From contig JALNQF010000043.1 of assembly GCA_028456385.1 (NCBI GenBank), forward strand, positions 224,154 to 288,153: 64,000 nucleotides of DNA, written 5' to 3'. Origin of the DNA: Ophiosphaerella korrae. Taxonomy: Eukaryota; Ascomycota; Dothideomycetes; Pleosporales; Phaeosphaeriaceae. Of this stretch, positions 1-64,000 are shown piece by piece. Under the pieces are notes generated by a model, which saw nothing but the letters and a program-made list of their open reading frames with translations, had not been told where the DNA came from and did no database searches. Every line of letters begins with the position of its first letter. Position 1 is the first letter of the stretch. Made by a program: the position numbers and the translations under genes.

Positions 1-3000
1 ACTGAAGTCGAGTGGCTAGACCCTCAGCAGAGGCTTATGCTAGAGGTAGCTCGTGAGTCTATAGATGATGCTGGAGAAGTTGGATGGAAGGGCGCCAACA
101 TTGGTGTTTACATGGGTAACTTTACTCAAGATTGGTACGATGTCATGATTCGCGATGGACAGCGACATAGCCATGTTGCTGTTTCGACTTCGCACGACTT
201 CATGGTCTCGGAACGCATTTCTCATGAGATGGACCTGCGTGGACCAAGCTTGACTGTTCGCACGGCTTGCTCATCTGCACTCATGGGCCTCAATGAGGCT
301 TGCATGGCGATTGGAAGAGGAGACTGTGAATCTGCCATCGTTGGCGGCACCAGTTTGATCTTAGCACCGGATATGGCGGCAAGGTTGTCTGGACAGGGGG
401 TCCTTAGTCCAGATGGATCGTGCAAGACATTCTCAGCTGATGCGAACGGCTATGCACGGGGCGAAGCCGTCGTGGCGGTGTACGTAAAATCCCTAAGCGC
501 GGCACTGCGCGATCGTAACCCAATCCGATCGGTCATCTCTGGTAGTTCGGCAAACTTCGATGGAAAGACGAATCCCTTGACCATGCCTAGCGCGCCATCT
601 CAGGAAGCTTTGATTAGACGAGCTTACGCAGTTGGAGGTATCTCGGATGCCGCGAGGTCCAGGACTGCACTGTTTGAATGCCATGGTACAGGAACAAATG
701 CAGGAGACCCTGTGGAGACGGAGGCGATTGCCGCAATTTGGGGCAAAGAAGGAATCTACATCGGTGCGGTCAAACCAAATCTAGGGCATTCAGAGGGAGC
801 TTCTGGGATAACAGCTATTATCAAGGCTACCTTGTCCCTTGAGCATCGCATGATTACACCGAACATCAAGTATTTGCCTCTTAACCCCAAGATTCCTTTC
901 GAAAAGGCAAAGCTGCGAATACCTGAAGAGCTTACGCCGTGGCCCACTGATCGCGACGAGCGCGTCAGCATTCAATCATTTGGGGTCGGTGGAGCTAATG
1001 CTCACGTTATCGTTGAATCAGCAACTAGCTTTTTGGCTTCGCACCCAGAATTCGATTCAACAAAGGCAAAGTTGGTGAAGCTGGAGAACACATCTGAAGA
1101 TGAGCCGCAACTGCTCTTGTTCTCGGCAAACACTGCCCAGTCCTTAAAAGATATGGAGCAAAACTATCAGTCCTTGCTCGGCAAGACGTCATTGCCAATT
1201 TCTGATATCGCCTACACACTGGCAACTAGAAGAGAGCATCTTGCCCATAGGTCGTTTGCTGTTGCAACAAAGGACACTTTTGACTTGGGTACCTCCGTGT
1301 CATCGCGAGAGAGCGCAACGCCGAGTTTAGTCATGGTCTTTACTGGCCAGGGTGCTGCCTGGCCACAGTTTGGACGTGCGCTCCTGCTCTCAAATGCCGT
1401 ATTTGCTCAGACGATTCAGTCTCTTGATAAGCACCTGCAGAGCCTTGGGGCTGCAGCACCAAGCTGGTCAATTAGAGAGGAATTGCTCAAACCGACTAGA
1501 ACGAGCCGAGTATACGAAGCAGAGTTCTCGCAGCCTTTGTGTACAGCTCTACAATTGGGTCTAGTCGACGCTCTAGATTCTGTAGGAATTAAACCTGCTG
1601 CTGTCGTCGGTCACTCTAGTGGCGAGATTGGAGCTGCGTACGCAGCAGGAGCTTTAACGGCTCGAGAGGCTATCATTGTCGCTTTTCATCGCGGCGCTAC
1701 TACTAAGGGTAGGACAGAGCGTGGAGGTATGGCTGCAGTGGGGCTCGGTTGGGATGAGGCACAAGAGTACCTGGTTCCAGGAGTTGTCACAGCGTGCGAC
1801 AACTCGCCAAGCAGTGTAACTCTCTCTGGAGATGTAGAGAAGTTGGAGGCCGTGGTTGCGAACATCAAAGAGAGCCATCCCAATATACCTGCTACAGTCC
1901 TGAAGGTCGATAAGGCCTACCACTCACACCACATGGTAGCTCTTGGAAAAGATTACCACCAGGCTATGGTGCAATCGGGTGTTGTCGGCCAAATTCCTTC
2001 GATCCCGTTCTTCTCCAGTGTTACTGGTCATTTTCTTCATGGTACGAAAGGCGACGTGCTGGGCCCAAAGTACTGGCAAGCCAATCTAGAACGCCCTGTG
2101 CTTTTCCGACCCGCAGTTAATAGCATCCTTGAATCCGAACTTATCAAGAATGAGATTTTCCTCGAACTAGGGCCACACTCTGCACTCGCCGGTCCACTAA
2201 GACAAATTTTGACATCCAAGTCGAGCAAAGTCTCATATGTCCCTACCCTTGTACGGAGGCAAAACAGTGTTGAGAATCTGCTCCAATCCATTGGAAAGCT
2301 CTATACACTGCATGTCAACGCCGAGTTTGAGGGACTCTATCCTAATGGTACTTGCATTACTGATCTGCCTCGCTATCCATGGGATCATTCACGTAGATTC
2401 TGGGTTGAATCAAGGGTCTCTAAGGAGTGGCGTGACAAAAAGTACCCTGACCACACCCTCTTAGGATCAAAACTGCTCGAGAGCACTGATGCGGAACCAA
2501 CCTGGCGCAATCTATTGCGAGTTTCTACTGTACCCTGGGTTCTTGACCATAAGGTCGGCGACACAATCGTCTTTCCTTTGGCAGGGTACGTAGGCATGGT
2601 AGCCGAAGCCGCTCGCCAGACAACCGGTATCGAAGATGGAGTTAGTCTGCAAAAGCTTGCTGTATACAATGCCCTTGTACTTGCAGAAGATGAAGCCACA
2701 GAGGTTGTCACGAGTATGCACCGCCGACGATTGACGGATAGTGCGGACAGCGAGTGGTGGGAATTCACCGTTTCTTCTCATAATGGCCACGGATGGATCA
2801 AACACTGTACCGGGGAGGTTCGTGGAGAAACGATCGATAAGATGCAGACTCAAAATGAGACTGTGGAAGAACTTCCGCGCAAAGTTGACAGTGAAAAGTG
2901 GTATGAAGTTGGTCGCCGAGGAGGTCTAAACTATGGGCCTAAGTTCACGACTCTGGAGCAGATACGATCATCTACAGGTCGACCACGAAAGGCCACGGCT

Positions 3001-6000
3001 GCTATGCGAAACAATGTTTGGGGTGATGAAAGTCAACACTATCTCCACCCCGTCATACTCGACACTTTCTTCCAACTCACAGCTGTCTCCATCTATAACG
3101 GCGTGGGCCGACATTGGCGACGTCTGCTCGCAGCGAAAATTGACTCGTTGACCATGTTCCGCTGCACCGACAACGATCTTGCACTATCGGCCTCGTCGGA
3201 GTCTGCCGAAGGCGGCCATAAATCAATCGGATCGGTCATGGCCGGCGAAAAGATCGTATTACGGATTGTTGGTGCTCGCGACGCGCTCTTCGAGGAGACT
3301 GAAGTTAAGGATGAAGGTAGCACCGCAATCACGGCTCGATCTCAATGGGTGCCTCATATCGACTTCCAGAACATCAATGATCTCATCAAGCCACCTCAGG
3401 ATCATGATGTGGCCCTACCTCTCTTGAACGAACTAGCTCAATCTGCCATCATTCTTGCCAATCGCATTGCTCAAAGCATAAACGTGCAAACCCCTCACTT
3501 GATTAAGTACAAACATTGGCTCATGCAGCACGCACCCGCCCATATGGATGCATCAAACATGACTGCATTGGTTCGGGCCGGAGAGTCTACGGTCGAAAAA
3601 TTGCAGAATACATCTGCAGGCGGTGTGGCAGAAGCAATTGTTGCAATTTCAACCCATATCGAAGCAATTTTGAGAGGAGAAAAGAGTGGCCTGGAGGTGT
3701 TGAGTAACGATGGCGGCTTGGACCACTATGCTGAGTTTCTGCGAAATCAAGACGACTCTCGTTATACTCGAATCATCGCACAAAGCAAGCCTAACATTCG
3801 AATCCTCGAGGTTGGTGCCGGCCTTGGCGAGAAGACCTCAAGGATGTTGAACAATTTGACCAACGACGATGGTCAGCCTATGTATCCTCAATACGTGGTA
3901 GCAGATGCAACATCAGGCCTCGTGAGTGCAGCGAAAGAGAAGCTCAAGGGTGCACCCAATATGGAGTTTACCATCTTGGATATTTCCCAGAGTATCACAG
4001 AGCATGAACTGGAAGGTCGTCAGTTTGATCTTATCATTGCAGCAAACGTGCTCAACACAAGTGCCGATCTTCAGACAAGCTTGCGTAATCTCCATGAACT
4101 TCTGAGTCCTTCTGGAAGACTAGTCTTAGAAGAACCACGTTCGGGTTTGTCCTGGGCTAAATTTGCCTTGGGCACAATGCCAGGGTGGTGGTCTCATGAT
4201 CAAGACCTGGATCGGGCTGAGGAGCCCTTCATCGGTCTCGAGAGATTGGAGAAGGAACTCGTATCCGCTGGATTTACGCAGATTGATCACGTCGAATCAA
4301 ACTCGGTACTCTCCACCAGCAATATCCTAGTAGCGAGGCCTCGAATGCCGAAGATACTGAGCAAGCGAATTACTATCCTTACGGATAGCGAAAAGCCAGA
4401 GACGAATCTGGTCGCAAAGGAGCTTGAGGGACGAGGATTTGAGATCAAATATTGTCAACCAGGGCAGGCGCCACCACAAGATCAGGATGTGCTCGCACTT
4501 CTCGAGGAAGATGACCCATTCTTCGAAAATATTGATGGATCTAGGCTGTCTCAGTTCAAGTCATTTGTCAGCCAGCTAGGTAATGCCGGTCTCCTGTGGG
4601 TGACCCGGCTTTCTAGTGTTGCTTGCACTGATCCTAGATATGCACAAGCTATCGGTCTGATGCGCACACTTCGATCAGAGATGGCTCTCGATATCGCTAC
4701 TGTGGAGATTGACCAGATCAAGTCCTTAGAGGGGGCCATTGCTGTAGCCGACGTTCTAACTAAGTTCCAGTCGAGAGAAGACGATGGCGCACTTGGTCCT
4801 GATTATGAGTATGCTATTCATAACAAGCAGACAATTGTCAATCGCATATTCCCCTTCTCCATCGATAAGGAGCTTCAGGCATCCCAGGAATCAGAAGAGG
4901 CTGTTGTCACGCAATCTCAGCCAGGGCGCCTCGACACGCTTGCTTGGTCCACGAAGGCTACGCCTATTCTGAAGGATGATGAGATCGAAGTCGAGGTATA
5001 TGCAAGCGGTCTCAACTTCCGCGACGTCCTTGTAGGCATGCAGATCATTCCAGGGCGTGGTGGTCCTAAGTTCGGCTACGAAGCTGCCGGGATTGTGCGC
5101 AACGTTGGTTCAAAGGTGACTAAACTACGTGTTGGCGACCGCGCCGTTGCTGTCGGCATTAGCACATTCACAACAGTCATTACAGGAAAGGAAGTCTTCT
5201 TTGAGAAACTCCCAGATAATATTAGCTTTGTCGAAGGTTCTTGTATCCCCACTATTTTCATCACGGCTGTCTATGGTCTTATCGACTTAGCACGCCTTGC
5301 CAGAGGACAGGTACGTAACGATAATCTAACAAGGTTTCAAATTCCCAGCTAATTCTTATATAGTCTGTCCTCATCCACAGTGGTGCAGGTGGAGTTGGGC
5401 TAGCCGCTATCCAGGTGGCAAAGATGCTCGGTGCGGAAGTCTACACGACTGTTGGCAGTGAAAGCAAAGCAAACTACCTGATGGAGACATTCGGGCTTCC
5501 AAGGAACCGAATCTTCAACTCTCGAAATGACTCTTTCTTGGATGACTTGCTGCGCGAAACTGCTGGAAAAGGTGCTGATGTAGTGCTCAACTCTCTTGCA
5601 GGAGAGCTTCTGCATGCAACCTGGAAATGTGTCGCTAAGTGGGGCACCATGGTGGAAATTGGGAAGCGTGGCCTTCTTGGCAATGCTCAACTTGACATGA
5701 GCCCATTCTTAATGAACCGCAACTATTGCTGCTTGGATGTTGATCAAATGAGAGCTGAGCGGCCTGAGCTCAGTAGCCGGTATGATATTTCCTAATCACT
5801 TTCATCTTATTTAAGGCGCTAACGAGCATTTCCCCAGGGCACTAAAGTTCTCCATGGATTGTTTCGCAAAGGGTCTTTTCAAGCCGATTCGAGTAGACCG
5901 CGTTTTCAGCGCGCCTGCAGTCCTAGAAGCATTCCGATATATGCAACAGGGCAAGCACATGGGTAAAATTGTGCTTGAGATTCGCGACGAGACCGGACAA

Positions 6001-7194
6001 CTCTTAGTAAAAGATGTTGATGCTACAAAAAAGACACGTGCCGAACTCAATGGGGAAGGCTCCTACCTTCTCATTGGTGGTCTCGGTGGTCTTGGTCGCT
6101 CCATGTCGGTTTGGATAGTTGAGCGTGGTGCCAAAAACCTCATCTTCCTATCTCGGAGTGCAGGTAGCGGAAAACATGATGCCGACTTTATGAAGGAAAT
6201 AAAGAGCATGGGTTGCAGCGTCCAACTTGTTCGCGGAGATGTTGCCGATGCGAACAGCGTTGCACGTGCCATAGACGGAGCCTTAGCCCCCGTCAAAGGC
6301 ATAGTGCAGATGTCGATGGTCCTTCGCGATCAAATGTTCGAAGGGATGAACATCGACGACTGGAACGCGGTCACACGTCCGAAGGTCCAGGGTACCTGGA
6401 ACCTTCATGACGTTAGTTTGTCGAGAAATCTTGACTTGGACTTTTTCCTCTTGTTCAGTTCCTTGTCCGGAGTTCTTGGACAAGTCGGACAAGCCAACTA
6501 TGCGAGCGCCAATACGTTCCTCGACTCTTTTGCGCAGTACCGAGCTAATATGCACCTTCCTTGCACGACGATCGACCTTGGAGCTATGGAGGGTGTCGGA
6601 TACCTTTCTGACAACCAAGAACTTCTCAGGAAGATGCAGGGTACAGGTTGGCGGGTGGTGCAGGAGACAGAGCTCCTCGGAGCACTGGATTTAGCCATGA
6701 TGCCCAAGCCTACCCGCAACCATAGTACCGCTGCTAGCAACACTTTCCTTCTTGGTCTCGCTCCAACTGTCCCCCTCAGCAGCCCAGACAGTAACACTCG
6801 GTTGAGAAGGGATGTGCGCATGACTTATTACCATAACTTAGGCCATGGCAGTAACAAAGCGTCAAGTAGCTCCGCAACCGATGCGTTGCGGATTTTTATC
6901 GCTTCGGTCAAGAAAGATCCAACTCTTCTTGGATCCAAGGAGACGGCAGATTTCCTTGCAACCGAGATTGGAAAGAAATTGTTCAGTTTAGTTCTAGCTA
7001 GTGATCAGGAGGTGGACATCACCATGCGCACCGCTGACATTGGTCTGGACTCATTGGTGGCGGTCGAGCTGCAGGCGTGGTGGAAATTGAGTTTCGGCTT
7101 CGACATCAGTACTTTGGAGATGTTGAGCATGGTGACGCTCGAGGCATTGGGAAAGCGTGCTGCAGACGGGCTTGTTGCTTTATATGGTGCATAA
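1..7194 (+). CDS. Highly reducing polyketide synthase (5' partial), KS-AT-DH-MT-ER-KR-ACP
   Basis: Iterative type I PKS that builds a reduced, C-methylated polyketide. The frame is open from base 1, so the start and part of the KS lie left of the window. Exons are 1-5310, 5364-5779 and 5838-7194, giving 2360 residues here. KS has Cys90 (in RTACSSAL), His228 (HGTGT) and His263. AT has GHSSG with Ser539. DH has His850 and Asp1021 (LDTFFQ). The C-methyltransferase keeps a SAM loop at 1271-1276 (VGAGLG). ER spans about 1640-1940 with GAGGVG, so it should be active. KR begins near 1984 (GGLGGLG) and has the catalytic GQANYASAN near 2129. ACP Ser is about 2314 (GLDSL). All catalytic residues inspected are present. 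There is no thioesterase, reductase or carnitine-acyltransferase release domain, so release must come in trans, plausibly through the A-T-C protein at 15868-19128. Product identity is unknown. Confidence 0.95.
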
Positions 7195-7635
7195 AGTTAG
7201 GCCAATTGTATTTAGATTTCCTCCTCTTCAAGATTCGTTTACGTATAGAACGCTTTTGTTTAGACTCCAAACTGATTCTCCATCACTCCGAACGTGTCTG
7301 AGGAGGTCTTGTCAAATGTGATCGAAAACCTGGGTTCACACGGCTGGGTTGAATTTGGACATGCTCGCTTCAGAGTAGAGAGCCAATGGTAGATCATTTC
7401 GTCCACTCTAGAACCTGCGGTACTGACAAGTTGTTGATATCCAAAGTAAGCAACAAAACCGCGTCGCGTCCACGAGTGGCGTGTGCAACAGATCGGGCTC
7501 GGCGAAACTGGATTCCGTTGGGTCTTGGCATATCTGTCATCGAGCGTGTGCTTTGATGAGGCACTTAACATCATTCCGTTCACAGACGCATCAGTCGGCC
7601 CTAGAGCAATAGCACATATACATATTCGCAAATAA
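7195..7635. other. Intergenic, convergent 3' ends of PKS and SDR
   Basis: Both flanking genes end here. I see no coding sequence, repeat or RNA gene. It should hold the two 3' UTRs. Confidence 0.6.
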
Positions 7636-8896
7636 CTAATCCTTTGCGTTCACAGCCCTCAGCCCCATACCCTTCACAATTGGAACTTTTGTCTCTAGCT
7701 CACCCATGATCTCGTCCAAGACCATCTGCTTGACTTTCCATGCCACATCACTCGTCATGTTGGGGGTCGCCAGATCTCTATACTCGTTCTCAGAGAACAA
7801 TGACTGTATGTATCTGCCCTGGCGTAGTTACTTTCTGTCAGCTGCTGACTGTCTGCGTGTTCAGAAAACTCATGAAACAATCGTGTACCTACATGTTCGC
7901 CTTCCGTTGTACAAGCCGCCGTGACGTAAAATCTCGCTCCGTAGTCTGTTGACTTCCCCAGTGCCTTAAGGTATATCGGTACCGACAGGCGCATAATTAT
8001 AGAAGAGCTGGATATAGACCGTCCTAACTCTGAGCATACGAGACCAGGACAAACACTATTTACAATAACATCAACCCTGCTGGCGAAAACGATAAAATTA
8101 GTTTGCGCTTTCGGAGTACAGCATGAATACTTACGACCCATCCAATGCTCTAGCCCATTCACTTATGCGCTCCACGGCATAAGTCAACATCAGTTTGCTC
8201 TCAGCATAGTTTGGGTCAAGCTTTCCAGAAGTCCAATTTTGCTTGTCACTGAAATGTCTTAGAACGCCTTCATGATTTCCGATGTCTATCCAGGGTGTGA
8301 TATCGGGATCCAAATGATCCCTAGATGTAACGAACACTAGGTGTGGTCTTTTTGAGTTCACTCTGGGCTCCTCTTTCATCCATTGCAATAAGAGCAGACC
8401 TAGCAGAACAGTGCTCAAAGTGTTCACTTGAATTGTCTGCTCCCTGGAGTGAAATGTGAGCAAGGTTGAATAAGATACGCTTGGAAGGTGGGACATACCA
8501 GCCTTCAGGACTCGTCGCATAGTCAACATTGATCAATCCAGCGTTCAGAACAGCGACATCAAGTCCAGAGTTGCATATCTCGCTTTGCTTCAATCGGTCT
8601 ATGAAAGCCAGACAGGAGGAATACCGATTCATATCTAGCGCCATGGCGTGGATTCTGCCCTGCCCAACAACACCAGCACCCTCCTCGATATGATTCTTAG
8701 TGGTCTGCCCCTTCGACTCGGTCCGCGATGTTATTATTACCTTTGCTCCGAGGCGCGCAAAGTGGATTGCCGAAGCCATTCCGATACCCGCCGTTGCCCC
8801 TGTGACAAGGATCGTTTGCCCTTCGAATGACGCTGGAGCAGGCAGGGGCTCTGGCCAAACCTTGTCTCTCAAACGGCGGGGCAAGAGAAAAACCAT
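7636..8896 (-). CDS. Short-chain dehydrogenase/reductase (SDR), cluster tailoring enzyme
   Basis: NAD(P)-dependent oxidoreductase of the classical SDR type. Four exons read from the right: 8499-8896, 8135-8443, 7893-8079 and 7636-7818, giving 358 residues. The Rossmann motif TGATAGIG, the structural LNAG, the catalytic Ser (FVTSRDH) and the Tyr-x-x-x-Lys pair (NYAESK) are all present, so it should be active. The C-terminus ends with the helix typical of the retinol-dehydrogenase-like fungal SDRs. It lies tail-to-tail with the PKS and head-to-head with the ABC transporter, so a role in modifying the polyketide is inferred from position; the substrate cannot be read. The acceptor of the second intron is a NAGNAG (8075-8084), so isoforms with or without one Arg are possible. 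Confidence 0.9.
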
Positions 8897-10382
8897 GATG
8901 TAATTGTGGGTTGGTGATGAATGTGAGCGCTGTTGAGACGCTGTACTGAAAGATGTTGTATTGCAATGCTGGTCTTGGCGTTGTCCATTTGATAACTGGA
9001 ATATTATAGAGCCAAGCAGCCAGCCTTGCTCTTTTTTGTCTAGGCGGAAACCTTGGCAACCCGGACTTACGACGTCAGCCGTGTCTGACGCAATGATACA
9101 GTAATATAATAGCTTGTGTCAGATACCATCAGAGTTGGCAGACATTATAGTGGGTACTAGGAACTTCAGATACTTCGTGACCTGGTGTTCAAGAGATGCA
9201 TAACTGTCTCGGGTTCCGACTAGTTTCGAGTGCGAAACTGCACCAGTTACGTCATATCTATGAAGACATTTCAAATACCCATTCGTGAGAGAGGTGCATT
9301 GTTCATTTCTACAGTTTGGCCCATGAAATTTCTCGTCACTATATGCGAAAGTTTTCTTATCTATTCTACACAACCTGCCATGGAGCATTGGTGAAGATAG
9401 CTCAATCTAGCAGAAGTCTTTCATGTTAGCAAAATTGTCAAAAAGTGGCTTTTTAGCTAACAATTTAAGGATAGCGTACACATAACATTACCAATAGGGG
9501 AGTCGAGAATGTATCCACGTTGCAGTGCTATTTTTAGTTGATAATAAGCAGCTCCGCTAGTTGGGAGTACGCTAACAACCAGTGGGCTATGAGACTGAAT
9601 GCTAAGGTTAGCCTCAAGCTATCTAGCTACTTTTTGTGTTGCACTTATCAGGCAGAACTCTCATTCCAGACCTGTATCATTTCAATAGGTGGATGCTAGC
9701 GTCAATTGTTTTACTGAAAGGAAAGTACAAGGATGCCAGCACTAGATTTGTATGAGGAGGCTTAGCCAATCAAAAGCCAAAGAAGGTCGGGGTTCACAAA
9801 CCCGAATTACAAACAGGGTGTCATCAAACACCACTCACCGCTTATAGTACCACTTAGTTAGCATGCGAGCTACAAGAGGCCATTTGCTTGCTGTTTTTTT
9901 CACACATCAAGTCTCTTGAGACGAAAATCTTTTCGAAATTGGTAGTATACTTAAGTAGGTTGTCCGAAGAAAGAACAGAGCAAATGCGCACGATGAAGAC
10001 CTGCCTAAGTAGGTTGAAAACCACACTGCTATCGGTAGGTCCCGATCTATTTGATTCTACTCAAACCAAACCCAAATTGTGCTAAATAATGTGAATATTT
10101 AGCCCAAACATGGGTCGATCGCAAGCCTAACCAGAGCTGGCACATACAGGCTGACGCAACGAGACTCTCAATGCCTAAACTTATTACGGTTGATACGGTA
10201 TGGCTGCCAACTGATTGCTGGCTGACCGGACATACCAACTCGGATCCCGAACCCTTAGACACGGATCACACGTTACCGTGGACCAGGTTGTATTGTTATG
10301 CCTCTACATATCACCATCAGTCTATCTAATGGCTCATGCAGTGTTTTTCGTGATCCCTGTTTCCTCGTGGTAGCCAGGCACA
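8897..10382. other. Divergent intergenic region between SDR and ABC transporter
   Basis: About 1.5 kb separating the starts of two divergent cluster genes, so it should contain both promoters. It is AT-rich with many short stops in all frames. I could not identify a transcription-factor palindrome or a transposon remnant with confidence. Confidence 0.5.
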
Positions 10383-13300
10383 ATGCCCTTCACAACTGGT
10401 GAAAACAGCTTTTTGCATTTGGATTCTGAAAAATTTGATTTCAACATTCAGTTCGAGCAATTATTCTTCTCTATCATACCTTCCGCTTTGTTCGTCCTGT
10501 TATCCTTATGGCGTACTCTTGTACAGACACGAAAGCCCACCGTGGTCAACGCCCCAGTTTTTCAGAGAGTAAAAGCAGTACGTAAATGCTTGAAAAGTTA
10601 GAAACTGATACCTGACTATTCAAAAACAATAGGTCGCTATAACAGTCTATGTCGCCCTCGAGTTGACACTTCTCATAATGGCCACAATTGGGTCTATTCG
10701 TGTCACGACCATGTTCATTGCAGCATCGGCCCTCAAGCTTCTCGCAGCTGTTCTTATGATAGTCCTCAGCCTTGTTGATCACAGCAAAAGCGTTCGGCCC
10801 TCTATGTTGCTGAGCATTTACCTGTTTTTTACACTTCTTTTAGACGCTACGCAAGCAAGAACATTATTCTTGTCGTCAAAGGCGAAACCTGAGCACATTT
10901 ACAGCAACTTCTTTGTCACTACCGTAGCTGTAAAGGCTATGCTACTGCTACTGGAATCCAAGCAGAAAGCCTCTTGGATGAACTGGGATCACAAGGAGCA
11001 TAGCCCTGAGGAAACCAGCGGGATTTTCTCCCTGGGCATTTATGCCTGGCTCACCAGACTATTCCGGTTAGGATACAGCAAGATTCTGACAGTTGATGAC
11101 CTCTATCCACTCGATAGCGAAATGACGTCTAACAAACTCCACGATGCCTTCTCTGAGTACATTGACTACTCTAAACTAAGAAAGCATAAATTTGGACTAG
11201 TTAAAGTTCTAACCCGCACACTTCTAGTCCCACTGTTATTACCCATTCTTCCACGTTTAGCCTTGGTTGCTTTTACGTTGAGCCAGGCTCTCATGATTGA
11301 GAAGCTTTTGGAGTTCCTTGCTGAACCTGAACTTGACGATAACAAAGGATATGGCTTCATCGGTGCAGCCTTTTTCATTTATTCAGGCATTGCCGTCTCT
11401 ACGGGAATATACTGGTGAGTGAACCCTTTAGGAGGTAGATCATGTTGAGGGCTTCTTTGATCTTAAGCTCATGAAGCACAACGACAACCACAATATGCTT
11501 CACGTTACTTTCATCATAGCATGAGAAAGGCTGTGTGCAGTCCTGGCAAAACATTACTCTAATTTTGAGCACGAATGAGATTATTACTAACATCTTATGA
11601 CAGGTACTATCAAAATCGATTTCGAACTATGGTTAGATCTATCTTGGTCACCGAAATATTCCTCAAAGCAACAAAAGACCCTATAGGTCTCGGGGATGAT
11701 GCTGCACTGACTCTGATGAGTACCGACATAGAACGCATTAGGGTTGGGACTAGAGCATTGCATGAGACATGGGCAAGTGCACTACAAGCTGGGGTGGCCG
11801 CATGGCTGCTGTATAAGCAACTTGGCGTCGTCTTTGTCGCAGCTCTTGCTCTAGTCATCTTCTGCTTCACAGGGTTAGGGATCCTCATCAACTTCACTGG
11901 AGACTCGCAGAGAGCTTGGATGACTGGAGTTCAAAAGAGAGTTGGCCTGACAGCTACAGTCATTGCCAGTATGAAGAGCTTGAAGATATCGGGGCTCACT
12001 GCGCCCATCAGTAGCTTCGTCCAGAATCTGCGTGTCGAAGAACTTGCAGCTGGTGCCCGATTTCGAAAGATCTTCATCTGTGCAGCACTCTTTTCTTTTG
12101 TTCCTCTACTACTTAGCCCGCCGTTGACATTTGCGTTTGGTCCGCAGCCACTGACTTCCGCAGCCATGTTCACGTCTCTGGCATTGCTTACGCTCTTAAC
12201 CTATCCGCTGCAGCAAACTTTTCAAGCTGTTCCTCAAATGGTTTCCGCATTGGCCTGCATAGGTCGCATTCAGGCATATCTAGAATGTGAAAACCACAAT
12301 GATTTTCGCCGATTCTCCGCAGATCTGAGGCTCAATACAGAAAAGTTTCCTGAAAAGGATTATCACCCCTGGTATCAGTCGTCCCTAGTCATCGAAAACG
12401 GCAGATTTGGTTGGGAGAAGGATCAATTTGTCTTGCGCGATGTCAATGCTCGTTTCATTAAGTCATCGCTCACTATTGTCATTGGGCCTATCGGTTCCGG
12501 GAAATCTACGCTTTGCAAGGCCATCCTCGGCGAAATACCTTATAGTGGTGGCAATGTTATCTCCAGCACCCGGAATGCCCACATTGGTTTCTGTGAGCAG
12601 GCGGCATTTTTGTCGAATGCATCTCTCAGGGAAAACATCGTAGGATTCTCTGACTTCAATCCCGAACGTTATGCCGAGGTCATCGACGTGACAGCTTTAT
12701 CGGTGGACATAGCCGCGCTGCCACTTGGAGATTCAACAAATATTGGATCTGATGGCATTTCTTTATCGGGTGGGCAAAAACAACGAGTTGCACTTGCTCG
12801 AGCGCTTTACCTCCAGTCCGATATGCTAGTACTAGACGATATATTTAGTGGTCTAGATGCTAATACTGAGGAACATATCTTCCAAAAGGTTTTCGGGCCA
12901 GGCGGACTTCTCCGACGAAGGCGAGCTACGGTCATACTCTGCACACACAGTGTGAGGCACCTTCCTGCGGCAGATCACGTACTAGTACTCGAAAACGGTA
13001 CAATTACTGAGCAAGGCGGTTTTGGTGAGCTCATGGCCAATCCCGGTTATGTACGGCGTCTAGGACTGAAAGATTTGTCTGAAAGCGATACTATCGCCGA
13101 GGACGCGACGCTGAAGTCAAGCGATCAAGAGCTAGATCGACAACTTTTTCGGGTTGCAACACTAGAAACGCTAGCTGATGCGCCAGATACGAGTGAGTCA
13201 CGCCGCATGGGTGATAGAGCAGTATACAAGATTTACATAAAGAGTATGGGGTATCATTTTGCAGCTTTGAGTTTGTTCTTCGCGGCTCTCTTTGGCTTCT

Positions 13301-15203
13301 TCGCAAATTTTCCAGTAGTTTGGCTCAGCTACTGGACCAAAGACGTGAATTCAACAGACCCAAAGCATTCTTACAAATACTACGTTGGTATATATGCTCT
13401 ACTCCAGGTAATGGCCGCGATATCGCTCTTGCTCCTAGCCCTCACGCTTTGGATCATTGGTGTGAAGAAGGCTGGTGCAAACCTTCATCAAGAGGCCCTT
13501 AATACCGTCATTCAAGCGCCACTACGTTTCTTCACCCAGACTGATACAGGTGTCGTCACAAATCTGTTCTCTCAGGATCTCAATCTCATTGATACGGAGC
13601 TACCGGAAGCTACTCTGGATACCATGTTTACTGTAAGAGCTTCTCTTCTAGTATGTTAATATGCTAACAATAATAGTTCTTTCAAGTACTTGGACAAATT
13701 GCTGTCATGCTTACATCATCTGCGTACTTGGGTATAGCTTACCCAGTCCTTGGTGTTGTATTGTTCATCATTGCGAAAGTATACCTCCGAACCTCTAGAC
13801 AGTTACGATTGCTAGATCTTGAGACTAAAAGCCCTTTATAGTAAGATCCTCCTTCTCTGGTTATTTTACACTGAACTAAATCGAAGGTTATAGCACGCAT
13901 TTTCTCGACACTGTCAAAGGCATTGCCACTTTGAGAGCTTTTGGTGAGTACTCTAGGCAAAAATAAGCTTGAGGTATATACTAACCGATTTCAAGGATTC
14001 ATGCGCGAAGATATTCAAAAGAATGCGCGACTTATCGATACCAGTCAACGACCGGCTTACCTCCTCCTCATGATCCAAGATTGGCTAAGCTTCGTTCTTG
14101 GCATAGTGGTAATGGTTACCGCAGTAACATTGGTAACACTTTCCGTACGGTTGCACTCACAGACTGCTTTTGCTGGAGCTTCTCTATACAGTCTCATCAC
14201 CCTCGGTGAAGCTCTGGCAGGAATCGTCCTATATTACACCAGGCTAGAGACTTCACTTGGAGCGATTTCGCGACTCAAGACATTCAATGAGAGCGTGGAA
14301 CCAGAAGATAGAGACAATGAGGACATTGTTCCTCCTGAGAAATGGCCTCGGTATGGTGATATAGAGCTAGATGGAGTATCAGCAAGCTATGGGTGAGATT
14401 GACAGCCATCTCATCAAAGATATATCTCTAACACCTCATACAGTGCCGAGGACGACTCCGATATTTCTACCGCTAGATTAGCGCTGCGCAACGTGAAAAT
14501 CAAGATAAAATCTGGAGAGAAGGTGGCCGTCTGTGGGCGTACAGGTAGCGGAAAGTCTAGTTTCATCCTTCTATTGCTAAAACTTCTCGATCCTCGTCCG
14601 GAAACAGCAACAAATATCTTCATCGATGGGACGCCACTTCATCGAATCACCCGACTCTCACTACGCCAGCGCATCATTGCAGTGCCCCAAGAAGCTGTTT
14701 TCTTGCCTGAAGGTTCCACCTTCCAGATGAATCTTGACCCGGATAGCGTATCCACAGGTCATGAGTGCCAACTGGTCTTAACAGCTGTTGGGCTGTGGGA
14801 CTTTGTCCAGCAACGCGGAGGCCTAAACGCTGGAATGAGCGCAATCACTCTCAGTAATGGCCAAAGGCAACTTATGTCAATTGGGCGTGCTCTGCTCCGT
14901 CATCGCATCAGGGCACGAATACCGGAGGGCTCTATGGACGGTGGTATTCTACTCCTGGACGAAGTAACTTCTAGTGTAGACAACGACACTGAACGCGTGA
15001 TCCAGGAGATAATTAGAAACGAATTCAGTACATATACAGTAATATCGGTGAGTCACCGGTTAGATATGATCATGGATTTTGATAGGGTTGTTGTCATGGA
15101 CAAAGGAGAGGTTGTGGAGGTAGGGAAACCAGATGTTCTAGCTAGAGCAGCAGGAACGAAATTTGGTGAGTTGGTCAACGCTGGATCTAGAGAAAATACG
15201 TGA
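10383..15203 (+). CDS. ABC-C (MRP-type) full-size multidrug transporter
   Basis: ATP-driven efflux pump, probably at the plasma or vacuolar membrane, that likely exports the cluster product. Seven exons: 10383-10577, 10633-11414, 11604-13632, 13677-13840, 13894-13943, 13996-14392 and 14444-15203, giving 1458 residues. Layout is TMD0-TMD1-NBD1-TMD2-NBD2. NBD1 has Walker A GPIGSGKST, signature LSGGQKQR and Walker B MLVLDD. NBD2 has Walker A GRTGSGKSS, signature LSNGQRQ, Walker B ILLLDE and a switch His (VSHRLD). NBD1 carries Asp after its Walker B Asp (LDD), not the catalytic Glu; NBD2 has LDE. This is the usual ABC-C asymmetry with one degenerate ATP site. It lies between the SDR and the NRPS-like gene, which supports cluster membership. 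Confidence 0.93.
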
Positions 15204-15867
15204 TCAGGTGCATGTTCGGACTGATTTCTTGAGCATGACGATCTCAAGTTGAAACGGTTGTTTGGAGTTGATGGTGTCTACTTTGGAATAACATAGGTCT
15301 CAGTAAATTAAATCAAGTTATGAATAAAAAGTATGAATCATAGCTTGTCTGATAATTTGATACGATCATTGCGACGGTTACTAGGACTCTCATATTATTG
15401 ATTACGATATCTAAATGAGCCCACGATGAACTACGATAACCCAACCATATAGAAGCCCTGCTTCTGGTTAACACCGCGCGTCATAGATGAACTGATAAAG
15501 GTCGAAAATAGAGCGAATCTATTAAGATGACTCATTTTAGCTACTTCGATAGGAACTTTTTACTTAGCTAATCATTGCCACTTACCGTCAATCGTTAATA
15601 TTCACCATATGTGACGCCTGATTACTGATGATAAACTATCACCCATCGGGCTTCTTTACTTACAAATTAAATCTATTTATCCTTTCTTGCTGGGAGATCT
15701 ACGCTGTAAGTTGAAGATGTGAATCCCAGCACGGTCACCACACGTTTAGTCGGTTACGTGATTCGTGTTCACCCTTAACTAGTAATCTTCCATTTTCACG
15801 GAACTTCTACATACATTCAAATTCATTTAACACAATCCGCGGCTATATTACCAAAAAGAAAAAAAAA
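15204..15867. other. Intergenic, convergent tails of ABC and NRPS-like genes
   Basis: AT-rich, no long open frame. The A-rich stretch just before 15870 may be part of the NRPS-like 3' end. Nothing else recognised. Confidence 0.55.
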
Positions 15868-18800
15868 TTACAATAAAGCACCACGTGCTTGTAACATCGC
15901 CACAGGATACCTCAATAGATCGGCCACCAAAGTGTCGCTCCTGGCATTGACAAGAGCATCAAGCATCTGCCCTGGGATTCCCGCTACTTCCTTTGCCCAT
16001 TCTTCATCAATCCGTCCTACCTGAAAATCGAATATAGATTCCACGCCATCCTTGTTATTTGGAGCAAGAGTCCAGCCCATCAAATCGTTATGTTTCTGCT
16101 TCTCGATATGCTCCCAGCTTGGAGTAGGATGGCTCGGTATATCAAGGAGACAAACAATACTTGTCAAATTCGTGCGCTTGTCTTCTGTAAGATTTGGTGG
16201 TAGTTGACGTCCCAAACCGTCGAATTCGAGAACATTGAGAGTGGTGGCGTGGACTTGTGCTAGCCAGTCATGGACTGTAATATGTGTTGGAACTGCAACA
16301 CTGAAGGGTGCGCTGTCTACAAGACCGCCAATGAGCATTGGCGCATCCGGCCATGGAACAGTGCGGCCAGAAAGACTTAAACAGAATCCCACTTGCTCCC
16401 ACTTGGATATGCTGCTCAAGAACAGCGCCCATGCAGCGTACATCATTGTGCTATTCGTAAGGTGGAGGTCGCGTGCTGCATCATCGAGCGCAGATTTGCG
16501 AATAGATACAGGAGAATCTATGAGGCCCACGTCATGGGCTCGTGGCATCCGCGGGCTTGGAGGCTGGAGTATCGCTGTCGTGGGCAGTGGCTCCACCATT
16601 TTTTCGAACATGGTGATCGCTCTGTCAAAGTTCTCCTTCTTGTGTTTTTGCATGAATCGTGCGAAGTCTTCGATTCGGGGGCCTTGCTGTATTTCCTCTC
16701 CTGCTAGCGCGCGTTCCACATCTTGGGAGAGGAGGACTTGCGAAATAACGTCTAATAGAACGTGGTGAACGCGTGTGATTATTGCCAATGCTTTACGGTC
16801 TGGGACTGAAACACAAGTGATGTGGAAGAATGGTACCTCGATCTCAGCTGCTCCAATTGTGTTGATATCTTCCCAGGCCTGCTCTTCAGCAGCAACGCAT
16901 GCTTGATCAAAGTCTTGCTCTGAGACACTTAAACTGTGCCAATTCAGGTTTAGCCGACCAAGATCAGATATCGTGAAGGTTTTCAGGTCGAAACGTGTTT
17001 GGAATATGCTATGCGCTGATGTAGCTTTGATGAATGCATGATGAAGCTCGCTAGGCGTTGGCATAGTGTCGCAATCTCCAATATACTTGGATATGTTGAT
17101 CAATGCGCAAGGGAGAGGCGTTTTCATGGACCGAGTGAGATATAAGCCTTGCACACCAGTTACTGGGACTTCTTTGGAGTCTCCATCTGTCTTAGTCCCA
17201 ATATTTCCTGAGTGTTTCAAGACTGCTTCCAGTTGTCCTATTGTGTCTGCTCGGAGAATCTGTACTGGAGATATTACGTATCCGTGATTCTTCAGCAGAC
17301 TAGTAAGCCTGATAGCCGCAAAGGAGGTTCCTCCTAGCCTAATGAAGGATGAATCCTCGTCCAAGTCGCTAATTTTGATGTGAAGGCACTTCGAAAAGGC
17401 CATCCGTATCACATCGAACGGCGCAGTATATTCATCTTGTGTGAGGTCTTTGCTACCATCACGAGCTAGCTCTTCCTCTCGTTGTTCTCTAAGAGCATTC
17501 CTATCCACTTTGCCGTTGATGGAGAGAGGAAACTTGTCAACCGCTAAAAGATCATCGGGGATAATGAAAGGATCAAAACGGCCCTTTAGATGCGCCCGTA
17601 GCTGCTCGATGTCAACAGTTGCTGGATGCACGTACCCAACGAGCCTGTCATGACATTTTAAAGCAACAGCTAATTGTACTTCAGGAAACGTCAGCAATGC
17701 GGGCTCAACCTCAGTCTCCAGGTTAATGAGAAATCCGCGGTTCTTGATCATGGAATCGGCTCTGCCAGCCCAAGTGAGCTCTCCTTTCTCTGTTCTGCGC
17801 GCAAGATCGCCGGTCCTGTAAAATCGCTGTCCATGCCATTGTATGAACTTCCGTGCCGTTAGCTCGGAATTGTTGATATATCCGGCAGCTAGGCCAGGAC
17901 CGGTGATCAAGACTTCACCGTGGTCACACTCTTGCAAGGCATCGTCAACCAGAACAACTCTGACACCCGGGTTTAGCTTTCCAAATGTGATTTGCTCCAC
18001 ATCTGGGTCAATTTCGCCAAGGCTGATGATGCAAGTTGTTTCCGATGGACCATACGTGTTGAAAACTTTCCGGTTTGGTGTAACCCATCGGCGAACAACT
18101 TCCAGACTCGGATCCTCAGCGCCCAAGAGAATATAACGAACTCGCTCATATGGGCCAGAGGAATCTAGTACTGCCAACATTGAAGGCGTAAGCATCAACA
18201 CGTCACATTCGGCCGCAACATAAGGGAAGCTTGACGGTAATGCCATGCACAATGTGTGGCCCTTTGTCAGCGTTCCCCAAATGACAGAAGCACAACCATC
18301 AAAGCCAACAGAAAAGGCCAGTAAACAACGGAATCCCTCTCCGTCGGAGCTAGGCCGATCACCATCGCCTATTATATCCACGTGCGAATATGCATGAACG
18401 GCTTTGTGATATACCATCACGCCTTTCGGCTTGCCAGTTGTTCCAGAGGTGAAGAGACACCAAGCTAGATCATCTTGCTGCATCGCATCGCGAATGCCTC
18501 GCAAACGAGCTTCTAAATTGTCTGAGTTCTTGACCTGCGAATGCATCCACTCATTCTGAAAGTTGACCGTAATCGCAGGTAGTTTAAGACCAGGGCATGG
18601 ACAGGTGACTAGGGCCACAAATGAGGAAACACTGTCCAACGCAGCCTCCACTCTGGATCCACTCCAAGCTGCGACATCCATAGGACAATAACATGCGCCG
18701 ACTCGCAGAATTCCTATGATTGCCGGTAACATTTCGAGTGACATTTGTGTCAAGAGAGGTACTTTGGTCCTAGGTTTGACGCCAGCCAGGAGGAGCGCAT

Positions 18801-19128
18801 GGCTGACATGCAACGAAGCATTTCGTAAACTGGAATAGGTAAAACTGTGTCCTTCAAACTCGGCAGCAATTCTGTCTGGTGTTTTGGCGGCTTGTTCATC
18901 GAACCGATCTACTACAGTTGCCTCGAGATCTCCATGGAGTAGAGTATTAGTTCCTGCTTGGAACTTTGAAGGTTGGGGGGATATTGGCGTGTGGCGGGGT
19001 TCTATAGGATCCGTCCTAGAATCGTATATGGTTGAATTTGAAGTCAACTGTCGTAACATAGATTGGGTAAGGTAAGGCCTTAGAAGGGTCTCCATAATGC
19101 TCAATATCTGAGTGTCGTTGAGAAACAA
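15868..19128 (-). CDS. NRPS-like enzyme, adenylation-thiolation-condensation (A-T-C)
   Basis: Intronless, 1086 residues. The adenylation domain (about 70-560) has A3 LFTSGTTGKPKG (225-236), A5 NTYGPSETT (357-365), A7 YRTGDLA, A8 GRADSMIKNRGF and the A10 lysine Lys540 (INGKVDRN). It retains Asp in the FDG motif of the A4-A5 segment, compatible with an alpha-amino acid substrate. The carrier protein has LGGTS with Ser602. The C-terminal condensation domain has HHVLLDV at 788-794, with the catalytic second His and the Asp kept but Val in place of the usual Gly. There is no TE or reductase domain. The order is unusual because the condensation domain follows the carrier, so it may either release the aminoacyl group onto a soluble nucleophile or accept the acyl chain from the PKS ACP in trans. 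The paired PKS without a release domain makes the second idea attractive; that is inference. Confidence 0.92.
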   Translation of the reverse strand: MFLNDTQILSIMETLLRPYLTQSMLRQLTSNSTIYDSRTDPIEPRHTPISPQPSKFQAGTNTLLHGDLEATVVDRFDEQAAKTPDRIAAEFEGHSFTYSSLRNASLHVSHALLLAGVKPRTKVPLLTQMSLEMLPAIIGILRVGACYCPMDVAAWSGSRVEAALDSVSSFVALVTCPCPGLKLPAITVNFQNEWMHSQVKNSDNLEARLRGIRDAMQQDDLAWCLFTSGTTGKPKGVMVYHKAVHAYSHVDIIGDGDRPSSDGEGFRCLLAFSVGFDGCASVIWGTLTKGHTLCMALPSSFPYVAAECDVLMLTPSMLAVLDSSGPYERVRYILLGAEDPSLEVVRRWVTPNRKVFNTYGPSETTCIISLGEIDPDVEQITFGKLNPGVRVVLVDDALQECDHGEVLITGPGLAAGYINNSELTARKFIQWHGQRFYRTGDLARRTEKGELTWAGRADSMIKNRGFLINLETEVEPALLTFPEVQLAVALKCHDRLVGYVHPATVDIEQLRAHLKGRFDPFIIPDDLLAVDKFPLSINGKVDRNALREQREEELARDGSKDLTQDEYTAPFDVIRMAFSKCLHIKISDLDEDSSFIRLGGTSFAAIRLTSLLKNHGYVISPVQILRADTIGQLEAVLKHSGNIGTKTDGDSKEVPVTGVQGLYLTRSMKTPLPCALINISKYIGDCDTMPTPSELHHAFIKATSAHSIFQTRFDLKTFTISDLGRLNLNWHSLSVSEQDFDQACVAAEEQAWEDINTIGAAEIEVPFFHITCVSVPDRKALAIITRVHHVLLDVISQVLLSQDVERALAGEEIQQGPRIEDFARFMQKHKKENFDRAITMFEKMVEPLPTTAILQPPSPRMPRAHDVGLIDSPVSIRKSALDDAARDLHLTNSTMMYAAWALFLSSISKWEQVGFCLSLSGRTVPWPDAPMLIGGLVDSAPFSVAVPTHITVHDWLAQVHATTLNVLEFDGLGRQLPPNLTEDKRTNLTSIVCLLDIPSHPTPSWEHIEKQKHNDLMGWTLAPNNKDGVESIFDFQVGRIDEEWAKEVAGIPGQMLDALVNARSDTLVADLLRYPVAMLQARGALL

Positions 19129-20822
19129 GTTAAGTGTTGTTTGCCAAGAGTGCTAACTTGATGTCTTTTGGCTTGTGATCCCCTTATTGTACTTTCATTT
19201 TAAAGTAGCCATGTAATTGATCGGACACCTTGGATTCCGAAAAACGGCTACTTTCGATAGTGGTGCTGGCTGCAAACCGTATCGGAAATGCTGACATGGA
19301 ATGTTCACGATGTGTCACTAGATCCATGTCAGCCACGCGGTGCTGGCTGACATCTGACCCAGAAACCCAGGCAACACAATACAATTTTGGTCTATAAATA
19401 AGCTTACCTATACGCCTCAGAGCAGGCATAGTATTGTAATTCTATTTCAATGTGCCGGATCATTGTGAGAGTTTTGGAAAAGCCCCGAGGTCTGTCTCGG
19501 AATTAGTCAAGTCGGATTAGCTACCAGGCATGACGAGGCCCATTCAGGCTTGCCGCAATGACTGGAAAAATACGGGTTGTTTCACTGTGGAAAATATTAT
19601 CTGCGTTGTGTTATGAATAATGTGGCGACATCTGGGAGGAAAGGATGCCATGTTGACAGGGAGGGGTTTAGCTTATCGTGCCTGCTAGCTCTTTTGTTCT
19701 GCCACACCGTGTACGCCACTTATGGAATCAAGTTCATCCTGTACTACCATGTAACGAAATCTTTGCTCAATTTACAGCAGTGTGAATACACAGTGCTAGC
19801 GTTGAGTGGTACGCGAATGGTGAACGGACTGGCCTTGCTCTCAACCAGTTGCACTTACTCAGGCATCCTATTAGATGTATCTAACTTTACCTCAATAACT
19901 TTTAGTTTTCGTCAACGAAAATTGTGCGGAAGAGAAAATGCCTGTTCGAAGAATTTACCTTGGGAGGACCTGGGATGAGAAGAGTTCTAAACCCCTAACA
20001 TTCAGATATAGCAACGTCCACATGAATGCAACATCTAACTTAGGTTATTCTATGGGCAGTGTGAGAACATTTACTACCATACACCCAACCATATATTGCA
20101 ATTGACTCAAGGGGTCAAACTAGACAAATGCTACTTCGCTTAACAAATATATATATTTGACGGCTACGACTATACATGACACGTATGATAAATAAATAGG
20201 GAAAATAAAATTAATAGGCACGTATATAAGAATATTTCACATAGCTAGTAAAACTAGGCAAGTATTATTTGAACATCTAAAATTCAAAAATCAAATCGAT
20301 TCCCATTGGCATTACCTCGACGAGTGCCTCTGGCTTATCCACTAATTTACATCGCTCAATTCGAAAACACAGAATACTTCGATATAGTATAGCGTATTTG
20401 GCCTCGTGCAGCTTGAGTAAAACATAACTCTCACCCTCACATAGCTTGAAGACTAATAGATCCAGCCTTCTCTAAAGCATTGAATGATGCCAAATTTGAT
20501 ATTTTATGGTTGGTGAAATAGTAATATAGTAGTTAACAGAGGACATTGCACATAGAGTCATTTTTGACTAGCGTAAGAATAAATGTAGGATTTGTGTGAA
20601 GAGGGTGACTAACTGTTTGGATTTGAGTCACGACTTGAAGATCTAGTGACTGTGCAAACAATATTCATAGTGTAGCCACTTCACCACCATGACCACTCAG
20701 TCGCAAACGGTATTGTTTTACAAGTTCACGCGCATGAAATTGTACCACTATGGTATTAATTCCCCTGCAAGAATGCATGTTGCTTTCTTCACCCACTGGC
20801 ATCCCAAAGTTAACTCACTGCC
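19129..20822. other. Intergenic, right border of the metabolite cluster
   Basis: About 1.7 kb. The left part must contain the promoter of the NRPS-like gene; a TATA-like TATTTATA on the minus strand lies near 19393-19400, about 265 nt upstream of its start. A 133-codon open frame at 19577-19978 has no recognisable motif. The 20100-20650 part is AT-rich and shows nothing coding. Confidence 0.5.
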
Positions 20823-21827
20823 ATGGAGGAGTTCATCGATACTCAGCTGCGCCCTGCCGAATCTTGTCAAATCTGCACGGAGGCGTTCAGTGAGACTCAC
20901 CAACCAGTCACGCTACCTTGCCGCCACATCTTCGGCTATCAATGCATAAAAAGGTGGTTGCGTACCAAGCAACCGAACAGCAACACTTGTCCTTACTGTA
21001 GGTTCGTTTTTTATGAGAAGCGCAATCCCAAGGCCGAATTCGACATTCCATCAATATGGAAAGCGTTGTGTGAGCATGATCCGGACCACCTCCACAGATA
21101 CATCACAAAGATGTGGTCCAGAATACAGATCCTATGGCAGCACAAACCTGACGGTGACTTTACAGTCAGCGAGCTCCTCAATGAAGCCGTACTCCCAGCG
21201 CTTTTACAGACAGCAAACGTGATCCGAACAAGCCCGAACCGACGCAATGACCCTTTTTATGATTGCTACAACCTTCTTGCTGCGTCATGGGATTCTCTTG
21301 GACGCCCAAATAGAGCAACTGGTCTGGGTATCCCTCTTGTGCGGCTTGCACGTTTGATGTCAAGCGCTAGCTCCTCGCTACCGAAATGGCTAACAACTGT
21401 TCCACGAGCAAACAATCTCATGTGGAAAGCGAACGCATGCCTTGGGATGACCGACCCTCAAATCTCGTGGGATTGGATAAATAAGGCCTCTCGGGATCCT
21501 GTTAGTTCTAAACACTTTTCGTTCTTGCATCTCTACACAATGATTATCTCACAAGGCATTGCACATTATCGGCAGCCAACTCAGTGCCTAACGCGGAAAT
21601 ACGAGTTGACGAATTTCGTTGTGGAACGGTGTTGTAAGAAGATCGGTGGGGAAACATGGGTTGGCAAGCCGAGCAATGAATTCAAGGACGTGCTGGTTGT
21701 GGTGCATGAGGAGTTGAGGCGATATCAACTTGAGCTGAAAAAATCAAGCTTGCGGGCCCACGAGGGAGAGGAGGATATCGTCAAGGGGATATGGGCATTG
21801 GCTAACTGGAGTGTTCGGAAGGATTGA
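20823..21827 (+). CDS. RING-type zinc finger protein, function unknown
   Basis: 334 residues, single exon, start in a good context (gccATGG). An N-terminal RING occupies 15-59 with Cys15, Cys18, Cys33, His35, Cys41, Cys56 and Cys59. The position of the fifth ligand, normally Cys or His, is Gly38 (HIFGYQC), so either one zinc site is incomplete or another residue substitutes. The remaining 270 residues are helical, hydrophobic in places, and match no family I recognise. RING proteins usually act as E3 ubiquitin ligases; that role is inferred only. It sits just outside the cluster and shares no strand or spacing with it that suggests common control. Confidence 0.8.
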   Translation: MEEFIDTQLRPAESCQICTEAFSETHQPVTLPCRHIFGYQCIKRWLRTKQPNSNTCPYCRFVFYEKRNPKAEFDIPSIWKALCEHDPDHLHRYITKMWSRIQILWQHKPDGDFTVSELLNEAVLPALLQTANVIRTSPNRRNDPFYDCYNLLAASWDSLGRPNRATGLGIPLVRLARLMSSASSSLPKWLTTVPRANNLMWKANACLGMTDPQISWDWINKASRDPVSSKHFSFLHLYTMIISQGIAHYRQPTQCLTRKYELTNFVVERCCKKIGGETWVGKPSNEFKDVLVVVHEELRRYQLELKKSSLRAHEGEEDIVKGIWALANWSVRKD

Positions 21828-22397
21828 CGAAGGTTTGTGGGGTCCTTTAGTGTCAAAAATATTCTTCGGCCTTTTTTCAATACTTCCGCGGCAAGATAGT
21901 AATGTCGCATACCAAGGGAGGCTGAAGCTAGTAAGAAACTGTACAAGGAGGATTTACCTCAAGCGAAGGTAGCTGATCTTGCTCAGAGTTTTGGCTCTAG
22001 CATCATCCCAGTTAGCAATCAACCTTAGTACAGGCTGTCATAAAGCCAATTATTTGAATACAAGTATTTACAGAACTGCCGTTGATTTAAGAATACACTA
22101 GCTCTTCTCGTGGTCTTTGCATAGCACTTCGCTTATGAGCTTCCAATGACAAGCATCAATCTAAACGAATTACCAGGGTAACCAATCTGCCGAAAGAAGG
22201 CAGACATGATCATAATTGAACTACAAACCTTACCATATTGATGGAGAGCCAATTTCGGGCTAAATGTGGGGGGCGGATGTGGAGCTTTACGAAGAACTAT
22301 TCAACCAGCCGTTGAGTGAACAAAAGCCAACTCATATCTCGTCGTTGACTACTGACCTTGATCTTTGATCAAACGCTCAATTCCGAAATAAAGAATC
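21828..22397. other. Intergenic, AT-rich
   Basis: No open frame of interest. It contains the promoter of the DUF8021 gene at its right end; nothing else seen. Confidence 0.5.
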
Positions 22398-23263
22398 ATG
22401 TTGTTGTTCACATACCCAGTCGCGTTCGGCGCTATGCTGGCGTTTGCACCAACCGTTGCCGCGGAGTGCACCCGTGGAGGCCTCCTATCCGCTGCACAAT
22501 CCTATCTTGCCGCGCAAGCAGCGGGCAAGCCTGACTCCCTCAAGCTTGCCACGTCCAACTTCACATATCAGCAAAACAACAAGGTCTCGGATATTACGAA
22601 GGGGATCTTGTCCACCCCGTATGCGATCTCTACCAATCGGACCACTGCTGACACCGTGGCATGCGCATCCTACACAATGTGGATCAGTACAACTGGCTCC
22701 AAACCGTTCGTTGTGGGCACACAGATTCGTCATGCAAACAGTGACACAAGCTCAATCAGTACGATTGACACGATTGCAGCCACAACTGGTGATCTGTTTT
22801 TTGACGCTAAGAAAACACTTGGGTATATCCAAAAAGAGGATTGGACTGAATTACCGGAGGGAAAGAGGCCCTCACGTGAACTGCTGAAGAAGATCGGGGA
22901 TGCTTATCTAGATATGTGGACGGACGCGAAAGCTGCCGATAGTATTCCATGGGGCACTGAATGCGAGAGAGTTGAAGGAAGCCGTAAGTTACAACGTTGT
23001 CGCCTTTTTCCTCGGTAACCAATCGCAATTGACGCATGACAATAGAGTACACAAATCCATGTGGCAAGTCGCTGCCTAGAGGCGGAAGTAAGAAGAGCAA
23101 CGGTATGAGACGTTATGTTATTGACGAGGTGGCGGCGAGTGTCGACGTCCTTTGCCAGTTTGACAGTCTGGGAGCTTGGCCAGACAGTCATGAGATCAGA
23201 GTGGTAGATGGGAAAGTAAAATATGTGCATACAATCACGGTAATGAGAGGAGTTGGTACTTGA
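22398..23263 (+). CDS. Secreted DUF8021 family protein
   Basis: Two exons, 22398-22983 and 23046-23263, encode 267 residues. A signal peptide is clear: a hydrophobic N-terminus ending near Ala22 before ECTRGG. The mature part follows the pattern I know for fungal DUF8021 proteins: CTRxGLL start, repeated YIxxEDW and AYLDMW segments, PWGTxCxRxEG near residue 190, then RRYVIDE and DSHEIRVxxGKxxYVHTxTVM at the C-terminus. Cysteines are few and spaced for disulfides. Members are common secreted proteins of plant-associated ascomycetes; some are discussed as candidate effectors, but the biochemical role is not established. It lies tail-to-tail with the cysteine hydrolase gene 100 nt away. Confidence 0.88.
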
Positions 23264-23364
23264 ATCGAAACGACGATGCATGCTGATCTTGGGATAAAAA
23301 TCAAGACGAAACTGTTGTAGGTGCAGCTACTTCTATATTAGCTACAGGTTTGTTTGTGTTATTA

Positions 23365-24078
23365 TTACTTGATTTCTGAGCTCTTGATCACAGTTCCAAA
23401 AGCATCTGCGAGCTCAGCAAGCGCAATCCTTGTGAGCTCATCGCCCTTTACCCCTGGAATGTCGCGATCTCCGATTGCGTCTTCGGCAAGAATCACCTCG
23501 TATCCCTTCTGCGAGGCTTCACGGGCTGTTGTAGAAACACAAACATGCGCCATGTATCCTGTGAGGACTACTTTTTTAACGCCCCAGGACCCCAGGGCCT
23601 CGTGAAGGGATGTTTGTTCAAAAGCGCCGGGGAATTGCTTCCAGATAATTTTTTCGCCATCCTACTTAAATATTAGCCATCAGTGTTGGAGAATCGCAAA
23701 ACGCATATTTCGTGCCTTGGGCTTTAGTTCTTTAAATTCTTCCGCAAGTTCAGTTCCGAGCGTGAAGATAGGGGAACCTGTACACAGATAATCAGATTCA
23801 TTGCTCAAGCATCTTCCAACTCCTGTTTTTCTAGACTTGATCATCTGGTTCAACATACCCTCAGGTACCTGGTGTAGGACATGAATGATCTTGCCATTCG
23901 CAGCCCGGTATTTTTCAAGGAGATCTGCAATAACTTTCCTGGTAGCTCCAACGTTGGTCACAGTTAGGGCTCCAGATGCATATTCGTTCTGCGCATCGAT
24001 GATGATAAGCGTGGAATCGGACGGAGATGCGGTGCTGGGAGACGCGCCTAGGATGGTGGTCAAGTATTGTGGAGCCAT
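23365..24078 (-). CDS. Isochorismatase-like cysteine hydrolase
   Basis: Three exons, 23859-24078, 23716-23777 and 23365-23661, give 192 residues. The triad of the family is present: Asp28 (IIIDAQNEY), Lys102 (IIWKQF) and Cys135 (GYMAHVCVS), so an active amide or vinyl-ether hydrolase is expected; nicotinamidase-like, ureidoacrylate-like and isochorismatase activities cannot be told apart here. The first intron is ordinary (23778-23858). The second (23662-23715) needs a GC-AG splice (AAG/GC...TAG/GAT); without it the frame stops at once. No signal peptide, so cytosolic. Confidence 0.87.
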
Positions 24079-27000
24079 TATGAGCTGGAAATAAGTCGTG
24101 GAGTGAGAGTTTCAAGAACCGTTTGTGGTGAGGATGTTCTCAACTTCTAGGAAGCTATCTAATAGCAAATATAGATTTGTCATGATTGTACCCCGCCATT
24201 GAATGCTCACCTAAACACCTCCCAACATGCATGACGTGATTACCGCCACAAAAGACCGAAGTACCAAGCTTCGAGAAGAAATCTTTAAGATATGACAGCA
24301 TCTACTTATACCTATGTTGAGTAGGTTGTCGAGGACGTCTCACGCCCTGGCAATGTTGCCTTTCCATTGAGCTAGCCCAACCTAGACAAGCGCAGGTTCT
24401 CACACTTCCCTAGGACGATGTCCATTCTCTTTTCTCTTACTTTCCAGTCTCAAAGAAGAAGATACATCTCCTATGAATTCAAACCCGTTGACTCATGGAA
24501 AATACAAAAGTAAAGAGATGAAACAACGAAGTTCGTAAGAAAATTCCAATGCCTCACCAACGATTGTCCGAGGTAGCCACCAAAGAACTCGTTCAATTAC
24601 GAAGACAAGAAAGCCGCTGGTGCGTAAATATTTGTGTCCAAGCTTAAATAAAATCGGATTTCAATTATTAACAATTTCCTATGCTTCTCTCACGTTACAA
24701 TTTCGGCAAAGTGGCTATAGTGAGTCAAAATCGGGTTCTTGAAAATCAAATCACTCAACATACTATTATAGGTACGTCCTTCCTCCTGGCGCCACCTGCC
24801 TGGTTTCTCGCAAATGCGTGCTACGCTCCTGGATCACTTTCGGGTTCGGTTTCTCTGCCTCTCCTTGGCGTAGTGCGTATGAGTACCAGGTTTTAAAGCA
24901 ATCCTTCTGAGCAGCAGTTGGATAGCGTATGCCCTTTGCGCGGTGCGCTTGGAGTACCATTGATTCGAGTGAACGGGTTGCTGCAGGCATGATTTTGTGC
25001 GACTATTAGGAAGGTAGAAAGATTGTTGATCGTCGTGTGACACGAGAGCGGTGATGGCAGTATTTAGTCGTAAGCTCTCAGGCGTGGATTACAAGGGATT
25101 CAGAAGCCGATTCGAGTAAAAGGGCCCCGGACTCCGATGAACGAATGATCACGTGATGATATGGGATGGCTCAAACACGACCTGATGTGCAGTCAACTGA
25201 TCTGAGTGACGAATCGATCAGAAGTCAAGAAGGGAAGGGAAATAGAAATAGAAGTAAAGTGAGGCGTTGAACACAACCTCTTATCCTTCTGGCCGGCTCT
25301 CCATTTCCATACCCGCATCTAGCACGACACCCATGCAAGCACCTGTTGTGCATCTAACACGCAGCCACAATCAACATCAGCCCATCGGAGCTTACAGGCT
25401 CGCAGACCGCTAGTTTCCGACTGGTCAACCGCCCCGGCTGTTCCCTATCTGACCCGAGATGGCGTGTGTCAAACCATGGATACGTACAGCTAAGGTATTG
25501 CGTACTTCCAATGTTGATTGTGATAAAGTTCAGGATGTCAACGAGTTTTTTTTGAGATCAGCTCTGTAGTGTTTTATCTTGAGGTGAGCCAGTTAGTTGC
25601 CCTACGAATCGGATAATTCGTGGATCATGGTGACTTCACACCGGGATTGGTTGAAAGGGCGAGAAAGGGAGTTTTAGTGTCGCGCGAGGTCAAGCTGAGC
25701 AACGGACGGGTCCGACTATACCGATACGGTGAACTCCTTCTTCGCACTCAGGGGTCTGAAGGTACCGTTGGTTTGGTTGCGGGTTGGACAAAATGCGGGG
25801 TAGGTTAGCGGGCCAATTCGGCGTGTACTTGGTGCATGCACATCACGAAACTAAGGAGGTTGATTCGAGTGCTCACAAAGGCATCGTGTTGAAAGAAGCG
25901 GTGTGTTTCCCTGCATGCCTGGTGCCGGCAAAAGTATGAAAGCCACGCTGCCTCGCTAGACATAACTGCACAATCAACGCGACTAGACTATGCAACAAGT
26001 GGCCAACGCCAGCCAGGTGAACATTTTGATAATTTTCTGCATTTTGGTCGAAACTAATCAGAGGCTGCCGTATTTTCGAGGTCTTCGGGGGAGATTATGG
26101 GGTTTATGACAATATTCTTTATCGGCGGACTGCATGTCGAAGTAAAGGTCGTAACATTTTCAAGGGTAGCAGGGACAAGGAGTACTCTGCGTCAGCATAG
26201 CTCCTCTGCAAGAACCCGGTATCGGCTCCGCCATTCCTCACTACTTAACCCTGCTTCTGGGATTGGCGCATTTGATTGTTGGGAGGTTCTTGCGATTGGT
26301 TATGTTGTCAATCCTTGGCTCCGTAGGAATGCACGTGATCAGAAAGCATCTTGTTGACCACACTAGCTCCCTGTATTCGAATTTCCATGCATATTTTAAA
26401 AGACCCTATCTTTCCAGGAAATATCGAGAATGCTGTGCGGAAGGAAAAGGGTAATTTGTTGCTCTCTCGTTGACAATCACGCCACCAGCGCCTGCGTTCA
26501 ATATGACGGCAGAGCCCAACTGAAGATATTGTGATTAAAACGAAATATTTAGTGATCGTGGTGATGCCATCTACTATCGTCTTTATGTAGCAGGAAGGTG
26601 GGATAAACAAGGCCTATGGGTAGGCTTGGCACCATTTTGGACCTCATCATCTATGAACGTAGCTTCCTTATTTCAGTCACGAAATAGCGCCACATCAAAT
26701 TAATTAGACTTCTAGTTGCAATCAAACTTGCATATTTCTAAGGCAGGCGAAAATTGCATTACAATGTGTGGCTCTATTAGTAAACAACGCTTGGAATGGA
26801 CAGCTCCAACACGTTCATGGCCATGTGTAGTAACTGCCATGTTAGTCCTAGGTGAATACGGACCTAGTCAATATATTTCAATATCTTAGAACCCTCAAAC
26901 CTCACCTAGTTTTCTACATAAGAGCCTAGCTGTAGTGCATATCCCATTAGGTCAAGGCGCGTAGATATAGGCTACACCATTTGTCGCTCAGCCCAGATTG

Positions 27001-27564
27001 AGTTATGCTTTGCTATGCAATTGTTTGTTATACTGAACTGCTATGTTTGTGTGAAGATGAAATTACGACCCGTTCGCATCTCAATCACCTTGACCATGCT
27101 TTCCTTTTATTACTTCCCATAAATACACCTTACCAATGTGTCGCATGTCTAATGCATCCCGTGATATCCTTTCCTCACCATCTTCGAGACCAATTCGCGG
27201 TCACCAGGCTCTAGTCCCACACTAAAAAGCAAACGGTCAGCGAATGAATCTCAATATAGTCATAACGTGACCCTACACCTGAGCATTGACCCCTTCTTCC
27301 AGCTACTTTCGAAAGCACACGCCTATTCATAGGCTGAACTGTGCTCATATTGAGATATATATCGACCCCACACCTGCCTGTGGCCCTCAACTCTTCGGCT
27401 CCCTGCCTATAAATACCCTTCTCAACTTGACCCCCAGTCTCAACTGCTTTCGGCCTCAATCTATAGCGGCTACCAGAACAGAGACCGTAGTCAAGTTTCC
27501 CGAGCTGCCCATCCGCATTTTCGGTGGTTCTCAGGCGTCTACAAAGCCTACTGATTAGTCCCCA
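24079..27564. other. Gene-free stretch of about 3.5 kb
   Basis: Only short open frames with no recognisable motif on either strand, and composition is close to the rest of the window, not RIP-saturated. The stretch around 25080-25850 is less AT-rich and could be old decayed coding or transposon sequence, but I cannot align it to anything. A TATA-like TATAAATA at about 27408-27415 lies roughly 150 nt upstream of the next start and may be its core promoter. Confidence 0.45.
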
Positions 27565-29229
27565 ATGGACCAAGACAAGTCTGTCATGATGGTCAATAAG
27601 GATATCAAGAATAGCAAGGACAAGAAGAACAACTCGTCACAAGATGCGACGCAGCACTCTCCCTTGACGGCCGAAGCTGGAAATGCTAAGGCCATCCTTG
27701 ATACTAAGCCCACCGAGTTAACCCTCAAGGCAGTGCCAGTGAAGAACAACGTCAACGAAGCTCCTCAGAAGTCTTTAAGCGATGGAACTGCAAAGGGACA
27801 GGGTATGCTCCTTCCTCCCAGACTTATCTTTCCCACTCACTCCTCCCTAGATGGTCTCTCCACTGAAACTAATCTCCAGAAAGCAACCAAGCAGCAAAAG
27901 CGCAACAAAAATTCCAATTTGCAGCGTAAGAAGAGAGCCACATCCAAGCGCACCCTCAACGCTCTCTTCACCGAAGCCACCCTCTTCATCGACACACAGA
28001 TGGCAAAGCTCGCTAGTAGGGCCTGCATCGAAGCGTCCGAATACCAACTCAGCACCAACATCTGCGAGCTAAAAGACCTTTCAGACAAGGTCGCGCACAC
28101 CAAGCTCGTGATGAAGCAAACCGGAGACAAGTTGCGCGCGGCGTTGCTACAGCTGTACATGGACGGCATCCACCTCGACACCACGTATCCAAAGGTAGAT
28201 GTGTCGGCAGCGTACAAGGATGTCGTTTTGTGGGATGAGGATTACGACCGCGCTACTGCCATTATGGATGTCGAGCTCAATGCGTTTAGGAATGCAGCGT
28301 ATCTGGTGGCCATCCAGAAGCGTGCTGCGAAGACGCTTGAGCCTAAGACGTCGACACTGAAGGTGGAGGTTGACTTTGACTCTGACTCTGTAAACAATTA
28401 TGGTTCTCGTGCTTCGCGGCGGAACTCTCCTGCCTCTTGCAGTTCTGCGGATGATACGAGAGCGGTGAGGACGCCATCACCATCTTCGTCTTCAGCGTTT
28501 GAGTTTAGCGTGCCATCGGTTGTGTCGGCTACGAAGGTAGGGAGCCCAGTCGAACCTGAAGTCAAGCTGGACCTAAAGGGTTTCCCGTTTGGTGATTTGG
28601 CTGAAGAGACCAAGCCCGTGGTAGATGAGATTACTCCCTCGTCTCCATCCTCTTCGGCATTGGGCACTGTGAAGGCAACATCACCGCCATCCCTTTCCAG
28701 TTTGAACTTCAGTATCCCGTCGCCTGTCTCTGAGGCTAAAATAGATGGGTCATCAGTCAACGACCTGACGTCCAACATGCCCCCTCCTGTTGCCGCCAGC
28801 ACGGCACATACTACACAAGCTACTGTTCCAAAGCTTACCATGGGGGTTATCGTGACGATCATCTCCATTGCCCCAAGCGGAGAAAAGGACGTGTCAGAGT
28901 TTGGCGACTCCAAGGAGTCTACCACTGGCTTAGACAATGCCGTCAAGGGCAGACAGGAGTCGCCCATTACCGAACAAGATGGGCATGAGGGCTTGAATGA
29001 CGAGAAGAAGATTGCGGTAAACAAGGAGACTGTTTGCCGGTGCAAATTTGGACGAAACCTGACCCCAGCACAACAACCCCAGGTCTTCAGCGCCATAATA
29101 CCAGATCTCCCATCGCTACCCGGACCGGCTGAGGAGAACGGCTCAGAGCCAGTCGAGGAACCTAGCAACGCGCTGGTCTTATACCAGCCCCCAGCAGCAG
29201 AAGTAGCAGCCGCGCGCGCCGCCGCCTAA
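27565..29229 (+). CDS. Uncharacterised Lys/Ser-rich protein with imperfect internal repeats
   Basis: 554 codons without an intron. I do not recognise the family. The first 130 residues are highly charged and basic (QKRNKNSNLQRKKRATSKR). Residues about 130-260 look folded and helical. The rest is Ser/Pro/Val-rich and probably disordered, with a repeated block FSVPSVVSATKVGS / FSIPSPVSEAKIDGS about 70 residues apart. The C-terminus is an Ala-rich tail (AAEVAAARAAA) before TAA. No signal peptide or membrane helix. Coding-like sequence continues past the stop (see next entry), so the true 3' end may be wrong or the gene may be interrupted. Reality of the gene rests on length, codon pattern and the repeat. 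Confidence 0.6.
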   Translation: MDQDKSVMMVNKDIKNSKDKKNNSSQDATQHSPLTAEAGNAKAILDTKPTELTLKAVPVKNNVNEAPQKSLSDGTAKGQGMLLPPRLIFPTHSSLDGLSTETNLQKATKQQKRNKNSNLQRKKRATSKRTLNALFTEATLFIDTQMAKLASRACIEASEYQLSTNICELKDLSDKVAHTKLVMKQTGDKLRAALLQLYMDGIHLDTTYPKVDVSAAYKDVVLWDEDYDRATAIMDVELNAFRNAAYLVAIQKRAAKTLEPKTSTLKVEVDFDSDSVNNYGSRASRRNSPASCSSADDTRAVRTPSPSSSSAFEFSVPSVVSATKVGSPVEPEVKLDLKGFPFGDLAEETKPVVDEITPSSPSSSALGTVKATSPPSLSSLNFSIPSPVSEAKIDGSSVNDLTSNMPPPVAASTAHTTQATVPKLTMGVIVTIISIAPSGEKDVSEFGDSKESTTGLDNAVKGRQESPITEQDGHEGLNDEKKIAVNKETVCRCKFGRNLTPAQQPQVFSAIIPDLPSLPGPAEENGSEPVEEPSNALVLYQPPAAEVAAARAAA

Positions 29230-30210
29230 GCCACCGCCACCGCTCAATCAGCAGCAACCCGCACCCGTCGCCTCGACCAATTCATCGGCGTGATGCGAAT
29301 GCGCGACATGATTAGGGCGCTCAACACACCAGAGCCGCAGTCTCAGTACCGTCAATCTCACTACACGGGGGTCGGCGTCTGAAGCGGCCTGGCTGGCGGT
29401 GTCGACGCAGGAGCGCGAGGCCATTGATTTGGGCCCGCCGCAGACTCTGCTGCCGTCGGCTCTGCGTAGGATCAAGCGTCTTCAGCGTCGCACTGTGTTT
29501 GGGTATACTACGTTGCTTAAGTTCATGGAGCAGATGCAGTTCAATGACAATGGGCTGGCTTCGAGGCGTGGGAGGAGTGCTCTTGGAAGGATGATGAGCT
29601 TGAGGAAGTGGGCAGCTGCAATATTGCACTGGAGGATGAGGAGGTGTAGATGAATGGTTGAGCATTAAAGTGGATAAGGAGGTTGTGCATGTCACCCCTG
29701 AGATGGGGAGATAGAGGGTGGCGATCCGGAGCCAGTTTTGTTTTTCGTTTTTCTTGCCGGCGATTCAACATGTAGCGCTTGCTCCTTTCGTCAACTGGAG
29801 CACAGGTTTTGCACAATTGAATTTAGCTTTTGAACTGCAAATCTCTGTCTGGGGGGTTGAAGATCTCTTGATGTATTATCAGAGGGGTTAGTACTTATTT
29901 GGTTAGTGCACTTGCAACGCGTCTGATCCTTGACCGCTACAAAGAACCCCGCCAGCATTGCGACTTTGCAATGGAAAAGCTATCTAGCTTCGACATGGCG
30001 GGCAATCTAGCAACCGTTTTCCGATCCCTTGTTAGGAGGCCCTGTTCTTCCTTCCAAATCGCGTGATATCTTCATTCGACCTCGGCGCTAAAAACACGTG
30101 CGGGGCATGGTCAACGTCATGCCGGCTGCATATTAGCTGCTTCCATATCAGTTGCATATCGGTTGAGAGGCAAAACTGAGAGCTTGCCCAAGGGCGCTCA
30201 GCACCCCACC
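29230..30210 (+). other. Post-stop coding-like tail (29230-29650) and promoter of the lactone oxidase
   Basis: After the TAA at 29227-29229 the same frame stays open to 29382 and reads like protein (TRRLDQFIGVMRMRDMIRAL). A second frame, open from about 29314 to 29650, also reads like protein (REAIDLGPPQTLLPSALRR, then RTVFGYTTLLKFMEQM). Together they look like one C-terminal domain split by a stop and a frame change, or joined through an intron I could not place. The remaining 29.65-30.21 kb shows no gene and should contain the promoter of the next one. Confidence 0.4.
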
Positions 30211-31941
30211 ATGGCGCACCCATCCATATCCGCTCTGACGATGCCGCCGCGCTTCGGCATCCAATTGGACCGAACCGACCCTGAGGTTCCCTTCCGCGCA
30301 TCGCAGTCGTACATCCACCACACGTGGGCGCGGACCTTCCACTCTCGCCCCGAGCTGTATATCCGGCCACAGAGCATTGCGGAGATACAGAAGGTGGTCA
30401 ACCTTGCACGGCGCATGCGGCGGCGTGTGGTGACGGTAGGATGTGGACACTCGCCTTCGGACTTGACCTGCACATCGGCGTGGATGTTGAACCTGGATGA
30501 CTTCAAGGACGTCTTGAGTGTGGACACCGAGCGCATGGCCATGACGGTGCAGGCCGGTATACGGATGCACAGCCTGAATCTGCAGGCAAAAGAATATGGC
30601 ATGACCATGCCGAATCTGGGCTCCATTGACGACCAGTCGCTGGCTGGCGCGATTGGAACGGCAACACATGGCAGCTCCATGAGCCACGGCCTCCTCTCGG
30701 ATCGTGTGCAGAGCTTGCGCATCATCCTTGCTAATGGACAGGCAGTCAAGTGCTCACCCACGCAGTCGCCAGACCTCTTTCGCGCCGCATTGGTTTCCCT
30801 CGGCGCGGTGGGCATCATCGTCGAGATCGAGTTCTCAATGGTCGAGGCCGGCGACATTGAATGGGTGCAGACCATACTGCCAATTGAAGACGTCCTGGCC
30901 GACTGGAACAATCAACTATGGACATCGACTGAATTCACAAGGGTGTGGTGGATGCCGTACATGAAGCGCGCAATTGTCTGGCGAGCGAATAGGACCACAA
31001 AGCCCCATAGGCAGCCGGAATTCAACTGGTACGGAGGAAGCGTTGGCTACCACACCTACCACATCCTACTGTGCATCGCGCAATATGTCCCGAGTATCCT
31101 ACCCTGGGTGGAACGCTTCGTATTTGGCATGCAGTACGGCTTCAAAGATGGCGCTACAATATCTGCCGTTGGCGAGCAGCGGACAGAGCTCCTCATGAAC
31201 TGCCTATACTCCCAATTCGTCAATGAGTGGAGCATCCCCCTCGACAAAGGCCCCGAAGCCCTCACCCGCCTAACCAACTGGCTCCACGGCGACGAACACA
31301 ACTCCGGTATCCCCTTCAGCACAAAGGGCCTCTACGTCCACTCTCCCATCGAAGTCCGCATCGCCAACACCGTAAACCGCGAGCCCCGCCCCTACCTCGA
31401 CACCTCGTATCCCACCACCCCCACACTCTACCTCAACGCCACCCTCTACCGCCCCTACGGCCAAGATCCCCCCTGCCGCGACCGCTACTACCAAGCCTTC
31501 GAACACCTCATGAAGGAGTACAACGGCCGCCCCCACTGGGCCAAAAACTTCGCCACCGTCGACCACGCCTACCTCTCAGCCGCCTACGGCCCTGACCTCG
31601 ACGCCTACACCCGCGTCCGCAACGAAGTCGACCCTGAAGGCATGTTCATCGGCGCCTGGCACCGCCGCACCATCCTGCCCCTGAAAACTGATCTCCCGCT
31701 CTTTCCCCTCGAGGAAAAAGAGGTTGTGCGCAGGCCGCGGCGGGGCGGCGGTATTGATTGGATTGGCGAGCAGGCAAGGTGGTGGGATGGCGGCGTCGAT
31801 GTGTTTGAGAAGATGGGCAGTGATAGTGGGGAGAGCTTTGATTATATGGCGGGGGCGGAGGCTGAGAGTAGTGTTTTGTTGGAGAGATTGAGGGATGAGG
31901 AGGAGGAGGAGGAGGAGGAGGAGGAGGAGGAGAGAGTGTGA
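30211..31941 (+). CDS. ALO1: D-arabinono-1,4-lactone oxidase
   Basis: Flavoenzyme of the last step of D-erythroascorbate synthesis, oxidising D-arabinono-1,4-lactone with O2, normally in the mitochondrial outer membrane. Single exon, 576 residues from the ATG in CACCATGG. The N-terminal FAD-binding domain has VGCGHSPSDLTC, whose His is the expected covalent flavin site, and SLAGAIGTATHGSS. The C-terminal ALO domain has the HWAKNF motif followed by the family C-terminal segment (RVRNEVDPEGMF). After the conserved part comes a longer acidic tail ending in twelve Glu codons, unlike the short ends I know for the family. Upstream in-frame codons before 30211 lack an ATG. Confidence 0.93.
   Translation: MAHPSISALTMPPRFGIQLDRTDPEVPFRASQSYIHHTWARTFHSRPELYIRPQSIAEIQKVVNLARRMRRRVVTVGCGHSPSDLTCTSAWMLNLDDFKDVLSVDTERMAMTVQAGIRMHSLNLQAKEYGMTMPNLGSIDDQSLAGAIGTATHGSSMSHGLLSDRVQSLRIILANGQAVKCSPTQSPDLFRAALVSLGAVGIIVEIEFSMVEAGDIEWVQTILPIEDVLADWNNQLWTSTEFTRVWWMPYMKRAIVWRANRTTKPHRQPEFNWYGGSVGYHTYHILLCIAQYVPSILPWVERFVFGMQYGFKDGATISAVGEQRTELLMNCLYSQFVNEWSIPLDKGPEALTRLTNWLHGDEHNSGIPFSTKGLYVHSPIEVRIANTVNREPRPYLDTSYPTTPTLYLNATLYRPYGQDPPCRDRYYQAFEHLMKEYNGRPHWAKNFATVDHAYLSAAYGPDLDAYTRVRNEVDPEGMFIGAWHRRTILPLKTDLPLFPLEEKEVVRRPRRGGGIDWIGEQARWWDGGVDVFEKMGSDSGESFDYMAGAEAESSVLLERLRDEEEEEEEEEEEERV
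31897..31932 (+). repeat. (GAG)12 microsatellite coding poly-Glu
   Basis: Twelve perfect GAG codons immediately before Arg-Val-stop of the lactone oxidase. Such a tract is expected to vary in length between strains. Confidence 0.95.
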
Positions 31942-32078
31942 GGGAGGGGGGCGGGGGAAGGGGTAATGGGGACGGGTGTGTTTGATGAGATGTAGTTTGG
32001 GAGGTGCTGGGCTGGTCGTGGAAGAGTATGATTATATTCATTGGTTTGGTATCCCCGAGTACGTGATTTTTGTGCGGG

Positions 32079-33336
32079 TCAATAAGGGAGATATATCTTC
32101 GTCAACACCTCCGGTATTTTGTATCCCTGGACGGGGGTCATATGTTCATCGCCAGCTGCGCGCATTCGGAACTTCCGATAGTATACATTGTCGTTGGTAG
32201 ATATATTAGAAATCCGGACTCCCAGAGGAGCATGGGGAACGCCACGGATTGCGCAATTAGGTAAGACGATAGTGGAAACCTTCTCGGGTCCTTCCGGCAG
32301 TTCTGGAATCAAGGGCACCTTGATGCGTAGGCCTTTGTTTGTCATCCAGAAAGGGGGCGCTTGAGATTCCGTACACATGATGTTACTGCACCCAGCAAAC
32401 TGTCGTGGAGATTGCGCCAGAGCGCTCGATCGATAATAACCTGCCTCAGGAGGCTGTTTAGACCACGCCAGGATAGACATGTCGAGATTGTTCTTGATGA
32501 CTTCTTCTTGAAGCCTCCTGAAGGCTCTGACTGCGCCTTCGCCATACAGCGGCGGCAAGTTGACCTTGAATATTCCTAACAGACAATACGCGATATCCTC
32601 TGGTCGGGTTGTCTGGCGTGCTGAAACCCAAGATATACGCTCGGCTATGCTGCAACCGGCCATAGCAGCTTCTTTTGTCACCGCGTCTTTCAGCTGGCTC
32701 AGCAAACTCTCTCGGATGTTCATAACCTGGGATAATATGTCGTAATGGCCATTTCGAGTGCCACAGAACTCCCAATGCTTATTGTAGAAAAACACGCGAT
32801 TCGGAGCCAGAAATTCTTGTAGAGTCCTAGAGAAGCAAAAAAAATCAAAAATCAAAAATCAATGATTGCCTGTAACAATTACTTACCAACCTCGATATGT
32901 CCATCGAGCTCTCCGGAGGTCATCGGCAGTCATACGGCCAAGGGGAATCTCGATGTCAAGGTAGACATAGCACACTTGCGACTCTCCATAATAGGCATAC
33001 ATTGAATTGATAGCCTCGGAAAGCTCAGCGGAGGAAGACTTGTCGATACAACACGTGTCTATCCAGAGATACTTCAAGTGCTGGGATGCAGCCAACCGGC
33101 AGCATCTCCCGACCTTGTCGTAGCCCTTCCTAGCACGCGCGGTTCCATTTCGCATGTCAGCAAAAAGTACCTCCTCGTTCTCCCTTTTTCCGACAAATTA
33201 GAAAATATATAGCGAGCTCGATTGGGGGGGATGGTTTGGAATGGAGCCTGTACCAGGTGTGTGAGAGGATGGCGTAGGGTGGAGGGCTTGTCAGAAACTC
33301 TTCGAGCTCAAAGGTTGATGTGTTCAGCAGCCGCAT
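32079..33336 (-). CDS. HET-domain (heterokaryon incompatibility) protein
   Basis: Three exons, 33254-33336, 32887-33183 and 32079-32826, give 375 residues. The start is chosen at MRLLNTSTFELEEF, the usual HET opening. HET blocks are clear: YAILSHTW, then YLWIDTCCIDKSSSAELSEAI, CYVYLDI, and RWTYRGWTLQEFLAP. The following DIAYCLLGIF...LPPLYGEGAVRAFRRLQEE segment is the conserved C-terminal extension of this subgroup. The residue after SHTW, usually Gly, is Glu. HET proteins trigger cell death on non-self contact between fungal strains, acting in the cytoplasm; the partner is unknown. No WD40 or ankyrin repeats follow. Confidence 0.92.
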
Positions 33337-34634
33337 GGGAGTCAATTGGATGGAGTGGGCGGCAACAATTGAAGTGAGATGTTGATTTGGGTGCAAGAGG
33401 TAGTTGTCTGTGGCACAGCTGACGCCTCGCCGGAGCTGTGCCGTCCATGAGTGGTGCCGTGTTTGATACCCCGCCGTAAACAAAGGTTCCGCCTATGTTG
33501 TTCCGTCAACATTGAAAATGGGAATTTTGCTCCATCCCGTACGAATATTATACCTCGGTATTTTATATGACAAGGTGGAATTGAATTGCAGTTGGTTGTT
33601 GTTACCAACAAAAGATTGGGTAGCGTTTGGCTCCAGGTAGTTTACTTTCAATCCCCAGGGCAAATTGGGGTTCTGCTTTTCGGAAGGAACAGCACTCTTT
33701 TTTTTACTTGCTATCAAACTTGTGACAAGTTGCCCAAGACGAAAAAATCAATTTTTGCTCAGCAGTTCCCGTATTTTGCTCAACTTCTCTTCGCATTTGG
33801 GTATCCTTCATATTTCGAGGTGATGCAAGATTCAATAGTAATCATGTGTACCTTCAGTATAGCAACCTCTTCAATGTCTCTTCAATGGAGAAGCTCAAAA
33901 TCATGGGCGGATCATCGTCTGAATGTCCCGTGGCTTGGGGATGTATCATGGCCTCAAGTCCCTTTTGGTCTAGACTATCGCCACGAATAGAATTGCGCAT
34001 TTCTATCCAAAGAGGCGTCCTAAATGTTATAAGATGTCAATGAACTCGCTAAGCTAATATAGGTCATGGCGGTTTTCCTACTTTTCAATGCACCCGGATT
34101 ACGTCTCTCCGTTGACTGTGAATTCATAGCTAGACTCTAGCCAGGGTATCTTGAATCGGGGTTTAGAATGATGGTAAGCGATTTAAGAGTATGCCAATAG
34201 TTACAGCTGAAATGCACATGATTCATTATCTATTGTAGCTGTCGACGAGCAAACGCAGTGCCGCTACTTTTTGAATTGAATTGGACATAGTTCTGTGCGA
34301 ATTTTTTCAGATGATCTGATCTCGAAATTATTTGATTGCAAAAGTATCAACTTATCATTGACCTGATAATATCTACTAAATAGTGTTATGCATGATGACA
34401 TGCCGGTCGAGTTCCGGCTTTGGTCAATTTGCTCCGACAGACTCATGCCTCCACGAGCTCCACAACCATAGCTTCTTGGAGAATTCTAGTTTCATAGATC
34501 AAACACAGAGGGGAGAATCGACTTATCGTATTAGTAACTAATCGTGTTACCAAAAATGGAAAAAAAAAATCTAAAGGCTGCATTCTATCATACATTTTTT
34601 AGACTTCAAACATCTAGAAAAACACTAACACCAC
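33337..34634. other. Intergenic between HET gene and phosphate carrier
   Basis: About 1.3 kb, AT-rich. A 134-codon open frame at 33586-33990 has no motif and poor coding character. Upstream of the HET start on the minus strand must lie its promoter; nothing else is seen. Confidence 0.5.
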
Positions 34635-35795
34635 TCAGCTCTTTGCCAGCTCTATTCCGCCAGTGGCTCCGAGTGCCTTCTTGATATCTCCATAAATTGC
34701 GAATTGTCCAGCAGTTAAAGTTCCTACCATGAAAAGACGAGCACCGATACCGCCGTAGCTACCACGAAGGCCGAGCTCCTTGGCAATCTTGATCAAACGG
34801 GAGGTGGTGCCTTCTCCAGGCAGGCCCTTGGTCTTGTTGATCTTGGAGAGCATAGTGTCGGCTGGCTGGGAGACGATGGCAGCGGCGAAACCGGCGACAA
34901 GACCGGAAGACAGGTTGTAGACGGTCTGCATGCCATCGGAGGTTTTTGACTTGTCAACGAAGCCATAGATGGCCTCGTTGACCTTCTCGAAGACGACGAA
35001 CTTGGCCATTGTGTAAGGAACCCTAGAGGATAGGTTAGGTTATGATATAAGTGGTAGGTGGGGTGGATGCTACGTACTGCTTGAACAGGATGGGTCCAAA
35101 ACCAGAGTAGAAAGCACCAACACCCTCATTCTTGAGGATCTTGCCGAAGCCTCCAACCAAGCCATTGGCGAAAGTGGGCTCAGAGACAAGACGAATACGG
35201 GTAGCCTCGAGCGGGCAGAGGGCAATATCAGCGAAGAACTCGGCCAGGGCAGACGAAGCGAGGTAGACGGCAGTGCGGTTGTTGGTAGCGGTCTCGACAC
35301 CGACCAAGTTAATGGCCTGCTGCTTGAACAGCTCGTATCCACCAAACTTGAAGGCACCTTGGAGGAAGTAACCAGCGGCAGTGGGGCCAAAGCCAGTCCA
35401 GACGGCGGAAGCACCCTCGTTGGCGATGACTTTCCTGAAGCCACCGATGAGGCCGGAGTTGTAGGTCACGGGGTCAAGTTGTATCCTGGTCTTGACGCTG
35501 CGAAATTCGTTAGCTTGGCGTTCTGGCGTCATACCCAGCAGCTGTCGCGCATCGCCCAAAAGCACATAGCGAGCCATTGGTGTCCGGAGCAGCGATGAGA
35601 GGCCTGGAAAACATACACATCGACGGGTGTGAGGGCGCCGTGGGTGACTGAGCAGCAGACGGCACCAGCGAAAGCGAATCGCGAGTACAAAGCAAGGCCA
35701 GTTGGAGCATTGGTGTCGACAGCAGCGGCCACGGAAGCCTTTGCGGCGTCGAGCTTGGGCGAGCCGGTGCTCGAGGGTAGTGGAGAGGTGGACAT
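34635..35795 (-). CDS. Mitochondrial phosphate carrier (MIR1/PIC2 type)
   Basis: Inner-membrane carrier importing phosphate (and in the PIC2 type also copper) into mitochondria. Exons 35617-35795, 35078-35497 and 34635-35022 give 328 residues. Three carrier repeats are visible with signature motifs [22 protein letters not shown] and [13 protein letters not shown], and six membrane segments. The last motif (SQPADTxLSK) is characteristic of the phosphate carriers. The N-terminal 40 residues form a Ser/Ala-rich presequence-like extension. The 119-nt first intron contains open sequence in another frame that can mislead gene calls. MIR1 and PIC2 orthology cannot be separated by eye. Confidence 0.93.
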
Positions 35796-36087
35796 TTCGC
35801 TGTGATGTGAAATGGACGCGACCAAGAATAGAGTGGAGAGTGGTGGTGAGGATGGACGGAGATAGAGAGGTTGTATAAAGGTTGATGAAAATGAGAATCT
35901 TTTCCCGGGGTTCCCCGATCCCGGATAAGCGCGCTGGGCTGCCCACTCACGTCACTTAGCGCGAGGCGTGCTCAACCACCGTGGATAATCGCTCAGCCCC
36001 GGATTAATTCCTTCTTCTACATATTCTACCGCCTCGTCTAGAAAATCGGGATGCATATAATGCCTCCCTACATCCTCCGTGCCCAGC

Positions 36088-37872
36088 TTATGTCTTACTA
36101 TAGATGTCAGCGTCGAAATTCGTGGGAAATCGATCTCTCCCCTTAGCATCCTGCCTCACCCAGACAGCTACACTAGTTCCAGGGCACTTGAACAGACCAT
36201 AGCCCTCCTGGTCGATCTCCACCTCGCCCTGTTCCCAACCCAAGATATCTGTCCACTTCTCGCCAGCGTGCATCTCGCCAACTGCCATTTTGATCTGTCC
36301 AGGACCCTTGTTGCTCATCAAGCACGCTAGACCTGCTGGTTTGTCCCAGGTTCCACGGCGCACAAAACCGATAAGGTTGGCATCGCCCCAGTAATCTTCC
36401 TGGTCGCCGTATGCATAGAGTTTGCGAGCAAGAATGAGGTCAGCAAGTTTACCGCCACAGGACGCTGGAGTCTCGTGGGGTTTCTGGAGGCCGTAGAGGT
36501 CGCCATAGAACGGGCAAGGATAGCCTTCCTTACGGAGAAGGATCAAGCTGTATGCAAGAGGCTTGAAAAACCCTTCAATGGGCGTCTCCATGGTTTGGCC
36601 AGGCTGCGTGTCGTGATTTGTCACTACGGTAACTGCATTGACAGGCTCAACTTGTACCAGCGAGTTATCGAATACTTTTCGAAGATCACCTTCTTCGGTT
36701 GTTGAGATACGCGAGAAGTTGTTCAGCAATGGCGAGTCATAGAGGGAAAATTTGTGGTCAAGCTTGTTAAGCCAATCGACCATGATTTCCCGATTTCCTG
36801 ACCAGAACTCACTGGTGGATGTCAGCCGTGTCTTATAAATATAAGCTAGGTGAGAAACCCTTCGACTTACCCTACCAAGAAGATATCGTTTCCACATCGC
36901 TCGCGCAAATTATCAATCCATTCGCCCGTGAAGCGTTCACTGAAATGCTGCACTGCATCAAGTCGGAAACCCTTGAGTCCCAGCTCTTTCGTGATCCAAA
37001 CGCCCCAATTTTTGACATCCTCCTGCACCTCTGGATGTGAGTAGTCGATATCTGCGAACATCATGTAATCAGCGTTACCATCCTCACTGTCAACCGATTG
37101 ACTCCACCCTTTGTTGTCACCGAGAATTTTATAGATGGCTTTCTTTTCATTGGCTTGGTTGTAGTCCGTTCCGCTGAAATGTTCCCAGTGGTACTTCATA
37201 GAGGAATACTTGTCTCCACGTCCCGGGAAATCAAAGCCAAGCCATCCTTCAATCTCATACGGCTCTGAGACATCCTGGGTTCGATCGTTACTATCGACCT
37301 CGACCACTCTGCACTTCTCAGTTCTGTCGGCCCCAGCCTTGTTAGAAGTTAGTGATAAGACTACAGTTGACTGGAGTTTCTAGCCTGGGGGTAAAAGCTA
37401 GATAAAAACATGAATACATACTTTATCTGTTTAGAAAATTAGCAATATATCATGTTCCTAATAACTCTTGGTTCTTTACTTACGGTTGAGGACGGCATCC
37501 CAATATAAACCCACACCATGCTCCTTCGCGACTTTGCTCAACTCAATCAAGTCTTCTTTGGAACCCCATTTCGTAGCTCTGGTCCCTTTTTGGTCGAATT
37601 CGCCGAGATCGTATAGGTCATAAATGTCAAATCCAACACCTTCTGGATTGGCAGCTTTGCAGCCTGGTGGGAGCCAAATGTTATCAAAGCCAATTGCCTT
37701 TAGTCTAGGCAGCTCTGCAGTAAGCCTCTTGTAGTGCTTTTTTTCTGAGGGTACATTCCATTCGTAGCCTTGGAGAAGTGTGCTATTCTCTGGCGTTGGT
37801 TTTTGGTCTAGAGAAATGTCAGTTTAGTTCTCCCTGACACCGGTATGGACGACGCTCACCTTCGGAACCCAT
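36088..37872 (-). CDS. Intracellular GH13 alpha-amylase
   Basis: Hydrolyses alpha-1,4-glucan; no signal peptide (MGSEDQKPTPENS), so a cytosolic enzyme of the GH13_5 type, probably used in glycogen or cell-wall alpha-glucan metabolism. Five exons: 37860-37872, 37484-37807, 37422-37426 (only 5 nt), 36871-37337 and 36088-36811, total 510 residues. GH13 conserved regions are all present: DAVLNH (Asp108-His113), GFRLDAVQH with nucleophile Asp241, FLVGEFW with acid/base Glu271, and NHD with Asp337. The 5-nt exon supplies the last two bases of His113 and all of Lys114, so it is needed to complete region I. Confidence 0.93.
37422..37426 (-). other. Five-nucleotide micro-exon of the alpha-amylase gene
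   Basis: Reads ATAAA on the minus strand, flanked by AACAG on its 5' side and GTATGT on its 3' side. Its introns have TGCTAAT and CACTAAC branch-like motifs. With it, exon 2 joins exon 4 in frame as VLNH-K-AGADRTEKC; without it no splice of these exons keeps frame and region I. Confidence 0.8.
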
Positions 37873-38753
37873 CTTGAGTTGCTCAACGACAGTATATACG
37901 GTTAGAGGTATGTGAAGGGAAAGAGATCAAAAATCAAGGTAAGAATATCGATGGTTGGTGATTCGCAAAGTTGTATACAATAAAATGTTTTCATTGCCAA
38001 CTCAAACCTGAACTCATATTTATGTCATGTCTAGCGTGAAAAGACCCTAGTAGAGCAGGTTTGTCTAGCCCTCGCCTCCTGTGGCAATATCAAGTATCAT
38101 GCCTGTCGCGCGGGTTTGGGTGGGATTTGACGGTCTGGATGTGGGAGTACCGCACATTGCTCAACAACAGGCGCCATTGACGTCAGCCAGCATTAAGCAT
38201 CCATCCTCGGCCCAACTAAATCGGGATAACAAATGCTTTGTAGCTTTTGGTGCATAGAAATTGTAATTATGCACGTAAAATGGACAGAAAGGTTTACATG
38301 CAGTGTCGCTGAAAGTCCACCTTGGAGAGGGAATTGCGATAGCGCTAGTCTCAACTTGGCATTACTAAATCGCCCCCTCCTGCAACTCACAATGTGCAGT
38401 CTTCAAAACAGCTATAACATAAACATTGCTAAAGTATGTATACAATACTCGAAAGGCATCAAGTATTTCACAGTTGCATTTGACATTCACTTACCTCAAG
38501 TTCCGCCTCATCGGTTGTTGCCTAGTATTCTTGAGGTGACCGAATCCATAGCCACACAGCTAAAAGGTTTCCACAGTACTCTTCCCAAGACCGTTCTTCA
38601 CTGATACAAATCACGAGCAGATCCTCTCACGGATAGGAACTCGATGAAGCGCATGCAGCACGTACCAACCATTTTCAATAACTCAAGTACAAGATCCCTT
38701 CTACTCAAGACGGCCGAAGCGAAACAGCATTAGGAAAAAGCGAGGCAGAAATC
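37873..38753. other. Divergent intergenic between amylase and OGFr-like gene
   Basis: Promoters of both genes expected. A 123-codon open frame at 38233-38604 has no motif and I do not regard it as a gene. Confidence 0.5.
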
Positions 38754-39800
38754 ATGTCATCATCGAAGCGCTTCAAGTTCTTAGGCATGAAGTCTTCCAA
38801 AACCACTCCTCCGGCTCCGGAGACCCCACTCATCATCCGTTTCTACGATGCAAACATCCAAGCTCGGGACTCATATAATCGAACACTACAAGAGATTCTC
38901 GCCTGGCCTAATTCTGAGCTCGAGTACTGCCACAACTACATCCAAATGCTCTTTCCTGTCCCCGAAGGCTCGGCGTTCAATTGGGAGGCGCCTATCATCG
39001 ACCGCGAAGTCATGGACGCCTTTCGTGCCAGAAGCGACTTGAGAAATCAGCTGCGTAAGAGCTTCGAGCGCATGTTGGATTTCTATGGGTTCGCTGTGAC
39101 CACTCAGCTCCCACAGCCTGAGGATGGGAAAGAGTTTACAGTGGCTCAAGGTGCTGGGGATGCGGTAGTAGGCGACGAAGTCCAGGAAGAAACAGAGGTT
39201 GAAATGGTTGATGCATCTCACTCAATTGAGCAGAAGGATGAAAATGATGTCCCAAAAACAGAAATTCCCAAACCTGCACTTACCAATGAGCCCACTGATT
39301 CAGATACCAAGGGTACCGCAGATGACAACGCTAAGCAGACCGATGTTTCAAAGGGCAACGCATCAGAGGCACAAAAACCTACCGACAACGAAGCAGACCC
39401 ATCTCCCTCTTCTGAGCCAGCATCTCTCACCTCCCCTCCTGGCTACTACATTATCCGCGCCCCGCACTGGCCTAGGTCCTTCCGCACCTGGGCCCGCCGC
39501 TTCGACCACAACCACCTCCGCATCAGCCGAATACTTCGCTGTCTCCGAGTCCTAGGCCTACAGACCGAGAGCGATACTTTCTTTGCAGCGCTCAAGGACG
39601 TCTATGATGACCCCGACATCGCTATTAGTGCGCGCTCGTTGACTTTCTGGGAGCGTGCTGCTACACTTCCGTTGTACATCGCGCCTGATGATGATCGCAT
39701 TGAGTGGCTGCGGGAGTGGCAGATGGAGCAAGAGGCAAAGGAAGGTGAAAATGAGGAGCCTAGTGCGGAGCCGAGTAGGAAGAGGAATAGGATTGAGTAG
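38754..39800 (+). CDS. OGFr (opioid growth factor receptor) domain protein
   Basis: 348 residues, no intron. The OGFr conserved region is recognisable: RDSYNRTLQEILAW, then LEYCHNYIQMLFPVPEGS, NWEAPIIDREVMDAF, and an N-terminal helix ending FERMLDFYGF. It continues after a disordered Glu/Thr/Pro-rich insert of about 100 residues with RSFRTWARRFDHNHLRISRI and LTFWERAATLPLY. The insert splits the domain, which is common in fungal members. The function in fungi is not known; no membrane segment or signal peptide, so it is unlikely to be a receptor despite the name. The tail is acidic then basic (RKRNRIE). Confidence 0.88.
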   Translation: MSSSKRFKFLGMKSSKTTPPAPETPLIIRFYDANIQARDSYNRTLQEILAWPNSELEYCHNYIQMLFPVPEGSAFNWEAPIIDREVMDAFRARSDLRNQLRKSFERMLDFYGFAVTTQLPQPEDGKEFTVAQGAGDAVVGDEVQEETEVEMVDASHSIEQKDENDVPKTEIPKPALTNEPTDSDTKGTADDNAKQTDVSKGNASEAQKPTDNEADPSPSSEPASLTSPPGYYIIRAPHWPRSFRTWARRFDHNHLRISRILRCLRVLGLQTESDTFFAALKDVYDDPDIAISARSLTFWERAATLPLYIAPDDDRIEWLREWQMEQEAKEGENEEPSAEPSRKRNRIE

Positions 39801-40029
39801 GAGGGTAGGAGAGATGATGCGGGTACGATCGAATCTAGGAATATGGTGGTTCATTCGGATCAAGAATGCAGTGTAAGCTGCAAACGATCAGTTTTGTAGT
39901 GGTATGTGGCCTCTCTTCAGATAATTCATAGCACACTCCGTCGATGCAGAACACGTCTTGATGATTTCAGGTTTCCAAAATTGATGACCCCTAACCATAT
40001 ATACACTTTCTCATCTCGTAGACCGATAC

Positions 40030-40495
40030 CTAGTACTCTGAAATCATGTCACCTCGCCTCTTGCCGCGGAAGTCGTATTTGCCCTGCGCAATATCAGCCT
40101 TCCGCTTCCTATAGTCTCTATGGGAGACTTACCTCTGTCATATAGCCTGCCGTACCCAGCATAGCCGGTACAGCAACGACATAGACAAACGTCAGCCAAG
40201 CTGTTCGCCTTGTCCAGCGGAAGTATTTGTGGCGGTTGACGGTCATGTCTGTGTGCATTAGTCCCACATCTAGCTATTGCGTCCTTTCGGGTCGGTATTC
40301 CTCATTTCGGTTGTTTCTTCAAATGTCTGAACTGAGAGGGGTGTATGCGGTGATTGTGGGGAGGGCGAGTCGCGACGTACTGTTCCATTTGATGATTGCG
40401 GGATCTTGGTGGAGCACTGCCAATCTGTTAGCCATTGCTCAAAATATGAGTGCAATTGGGGCCATGTTCGTACTGCCATGGTTGTGGCCTGCCAT
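40030..40495 (-). CDS. Complex I accessory subunit, B15/NDUFB4-like (75 residues)
   Basis: Small four-exon gene: 40474-40495, 40381-40416, 40133-40248 and 40030-40083. Splices are canonical (GTACGA/CAG, GTACGT/CAG, GTAAGT/CAG) and sum to 76 codons. The protein starts MAGHNHGMLHQDPAIIKW and continues NRHKYFRWTRRTAWLTF, one membrane helix (VYVVAVPAMLGTAG), then YDFRGKRRGDMISEY. This fits the fungal NADH:ubiquinone oxidoreductase B15 (NDUFB4) pattern of a short matrix N-terminus, a single membrane span and a basic tail. It would sit in the complex I membrane arm of the mitochondrial inner membrane. Family assignment is from memory of the pattern; the exon structure itself is solid. Confidence 0.8.
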
Positions 40496-41141
40496 CCTGA
40501 GGTTACTTGGGTAGTGTATGGGGCCTTAGAGGCGTGTTGCTAGGGTGCCGTCCGTTGACTGGTGTGGGTGTGAAGTTGAAGCTGTAATGCGATGGGGTCG
40601 GCAGCACTTCGGGAATGGACAGATGGTCTTGGCGTCGGTACACCAGTGCTTGACGGAAGGATTACATCTTTATCATCCTGCCTTGAATAACCTCACAACT
40701 TTTCAATCTGCTTTGTCCACTCATATCATAATCCCTCACCACAAAATCTCTTTGAATAGGTGTGCATGAATAGCCTATCTATGCTCGGCTTCGGCGAGAT
40801 TCTTGCAGCTATGGAACTGTAAATAGATATCATAGCGGTGAACTCCTTCCATTCTCAATTGCGTCCAATCCTTTTTAATCAAGGACATCCCTAAATCATG
40901 CTGGTGGGGTGCCCTCAGGCATGAGAACGGAGGTGGCAGTAGCCGACACTAGCATCAGTCTCCCCGAGTGTGTCACCGAGCCACGGATAGGGTCGCAAAT
41001 TCTTGCTTGTGACGAAGTTATTAAAGTGATGGACCTCGGTCATTCTTTGTGAATACCTTCCTTTGCTCGTCAACTTTTTTTTCAGTTAAAATTCAAATCA
41101 TTTGGTCCACTCTGTCATTCCTCAAATAGTGCTTTCCCAAA
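40496..41141. other. Divergent promoter region, complex I subunit / GST
   Basis: No gene seen. Starts of two divergent genes flank it, so it should hold both promoters. Confidence 0.5.
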
Positions 41142-42300
41142 ATGGCGTCGAACAGTAATCAGCAAGGCGCAAAGATCACGGTGTACTGGTAAGCCACAGC
41201 AGCACAGCCACTTTCCTTTCTCCAGCCTCACCTAAGTGCATCATCAATCATACATGAGATTTTGAATCATTTCGATCCGTATGCCTAACTCGGAATTTCA
41301 CTGACCGTAATTCAGGCTCGAAAAGTCACGAGGACAACGAATTGTGTGGCTATTGGAGGAGCTGAACCTCGAATATGAGCTCAAGACCTTCAAGCGCGAT
41401 GCAAACATGCGTGCTGGCGCAGACTTGCAGGCAATCCATCCACTTGGAAAATCTCCGGTCATTGGAATTACACCAGCAGGTTCTGACAAGGAGATTATTG
41501 TCGCAGAATCTGAGACCATCGTCGACTATGTCTGCGAGCATTTTGGCCGCAATTTGATCCCTCAACGATACCCTGAGGGCAAGGAAGGCGTCCTAGGCGC
41601 AGAGAATGAAGACTTCATGAGGTACAGGGTAAGACTATCCTCATTCACGATGCTTGTTCGAGGCTGCAGCATAAGCTTGCTGGGGTCACAAAGCATCAGC
41701 ATCATTGTAGATGGCTGCTGTCACATCTATTGGCTCCCCTGTGCAAATATGCATGCCTGTTGGCGCACAAATCGGGATTTTGCGGGCAGTTTCCACATGC
41801 TGTAGGCTGACTGGGTACAGTTTTTGATGGACTACACAGAGGGCAGCTTATTTCAGCTTCTCATGATCTCACTTGTAGTGGGAAGTAAGTAGTAGCCCTC
41901 CCGCAGCTGTTCTGTTGCTCACAATCGAATTACAGATATCAGGAAGGCCCCAGTTCCCTTCTTCATCAAGCCCATTACCAACGGTATTGCTGGCAAGGTC
42001 GACAACTCATATGTCAATGTTGAGCTAGAGAAGCATTGTACCTTCCTGGAAAACTACCTCAAACAATCATCCAGCAACGGCGAGTTCTTCTGTGGGCCAA
42101 ATCTCACTGGCGCGGATATTATGATGCATTTTGGTTTGGAGGGGCTCACTCGTCGTGCACCCCTGAGCGAAACCAGCTACCCTAAGCTGTACGAGTATAT
42201 GAGGAGGTTGCAGAAGAGAGATGCCTATCAACGAGCTGCAAAGCGTGTGTCAGAAGCCACTGGCGAGGCCTATGTTGCGTATTCTGATCTGAAGCTTTGA
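41142..42300 (+). CDS. Glutathione S-transferase
   Basis: Four exons, 41142-41188, 41316-41628, 41821-41884 and 41936-42300, give 262 residues. The N-terminal thioredoxin fold reads ITVYWLEKSRGQRIVWLLEELNL with the cis-Pro region GKSPVI and the glutathione-gamma-glutamyl site ESETIVDYV. The C-terminal helical domain has FFCGPNLTGADIMMHFGLE, the conserved N-capping and Asp of GSTs. It conjugates glutathione to electrophiles or reduces peroxides in the cytosol. It belongs with fungal GSTs of the yeast Gtt1 kind, judging by the SRGQR motif in place of a catalytic Tyr. Introns of 127 and 192 nt are long for this window. Confidence 0.92.
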
Positions 42301-43026
42301 GACTGGCGGTTGATGGTAATGCATCATCACATAGCAAATGTACAATTTTCTCTGTAGCAGTATGTTCAATTCTATGACGATGTACTTTGGCATACATTTC
42401 TGTAGGCCCAGGACGCCACTGTGAGCCACTGAGCTAACGGCCGAGCTGTTGGTGTGGTAGCATTTGAGGTCTTGGCCTTCAATTTCTTCTACCCATTCAC
42501 TGGCCATAGCCTAGCAGCCTCACGTCAGCACATTCTGTCCTTCCATCGAAATCGAACAGGACAGCGCGCGATGCCGAAGGATTGTCAGCATAAGCCTCAG
42601 CCTTACCGCCACCGCGGACGGCGACGGCGAACTTTTCGAAGAAATTCGCTCGGGCATCGGGGCGGACTCGTCCGCGAGTGGAAAAGCGGGTTTGGAAGCA
42701 TGGTAGCATCCAGAGGATGCTAGCGACATGGAACCATGGATCAGACATCTACATAGTATGCGTGCTTGGACGTTTCTTTGTTCTGCAACGCACAGCAGCC
42801 TCGAACACACCTCTTTCACTCCCAGCCAGTGTGCTTGCAGACTATCCCTCATCAGGAAATCTCCCCGCAACAGCTTCCCCGGAAGACGTTACTCAGCGCT
42901 CCATCAGCAATTGACGTGCTGCCCTTGCCTTCCTCCACTCCTCGTCGCCGCGAGCCTTGCCTTGTCTTAGCACCTAGGCATTCGCACGTCTCCAGACTTG
43001 TCCTGGGTGCTAGCAGATCCACCCAC
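42301..43026. other. Intergenic, probable 5' UTR of the BTB gene at the right
   Basis: The frame of the BTB gene stays open back to 42766 with an ATG there, but the peptide looks non-coding. I treat 42766-43026 as leader sequence. Nothing else seen. Confidence 0.5.
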
Positions 43027-45483
43027 ATGGGCGACCCATCGCACGCTAGCTCGTCGCGCGACTTTGGATTCCAAACCACTGACCAAGCAGGTCGCGCGTC
43101 CCACCACCACTCACAGCATGCATACGCTCGCTACGGTGGAGACGGGGACACCAACGCCCCAGGCGCAACCGACCATGCGCTCCAGGCCCCGGTGCACGAT
43201 GCGTCGCTGAGATATCAAGGCTTTGCCGGCCTGCCTCACCAGGTTGTGCCTCTGCCCGGCCAATTCTCTGGCTATGGCTTCAACTCTACCGCGGCAATGG
43301 GATGGGATTGGACAAATACAATAGACTTTTCCGAATTCGCCACCCAATACGAGCCTCAGGGCGAGCTTGCGCAGGAGCTACAGCTTCCAACTACCACAAA
43401 CGACTTTAATATTCCACTACCCATCGCAGAGGTAGACACCGTCTATCAACCGGCACAGCCAGTCCAGATCGCCAATCCACTACCGACAAACTCGCACACC
43501 CCTCTGTCACCGCCGCCCAAGCCACCCCAGAGACCCGTCCTCCAGACAGGTGTGAAGCGCAAAGCCGAGTCTGAGCCCGACTCTGCAGTATCGCAAGGCG
43601 CCAGCATCGCAGCAGATGCCCAGCCGAACCAATCCAAGCGCCAGAACAAGTCGCGGCAGTCTTCGACTACATCGCCTACTTCACCCGTCGTAGCAGAGCC
43701 CGCGGACGCCCACCAGTCGCCAATGACACACACCGCAGTTGCACAAGTGGCACCCGAGCCCACGTCCCAAGGAACGGCTGAGCTTTCGCGGAAGAAGGAG
43801 CAGAGCAAGGGGACAGGGCCGCAGGGTAGGGTCATTGATGTGTCAAAACCAAGAAAGGTAATCGAAACTCCGAGAGGCCTGGACATTTTGCCTGCCGGGA
43901 AGGTGTTTCCCATACAAATTGGCTCTGAGCTGTTCAGGCTGTCTGGCGCATCCATATCTTCGGATGGTAAGCATAACCCTGAACTACACTGACTGGAAAC
44001 TGTAAGCTGAGACTATTAGAGCACCCTCATACTTTTCGCATTTCTTTGGCGACCAGCTACACAACAATGGCGGCCGCGCTGGTGACGTGAAAACGCTCTA
44101 CATAGATCGTGACCCGGAGACTTTTCGGGATATTGCTCTTCACCTCCAGGGTTACCACATCACTCCAAAAAATGGCGAACAGTTCGTAAAGCTTTTTGCA
44201 GATGCGCAATTCTATTCACGTAAGTTGATGTGAGCATCTGGGGTAGCTTATGCTAACCATGAATAGTGCCCCGTCTCACCAAGCAGTTGTTTAACACCGA
44301 CATATTCATCAGCATTGGCGGTAGGCCGTTCCAGATACCGCGCGACCTCTTCTCAGCCCCTGGAGATAGCCCCAACTATTTCTCTCTAGGGTTCGCTCAA
44401 TTCTTCTCCACACCTTCAGAAGCTTTCCCTGGACTGGACCGCAGTTCGTTGCTTCGACCCCCAAGCATCTCGCCTCCCTCCGCTCCAAATAGGAATGCGG
44501 ACACATTTGCTGAGCTGATTCGTATACTGCAAGGCTACGATGTTGAGATTCGCAACGAAGAGCATCGCTCACACCTTTTGCGGGACGCGCGATACTTCCA
44601 TCTCAAAGGTCTCGAGCAGCGTCTCATACCCTGCAAACTATCCTTCAACCTCAAGCGCCAACAGTCCGAGATTCTCATCCGACTCGAAGACATTCGCCAA
44701 TCCGGCATATCGTTCTCCCCCGATAAATTCCCCGGCGACCCAGACTCAACCTCCCAATCCGGCACCCACTCAACCCTCGGCGCCTCCCCCGGCGCCAGCA
44801 AAACCACAAGCCCGGCGCCCTCAATAACAAGCCTCACCTCTACCTCCCGCGGAGGCTACGTCTCCTACGCCCGCCCCTACACAGACGACCACGCCCGTAC
44901 CAACATCCTCATCCTCGAAATCTCTTCCTCAGAATCAACCTCCCTGTACCTCCCCTCCACACCCCACACCCTCCCCCTCAACCTCCGTGCCACCTTTCAC
45001 AAGTCCACCCTCGCTCGCATCTCCTCCCTCTTCTCCGTAATCGCCTCCAAAATGGGCCTCCCCGCCACCCAGCCCCTCGGCCTCATGTATCTCCAAACCG
45101 GCAGTGGCGTCGCCGCCCAGCCGGTTAGTCCAGCGAATTCCGGCGTCAGCGAGCGCCGCGTGCGCGTGCGTCTTGATACAGACTGTGCGCTCACCCTCGA
45201 CGGGGTGCCCGCGTCACTCCACGTCGACACAATATCCGGCCGCATCGGCGTCCGTCGCGCGCACTCGGATGAGTGGCTTTGGGGCGGGACGCGGCACACC
45301 CATTTGCAGCCGGATGATGACGAGGTGGAGTGGGTTGTACGGCGGGCGCAGTGGCGGCTGCGCGTTGAAGCGGTGGAGGGCGAGGGCGGAAGGATGCAGG
45401 TTGTGCTTTGTGCGGTGAAGATCGAGGCGTGTAGTGTGGAGCGCACGAGGAATTTGGAGCGGGGTTTTTTGGGAAGTGCGTAA
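43027..45483 (+). CDS. Tandem BTB/POZ (T1-like) domain protein
   Basis: Three exons, 43027-43966, 44022-44219 and 44267-45483, give 784 residues starting at MGDPSHASSS. The first 290 residues are disordered and Pro/Gln-rich, with basic patches (GVKRKAES, KRQNKSRQ) that could be nuclear signals. The first BTB starts near 298 (VFPIQIGSELFRLSG) and includes SYFSHFFGD and LYIDRDPETFRDIALHLQGY. The second begins at TDIFISIGGRPFQIPRDLF and ends at YFHLKGLEQRL. The C-terminal 270 residues hold Ser/Thr-rich sequence and a beta-rich segment. Fungal relatives are sometimes annotated as BTB transcription factors; I see no DNA-binding fold. An upstream ATG at 42766 would add 87 low-quality residues. Confidence 0.85.
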
Positions 45484-45713
45484 TGCAATTTGATTGGAAA
45501 AAGGGGTATGTGGTACGCCTGGACGTACGGATAGGATGCTATTGATTCCGCGTACAGAGTGCGACGAGGATATGTATGTATGAGTCGTGCTGGACATGGA
45601 TAGCTACGTTGCATACATACGCTCTATGCTTAAAGCCTCACACAACACAATAAACAAATGTAGCATCTATACAACCATCACCCCCCACCCCTCGGCCCCA
45701 ATCCCCCAGCCCA

Positions 45714-47344
45714 TCACCCCGAATCCACCCAAAGCCGATTCTCCACGCGCGCGACCTCAACCTCGCGCACAAGATCCCTTCGATCAACATGTAAATCAGC
45801 ATGTCCATTCGTCCTCTCCCGCGTACTCTTCCTCTCGAGTCCAAGCTCCGAATCTGGGGACACAGACCGTGGCGTCGACGACGGCGTACAATCCGGCGAG
45901 TACACGCTCGGTATCACGCCCATGATGCACCCTGCGGCAAAGACGCAGCCGCCCACCGCGTAGCGGATCAACGAGTCGCCGGTCAGACTTCCGGTGATGA
46001 AGACATTTCTGGCAAGTTCGAGTGAGGTTTCTGCTTTGGGGCGGAGGGTGCGGCCGGATATGAGGGGTGGGGCATAGGTGGGGGTGGGTTGGTCGGGGGT
46101 TGTGAGGATGGAGGTGGTGAGGGAGGGGGAGAGGAAGGAGAGGGAGCCTCGTCTGCCGACGACGTAGGCGAGGCCGCCTACCTCGCAGGTGATGTATTCG
46201 CCGGATGGGAGGCGGATGGTGATTGTGGCCGAGTCGGGGGCTGGGCATGAGACGGCGGTGATTTCTGCGTTGGGGAGACCTTGGTACAAATCCCAGTCGC
46301 GACTTTCAAAAAAGGGTTTGGATTTTCGACGTTGTGTGGGGGACTTTGTTGTTCGGGCCTTGTTCGAGCCGATGGCGGCAAGTTTCATCTGGCGGTAGAT
46401 AGTGGCGTATTCTGGGTATGCGCTGTGATGACAGCCATGGAGTGGTGAAGGTCGTTGCTCGGGTGCCCACTGGAAAATGTGTATGATGCCACGAGTTGGA
46501 GGGGCTGAGATGATGACATCTGCTGCTGAGAATCCAGATCCAATTACTAACAATGGCTTTTGTGGTGAATCGAGATTTGCAACCGGAGCTAGCAATAGCG
46601 GTGGCGGAATATTGACTGTAAAAGTTCCCGAAGCAAGAACCAAATGCCTGCAGCGTACGCCCAAAGATCCAATGGCGAAGCCGTCCTTCGTTCGGTACAC
46701 ATCGTCGACTTTAGTCTTTGTAAATATTGCACTGTCAATGCCTACAGCTTCTGGATACGCGCTCAGGTAGTCTGCAAATTCAGTTCTTGAAGGCCGTACA
46801 AAGTCGCATTGGTTTCGCGTTCCTCTCTTAGCCAGATGGTCCGCATAAGAGTATCCAGGGAGCGACAATTGCTCAGCATAGCTCAACGTGCCAATGTCTG
46901 CGCTGGCAGACGCTGGATTGTCAGCCCATTGCCCACCAGCATGCTCGGCCTCCCCAATTGCTAAGTGTGAAATAGCTCTTTCTGGCTCGTACCGCCATTC
47001 TATACACGACTTTGGATTGAGCTTTGTATCTGCATTCGGCCGAATGAGGGTGTCCAGGAGGGTATTTACTGGCAATGCTTGAGTCGAATATCGTAGGGAG
47101 GACGCAAAATGAGCATAGAGGTCCGGGGTCAGAGACAGTAAGTTTGGCTCTTTGGAGAGTTTCGAATCAAGAATAGCGTCATGATGTCCACCGATATAAT
47201 AGGGTATATGGCCATGCAGTATGTACGAGAGAATGAGGGCAGAAGGACCATTGCCTACATTTGTCAGCTATGTTTCCCACGTCGCACGGACGAATGCACA
47301 CCTATAATCACCGTGTCGACGCATGGTGGGAGCGAGCGAGCCAT
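45714..47344 (-). CDS. OSGIN-like FAD/NAD(P)-binding flavoprotein
   Basis: Exons 47302-47344 and 45714-47254 give 527 residues. The start (MARSLPPCVDTVIIG) puts the dinucleotide fold at the N-terminus: VIIGNGPSALILSYILHG. The stretch HHDAILDSKL and the LTPDLYAHFASSLRYSTQALPVN block are characteristic of the oxidative-stress-induced growth inhibitor (OSGIN) family. A second Rossmann motif VIGSGFSAADVI lies near residue 240, followed by GGLAYVVGRRGSL and FITGSLTGDSLIRYAVGG. It is related to flavin monooxygenases; the reaction in fungi is not known. The last 70 residues are Ser/Arg-rich and variable. A (GACTAC)3-like microsatellite sits just upstream of the start codon. Confidence 0.88.
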
Positions 47345-47984
47345 GGACTACGACTACGACTACGACTGCAACGAGAGAAAAATGCCATGAGGAAAGTATC
47401 AGAGACGCGACGAGCCGACCGGGCGAGAGGGAATGTAAATAGCATGCCCGAGTTCAATTACTTGATTAGTCTAAAACTTCAACATGACGGCTATCAAATC
47501 TTCGGCGCTAACTGCGGCCTGGTTCCGGCAGTGGGTGGTGGCCGGATGAGCGCTAGGATGAGGATCGTGGGAAGGATCGGCACGCCCTTTGATTCCAAAG
47601 CAATACGGTCACATAGTAACGGGATACATAGTTTGGCGATGCACGCAGCCTGCAGGAAAGCTGCACGTAACTCACGCGTGAGATGCATGTGAGCGTTTGC
47701 GCTTAGCAAGCGTGGGGTCACTGTGCAAGTGCGGGGCAGTGTCTATGTGGTACAATCAGTCCATCCTCCTAGACCACAGATGAACACAGTAATCATTTGG
47801 TATCAAGTCTCTCAAATCATTCGGGCGTACACAAGAAGAAGAAAATTAGGCATAAACCCTTTCTGAGTCTCCAAACCACGACCCAAGTCTCGTCAATTTC
47901 TCACCATTGCTCCCCCACGAGCGCCTTCCGTTTCTAGTCCGTCTGCACCTCATCATTTGGCAACTAGACCGGTCAACGGCCCTA
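47345..47984. other. Intergenic, OSGIN promoter and VHS/GAT 3' region
   Basis: Both neighbours are on the minus strand. No gene recognised. Confidence 0.5.
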
Positions 47985-49751
47985 TTAGTACCTGTACGTT
48001 ACCGTATTACGCTCTGCAATCGGAGATACATCATTATGTGAATGCTGCCGTTGTTGGGGTATATTTAGCTCAGGCGTTCGTGGTCGTTGCGTTGCTGGGT
48101 AATCGCGCGCATACTCGTCTTCCTCCTTGATCTGTTGTTGAGCACCATGCATAGTTAGGTTGTTGGCGGAGCTCTCCTGCCGTCCCAGGTACGATGGTGT
48201 CGATTGTAGTCCAGGGTTGTACGAATCCGTCGTGCCTTTGTAGTCATCCGGTTTCGGGTTGTGGAGGGCACCAGGAGGTGGCGTGTACGTCGATGTGTGA
48301 TGGTCTGCGAACGGGTTGTCATCTTGGGCAGCCGGACCTGGCTGTTGTCGAGCACCGCCTGCTTTCAGAGATGGGGGAAGCGCCAATTCGTCGTTTTTGT
48401 AATTGTTCGAGTTCGGGGGTGGCGCATAGCCTGAGTTGGGTGGAGGATGTGGCGGTGGTGAGTAGCTTGAGCTTGGAGGCGATGCATAGCTGGACGTTGG
48501 AGGGGGCACGTTCGACTCTGTCGACAACGCCCCAATGGGTGGTAGGTGAGGCGCATCGTTTTGAGGGGGACCGGAAGCATCATATGACTGCTGGGGCACA
48601 CCAGCTGGGGCCGTGTTACTATTCACCTGGGATATGGGGGGCGAGGGCGATGCATGAAGTCGGCGAGCTTGCAGAACGGCTCGCTGGTGCTTGGAAGCGG
48701 CTAGAGATAGCTGCTCATTCGTTTCGATGAGAGTGAGCATGGTGTCGTCATCTGGCGCCGGGTTGTCGCATGCAATGTAGCCATGGATGCTACGCTGCGC
48801 CGACGTACAGCGCTCTGCAAATTCCTTGACGAGTTCGTTGCCAATGAGCTCGTTTGCAGGCGTAGACTGCACAAGCTGGAGCAGAAGCTTCGCAGAAGTT
48901 CGCGCCTCTTCGATACGCCCAGCCAGTTCTATTGGGGGAGGAAGTCCCTTGGAATGCGATTTGTGTCTTCCACCTGTTCCTCCTCCCGATACTGCTACTC
49001 CGGACGAGAAGCCGGCCTGTACATTACCGCCGCCCCATGGTGGCGCGTTGAGCTTCCTGGGGCCGACGTGCTTCGCTGCGTTGGCCATAAGGCCCTTCTC
49101 TTTCCTCCACATAGCGAAAAGCGTGTTCAGGTTGTTGTCGTATGCCTTTTCTCGCTCCATGGACTCAAGACTCTCCCTCATGATCTGCGACACGCTGGGG
49201 TCCTGTCCGTTGCGCAGTAGGTGCTTGACCGTGTCTGCGAACTGCTTGTCCAAGTTCTTGGTAAAGGACTGGCCGGGGTTATCGGCGAGAATGCGAATGA
49301 GCATGACGGCGTTGTACTGGACATGGGGCCGAGTGTAGTTCTCTTTGGAGAGAAACTTGCGAATCTGCTGTGCCGCCGCCGCTGCAGCCGTCGGGCTTGC
49401 GACTGCAGCCTCGACAATGGTAGGGAGGTGGAGCACTTCCTCGCCCTGTAGGTGTGAGCAAGGGTCTATGAATACCTAGGTATGCTTCTCTCGCCAGACT
49501 TACTGTATTAGCAGCGCCAGACTCACAAAAGAGCCTCTACAGTGAGTTAGTATGCGATATGCAATCGGGTGATAAGACCACCTACAACTCCACGGGCGGC
49601 ATTGGACTCGGGGGTGTCTGCATCTGGGTCGACTTGAACATCTGGGGCTTGAGGTGCTGTCAGTGACAGCCCGATGGCGGCTTTCTCGATGCGACTCACT
49701 CGATCGCTTGCGCATCAAGCTGCCCAGGTTGAGGCGCTTCTTGAGCTCCAT
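47985..49751 (-). CDS. VHS/GAT-domain endocytic adaptor (Lsb5-like)
   Basis: Four exons, 49700-49751, 49586-49641, 49504-49536 (33 nt) and 47985-49445, give 533 residues. The N-terminal 150 residues form a VHS/ENTH-like helical fold: GVRLFCESGAANTGEEVLHL, then RKFLSKENYTRPHVQYNAVM, and FAMWRKEKGL. A GAT three-helix bundle follows at about 205-300 (RIEEARTSAKLLLQLV ... ANELIGNELVKEFAERC). The C-terminal half is Pro-rich and disordered and contains an NPF tripeptide (DDNPFADHH) that can bind EH-domain proteins. Yeast Lsb5 has the same VHS-GAT order and acts with actin and ubiquitin in endocytosis; orthology is likely but inferred. Confidence 0.87.
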
Positions 49752-50951
49752 GCCTGGAATGGCCTCTGGGCGGGGTACTTTGGCGATGGCGAACTAGGGA
49801 GACGGACAATTGACAATAGGAGATGGACCAGGTCGGATGTAGAGGGTCAAGACCAACAACCAAACGCGCGCGTCGGAGGCGTAAAGGTGGGTGGTTTAAT
49901 TTGCGAGATTCAGATTATGAGGCATCCCGTTTACACGGACTCCCGGACATAACTAAACGCTGCGCCTCACCGCCAAGAGCGTTGCGAATCATACACGACG
50001 TCAACTGCCGCGTGCGACGTCTGCCAATCATCATGAAGCATTGTGGAGGAATGCACAGCAGAGTGGGCTTTCCTGAGCACAAAGTGTGCATGACCAAATA
50101 GAACTACGTGTTCAGCAACGCGGTTTCGACTGCCAAGACGATCCGCTTTGGCTTTGGAATGCCCGTCGTCCAAACTACACAGATCCACCACATCCAAGGT
50201 CCATGCTTGCATATGTGGTCTTGCAGCACGAGGGTGAGAAACCGTTGCACGAGGGTCTGTCTGTGGGTGTCATGCAGGGACTGCAAAGGCTAGGCGACTC
50301 AGAGAATGACAATGAGGAGCGCATGTGACATGGAGCTGACGCGGATCCGCGTGTTTGCTACGCATCACAATACCTCGAAAATCATGGCACTGACATAAAG
50401 CCTGGTGCCGTCACTAACTGTGCTGAGACGCAGGTTGTTGCTGGACAAAAGCTTCGCTGTGCCAGTCCAGCGAATGAAGTTGAGGCTCCATCTTGTCGCC
50501 TTCATGCTAACGTGATTCGTGCTAGAGAGGTCGACGACACGACGCTCAGGACATGGACAGGTGCAGCACTCGCCAGCAGCGAGGCCAAGCCAACTTTCGC
50601 ATCTTGAAGTCTACCAAAGTATTTCAACCAAGTGCCTTTTCCCAGGCACTCATGAATAATGTGGTATCCTTACGTGAGCAGAGATCTGCGGCTCGGCAAG
50701 ATCGCCCCTCCCCGCAAATGGACCCACCAGCAGCCACCAGCAGCCACCATGCATGCACGCCTCTGGCTTGGTGAGACGTCATATCGAGGCACGCGGCAGA
50801 CTGCACCTTAGCCCATGTCACAGGTAGAAAACCAGAGTATTTGATGTTACTACGCCCCTCAGCCTCTCCGCGTCTCGTGCAAGACACTTTCCTCCTGACT
50901 CCCTTTTGCCCAGGCACATACGCCCTCTGGCCAACCACAGCAACCCTCAAA
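49752..50951. other. Divergent intergenic, VHS/GAT and App1-like genes
   Basis: 1.2 kb with short open frames only. The App1 frame is open back to 50841 with an ATG there; I prefer the later start. No RNA gene found. Confidence 0.5.
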
Positions 50952-52169
50952 ATGAGTCTCCCACCCGCCAGTGCAGTGGCTGGCCGTGCCAGGCAGCGTA
51001 TGCAGCAAGACGAAGAAGATCGCATTACCCGAAAAGCGGGCAACTTTGCAGAATTTGAAGCAGACATGCCTAAACTCGCAAACCGTTTCTCCTTCTCCTT
51101 TAAGGACAACCTCTCTTCCTATCTAGGCCGCCGAAACCCCTTCTACCAGGATGTTAACCCAGAGACCGATTATGTCTGGCTACTCGACACTACCGCCTAC
51201 CAAAATCGCATAGGCAGATGGAAAGCTGAGTTCGTAGCCGCTTATTTTGTCAAGGACAGTGGCAAAGATCTCTCCGAGATTGTGGCATGGGTGAGCGATA
51301 GAATCGGTCTCGCAGACGATGAAGAGGCAAAGAAGACCATAGCAAAACGAATCCAACCGCTCCTAGACTCGATCCTTCCTGCACATGCTGTAGAAATCGA
51401 CCTTCAAGGCATCAACGTCAGACTTGGTCCTAGTGGCCGTGATGGCATCAGCTCTGACGAGCTAGCCATCCCAGGAAATAGCTATAAAGACGGACAAATA
51501 GCCACTTCAAGAGCTATTCATGCTGATGCAACCCCTCTTAATATCACCTTCGCCAAACCCACCGGTTGGGCTGTTCTCAGTGATATCGACGACACCATCA
51601 AGAAGACGTTGACATCGTCTCCCATTGGTATCCTCAAAACCACCTTTGCTGAAGAGCCAGAGCCCATCAAAGGGATGCCAGAATTCTACAAACACCTGGT
51701 GCAGAAGCTGGATAACCCACCTTTCTGGTACCTCTCTGCTTCACCCTACAACCTCTACCCCTTCCTCCGCGAGTTTCGCGAGACCTATTACCCATCTGGG
51801 ACCATGATACTGCGCGATGCCTCTTGGATGAACTTGGCAGGCTTCTTCGCCAACCTCACGCAAGGTACGGAATCCTACAAAGTCGACCGCATCGAGAAAG
51901 TCAACACCTGGTTCCCCAAGCGTAAATTTATCCTCATCGGTGACTCGACACAATCAGACCCAGAAGCCTACGGCGAAGCCTACCGCAAACATATGAAGTG
52001 GATTCGTGCAATATACATCCGAAAAGTCGTAGGCGTTGAGGGAATGGATGAGGAAAAGAAAAACAATCCTGAGCGATTCGAAAAGGCGTTCAAGAATGTA
52101 CCAAAGGATGCTTGGTATGTATTTGAAGATCCACAGGAGCTTTATGCCAAGGTAGATGCTCTCGTGTAG
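50952..52169 (+). CDS. App1-type phosphatidate phosphatase (DUF2183)
   Basis: Mg-dependent phosphatase converting phosphatidate to diacylglycerol; the yeast enzyme works at actin patches in endocytosis. Single exon, 405 residues from ATG in AAAATGAG. The catalytic App1/DUF2183 domain begins at GWAVLSDIDDTIK, with the DxDxT motif Asp211-Ile-Asp213-Asp-Thr215, then PFWYLSASPYNLYPFLREF, the Lys of YKVDRIEKV, and FILIGDSTQSDPEAYGE with the HAD acidic motif. The N-terminal half (about 1-195) includes the family accessory domain. The adjacent VHS/GAT gene is also endocytic, but no shared control is shown. An alternative upstream ATG at 50841 would add 37 residues. Confidence 0.9.
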   Translation: MSLPPASAVAGRARQRMQQDEEDRITRKAGNFAEFEADMPKLANRFSFSFKDNLSSYLGRRNPFYQDVNPETDYVWLLDTTAYQNRIGRWKAEFVAAYFVKDSGKDLSEIVAWVSDRIGLADDEEAKKTIAKRIQPLLDSILPAHAVEIDLQGINVRLGPSGRDGISSDELAIPGNSYKDGQIATSRAIHADATPLNITFAKPTGWAVLSDIDDTIKKTLTSSPIGILKTTFAEEPEPIKGMPEFYKHLVQKLDNPPFWYLSASPYNLYPFLREFRETYYPSGTMILRDASWMNLAGFFANLTQGTESYKVDRIEKVNTWFPKRKFILIGDSTQSDPEAYGEAYRKHMKWIRAIYIRKVVGVEGMDEEKKNNPERFEKAFKNVPKDAWYVFEDPQELYAKVDALV

Positions 52170-52734
52170 ACGAAGTAGGATTCGGATGTTGATCAGCAGA
52201 GTATATACATGTGTAATATGGTCGGGTGGATAGGTTGGGTTTTTGGCGGCGTTCTCTTGCAAGATACCACTCCTTTTTACTTTAAGTTGCATTCTGTAAG
52301 CACCATCGCTTCCTGAGCAAGTTTTCCTTGTCTTTATCGCAATAGTATATTGGCATTGATTGCCTTACCCTTATTCAAAATCTCAGCAACTTAGTTTTTA
52401 CCGCGCATTGACTCTCCCGTCAGCTTTTGACTCACTATTTGTTCATTGCTACAGCAGTCACAGCAAACACGCCCTCATATAGTATATTAACCCACTTATT
52501 GGACGCAGCATCTTCGACCTCTTTGTCAAGATAAAGATCGGGACATAACGATTTGAATACTAACACAGAGGACCCTGTGACCAAAACTCCTATTTACGTG
52601 TGACGATTCACTGTCGTGAATTACCTCCATTCAGAGCCCCCAAATTCACCATTTAGATCGATACGCGCCTTCTGCTTTATATTTCCTCCATCCCACAACC
52701 ATAATTGTCTCGCCAACCCAAAAAGTCACTCATC
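52170..52734. other. Intergenic, AT-rich
   Basis: Terminator region of the App1-like gene and promoter of the next one. Nothing else seen. Confidence 0.5.
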
Positions 52735-54335
52735 ATGGTGACCGAGCATCACTACAAGGCGCCGCACCCTGCGCCCATGTACGTGCTCTTTATATTCGCG
52801 GTCTGCTTCTGTGCCTTCTGTTTCTGGATCGGCACTATATGTATACGCCTCTACTTTTACAACGGCGCACTTGGCCCAGAGCCGGAGAAGTTTGTTATCA
52901 TTCCACTACATCGAAAAAAGAACGTCCAAGTTGCTCAGAACAACACCATGTCCCCACGCATCGCAAACTCGAAAAGGGGAACCGTGTTTCCGCAAGTCGC
53001 CGTAGCAGAGACCGCTACGAACCCATTTTCCGATGAGCACGCCATCGATGAGTTTAACGCTCCCATAAACCCGTTTGACGACCAGTATGCAATTACTGAA
53101 CTTAGCGACGAGAAGTTCGACGACTTTGAGGACCCGGCACAAATATGCAAGTTTCGTGCTGAAGAGCATCGCATCTCGCGACTCCCTGCTTTTGTTCAGG
53201 ATGACTGCGGCGATGGCTCTGACTTTCCTGAAGTGCTATATGCAATCCGGCCGATCGAAATGTTACCCTCCCGTGGGCTTGAACAGACGAAGACCTACCT
53301 GCAGCTTGGATTGAAAAAGATCAGTAGTATGAAGAATTGGCTCACAGTGAACAACTCCTATATCGAACAACATGAAGCGCGTATCGCGCTTCTGAAAATA
53401 AGGCAGGCAGATTGCGTGCAGGTGAAGCGCGATGGCGAAGCCGCATGTGAAGAATTGATGAACCAGGTCGTCCAACACATGTGTGTTAATTTCCCGGATC
53501 ACTTCAGTACAAAACTCAAGAAGAGAAGCAAGCATATAAGCAACAAATTGGTTCTGGAGGACTACTCGATTGTACAGCCATTCGAATGTCACCCCCTGGA
53601 GCTTTGCGCACAAATAGCCATCGAAGACTTCAACATATTCGTCAAAGACGACTTCACTCTCCAATGGTACCTGTAAGTCCATCCTCGCCTCCCCACCTAT
53701 CCATTCTAACAATACACAGACAGGCCAGCGCTACCCTCTTCCCATCAGGCTGGAACATGCGCACAAGCATCGGCAAATCCCTCCTAGCCATCATCCACGA
53801 CCGACACAACCCCATGCCCCTATGGGAAAGTAAGCCCAGCTCCTTGACCTCCACCTCACCCACCCAACTAACCCCCACAGATCTCCCCGACATCCTCAAC
53901 CTCGATTACACGCCTTCAGCACTCTACACCCGCACCTCAACCTTCATCCAAACAAACCCCTCCTACTCCCCTTCCACCCTCCCCACATCCCTCTTCTCCA
54001 CCCGCCCCATGGACCTCTTCGCCGGCTCCGTAACCAATCTACTCCCCATGCACCTCTTCGTCCGCCGCGAACACCAGTCCTTCCGCGCGCTACCTTCAGG
54101 CGTAATCGTCATGTCTACGCGCACGGAGTTGCGCTCGCTGACGGATGTGGACTCGTGGGCGGAGAAACGCATGCTTATGCTGGAGGTTAGGGGGTGGGGG
54201 GAGGAGGAGGCGGTGTGGAAGGGGAGAGATCTTTGGATTAGGGCGGTGAGGGGCTGGTGTGAGGGGACGGAGGTGTTTCATGATGACGAGAGTGTTGTGG
54301 ATGCCGGGGCTTTGACGGCCATTGGGGAGGATTAG
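52735..54335 (+). CDS. Membrane-anchored DUF3445 (heme-dependent N-demethylase-like) protein
   Basis: Exons 52735-53672, 53720-53829 and 53881-54335 give 500 residues. One membrane helix lies at about 15-40 (APMYVLFIFAVCFCAFCFW), leaving most of the protein on one side of a membrane. The DUF3445 core is in the second half: SATLFPSGWNMRTSIGKSL, AIIHDRHNPMPLWENLPDI, then FVRREHQSFRALPSGVIVM and STRTELRSLTD. Bacterial members of this family act as heme-dependent oxidative N-demethylases; fungal anchored members are not characterised as far as I know. Residues 90-150 are acidic and probably disordered, with two NPF motifs (TNPFSDE, INPFDD), so EH-domain binding is possible. Confidence 0.8.
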
Positions 54336-55100
54336 ATATTGAAAGGGGTAGTAGAGGTGCGGCTTTGCTCAACGTTGGAAGTCTTTTTGCGGTATGCGAA
54401 ATGGTCTGCGCCGCCATGCTTGGATTGCCGAACTTCCGAGCCAAATCCTTTTATTGTAATATCTACTTAGGTTGGTAGGCTACTTGCATTAGATGGTTTC
54501 CTTTGATCATCTTGCTGTTTTCATGTGGTGCCATGAGATGCCTTTGCAACCATGCGTATCATCATGCACAGCGTCCGAATCACTTGCCATCCTCTCCTGC
54601 TTCGATCTTGATACCAACGCCCTCATTCTCTGAGCCCTGAAGGGTATCGTGGTCGTAATCGACTTTGAATTAATCGGTGATGTGCGCACACTCACAGGGC
54701 GTCTTGGCAGTATCTATTGTAAGATATGTTTCTTCTACTGCGTATTCTAAATCCCCGATGAGGGGAAGAATTAGGCCAAATTCAACTACTGGCCGCCGCA
54801 AAACTCGCTCATGTGATTCCATAGGCCGTGACTTTTTCAACTGAACAGAACATAACTTAGGACGAAAACGTTTGAGGTGATAAAATAATTTCCTTTTTAT
54901 AGATGGATTGTTCTGTTTTGATGTAATTAGTAGAGGAACAAATAAATCAAATTTGAGGTTTTAGCACTTCACTCAAATTGACCATGGCTTCAAGGCTTCC
55001 AGTCTGCATAAACAGGCCGAGGTGGGGACACCTGTTATTGCAGCACCGGTAAAATCATTGAAATAACCCCTAGATGTCAAGAGAAGATCATTTAATTTAT
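54336..55100. other. Intergenic, convergent 3' ends
   Basis: AT-rich, no gene recognised. Confidence 0.5.
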
Positions 55101-55895
55101 CTATAAATCGTGGTTACTGAAAACAAACCCCGCACCTCTGCAAGACTCATCCGCAAGCCCATCGCGCAGACTCTGTATCTCTCTTCTTCTTGCATCTTCT
55201 CTAGCACCCTCCTGAAAGCGTTCAAAATCAATGATTTTAAACCCCGCCCCGCCAACCAGAAAATTATAGCGATTTACATCACCATGCAAAAAGCCCAGCC
55301 TATGAAACTCTTTCAACACTTGCTCACACGCGCTCAGATCCTCAGTCGATGCACCCCTTCTGTTTTCCAGTTTCTCGACCATAAAGCCCATCACGCGGCC
55401 TCCCTCGTGAATATGTCCGAGGAAGCGTGGGGCGACGCGTGACTCGTGCTGCTCCAGCAATTGATACGCCCGTGTCTCCCGCTCAATTCGCGGAATCTCC
55501 CGCTCGAATCGTGCTATTTTTGCGATGACATTCTTTCCCGGTAGGTCCGTATTCAGAGGGTTCGATTTCGTTGCTGTAGCCTCAAAAGTTGAAGCTGTCA
55601 ACAACTCGGTTCTTTCTAAATCGAGAATATCAACACGCATGCTGTGCCAAACGTTCTGAACACCTGCGAGCTTTTGTTGTGATAGCGATGTCTTCAATTT
55701 ACCAGATTCCGCGTCGCGAGAGATATACGCGACGGTCCAATTGTCGTCTTGGTATGGCAATGGCGGAAATTCCGCAAGCGGGAAGGAAATCATATCTCTG
55801 CTGAAGGTTGCAGCTGCAACCTTGACGCACTTGACTTTGGTGCCGATCCTGAGCCGGTATTCACTCTCGTCTTCGTTGTCGTCGTCGATTTCCAT
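55101..55895 (-). CDS. Protein-kinase-like / APH-fold protein
   Basis: 264 residues from the only in-frame ATG (MEIDDDNEDESEYRL). A compact kinase-like fold: a glycine-less N-lobe with VIAKIARFEREIPRIERETRAY supplying Lys and Glu, then VMGFMVEKLENRRG as hinge, HGDVNRYNFLV as catalytic loop (Asp and Asn present) and KIIDFERF as the metal-binding Asp. HGDVNxxN and IDFE are typical of the APH/choline-kinase branch, not of Ser/Thr kinases. Its substrate is unknown. The frame continues open 71 codons upstream without ATG, so a 5' exon may be missing from this call. Confidence 0.7.
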   Translation of the reverse strand: MEIDDDNEDESEYRLRIGTKVKCVKVAAATFSRDMISFPLAEFPPLPYQDDNWTVAYISRDAESGKLKTSLSQQKLAGVQNVWHSMRVDILDLERTELLTASTFEATATKSNPLNTDLPGKNVIAKIARFEREIPRIERETRAYQLLEQHESRVAPRFLGHIHEGGRVMGFMVEKLENRRGASTEDLSACEQVLKEFHRLGFLHGDVNRYNFLVGGAGFKIIDFERFQEGAREDARRREIQSLRDGLADESCRGAGFVFSNHDL

Positions 55896-56332
55896 GGAGA
55901 TAATCGAATGACCAGTAATTCTTGAGGGGTTGACATTGTATGATGGTCTTGTGAAGACAGGAGTTGATAGCGCTCTCGGATTGTAGCGGTCGAGGTGCAA
56001 ATGTGCAAGTTGGGATCCAGGATGTGATTGAGAGGAGGGTTGCAATGCCACAGCCTTTGATGAGTTTCTATGGCCTCTGCGCAAGCGACCTACTATTGCT
56101 GGTCCCACTTGTACCCCCCTTGTAGCAGAGTTACCGAACAGGAGGCCCAGGGCGACCTAAATATGGCTTTGTAAGCGCGCCGCACCGAACAGGCCCTTAG
56201 GCATCTTGAGGATGAGGCATGAATTTGGCACATTTAGTTACTAGTAAAACTGCACATAAAACAGTGTTACAGATTCTATAGCCTTCTACGCACAAACCTG
56301 CCCCTACCGAACGCGCTAGTTGCCCGTGCCTG
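55896..56332. other. Intergenic
   Basis: Open in the frame of the upstream-extended kinase-like gene to about 56108 but without ATG. Otherwise nothing recognised; any further remnant of the decayed GIY-YIG gene would be expected here but I cannot see it. Confidence 0.45.
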
Positions 56333-56636
56333 TTACCCCATCATTTTGATCAAATAAGATTTCAGGTCTAGACAAAACGACTTGTTGAATGGCTTCGCAA
56401 ATGATAACACGAGCATTTTTGAGATGCTGCTTTCCTGTGGTTTGAAGATGCTAATGCATTCGAGTTGCTGCATTGAGTGACTTCCCTACATAGATATCCC
56501 GCAGTCTGCCATTGCTGGGCTGGCCGTCATCTAGAACATAGACAGCAGGCCAGTTCGAATGCTTCTCGTCGAGGGCTTTCCATGTAACAACTGCATCCTT
56601 GGAGAAGTCCAGCTCTTCAATTCTATAGTTGATCAT
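56333..56636 (-). pseudogene. Decayed GIY-YIG N-terminal domain of a bacterial-type DUF2075 helicase gene
   Basis: Starts with ATG at 56636, inside the end of the MazG gene (14-nt overlap), and reads 61 residues: MINYRIEELDFSKDAVVTW, then NWPAVYVLDDG and RDIYVGKSLNAATRMH. This is the GIY-YIG-like opening of bacterial DUF2075 (Schlafen-type helicase) proteins. A TAG at 56451-56453 interrupts it where Gln or a similar residue is expected. Past it the same frame continues HLQTTGKQHLKNARVIICEA, then a one-base shift is needed for FNKSFCLDLKSYLIKMMG, ending at 56333. The helicase part is missing. A CAG-to-TAG change would fit RIP-like mutation. Confidence 0.72.
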
Positions 56637-56943
56637 ACTTTGTGCTACTTCCACGCGCTTTGTCGACAGGATACTTCGCGCGCGTAACTTCGAGCTTCTC
56701 CAGCACAATTTTGTCGGGATCGAGACCGACGCGGTCAGCGAGGAGAAGACAATAGGTCAGGACGTCTGCAAGTTCTTCTTTCACCCGCTTGGGATCCGCA
56801 TCAGCGCCCCACTGATAGCACTCGAGCAATTCTCCGGCTTCGATGGTAATGCTTTTGGCAAGATTTTCTGGAGTTTGGAATTGTGCCCAATCACGCTCGG
56901 CACCAAATGCTTTGAGGGTGTCGATGACAGTTTTGTCAACCAT
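56623..56943 (-). CDS. MazG-like nucleotide pyrophosphohydrolase
   Basis: 106 residues, no intron. Hydrolyses nucleoside triphosphates (often dCTP or modified dNTPs) to monophosphate and pyrophosphate. All-alpha MazG signature: ERDWAQFQTPENLAKSI, then EAGELLE (ExxE) and KEELADVL (ExxD) for Mg binding, and the C-terminal AKYPVDKARGSSTKYDQL. Length and C-terminus are those of the bacterial single-domain MazG proteins, not of longer eukaryotic dCTPases. Its stop overlaps the start of the decayed GIY-YIG frame by 14 nt (ATGATCAACTATAG), an arrangement typical of bacterial translational coupling and strange in a fungus. Horizontal transfer is therefore likely, by inference. Confidence 0.85.
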   Translation of the reverse strand: MVDKTVIDTLKAFGAERDWAQFQTPENLAKSITIEAGELLECYQWGADADPKRVKEELADVLTYCLLLADRVGLDPDKIVLEKLEVTRAKYPVDKARGSSTKYDQL

Positions 56944-57582
56944 AGGGTCCAGCAGCGGGAGATGTTGATGGGGACAAGAACTTTTGGCCTGATTAGACAA
57001 CAGCAGGCGATGAGATTTATGCGTGAAGGAATGATTACCGTAGAGCCCAGATTATGTACGAGAGCGAAGGAGCCTGCTCATAGCAAGAGATGGAAGCCTA
57101 GAGAAAGGTGCTCCAAGCCACATTAGGAAGCGCGCCAATCAAATCCCGAGAAAAGATGCGCGACCGTCCAAAAGGGCTTCCAGCGTGTTGCGGGGCAAAA
57201 ATTTCCCCCGAGTTCCTCTTTTCTTGGTTTGGCTTTTTTTCAGCCTTGTCTGTCATAATACCTCTTGATTGCACGGCTTGCCGTATTGATACCTGGATCA
57301 CAACATTGCCGGAAACTGTGACGCTGTTTAAATTGCGTCTCTTCTATTGTCCAACAATGCGAATAGAATAGTTTATCAACAAAAATATTCCTCTTTAAAG
57401 AAAAAAAACACCACCGCGGGAATATGCAGTTATTACTTCCGTGTCGATCAGGATATAGGTAGAATCATTAGAATCTTTGGATTTTAGCTGTTCTCAATGC
57501 CAGATCAATCAGAACATGCACCTAGTTCGACCATCCAGTCCCGTTTTCCGTATACTACACAGATCTACAACGCATGACGAAA
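56944..57582. other. Intergenic between MazG-like and kinase-YTH genes
   Basis: Contains the presumed promoter of the MazG-like gene, all minus strand. Part near 57390-57420 is A-rich. No other gene seen. Confidence 0.5.
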
Positions 57583-59663
57583 CTAAACAAGGTCATATCG
57601 TGTCGGCTGCTGTCTGATTATTTCAGAGTAAACTCTTAAGATCTCATAGCCAGATTCGGGGGCAAGCTCAAACCCGTCCATGGACGCCACAGCCTTGCGC
57701 CGAGCCCCCAGACGAGCGGGGACATGTTGAATATGATCGAAATGTAATTCATTCACAGTCAGCCATTCAATCTCAAACCGCCTGTTCGAATTTAGTGAAA
57801 GTGAACGATAAAACAGCGTCCTTCAGTTACTCACCCTTCATACTCTTCTCCGTCCTCTCTGGGCAACCAGTCATCATCTGTGTTCTCCCAGTCCACTGCA
57901 CTCGTCATCCGAGCGACGCCACAGAATCTCCTGCTATTGTGGCATATTAGTGCGGGCCGATGGCGATGATGGAGGTCCGTACCTTTTAACTATCGAGAAA
58001 AATATGATAACATTGCCCCCGGATCTCTTATAACCATTATTAATCTTCACGTTGGCTTTTTGCCTGCCAATCCATCGATTCTCGGCGAGGCATATCTCCA
58101 TATCTGGTACGTTATCTGATCGCATCACGAAGTACTTGCTCTAAGTTGCGAAGCTGAGCGTTAGAAAGTTTTTGTTCGAATTGTGGGTGAAGAGAGAGAG
58201 ACTGACATTGTCCAGGGAAAGATTTTGAAAACTTCGCACTAGAATCCTAGAGTTGAAAGCTCGACCGTGATATGTCCCAAGCATCGAAGCATCGCTACCT
58301 TGAGTACTAAGATTAGTCTGTATAGTTTGCGTGCTGTGGCTGCTTCCTGGACTTCTTATACTATGAGATATTACAGAACTGCGCGTGACAAGTTCGTTTG
58401 TTAATGGGGAATCCATAATGTGTAGATTTCCGAGGAGTGGAGGCGACCAAGGAGCAAATGCGCTTGGAGAAATGACAGCATTGTGATGACGCTGGGACAA
58501 AATGGCTCTATTCTGAGTAGATCTTCGAGGAATAGGTTAGTCTCAACACAGTCTACTGAACGAAGGCCAACAACTCACGAGGCTTCTTCTTCGAGTACTT
58601 CTGTTGCTGTGGCAAACCAAGAATGTGATATCGCATCCTTTACTGTTGGTCGGTTTTGCGCATTAGGGGCCAGCAAACCGGTAATGAGGTCTTGACACAC
58701 GGTTGAAACGGTTACGCCTGGGACCTCATCAAAGCTGAGAGGCCGGCGGCCCTCCACATAGTCTCTCTGGTCAGCGCCATACAAGAATGGATGATCCAAT
58801 ATAAGCTCCATAGTAATGACGCCGATAGCCCATATATCAACTGAAAGGGAGTATGTATCTGCGCCACTATCTCTTGAAGCCTCTCGAAGCTCTGGTGCCT
58901 GATATGCTGGAGTACCAGTTTGTGTTTGTAGCTGTGTAGCTTCATATAATTGCTTACTCACGCCAAAGTCTGCAAGCTTTACTCTCCACGGGTTTATAGA
59001 GGCTACTAGGATATTCTGCACAGATATGAGCAAATAGACCCGAGGCATAATGTCCTCCTTACCGCTGGCTTCAGGTCTCGATGGGCAAAGTTGATATCAT
59101 GCATATGGCCAATACCTTCGAGGACCTGTCGCATGATAACACTCGTTGAAATTTCGGTAAAGCGGCCATGATCTCGTCTGAATCGTGCCAAATCTCCAAG
59201 ACGAAGATACTCCATTGTAATGAATATCGATTCCGGATCCTCGAACCAGCCAAAGCTTTGAACAAAGTAGGATTTGTACTCCACAGTCGGTAAGCTGCCC
59301 GCTGAATATAAAACTTTACACCCAACTTACAGGATCCTGGGAAAAAGTTGCAATGGCTCGAAGCTCCTGGATGTAGTTCGGAGTGGCTAATTTTCTGACC
59401 TGTTTCACTGCTCGAACTTGGTTATGAGATGCCTGTCGCGGATCGGACACTTGGGGTCGACGTCGTTCGAACCATACATGGCCGAAAGAGCCCGGACCTA
59501 TGAAAGAATAGTCTTCCTTGTCCCATATTTCATCAATGTTTTCGATATGAGGCTCGCCGTCTGGTATCGGGTGGGTTTGAATTTGTCTTCGATGCTTGTG
59601 AGCCCCACTAAGGAATTCTGTGTCTAGTCTCATTGCTGAGACCAAATTCATAGATTGCTCCAT
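57583..59663 (-). CDS. Ser/Thr protein kinase fused to a C-terminal YTH (m6A-reader-like) domain
   Basis: Seven exons read from the right: 59331-59663, 59063-59278, 58579-59015, 58207-58522, 57983-58140, 57835-57933 and 57583-57781. Canonical splices give exactly 585 residues. Kinase: GPGSFG loop (56-61), Lys87 (RAVK), Glu100, HRD (177-179), DFG (199-201), APE (223-225), ending near 323; it should be active. A Ser/Thr-rich linker covers 330-434. Residues 435-575 match YTH: SKYFVMRSDN, NRW with Trp457, FFSIV, FCGVARMTSAVDW, Trp509, EGRFEIEWLTVNEL, then MDGFEL...GYEIL. By alignment from memory with human YTHDF, Trp457, Trp509 and Tyr518 fall at the methyl-adenine cage positions. YTH domains bind N6-methyladenosine RNA. 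I know of no described kinase-YTH protein; the fusion rests on four splices joining kinase, linker and YTH. Confidence 0.85.
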
Positions 59664-60095
59664 GCTGCATGCTAATCCGCAGTGCGTTGAGGCGCTAGCC
59701 TGGAGAATTTATAAGTCAAGTAAAGTGAGATGGGTGTGTATAGTGCATGTAGTTAATGCAACTATGGCGATTCTGGTAATTTTCTGATTGGAATCTCAGT
59801 CTGGGAAGAATAGAGAGATGGAAAGAGTAGAACAAGAGTCATTATAGAAGGGCCAAGTACTTGGATTTGCAAGGCTGGTCCAGCCTCGCTATGTATTGGT
59901 TGCTCAGGCTCACTTTTATAGGCTAGTTACGCGCTGTGGCTGGCTGTGTGGGGCTGGTGGCTTGAGGCGGACAAATGAAGGACAAATGTGCCTTGCTGCG
60001 CCTTGCTGGGCTCGTATTTGGAAATTGGTCAAGCACACGAGTATTTGACGCATGAAGATAAGGTGCTACAGTTGAGCGGTAGTTAGTCGCCAAAC
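59664..60095. other. Divergent promoter region, kinase-YTH and HeLo-pseudokinase genes
   Basis: 432 nt separate the two start codons, so both genes may share regulatory DNA. No motif recognised. Confidence 0.55.
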
Positions 60096-61738
60096 ATGGC
60101 CGTTGAATTAGCTCTCGCCATTCTTGGTGCGGTGGATGTGTGCATGAGGTGAGTGCAGTGTAGTCGCATCTAACATCTTTGACCGACATGCTAATACGAT
60201 GCAGAGGCGCCAAAAAGATCAGGAAAACCTGCAAAAACTTCAGTGGTTGTGATGAAGAAATTGAAAAAGCGACCATCCTCGTCGAGTCGGTCCTAATTCG
60301 AATCGAGGTACAGATGCGATTTCTGAGGAAAATTGCCGAGCTGCTCGAAGCCGAATTGGCACAGAGCCAACTCAACTTGCTGCATGTGCTCAAGGGTAGA
60401 TTAGAGCAAACCATTTCTGAGCTCGAAGTGCCGAATTCTGGAACGCTCAAAGACTATCTCCGCCGCTGGAAGTGGGCAATCAAAGATAAGCTGCATGGCT
60501 TAGCCAACGAACTCGAGGCATGGCAGAACAGATTCGACCCAACATGGTATTTGATTATCCTGAATAGCAACCAGCTTTTAGACAGCGAGATCAAGCAGCT
60601 ACGCAACAAGCTAACGACTGCTTCGGAATCGCAATGCATCCTACTAGACAATCAGATAAAGCCGGTTACAAACCTGTGGGGTCTGCGTGTCGCCTCCAAA
60701 TCGGAACATGAGAAGAAGCTCCCAGTCTACCTCGACTCATCTAGCATCAAAGATCCGCAAGGGACGCCTATCTTCTTTTCCGTAGCTAGGATCGTCCTCC
60801 GTCAGAACTCAATGGGCAGCATCAAGCGTTCAATTGTAGAAGGCATAACCAGGCCCGATGGAAGCTACGGGCCGCTTGTTGCTCACCTAATTAAAACAGA
60901 TGTTGAACTACTCGCAAGAAAGCTCCAGCAAGTTGACCCCGAAACCTTTCACCTTCTGAAATGTCAGGGTGTCATAGAGCGCCCGGGTTTCGAAGCCCCG
61001 CTAGAGCTTGCATATTCCATGCCCGAAACTGACGTACTGCCTACTAGCCTTCGCGGCATTCTCCTAGACAAGAGTTTCGTTGCGAGCCTCAGCTCGATTG
61101 TCAAGCTTGCAAAACAGCTGGTCCGCTCCGTGAGCTTCGTCCACGCTTGTGGCTTTGTGCACAAGAGCATCCGACCAGAAAACATTCTGCTGTTTCCGAG
61201 CGAGCAATCATTGCTTGGGACAAGCTACTTGATTGGCTTCAGCCAATTCAGGCATAATGAACAGCAAAGCGAAATGCTCGGGGATATCTGCTGGCACCGC
61301 AATCTCTACCGCCATCCCGAACGCCAGGGAGTAATGGTGCATCGACGCTACATAATGCAGCATGATATATATAGCCTTGGTGTATGCCTCTTGGAAATTG
61401 GTCTATGGCAGTCATTCGTTCAGTATCCTGGACTTAATCCGAACTCAGTCCCCATTCTACCCCCGTCCTCTGAGCTTCACATATCTAACCAAGACTTCCA
61501 ACTCCCGCACCTGGCGGCGAAGCTCTGCACAAAGGGACAGCTAGCCGATATGGCGCGGAGATATCTTCCCTCAAAAATGGGCGACATATATACCGAGGTA
61601 GTTGTTACGTGTCTGGAATGCCTTGATAAGGAGAAGGGAAAGTTTTCAGATGGAACCCAGGATGATAAGAATGGCGTTATCATTGGTACTAGATTCATAC
61701 AGCACATAATCTCGCGGATTGACGGTATTTCGCTCTAA
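60096..61738 (+). CDS. HeLo-like N-terminal domain plus pseudokinase
   Basis: Exons 60096-60148 and 60205-61738 give 528 residues. The N-terminus MAVELALAILGAVDVCMR followed by a long helical segment (about 18-190) is the HeLo-like membrane-active fold of fungal cell-death proteins. The C-terminal 300 residues are kinase-like: VKLAKQLVRSVSFVHACGF, then VHKSIRPENILLF where HRD is replaced by His337-Lys-Ser339, and LIGFSQF where DFG is lost, then HDIYSLGVCLLEIGLW. Catalytic Asp residues are therefore missing, so it should be a pseudokinase. Such HeLo-kinase proteins are widespread in Pezizomycotina and thought to act in self/non-self cell death; not a toxin by any evidence here. Divergent from the kinase-YTH gene. 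Confidence 0.82.
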
Positions 61739-62400
61739 GATTACATTCTTATTTCGTGATCATAGTCTCGCGACATCGGGATGGATATTACAAGAGAGAC
61801 GCACTGCATACAGTAAAATGATTTTAATCAAAGCTGCTCTTCGGATGCTATTGCTGAGCATGGATCATATTCATTATCCTAGCCAAGAGGATCGGCCATT
61901 TTTTTGAAAGCAACGTATAGATTTTGAAACTTGTGTAAAAAACCTCCATACCTAGCAAAGTTCCTGCATGAACGCCGCCGAACATGGATCATATTCCTTA
62001 CTATAATACAATCAAAAACAGGCAAAAGAAGTAAGAATTCCAGAAATAGAGACTATAATTATCAGGTTAAGCGAGTATTTGGTATTCTCAACAAACCCCT
62101 GTCTGGCGCAGTCATACAGTCAATAGTTGTTAGCTATTCACTTACTTTTCAGCCACTGCTTCACGAGAAAGTACTAGGCAATTTGAACTTATTTTTCTTC
62201 CATACATCCACTCTACGGTGCAAAACCCATTTCAAATAATTAATTCCTCCAAGACTTATGCTCTGATACTTATTTAGCTAAATATTAAGTAACGTATTCC
62301 ACCACTAAGCCGGCCACACCACTAAGCTAGCTACTTTTTTCTTGGCATCGCGAACACTACCTCTACAATACTATGTCTTAACAACAACAAAATATTATTT
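61739..62400. other. Transition into AT-rich DNA
   Basis: No recognised gene. The open frame at 61931-62239 (102 codons) shows no motif. Composition becomes steadily more AT-rich rightward. Confidence 0.5.
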
Positions 62401-64000
62401 CTAAACAAGAAGGTAGGCTTAAGCTTACTATCTAAGCCTTAGCTTCTAGCTAGTTTTAAAGCTAACAACGCGCTACTAAAGCTTTTAATATCTATTATTA
62501 CGTTATAGCTATAATAGAGAAAACTATATAGAACTAATTAGTCCTAGCTTAAGTACTAACAAAGTATAAGATAAGCAGGGTAACAACCTAGATTAGGAAA
62601 TAACTTATAACTATTAAGACCTTAGAACTAGGTAAGAGTAACGAGGGCAAGTAGGCTTCTATAAGACGAGCGAGGTTAATAAACAAGATAGTTACTTAAC
62701 TTAATTAATAGTTAGCTCTTATTAGAGTATTACGAGGTATATAAGTATTAATAGGTAGATAAGAATCTAATTAAAGTATTAGTCGTAATACTCTATTAGG
62801 ATAAGAAGTAAAGAAGAGATTAAATATAATAGTCTATAAAGGTTTATTAACATTCTTATATACTTACTATCTAGTATTTATTTCTAAGCGCTTACTCTAG
62901 AGCGTTTACTCTAAAGTGCTTATTTTAGAGCGTTTACTCTAAAGCGTTTACTCTAGAGTATTTACTACTAAATAGTTATATATTCTACTACGCTATATTA
63001 CCTAGCCTAATTGCGTATAATATAATAGCTTACCTACTACTTAGTATTGTAATACTATTCTCCTTTCTTACGCTAGGTCTATCTTTAGGCCTAGGCCTCT
63101 ATTAGCTAGGTCTAGCTTATAAGTAGTTTACTCTACCTTCTAGTTAAAAACTATTTTACTATAATATTACCTCTTCTCTTACTATCTAGTCTACTATTAA
63201 CTTATTAGATAAGTTTATTATAACTAAGAGTACTTTATAAGCTTTATATAGTTAGGTTTATTATAAAACTTTTTTTTACTAATATATCTATTATATTCTA
63301 GCTATAGCTTTATATATCTTATATATCCTAGTATATTATACTTACTTCTTACTTTTTTAAGTATCTACTAATAATTCTATAGGTTAGCTTTAGGTTTCTA
63401 TATATTTTTACTTACTAGGTAACCTTTTTATTTTACTAGCTACTCTTAGAGATACTATATACTTTAGAAGGTATTACTTCCTATTTTTTAATATCTTTAT
63501 AAGTCTTTAACTTTAAACTTATTATCTTCCTCTTTTTAATATTAGAATTGCTACTATACTAGTATTTTTAGCTTAGCTAGTTCTAGTAGGCTTATATAGA
63601 ACTTAGGGTATACTTTAGTATTTTTAGGTAGTTCTAGTATTTTTATTACTATCTTATTATTTTCTTTAACTAAAAAAAGTCTAACTTTAATATAGTCTAG
63701 TCTTTTACTAAGTTACTTTGTCTATAGATTCTTTATATAAAGATATACTTTGTTTTTTTTTTTTAGCTAAGGTACTATTTTTTATTTTTAATTAATATAT
63801 AAAATACTTTATTTTTAAGATTTTTTTAGTTTTTATTTTATCTTATTATAGAGTTCTTATATATCTTCTACTCTAACTAATACTACTTTTATTTTAGGTC
63901 TTAGTAGTATTCTCTTAAATAAGTTAAGGTATATCTTATAGTTTATAAAATATAGTATTTTACTTATTACTTTTAAGTACTTATTATTATATACTAATTA
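62401..64000. other. RIP-saturated AT-rich block
   Basis: About 1.6 kb with no usable open frame on either strand. CpA and TpG are almost absent: I count only about a dozen in total by eye, while TpA is everywhere. That is the expected result of repeat-induced point mutation (C to T at CpA) acting on both strands, probably on a transposon or other repeat whose identity is no longer readable. It runs off the right edge. Confidence 0.85.
62888..62971. repeat. 14-nt tandem repeat, six copies
   Basis: Six consecutive units of the form GCGYTTACTCTARA, the third and last diverged by T/A changes. Unlike the surrounding sequence the units keep CG and GC dinucleotides. Confidence 0.85.

Follow-up and report, generated by a model that had tools for sequence, protein, structure and literature searches.

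Structure of the kinase-YTH gene and its surroundings

A gene for a 584-residue protein, in which a protein kinase domain is followed by a YTH domain, was predicted on the minus strand (59663-57583) of the window, that is, the whole 64,000-nucleotide stretch of DNA that was analysed. The rebuilt spliced frame on this strand consists of seven exons (59663-59331, 59278-59063, 59015-58579, 58522-58207, 58140-57983, 57930-57835, and 57781-57583) and has 585 codons including the stop. All six introns are of the GT-AG type with lengths of 47-66 bases, and the reading frame is preserved through them. A preliminary description of this DNA had proposed a kinase, a Ser/Thr-rich linker, and a YTH domain in one continuous 585-codon frame. 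Its coordinates, strand, and architecture proved correct when the gene was rebuilt, the frame was reproduced with the stop counted among its codons, and the linker is present between the two domains of the spliced protein. The gene and its introns are as follows.

57583..59663, minus strand, kinase-YTH gene, seven exons, 584 residues (spliced frame; Pfam), with the same architecture as the database proteins P0001-P0006
59279..59330, minus strand, intron 1, GTAAGT...AG, 52 bases
59016..59062, minus strand, intron 2, GTAAGG...CAG, 47 bases
58523..58578, minus strand, intron 3, GTGAGT...AAG, 56 bases
58141..58206, minus strand, intron 4, GTCAGT...TAG, 66 bases, separating the linker exon from the YTH exons
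57931..57982, minus strand, intron 5, GTACGG...CAG, 52 bases
57782..57834, minus strand, intron 6, GTGAGT...CAG, 53 bases

The inferred splice junctions agree with the residue order across the joins in the proteins of other fungi. P0001 was 72% identical to the gene product overall and had no extra residues at the joins except for a difference in linker length. Other acceptor sites were rejected: for intron 5, an acceptor shifted by a single base disrupted the frame at residue 494, and use of the AG lying one base upstream left the whole frame open; the nearer AGs for intron 1 were out of frame, and the AG before TACAAATCC was in frame and fitted the kinase alignment. The profile search of the genome detected no second copy of the kinase-YTH gene. 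A retrotransposed or degraded copy was discarded in view of the introns, the absence of this second copy, and the ordinary RIP-type indices of the gene (TA/AT, 0.71; (CA+TG)/(AC+GT), 1.29). Retention of intron 3 would lead to an immediate stop (...EEEAS-stop, ORF 59096-58575) and a kinase-only product. Because the frame then ends directly after the kinase, whether the YTH part is made or not is a splicing decision.

The window extends to the end of its contig (C368), and the kinase-YTH gene lies approximately 4.3 kb from that end, adjoining an AT-rich compartment. The two kilobases of the last 2 kb (62001-64000) have GC contents of 0.32 and 0.22 and strong RIP-type indices, with TA/AT values of 1.86 and 1.94 and (CA+TG)/(AC+GT) values of 0.50 and 0.05. 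A neighbouring gene on the plus strand (60164-61738) encodes a protein whose long N-terminus looks helical and matches no Pfam family and whose C-terminus weakly resembles a kinase (34.5 bits); it is likely a pseudokinase gene because the HRD motif reads HKS. On the minus strand, a gene for a MazG-like nucleotide pyrophosphohydrolase (56626-57051, 71 bits) adjoins the kinase-YTH gene, and a weak match to APH/Kdo-type kinases (24.7 bits) was seen at 55104-56156. A set of genes resembling those of secondary metabolism occupies 5815-19152; it comprises the end of a reducing polyketide synthase with its ketoreductase and carrier protein, a short-chain dehydrogenase, an ABC transporter, and part of an A-PCP-C synthetase.

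Kinase and YTH domains of the predicted protein

The domains of the protein and the codons of their key residues are listed below. The rows mentioned are those of an eight-row alignment composed of the window protein and P0001-P0007.

58614..59504, minus strand, protein kinase domain, residues 54-317, introns 1 and 2 inside (PF00069, 159.3 bits; nearest among solved structures, RAD53 and CAMK kinases)
59403..59405, minus strand, codon of Lys87, the VAIK-type lysine, same in 8/8 rows
59075..59083, minus strand, codons of HRD 177-179, catalytic loop, same in 8/8 rows
58962..58970, minus strand, codons of DFG 199-201, same in 8/8 rows
58207..58613, minus strand, Ser/Thr-rich linker, residues 318-434, intron 3 inside, the least conserved part
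57631..58140, minus strand, YTH domain, residues 435-569, introns 5 and 6 inside (PF04146; YTHDF2 at 1e-11 among solved chains)
58072..58074, minus strand, codon of Trp457, cage residue 1, aligned to YTHDF2 W432; Trp in 8/8 rows, the P0007 row being doubtful here
57867..57869, minus strand, codon of Trp508, cage residue 2, aligned to YTHDF2 W486; Trp in 8/8 rows
57840..57842, minus strand, codon of Tyr517, cage residue 3, aligned to YTHDF2 W491; Tyr in 5/8 rows and Trp in 3/8

In the spliced protein, the Pfam Pkinase match (E 1.6e-46) extended over positions 6-263 of the 263-position profile. All 22 key positions checked, including the glycine loop, K87, E100, HRD, K181, N184, DFG, APE, D243, and R305, were invariant in the eight rows, and the numbering given earlier for Lys87, HRD, and DFG, which are canonical catalytic residues, was accurate. 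The kinase is thus predicted to be active. Its best match among solved chains was RAD53 (100.3 bits), and CAMK kinases were also near. A RAD53/CHK2 orthologue was rejected because the Pfam scan of the whole protein (E 0.001) showed no FHA domain.

The linker showed 57% identity between the window protein and P0001, compared with 74% for the kinase and 83% for the YTH domain, and the linkers of the Sordariales rows were 7-20% identical to those of the remaining rows. The Sordariales linkers of P0004 and P0005 contain an acidic run of Ser, Asp, and Glu and differ markedly from the linkers of the window protein and P0001, which are rich in Ser, Thr, and Arg. It is plausible that the Ser/Thr-rich linker serves as an autophosphorylation site. 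A structure predicted for P0001 from six rows had a mean pLDDT of 62.5 and a pTM of 0.47; it was weak in the activation segment and in the linker, where residues 315-426 formed a low-confidence stretch. The YTH part was mostly good, with blocks of 80-92 (441-520) and 78-92 (491-540) and values down to 52 near 551-560. Since the pTM was 0.47, the relative placement of the two domains is unreadable from this model. Searches by Foldseek and VIA-align with the P0001 model returned kinases in the listed rows; therefore, the identity of the YTH domain rests on sequence.

YTH domains usually read N6-methyladenosine (m6A) marks on RNA. The preliminary description had placed a YTH-like domain at residues 435-575 and left its identity to a profile search, which gave a significant match of 90.7 bits to PF04146 (cut-off, 22.1; E 8.8e-26) over positions 1-133 of the 135-position profile. 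This match is far beyond chance, because the unspliced genome also exceeded the cut-off in 57631-58140 (59.9 bits). A profile of the YTH halves scored 87.3 bits against YTHDF1, 73.4 against CPSF30, 69.5 against MRB1, 66.0 against YTHDC1, 60.2 against YTHDC2, and at most 35.7 against Mmi1. Judged by this profile, the YTH half is nearest the YTHDF/PHO92 readers. Identities in other pairs were 78% for YTH and 64% for the kinase between P0004 and P0006, and 72% and 79%, respectively, between P0002 and P0003; conservation is therefore not always highest in the YTH domain, although across these pairs this domain is constrained at least as much as the kinase.

Two cage tryptophans are strictly conserved in the YTH family, namely W377 and W428 of YTHDC1 (PMC6356822), and both are present as W457 and W508. 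The aromatic cage and Trp457 of the preliminary description stood, whereas its Trp509 and Tyr518 were off by one and correspond to Trp508 and Tyr517. The third cage position of published readers is occupied by Leu, Tyr, or Trp (PMC6356822), and the N1 contact of canonical readers is Asn, Asp, or His. The window protein has Tyr517 at the former, where the three Sordariales rows have Trp, and Asp447 at the latter; this position is aligned to YTHDF2 D422 and was Asp in all seven rows having a letter. Going by their conserved residues, the kinase and the YTH domain both appear functional.

Other positions depart from those of the readers. Met553 aligns to their RNA-contacting Arg (YTHDF2 R527, YTHDF1 R506, and YTHDC1 R475), and across the rows this position was Met in five and Tyr in three, the latter from Sordariales. 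Replacement of this Arg by Ala in YTHDF2 changed the Kd from 2.5 to 63 micromolar, an approximately 25-fold loss, and its replacement by Phe in YTHDC1 caused a nine-fold loss (2.0 to 18) (PMC8016981). Asp443, present in 7/7 rows, occupies the N3-contact position, which is Tyr or Asn in readers (YTHDF2 Y418 and YTHDC1 N363). Canonical readers have an RNA-binding surface of positive charge. The net charge of the YTH stretch, calculated from sequence, was -3 in the window protein and -4 to +1 in six full-length homologues, in comparison with +6 in YTHDF2, +5 in CPSF30, and +2 in YTHDC2. A negative surface is one of the reasons given for the failure of Mmi1 to read m6A (PMC6356822). The objection from charge is weakened because the canonical YTH1 of the same genome is also acidic overall, with a net charge of -6 over the 205 residues of its YTH stretch including an insert. 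Tight binding of m6A is nevertheless disfavoured by the change of Arg to Met or Tyr, by that of Tyr or Asn to Asp, and by the mostly non-basic domain. Because the Arg contact is missing, the protein was classed as a YTH-domain protein and not as an established m6A reader. Given these differences, its binding may be weaker, may favour another sequence context, or may depend on other parts of the protein.

Homologues, origin, and m6A setting

A query with the YTH region of the gene product yielded 89 candidates, of which two reached E 0.001 or better; with the YTH part of P0002, six of 92 candidates did so. Both kinase and YTH were over the cut-off in all six database proteins scanned (P0001-P0006), five of which (P0002-P0006) span three fungal classes.

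P0001, 594 residues, on a 2,548-base contig, kinase and YTH
P0002, Pseudogymnoascus, Leotiomycetes, kinase and YTH
P0003, Lophium mytilinum, Dothideomycetes, kinase and YTH
P0004, Cercophora samala, Sordariales, kinase and YTH
P0005, Podospora bellae-mahoneyi, Sordariales, cluster of 13 sequences, kinase and YTH
P0006, Madurella mycetomatis, Sordariales, kinase and YTH
P0007, Venturia inaequalis, Dothideomycetes, found via the kinase part, second half of YTH alone (20.7 bits, under the cut-off)

The kinase-YTH architecture is not a local artefact, since the six database proteins share it. A search for it in other Dothideomycetes had been proposed in the preliminary description, and it recurs in other Pezizomycotina and is not private to this genome. 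The YTH domain of the window protein was 63% identical to that of Pseudogymnoascus (P0002) and 62% to that of Lophium (P0003). If the contig of P0001 were derived from RNA, it would constitute direct evidence of the spliced fusion. In P0007, the kinase is intact and the first half of YTH is missing; a faulty gene model and a real loss are both possible. Members of the family are labelled in databases as 'kinase-like' or 'hypothetical' proteins. The earlier statement that no kinase-YTH protein had been described is in line with the open-licence literature, in which no description was found (bioRxiv and most subscription journals lie outside it). The accompanying statement that YTH proteins carry disordered partners was too strong, considering that YTHDC2 is a helicase, that plant CPSF30 has a YTH domain, and that the other YTH gene of this genome has an RRM. 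The kinase-YTH protein is a real and conserved architecture, apparently undescribed.

In a tree of 42 kinases, the kinase domains of all eight proteins grouped as a single clade (99/99). A tree of 12 YTH rows likewise placed the YTH domains of seven of the proteins in one clade (99/98), nearest YTHDF1/2. This latter clade holds relative to the five outside rows, namely YTHDF1, YTHDF2, CPSF30, YTHDC2, and the YTH1 of the same genome, because fungal PHO92 and Mmi1 were left out of the tree, which also carried a long-branch warning. In both trees, the window protein paired with P0001, and the three Sordariales proteins stood apart from the others; the splits within the YTH clade had moderate support (84/89 and 87/90). 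The two halves group alike, which is most simply explained by one old fusion that has since been passed on whole. P0002, from Leotiomycetes, was nearer to the Dothideomycetes proteins of Lophium and Venturia than to the Sordariales proteins, in conflict with the class tree. The identities noted above between the Pseudogymnoascus and Lophium proteins (kinase, 79%; YTH, 72%) were found despite their different classes. The cross-class identity and the patchy distribution could reflect horizontal transfer of the kinase-YTH gene, or the conflict with the class tree could reflect hidden paralogy.

Among the 120 kinase-query matches listed of 1,255, a YTH domain was precomputed in three, and the fungal ones included seven with TPR, one with ankyrin, and one with WD40. 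The TPR, ankyrin, and WD40 kinases and the kinase-YTH clade formed one 33-row group (SH-aLRT 99). Nine kinase relatives were scanned, of which two had TPR, one had ankyrin, and six had no C-terminal family; L009, the nearest relative within this group from the same genome, was also without a known C-terminal domain. This suggests that the C-terminus of these kinases is a slot for exchangeable recognition modules. Because related fungal kinases carry TPR, ankyrin, and WD40 at the C-terminal position, YTH is regarded as the recognition part and the kinase as the output.

The genome contains two YTH genes: the kinase-YTH gene and a canonical YTH1 gene with a YTH1-type RRM (RRM_YTH1, 129 bits; YTH, 112.9 and 40 bits over two exons). 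Its single MT-A70 gene (L004, G000:C479), located where the GC content is 0.59, encodes a DPPW motif and scored best against METTL4 chains from plants (82.7 bits, compared with 25 for the next family). In a survey of fungi, nearly all Pezizomycotina had MTA1, of the METTL4 type, as their only MT-A70 protein, METTL3/14 having been lost; YTH1 was general, and a further PHO92-like gene occurred in 98 of 498 species (PMC10826363). The two YTH genes and one METTL4-type writer found here fit this survey. In Cryphonectria, loss of CpMTA1 lowered m6A (PMC11361730). Any m6A mark on the RNA of this organism would probably be written by the METTL4-type MTA1 of the genome.

Possible roles and comparison with known systems

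Readers of m6A are thought to work via the recruitment of other machines. On balance, we consider it likely that the YTH domain at the C-terminus of the kinase, which is predicted to hold m6A RNA, directs or gates the kinase there. The YTH cage would take N6-methyladenosine in RNA, and this binding would bring the kinase to proteins on marked transcripts; alternatively, it would relieve an inhibition of the kinase. If this is true, the enzyme is itself the reader, and an RNA mark leads directly to a signalling cascade in one protein. By analogy with PKR, which is turned on by double-stranded RNA, it is conceivable, although we advance it only tentatively, that a kinase family with exchangeable sensors took up a YTH domain and that m6A RNA turns phosphorylation on. 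Such an RNA-switched kinase would be a direct enzymatic link from the epitranscriptome to protein phosphorylation and would perhaps serve to distinguish own transcripts from foreign ones, or meiotic transcripts from vegetative ones. These considerations bear on the open question of how m6A is used in filamentous fungi with a METTL4-type writer that have lost METTL3/14 (PMC10826363).

Alternatively, the protein could be a reader that its own kinase controls. YTH may be an m6A reader of the PHO92 type that acts in mRNA stability or translation, with the kinase mainly phosphorylating the linker, YTH, or partners and so switching RNA binding on or off. The Ser/Thr-rich linker adjoining the YTH domain and the closeness of that domain to YTHDF chains by profile (87.3 bits) are consistent with this, and a kinase acting in trans on a YTH protein has been reported for Aurora A and YTHDC1 (PMC8971511). 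Nevertheless, the linker sequences of the Sordariales proteins have little in common with those of the other rows, and the numerous kinase relatives without YTH imply that the kinase came with its own line, so that we regard such a reader as somewhat unlikely. Another possibility is that YTH no longer reads m6A and functions as a module for localisation or protein contact, binding unmodified RNA as Mmi1 does or holding some other methylated ligand in its cage. The change of Arg to Met or Tyr, that of Tyr or Asn to Asp, and the loss of net positive charge would be expected in this case, but both tryptophans, the third aromatic residue, and the N1-contact Asp have been kept in the aligned homologues, whereas Mmi1 has lost the third aromatic residue and the N1 contact (PMC6356822) and scored lowest on the family profile (35.7 bits). 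Loss of m6A reading is thus judged unlikely.

A merging of two adjacent genes or transcripts into one gene model appears highly improbable. The kinase-only protein that a retained intron 3 would yield and the Venturia protein (P0007) without the first half of YTH could be taken in its favour; against it, the domain order is identical in six database proteins, five of them from named fungi, the frame is kept through six canonical introns, and both halves group alike in the trees. P0001 is, furthermore, 81% identical over the whole YTH part as well as 72% overall, its joins being free of extra residues save for the linker length.

Among known kinases, RAD53/CHK2 and the CAMK kinases were the best solved-structure matches of both the kinase half and the P0001 model; RAD53/CHK2 carries an FHA domain, whereas the window protein has a C-terminal YTH domain instead. 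Fungal kinases such as P0020, P0021, P0034, and P0042 belong to the same kinase group and likewise have an N-terminal kinase and a C-terminal recognition module. The module differs in the TPR, ankyrin, and WD40 kinases, and the kinase domains of those listed were at most 40% identical to that of P0001. PKR (EIF2AK2) combines an RNA-binding module and a kinase in one chain, with dsRNA-binding domains and an eIF2alpha kinase. The likeness to PKR is an analogy of working only, as the window protein has neither dsRNA-binding domains, according to Pfam, nor an eIF2alpha-type kinase.

The YTHDF/PHO92 (Mrb1) readers have the nearest YTH domain by profile (YTHDF1/2 in the YTH tree) and a three-residue aromatic cage, in which Tyr at the third position, as in the window protein, is an accepted variant (PMC6356822). 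Their architecture consists of a disordered, low-complexity N-terminal region and YTH with no enzymatic domain, whereas the window protein contains a kinase and has Met or, in Sordariales homologues, Tyr in place of Arg and Asp at the N3 contact. The 'PHO92' clade of Kim and others 2023 (PMC10826363) comprises second YTH genes besides YTH1, as found in the genome of the window. Some kinase-YTH proteins may be included in the tree of that survey, since they would pass its 300-1000-residue filter; the word 'kinase' occurs zero times in its main text. Mmi1 of S. pombe is likewise a fungal YTH protein; it has no positive surface (PMC6356822), and the YTH stretch of the window protein has, by sequence, a net charge of -3. 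Mmi1 differs in that its cage contains His and its N1-contact residue is Ala (PMC6356822), where the kinase-YTH proteins have Tyr or Trp and Asp, respectively.
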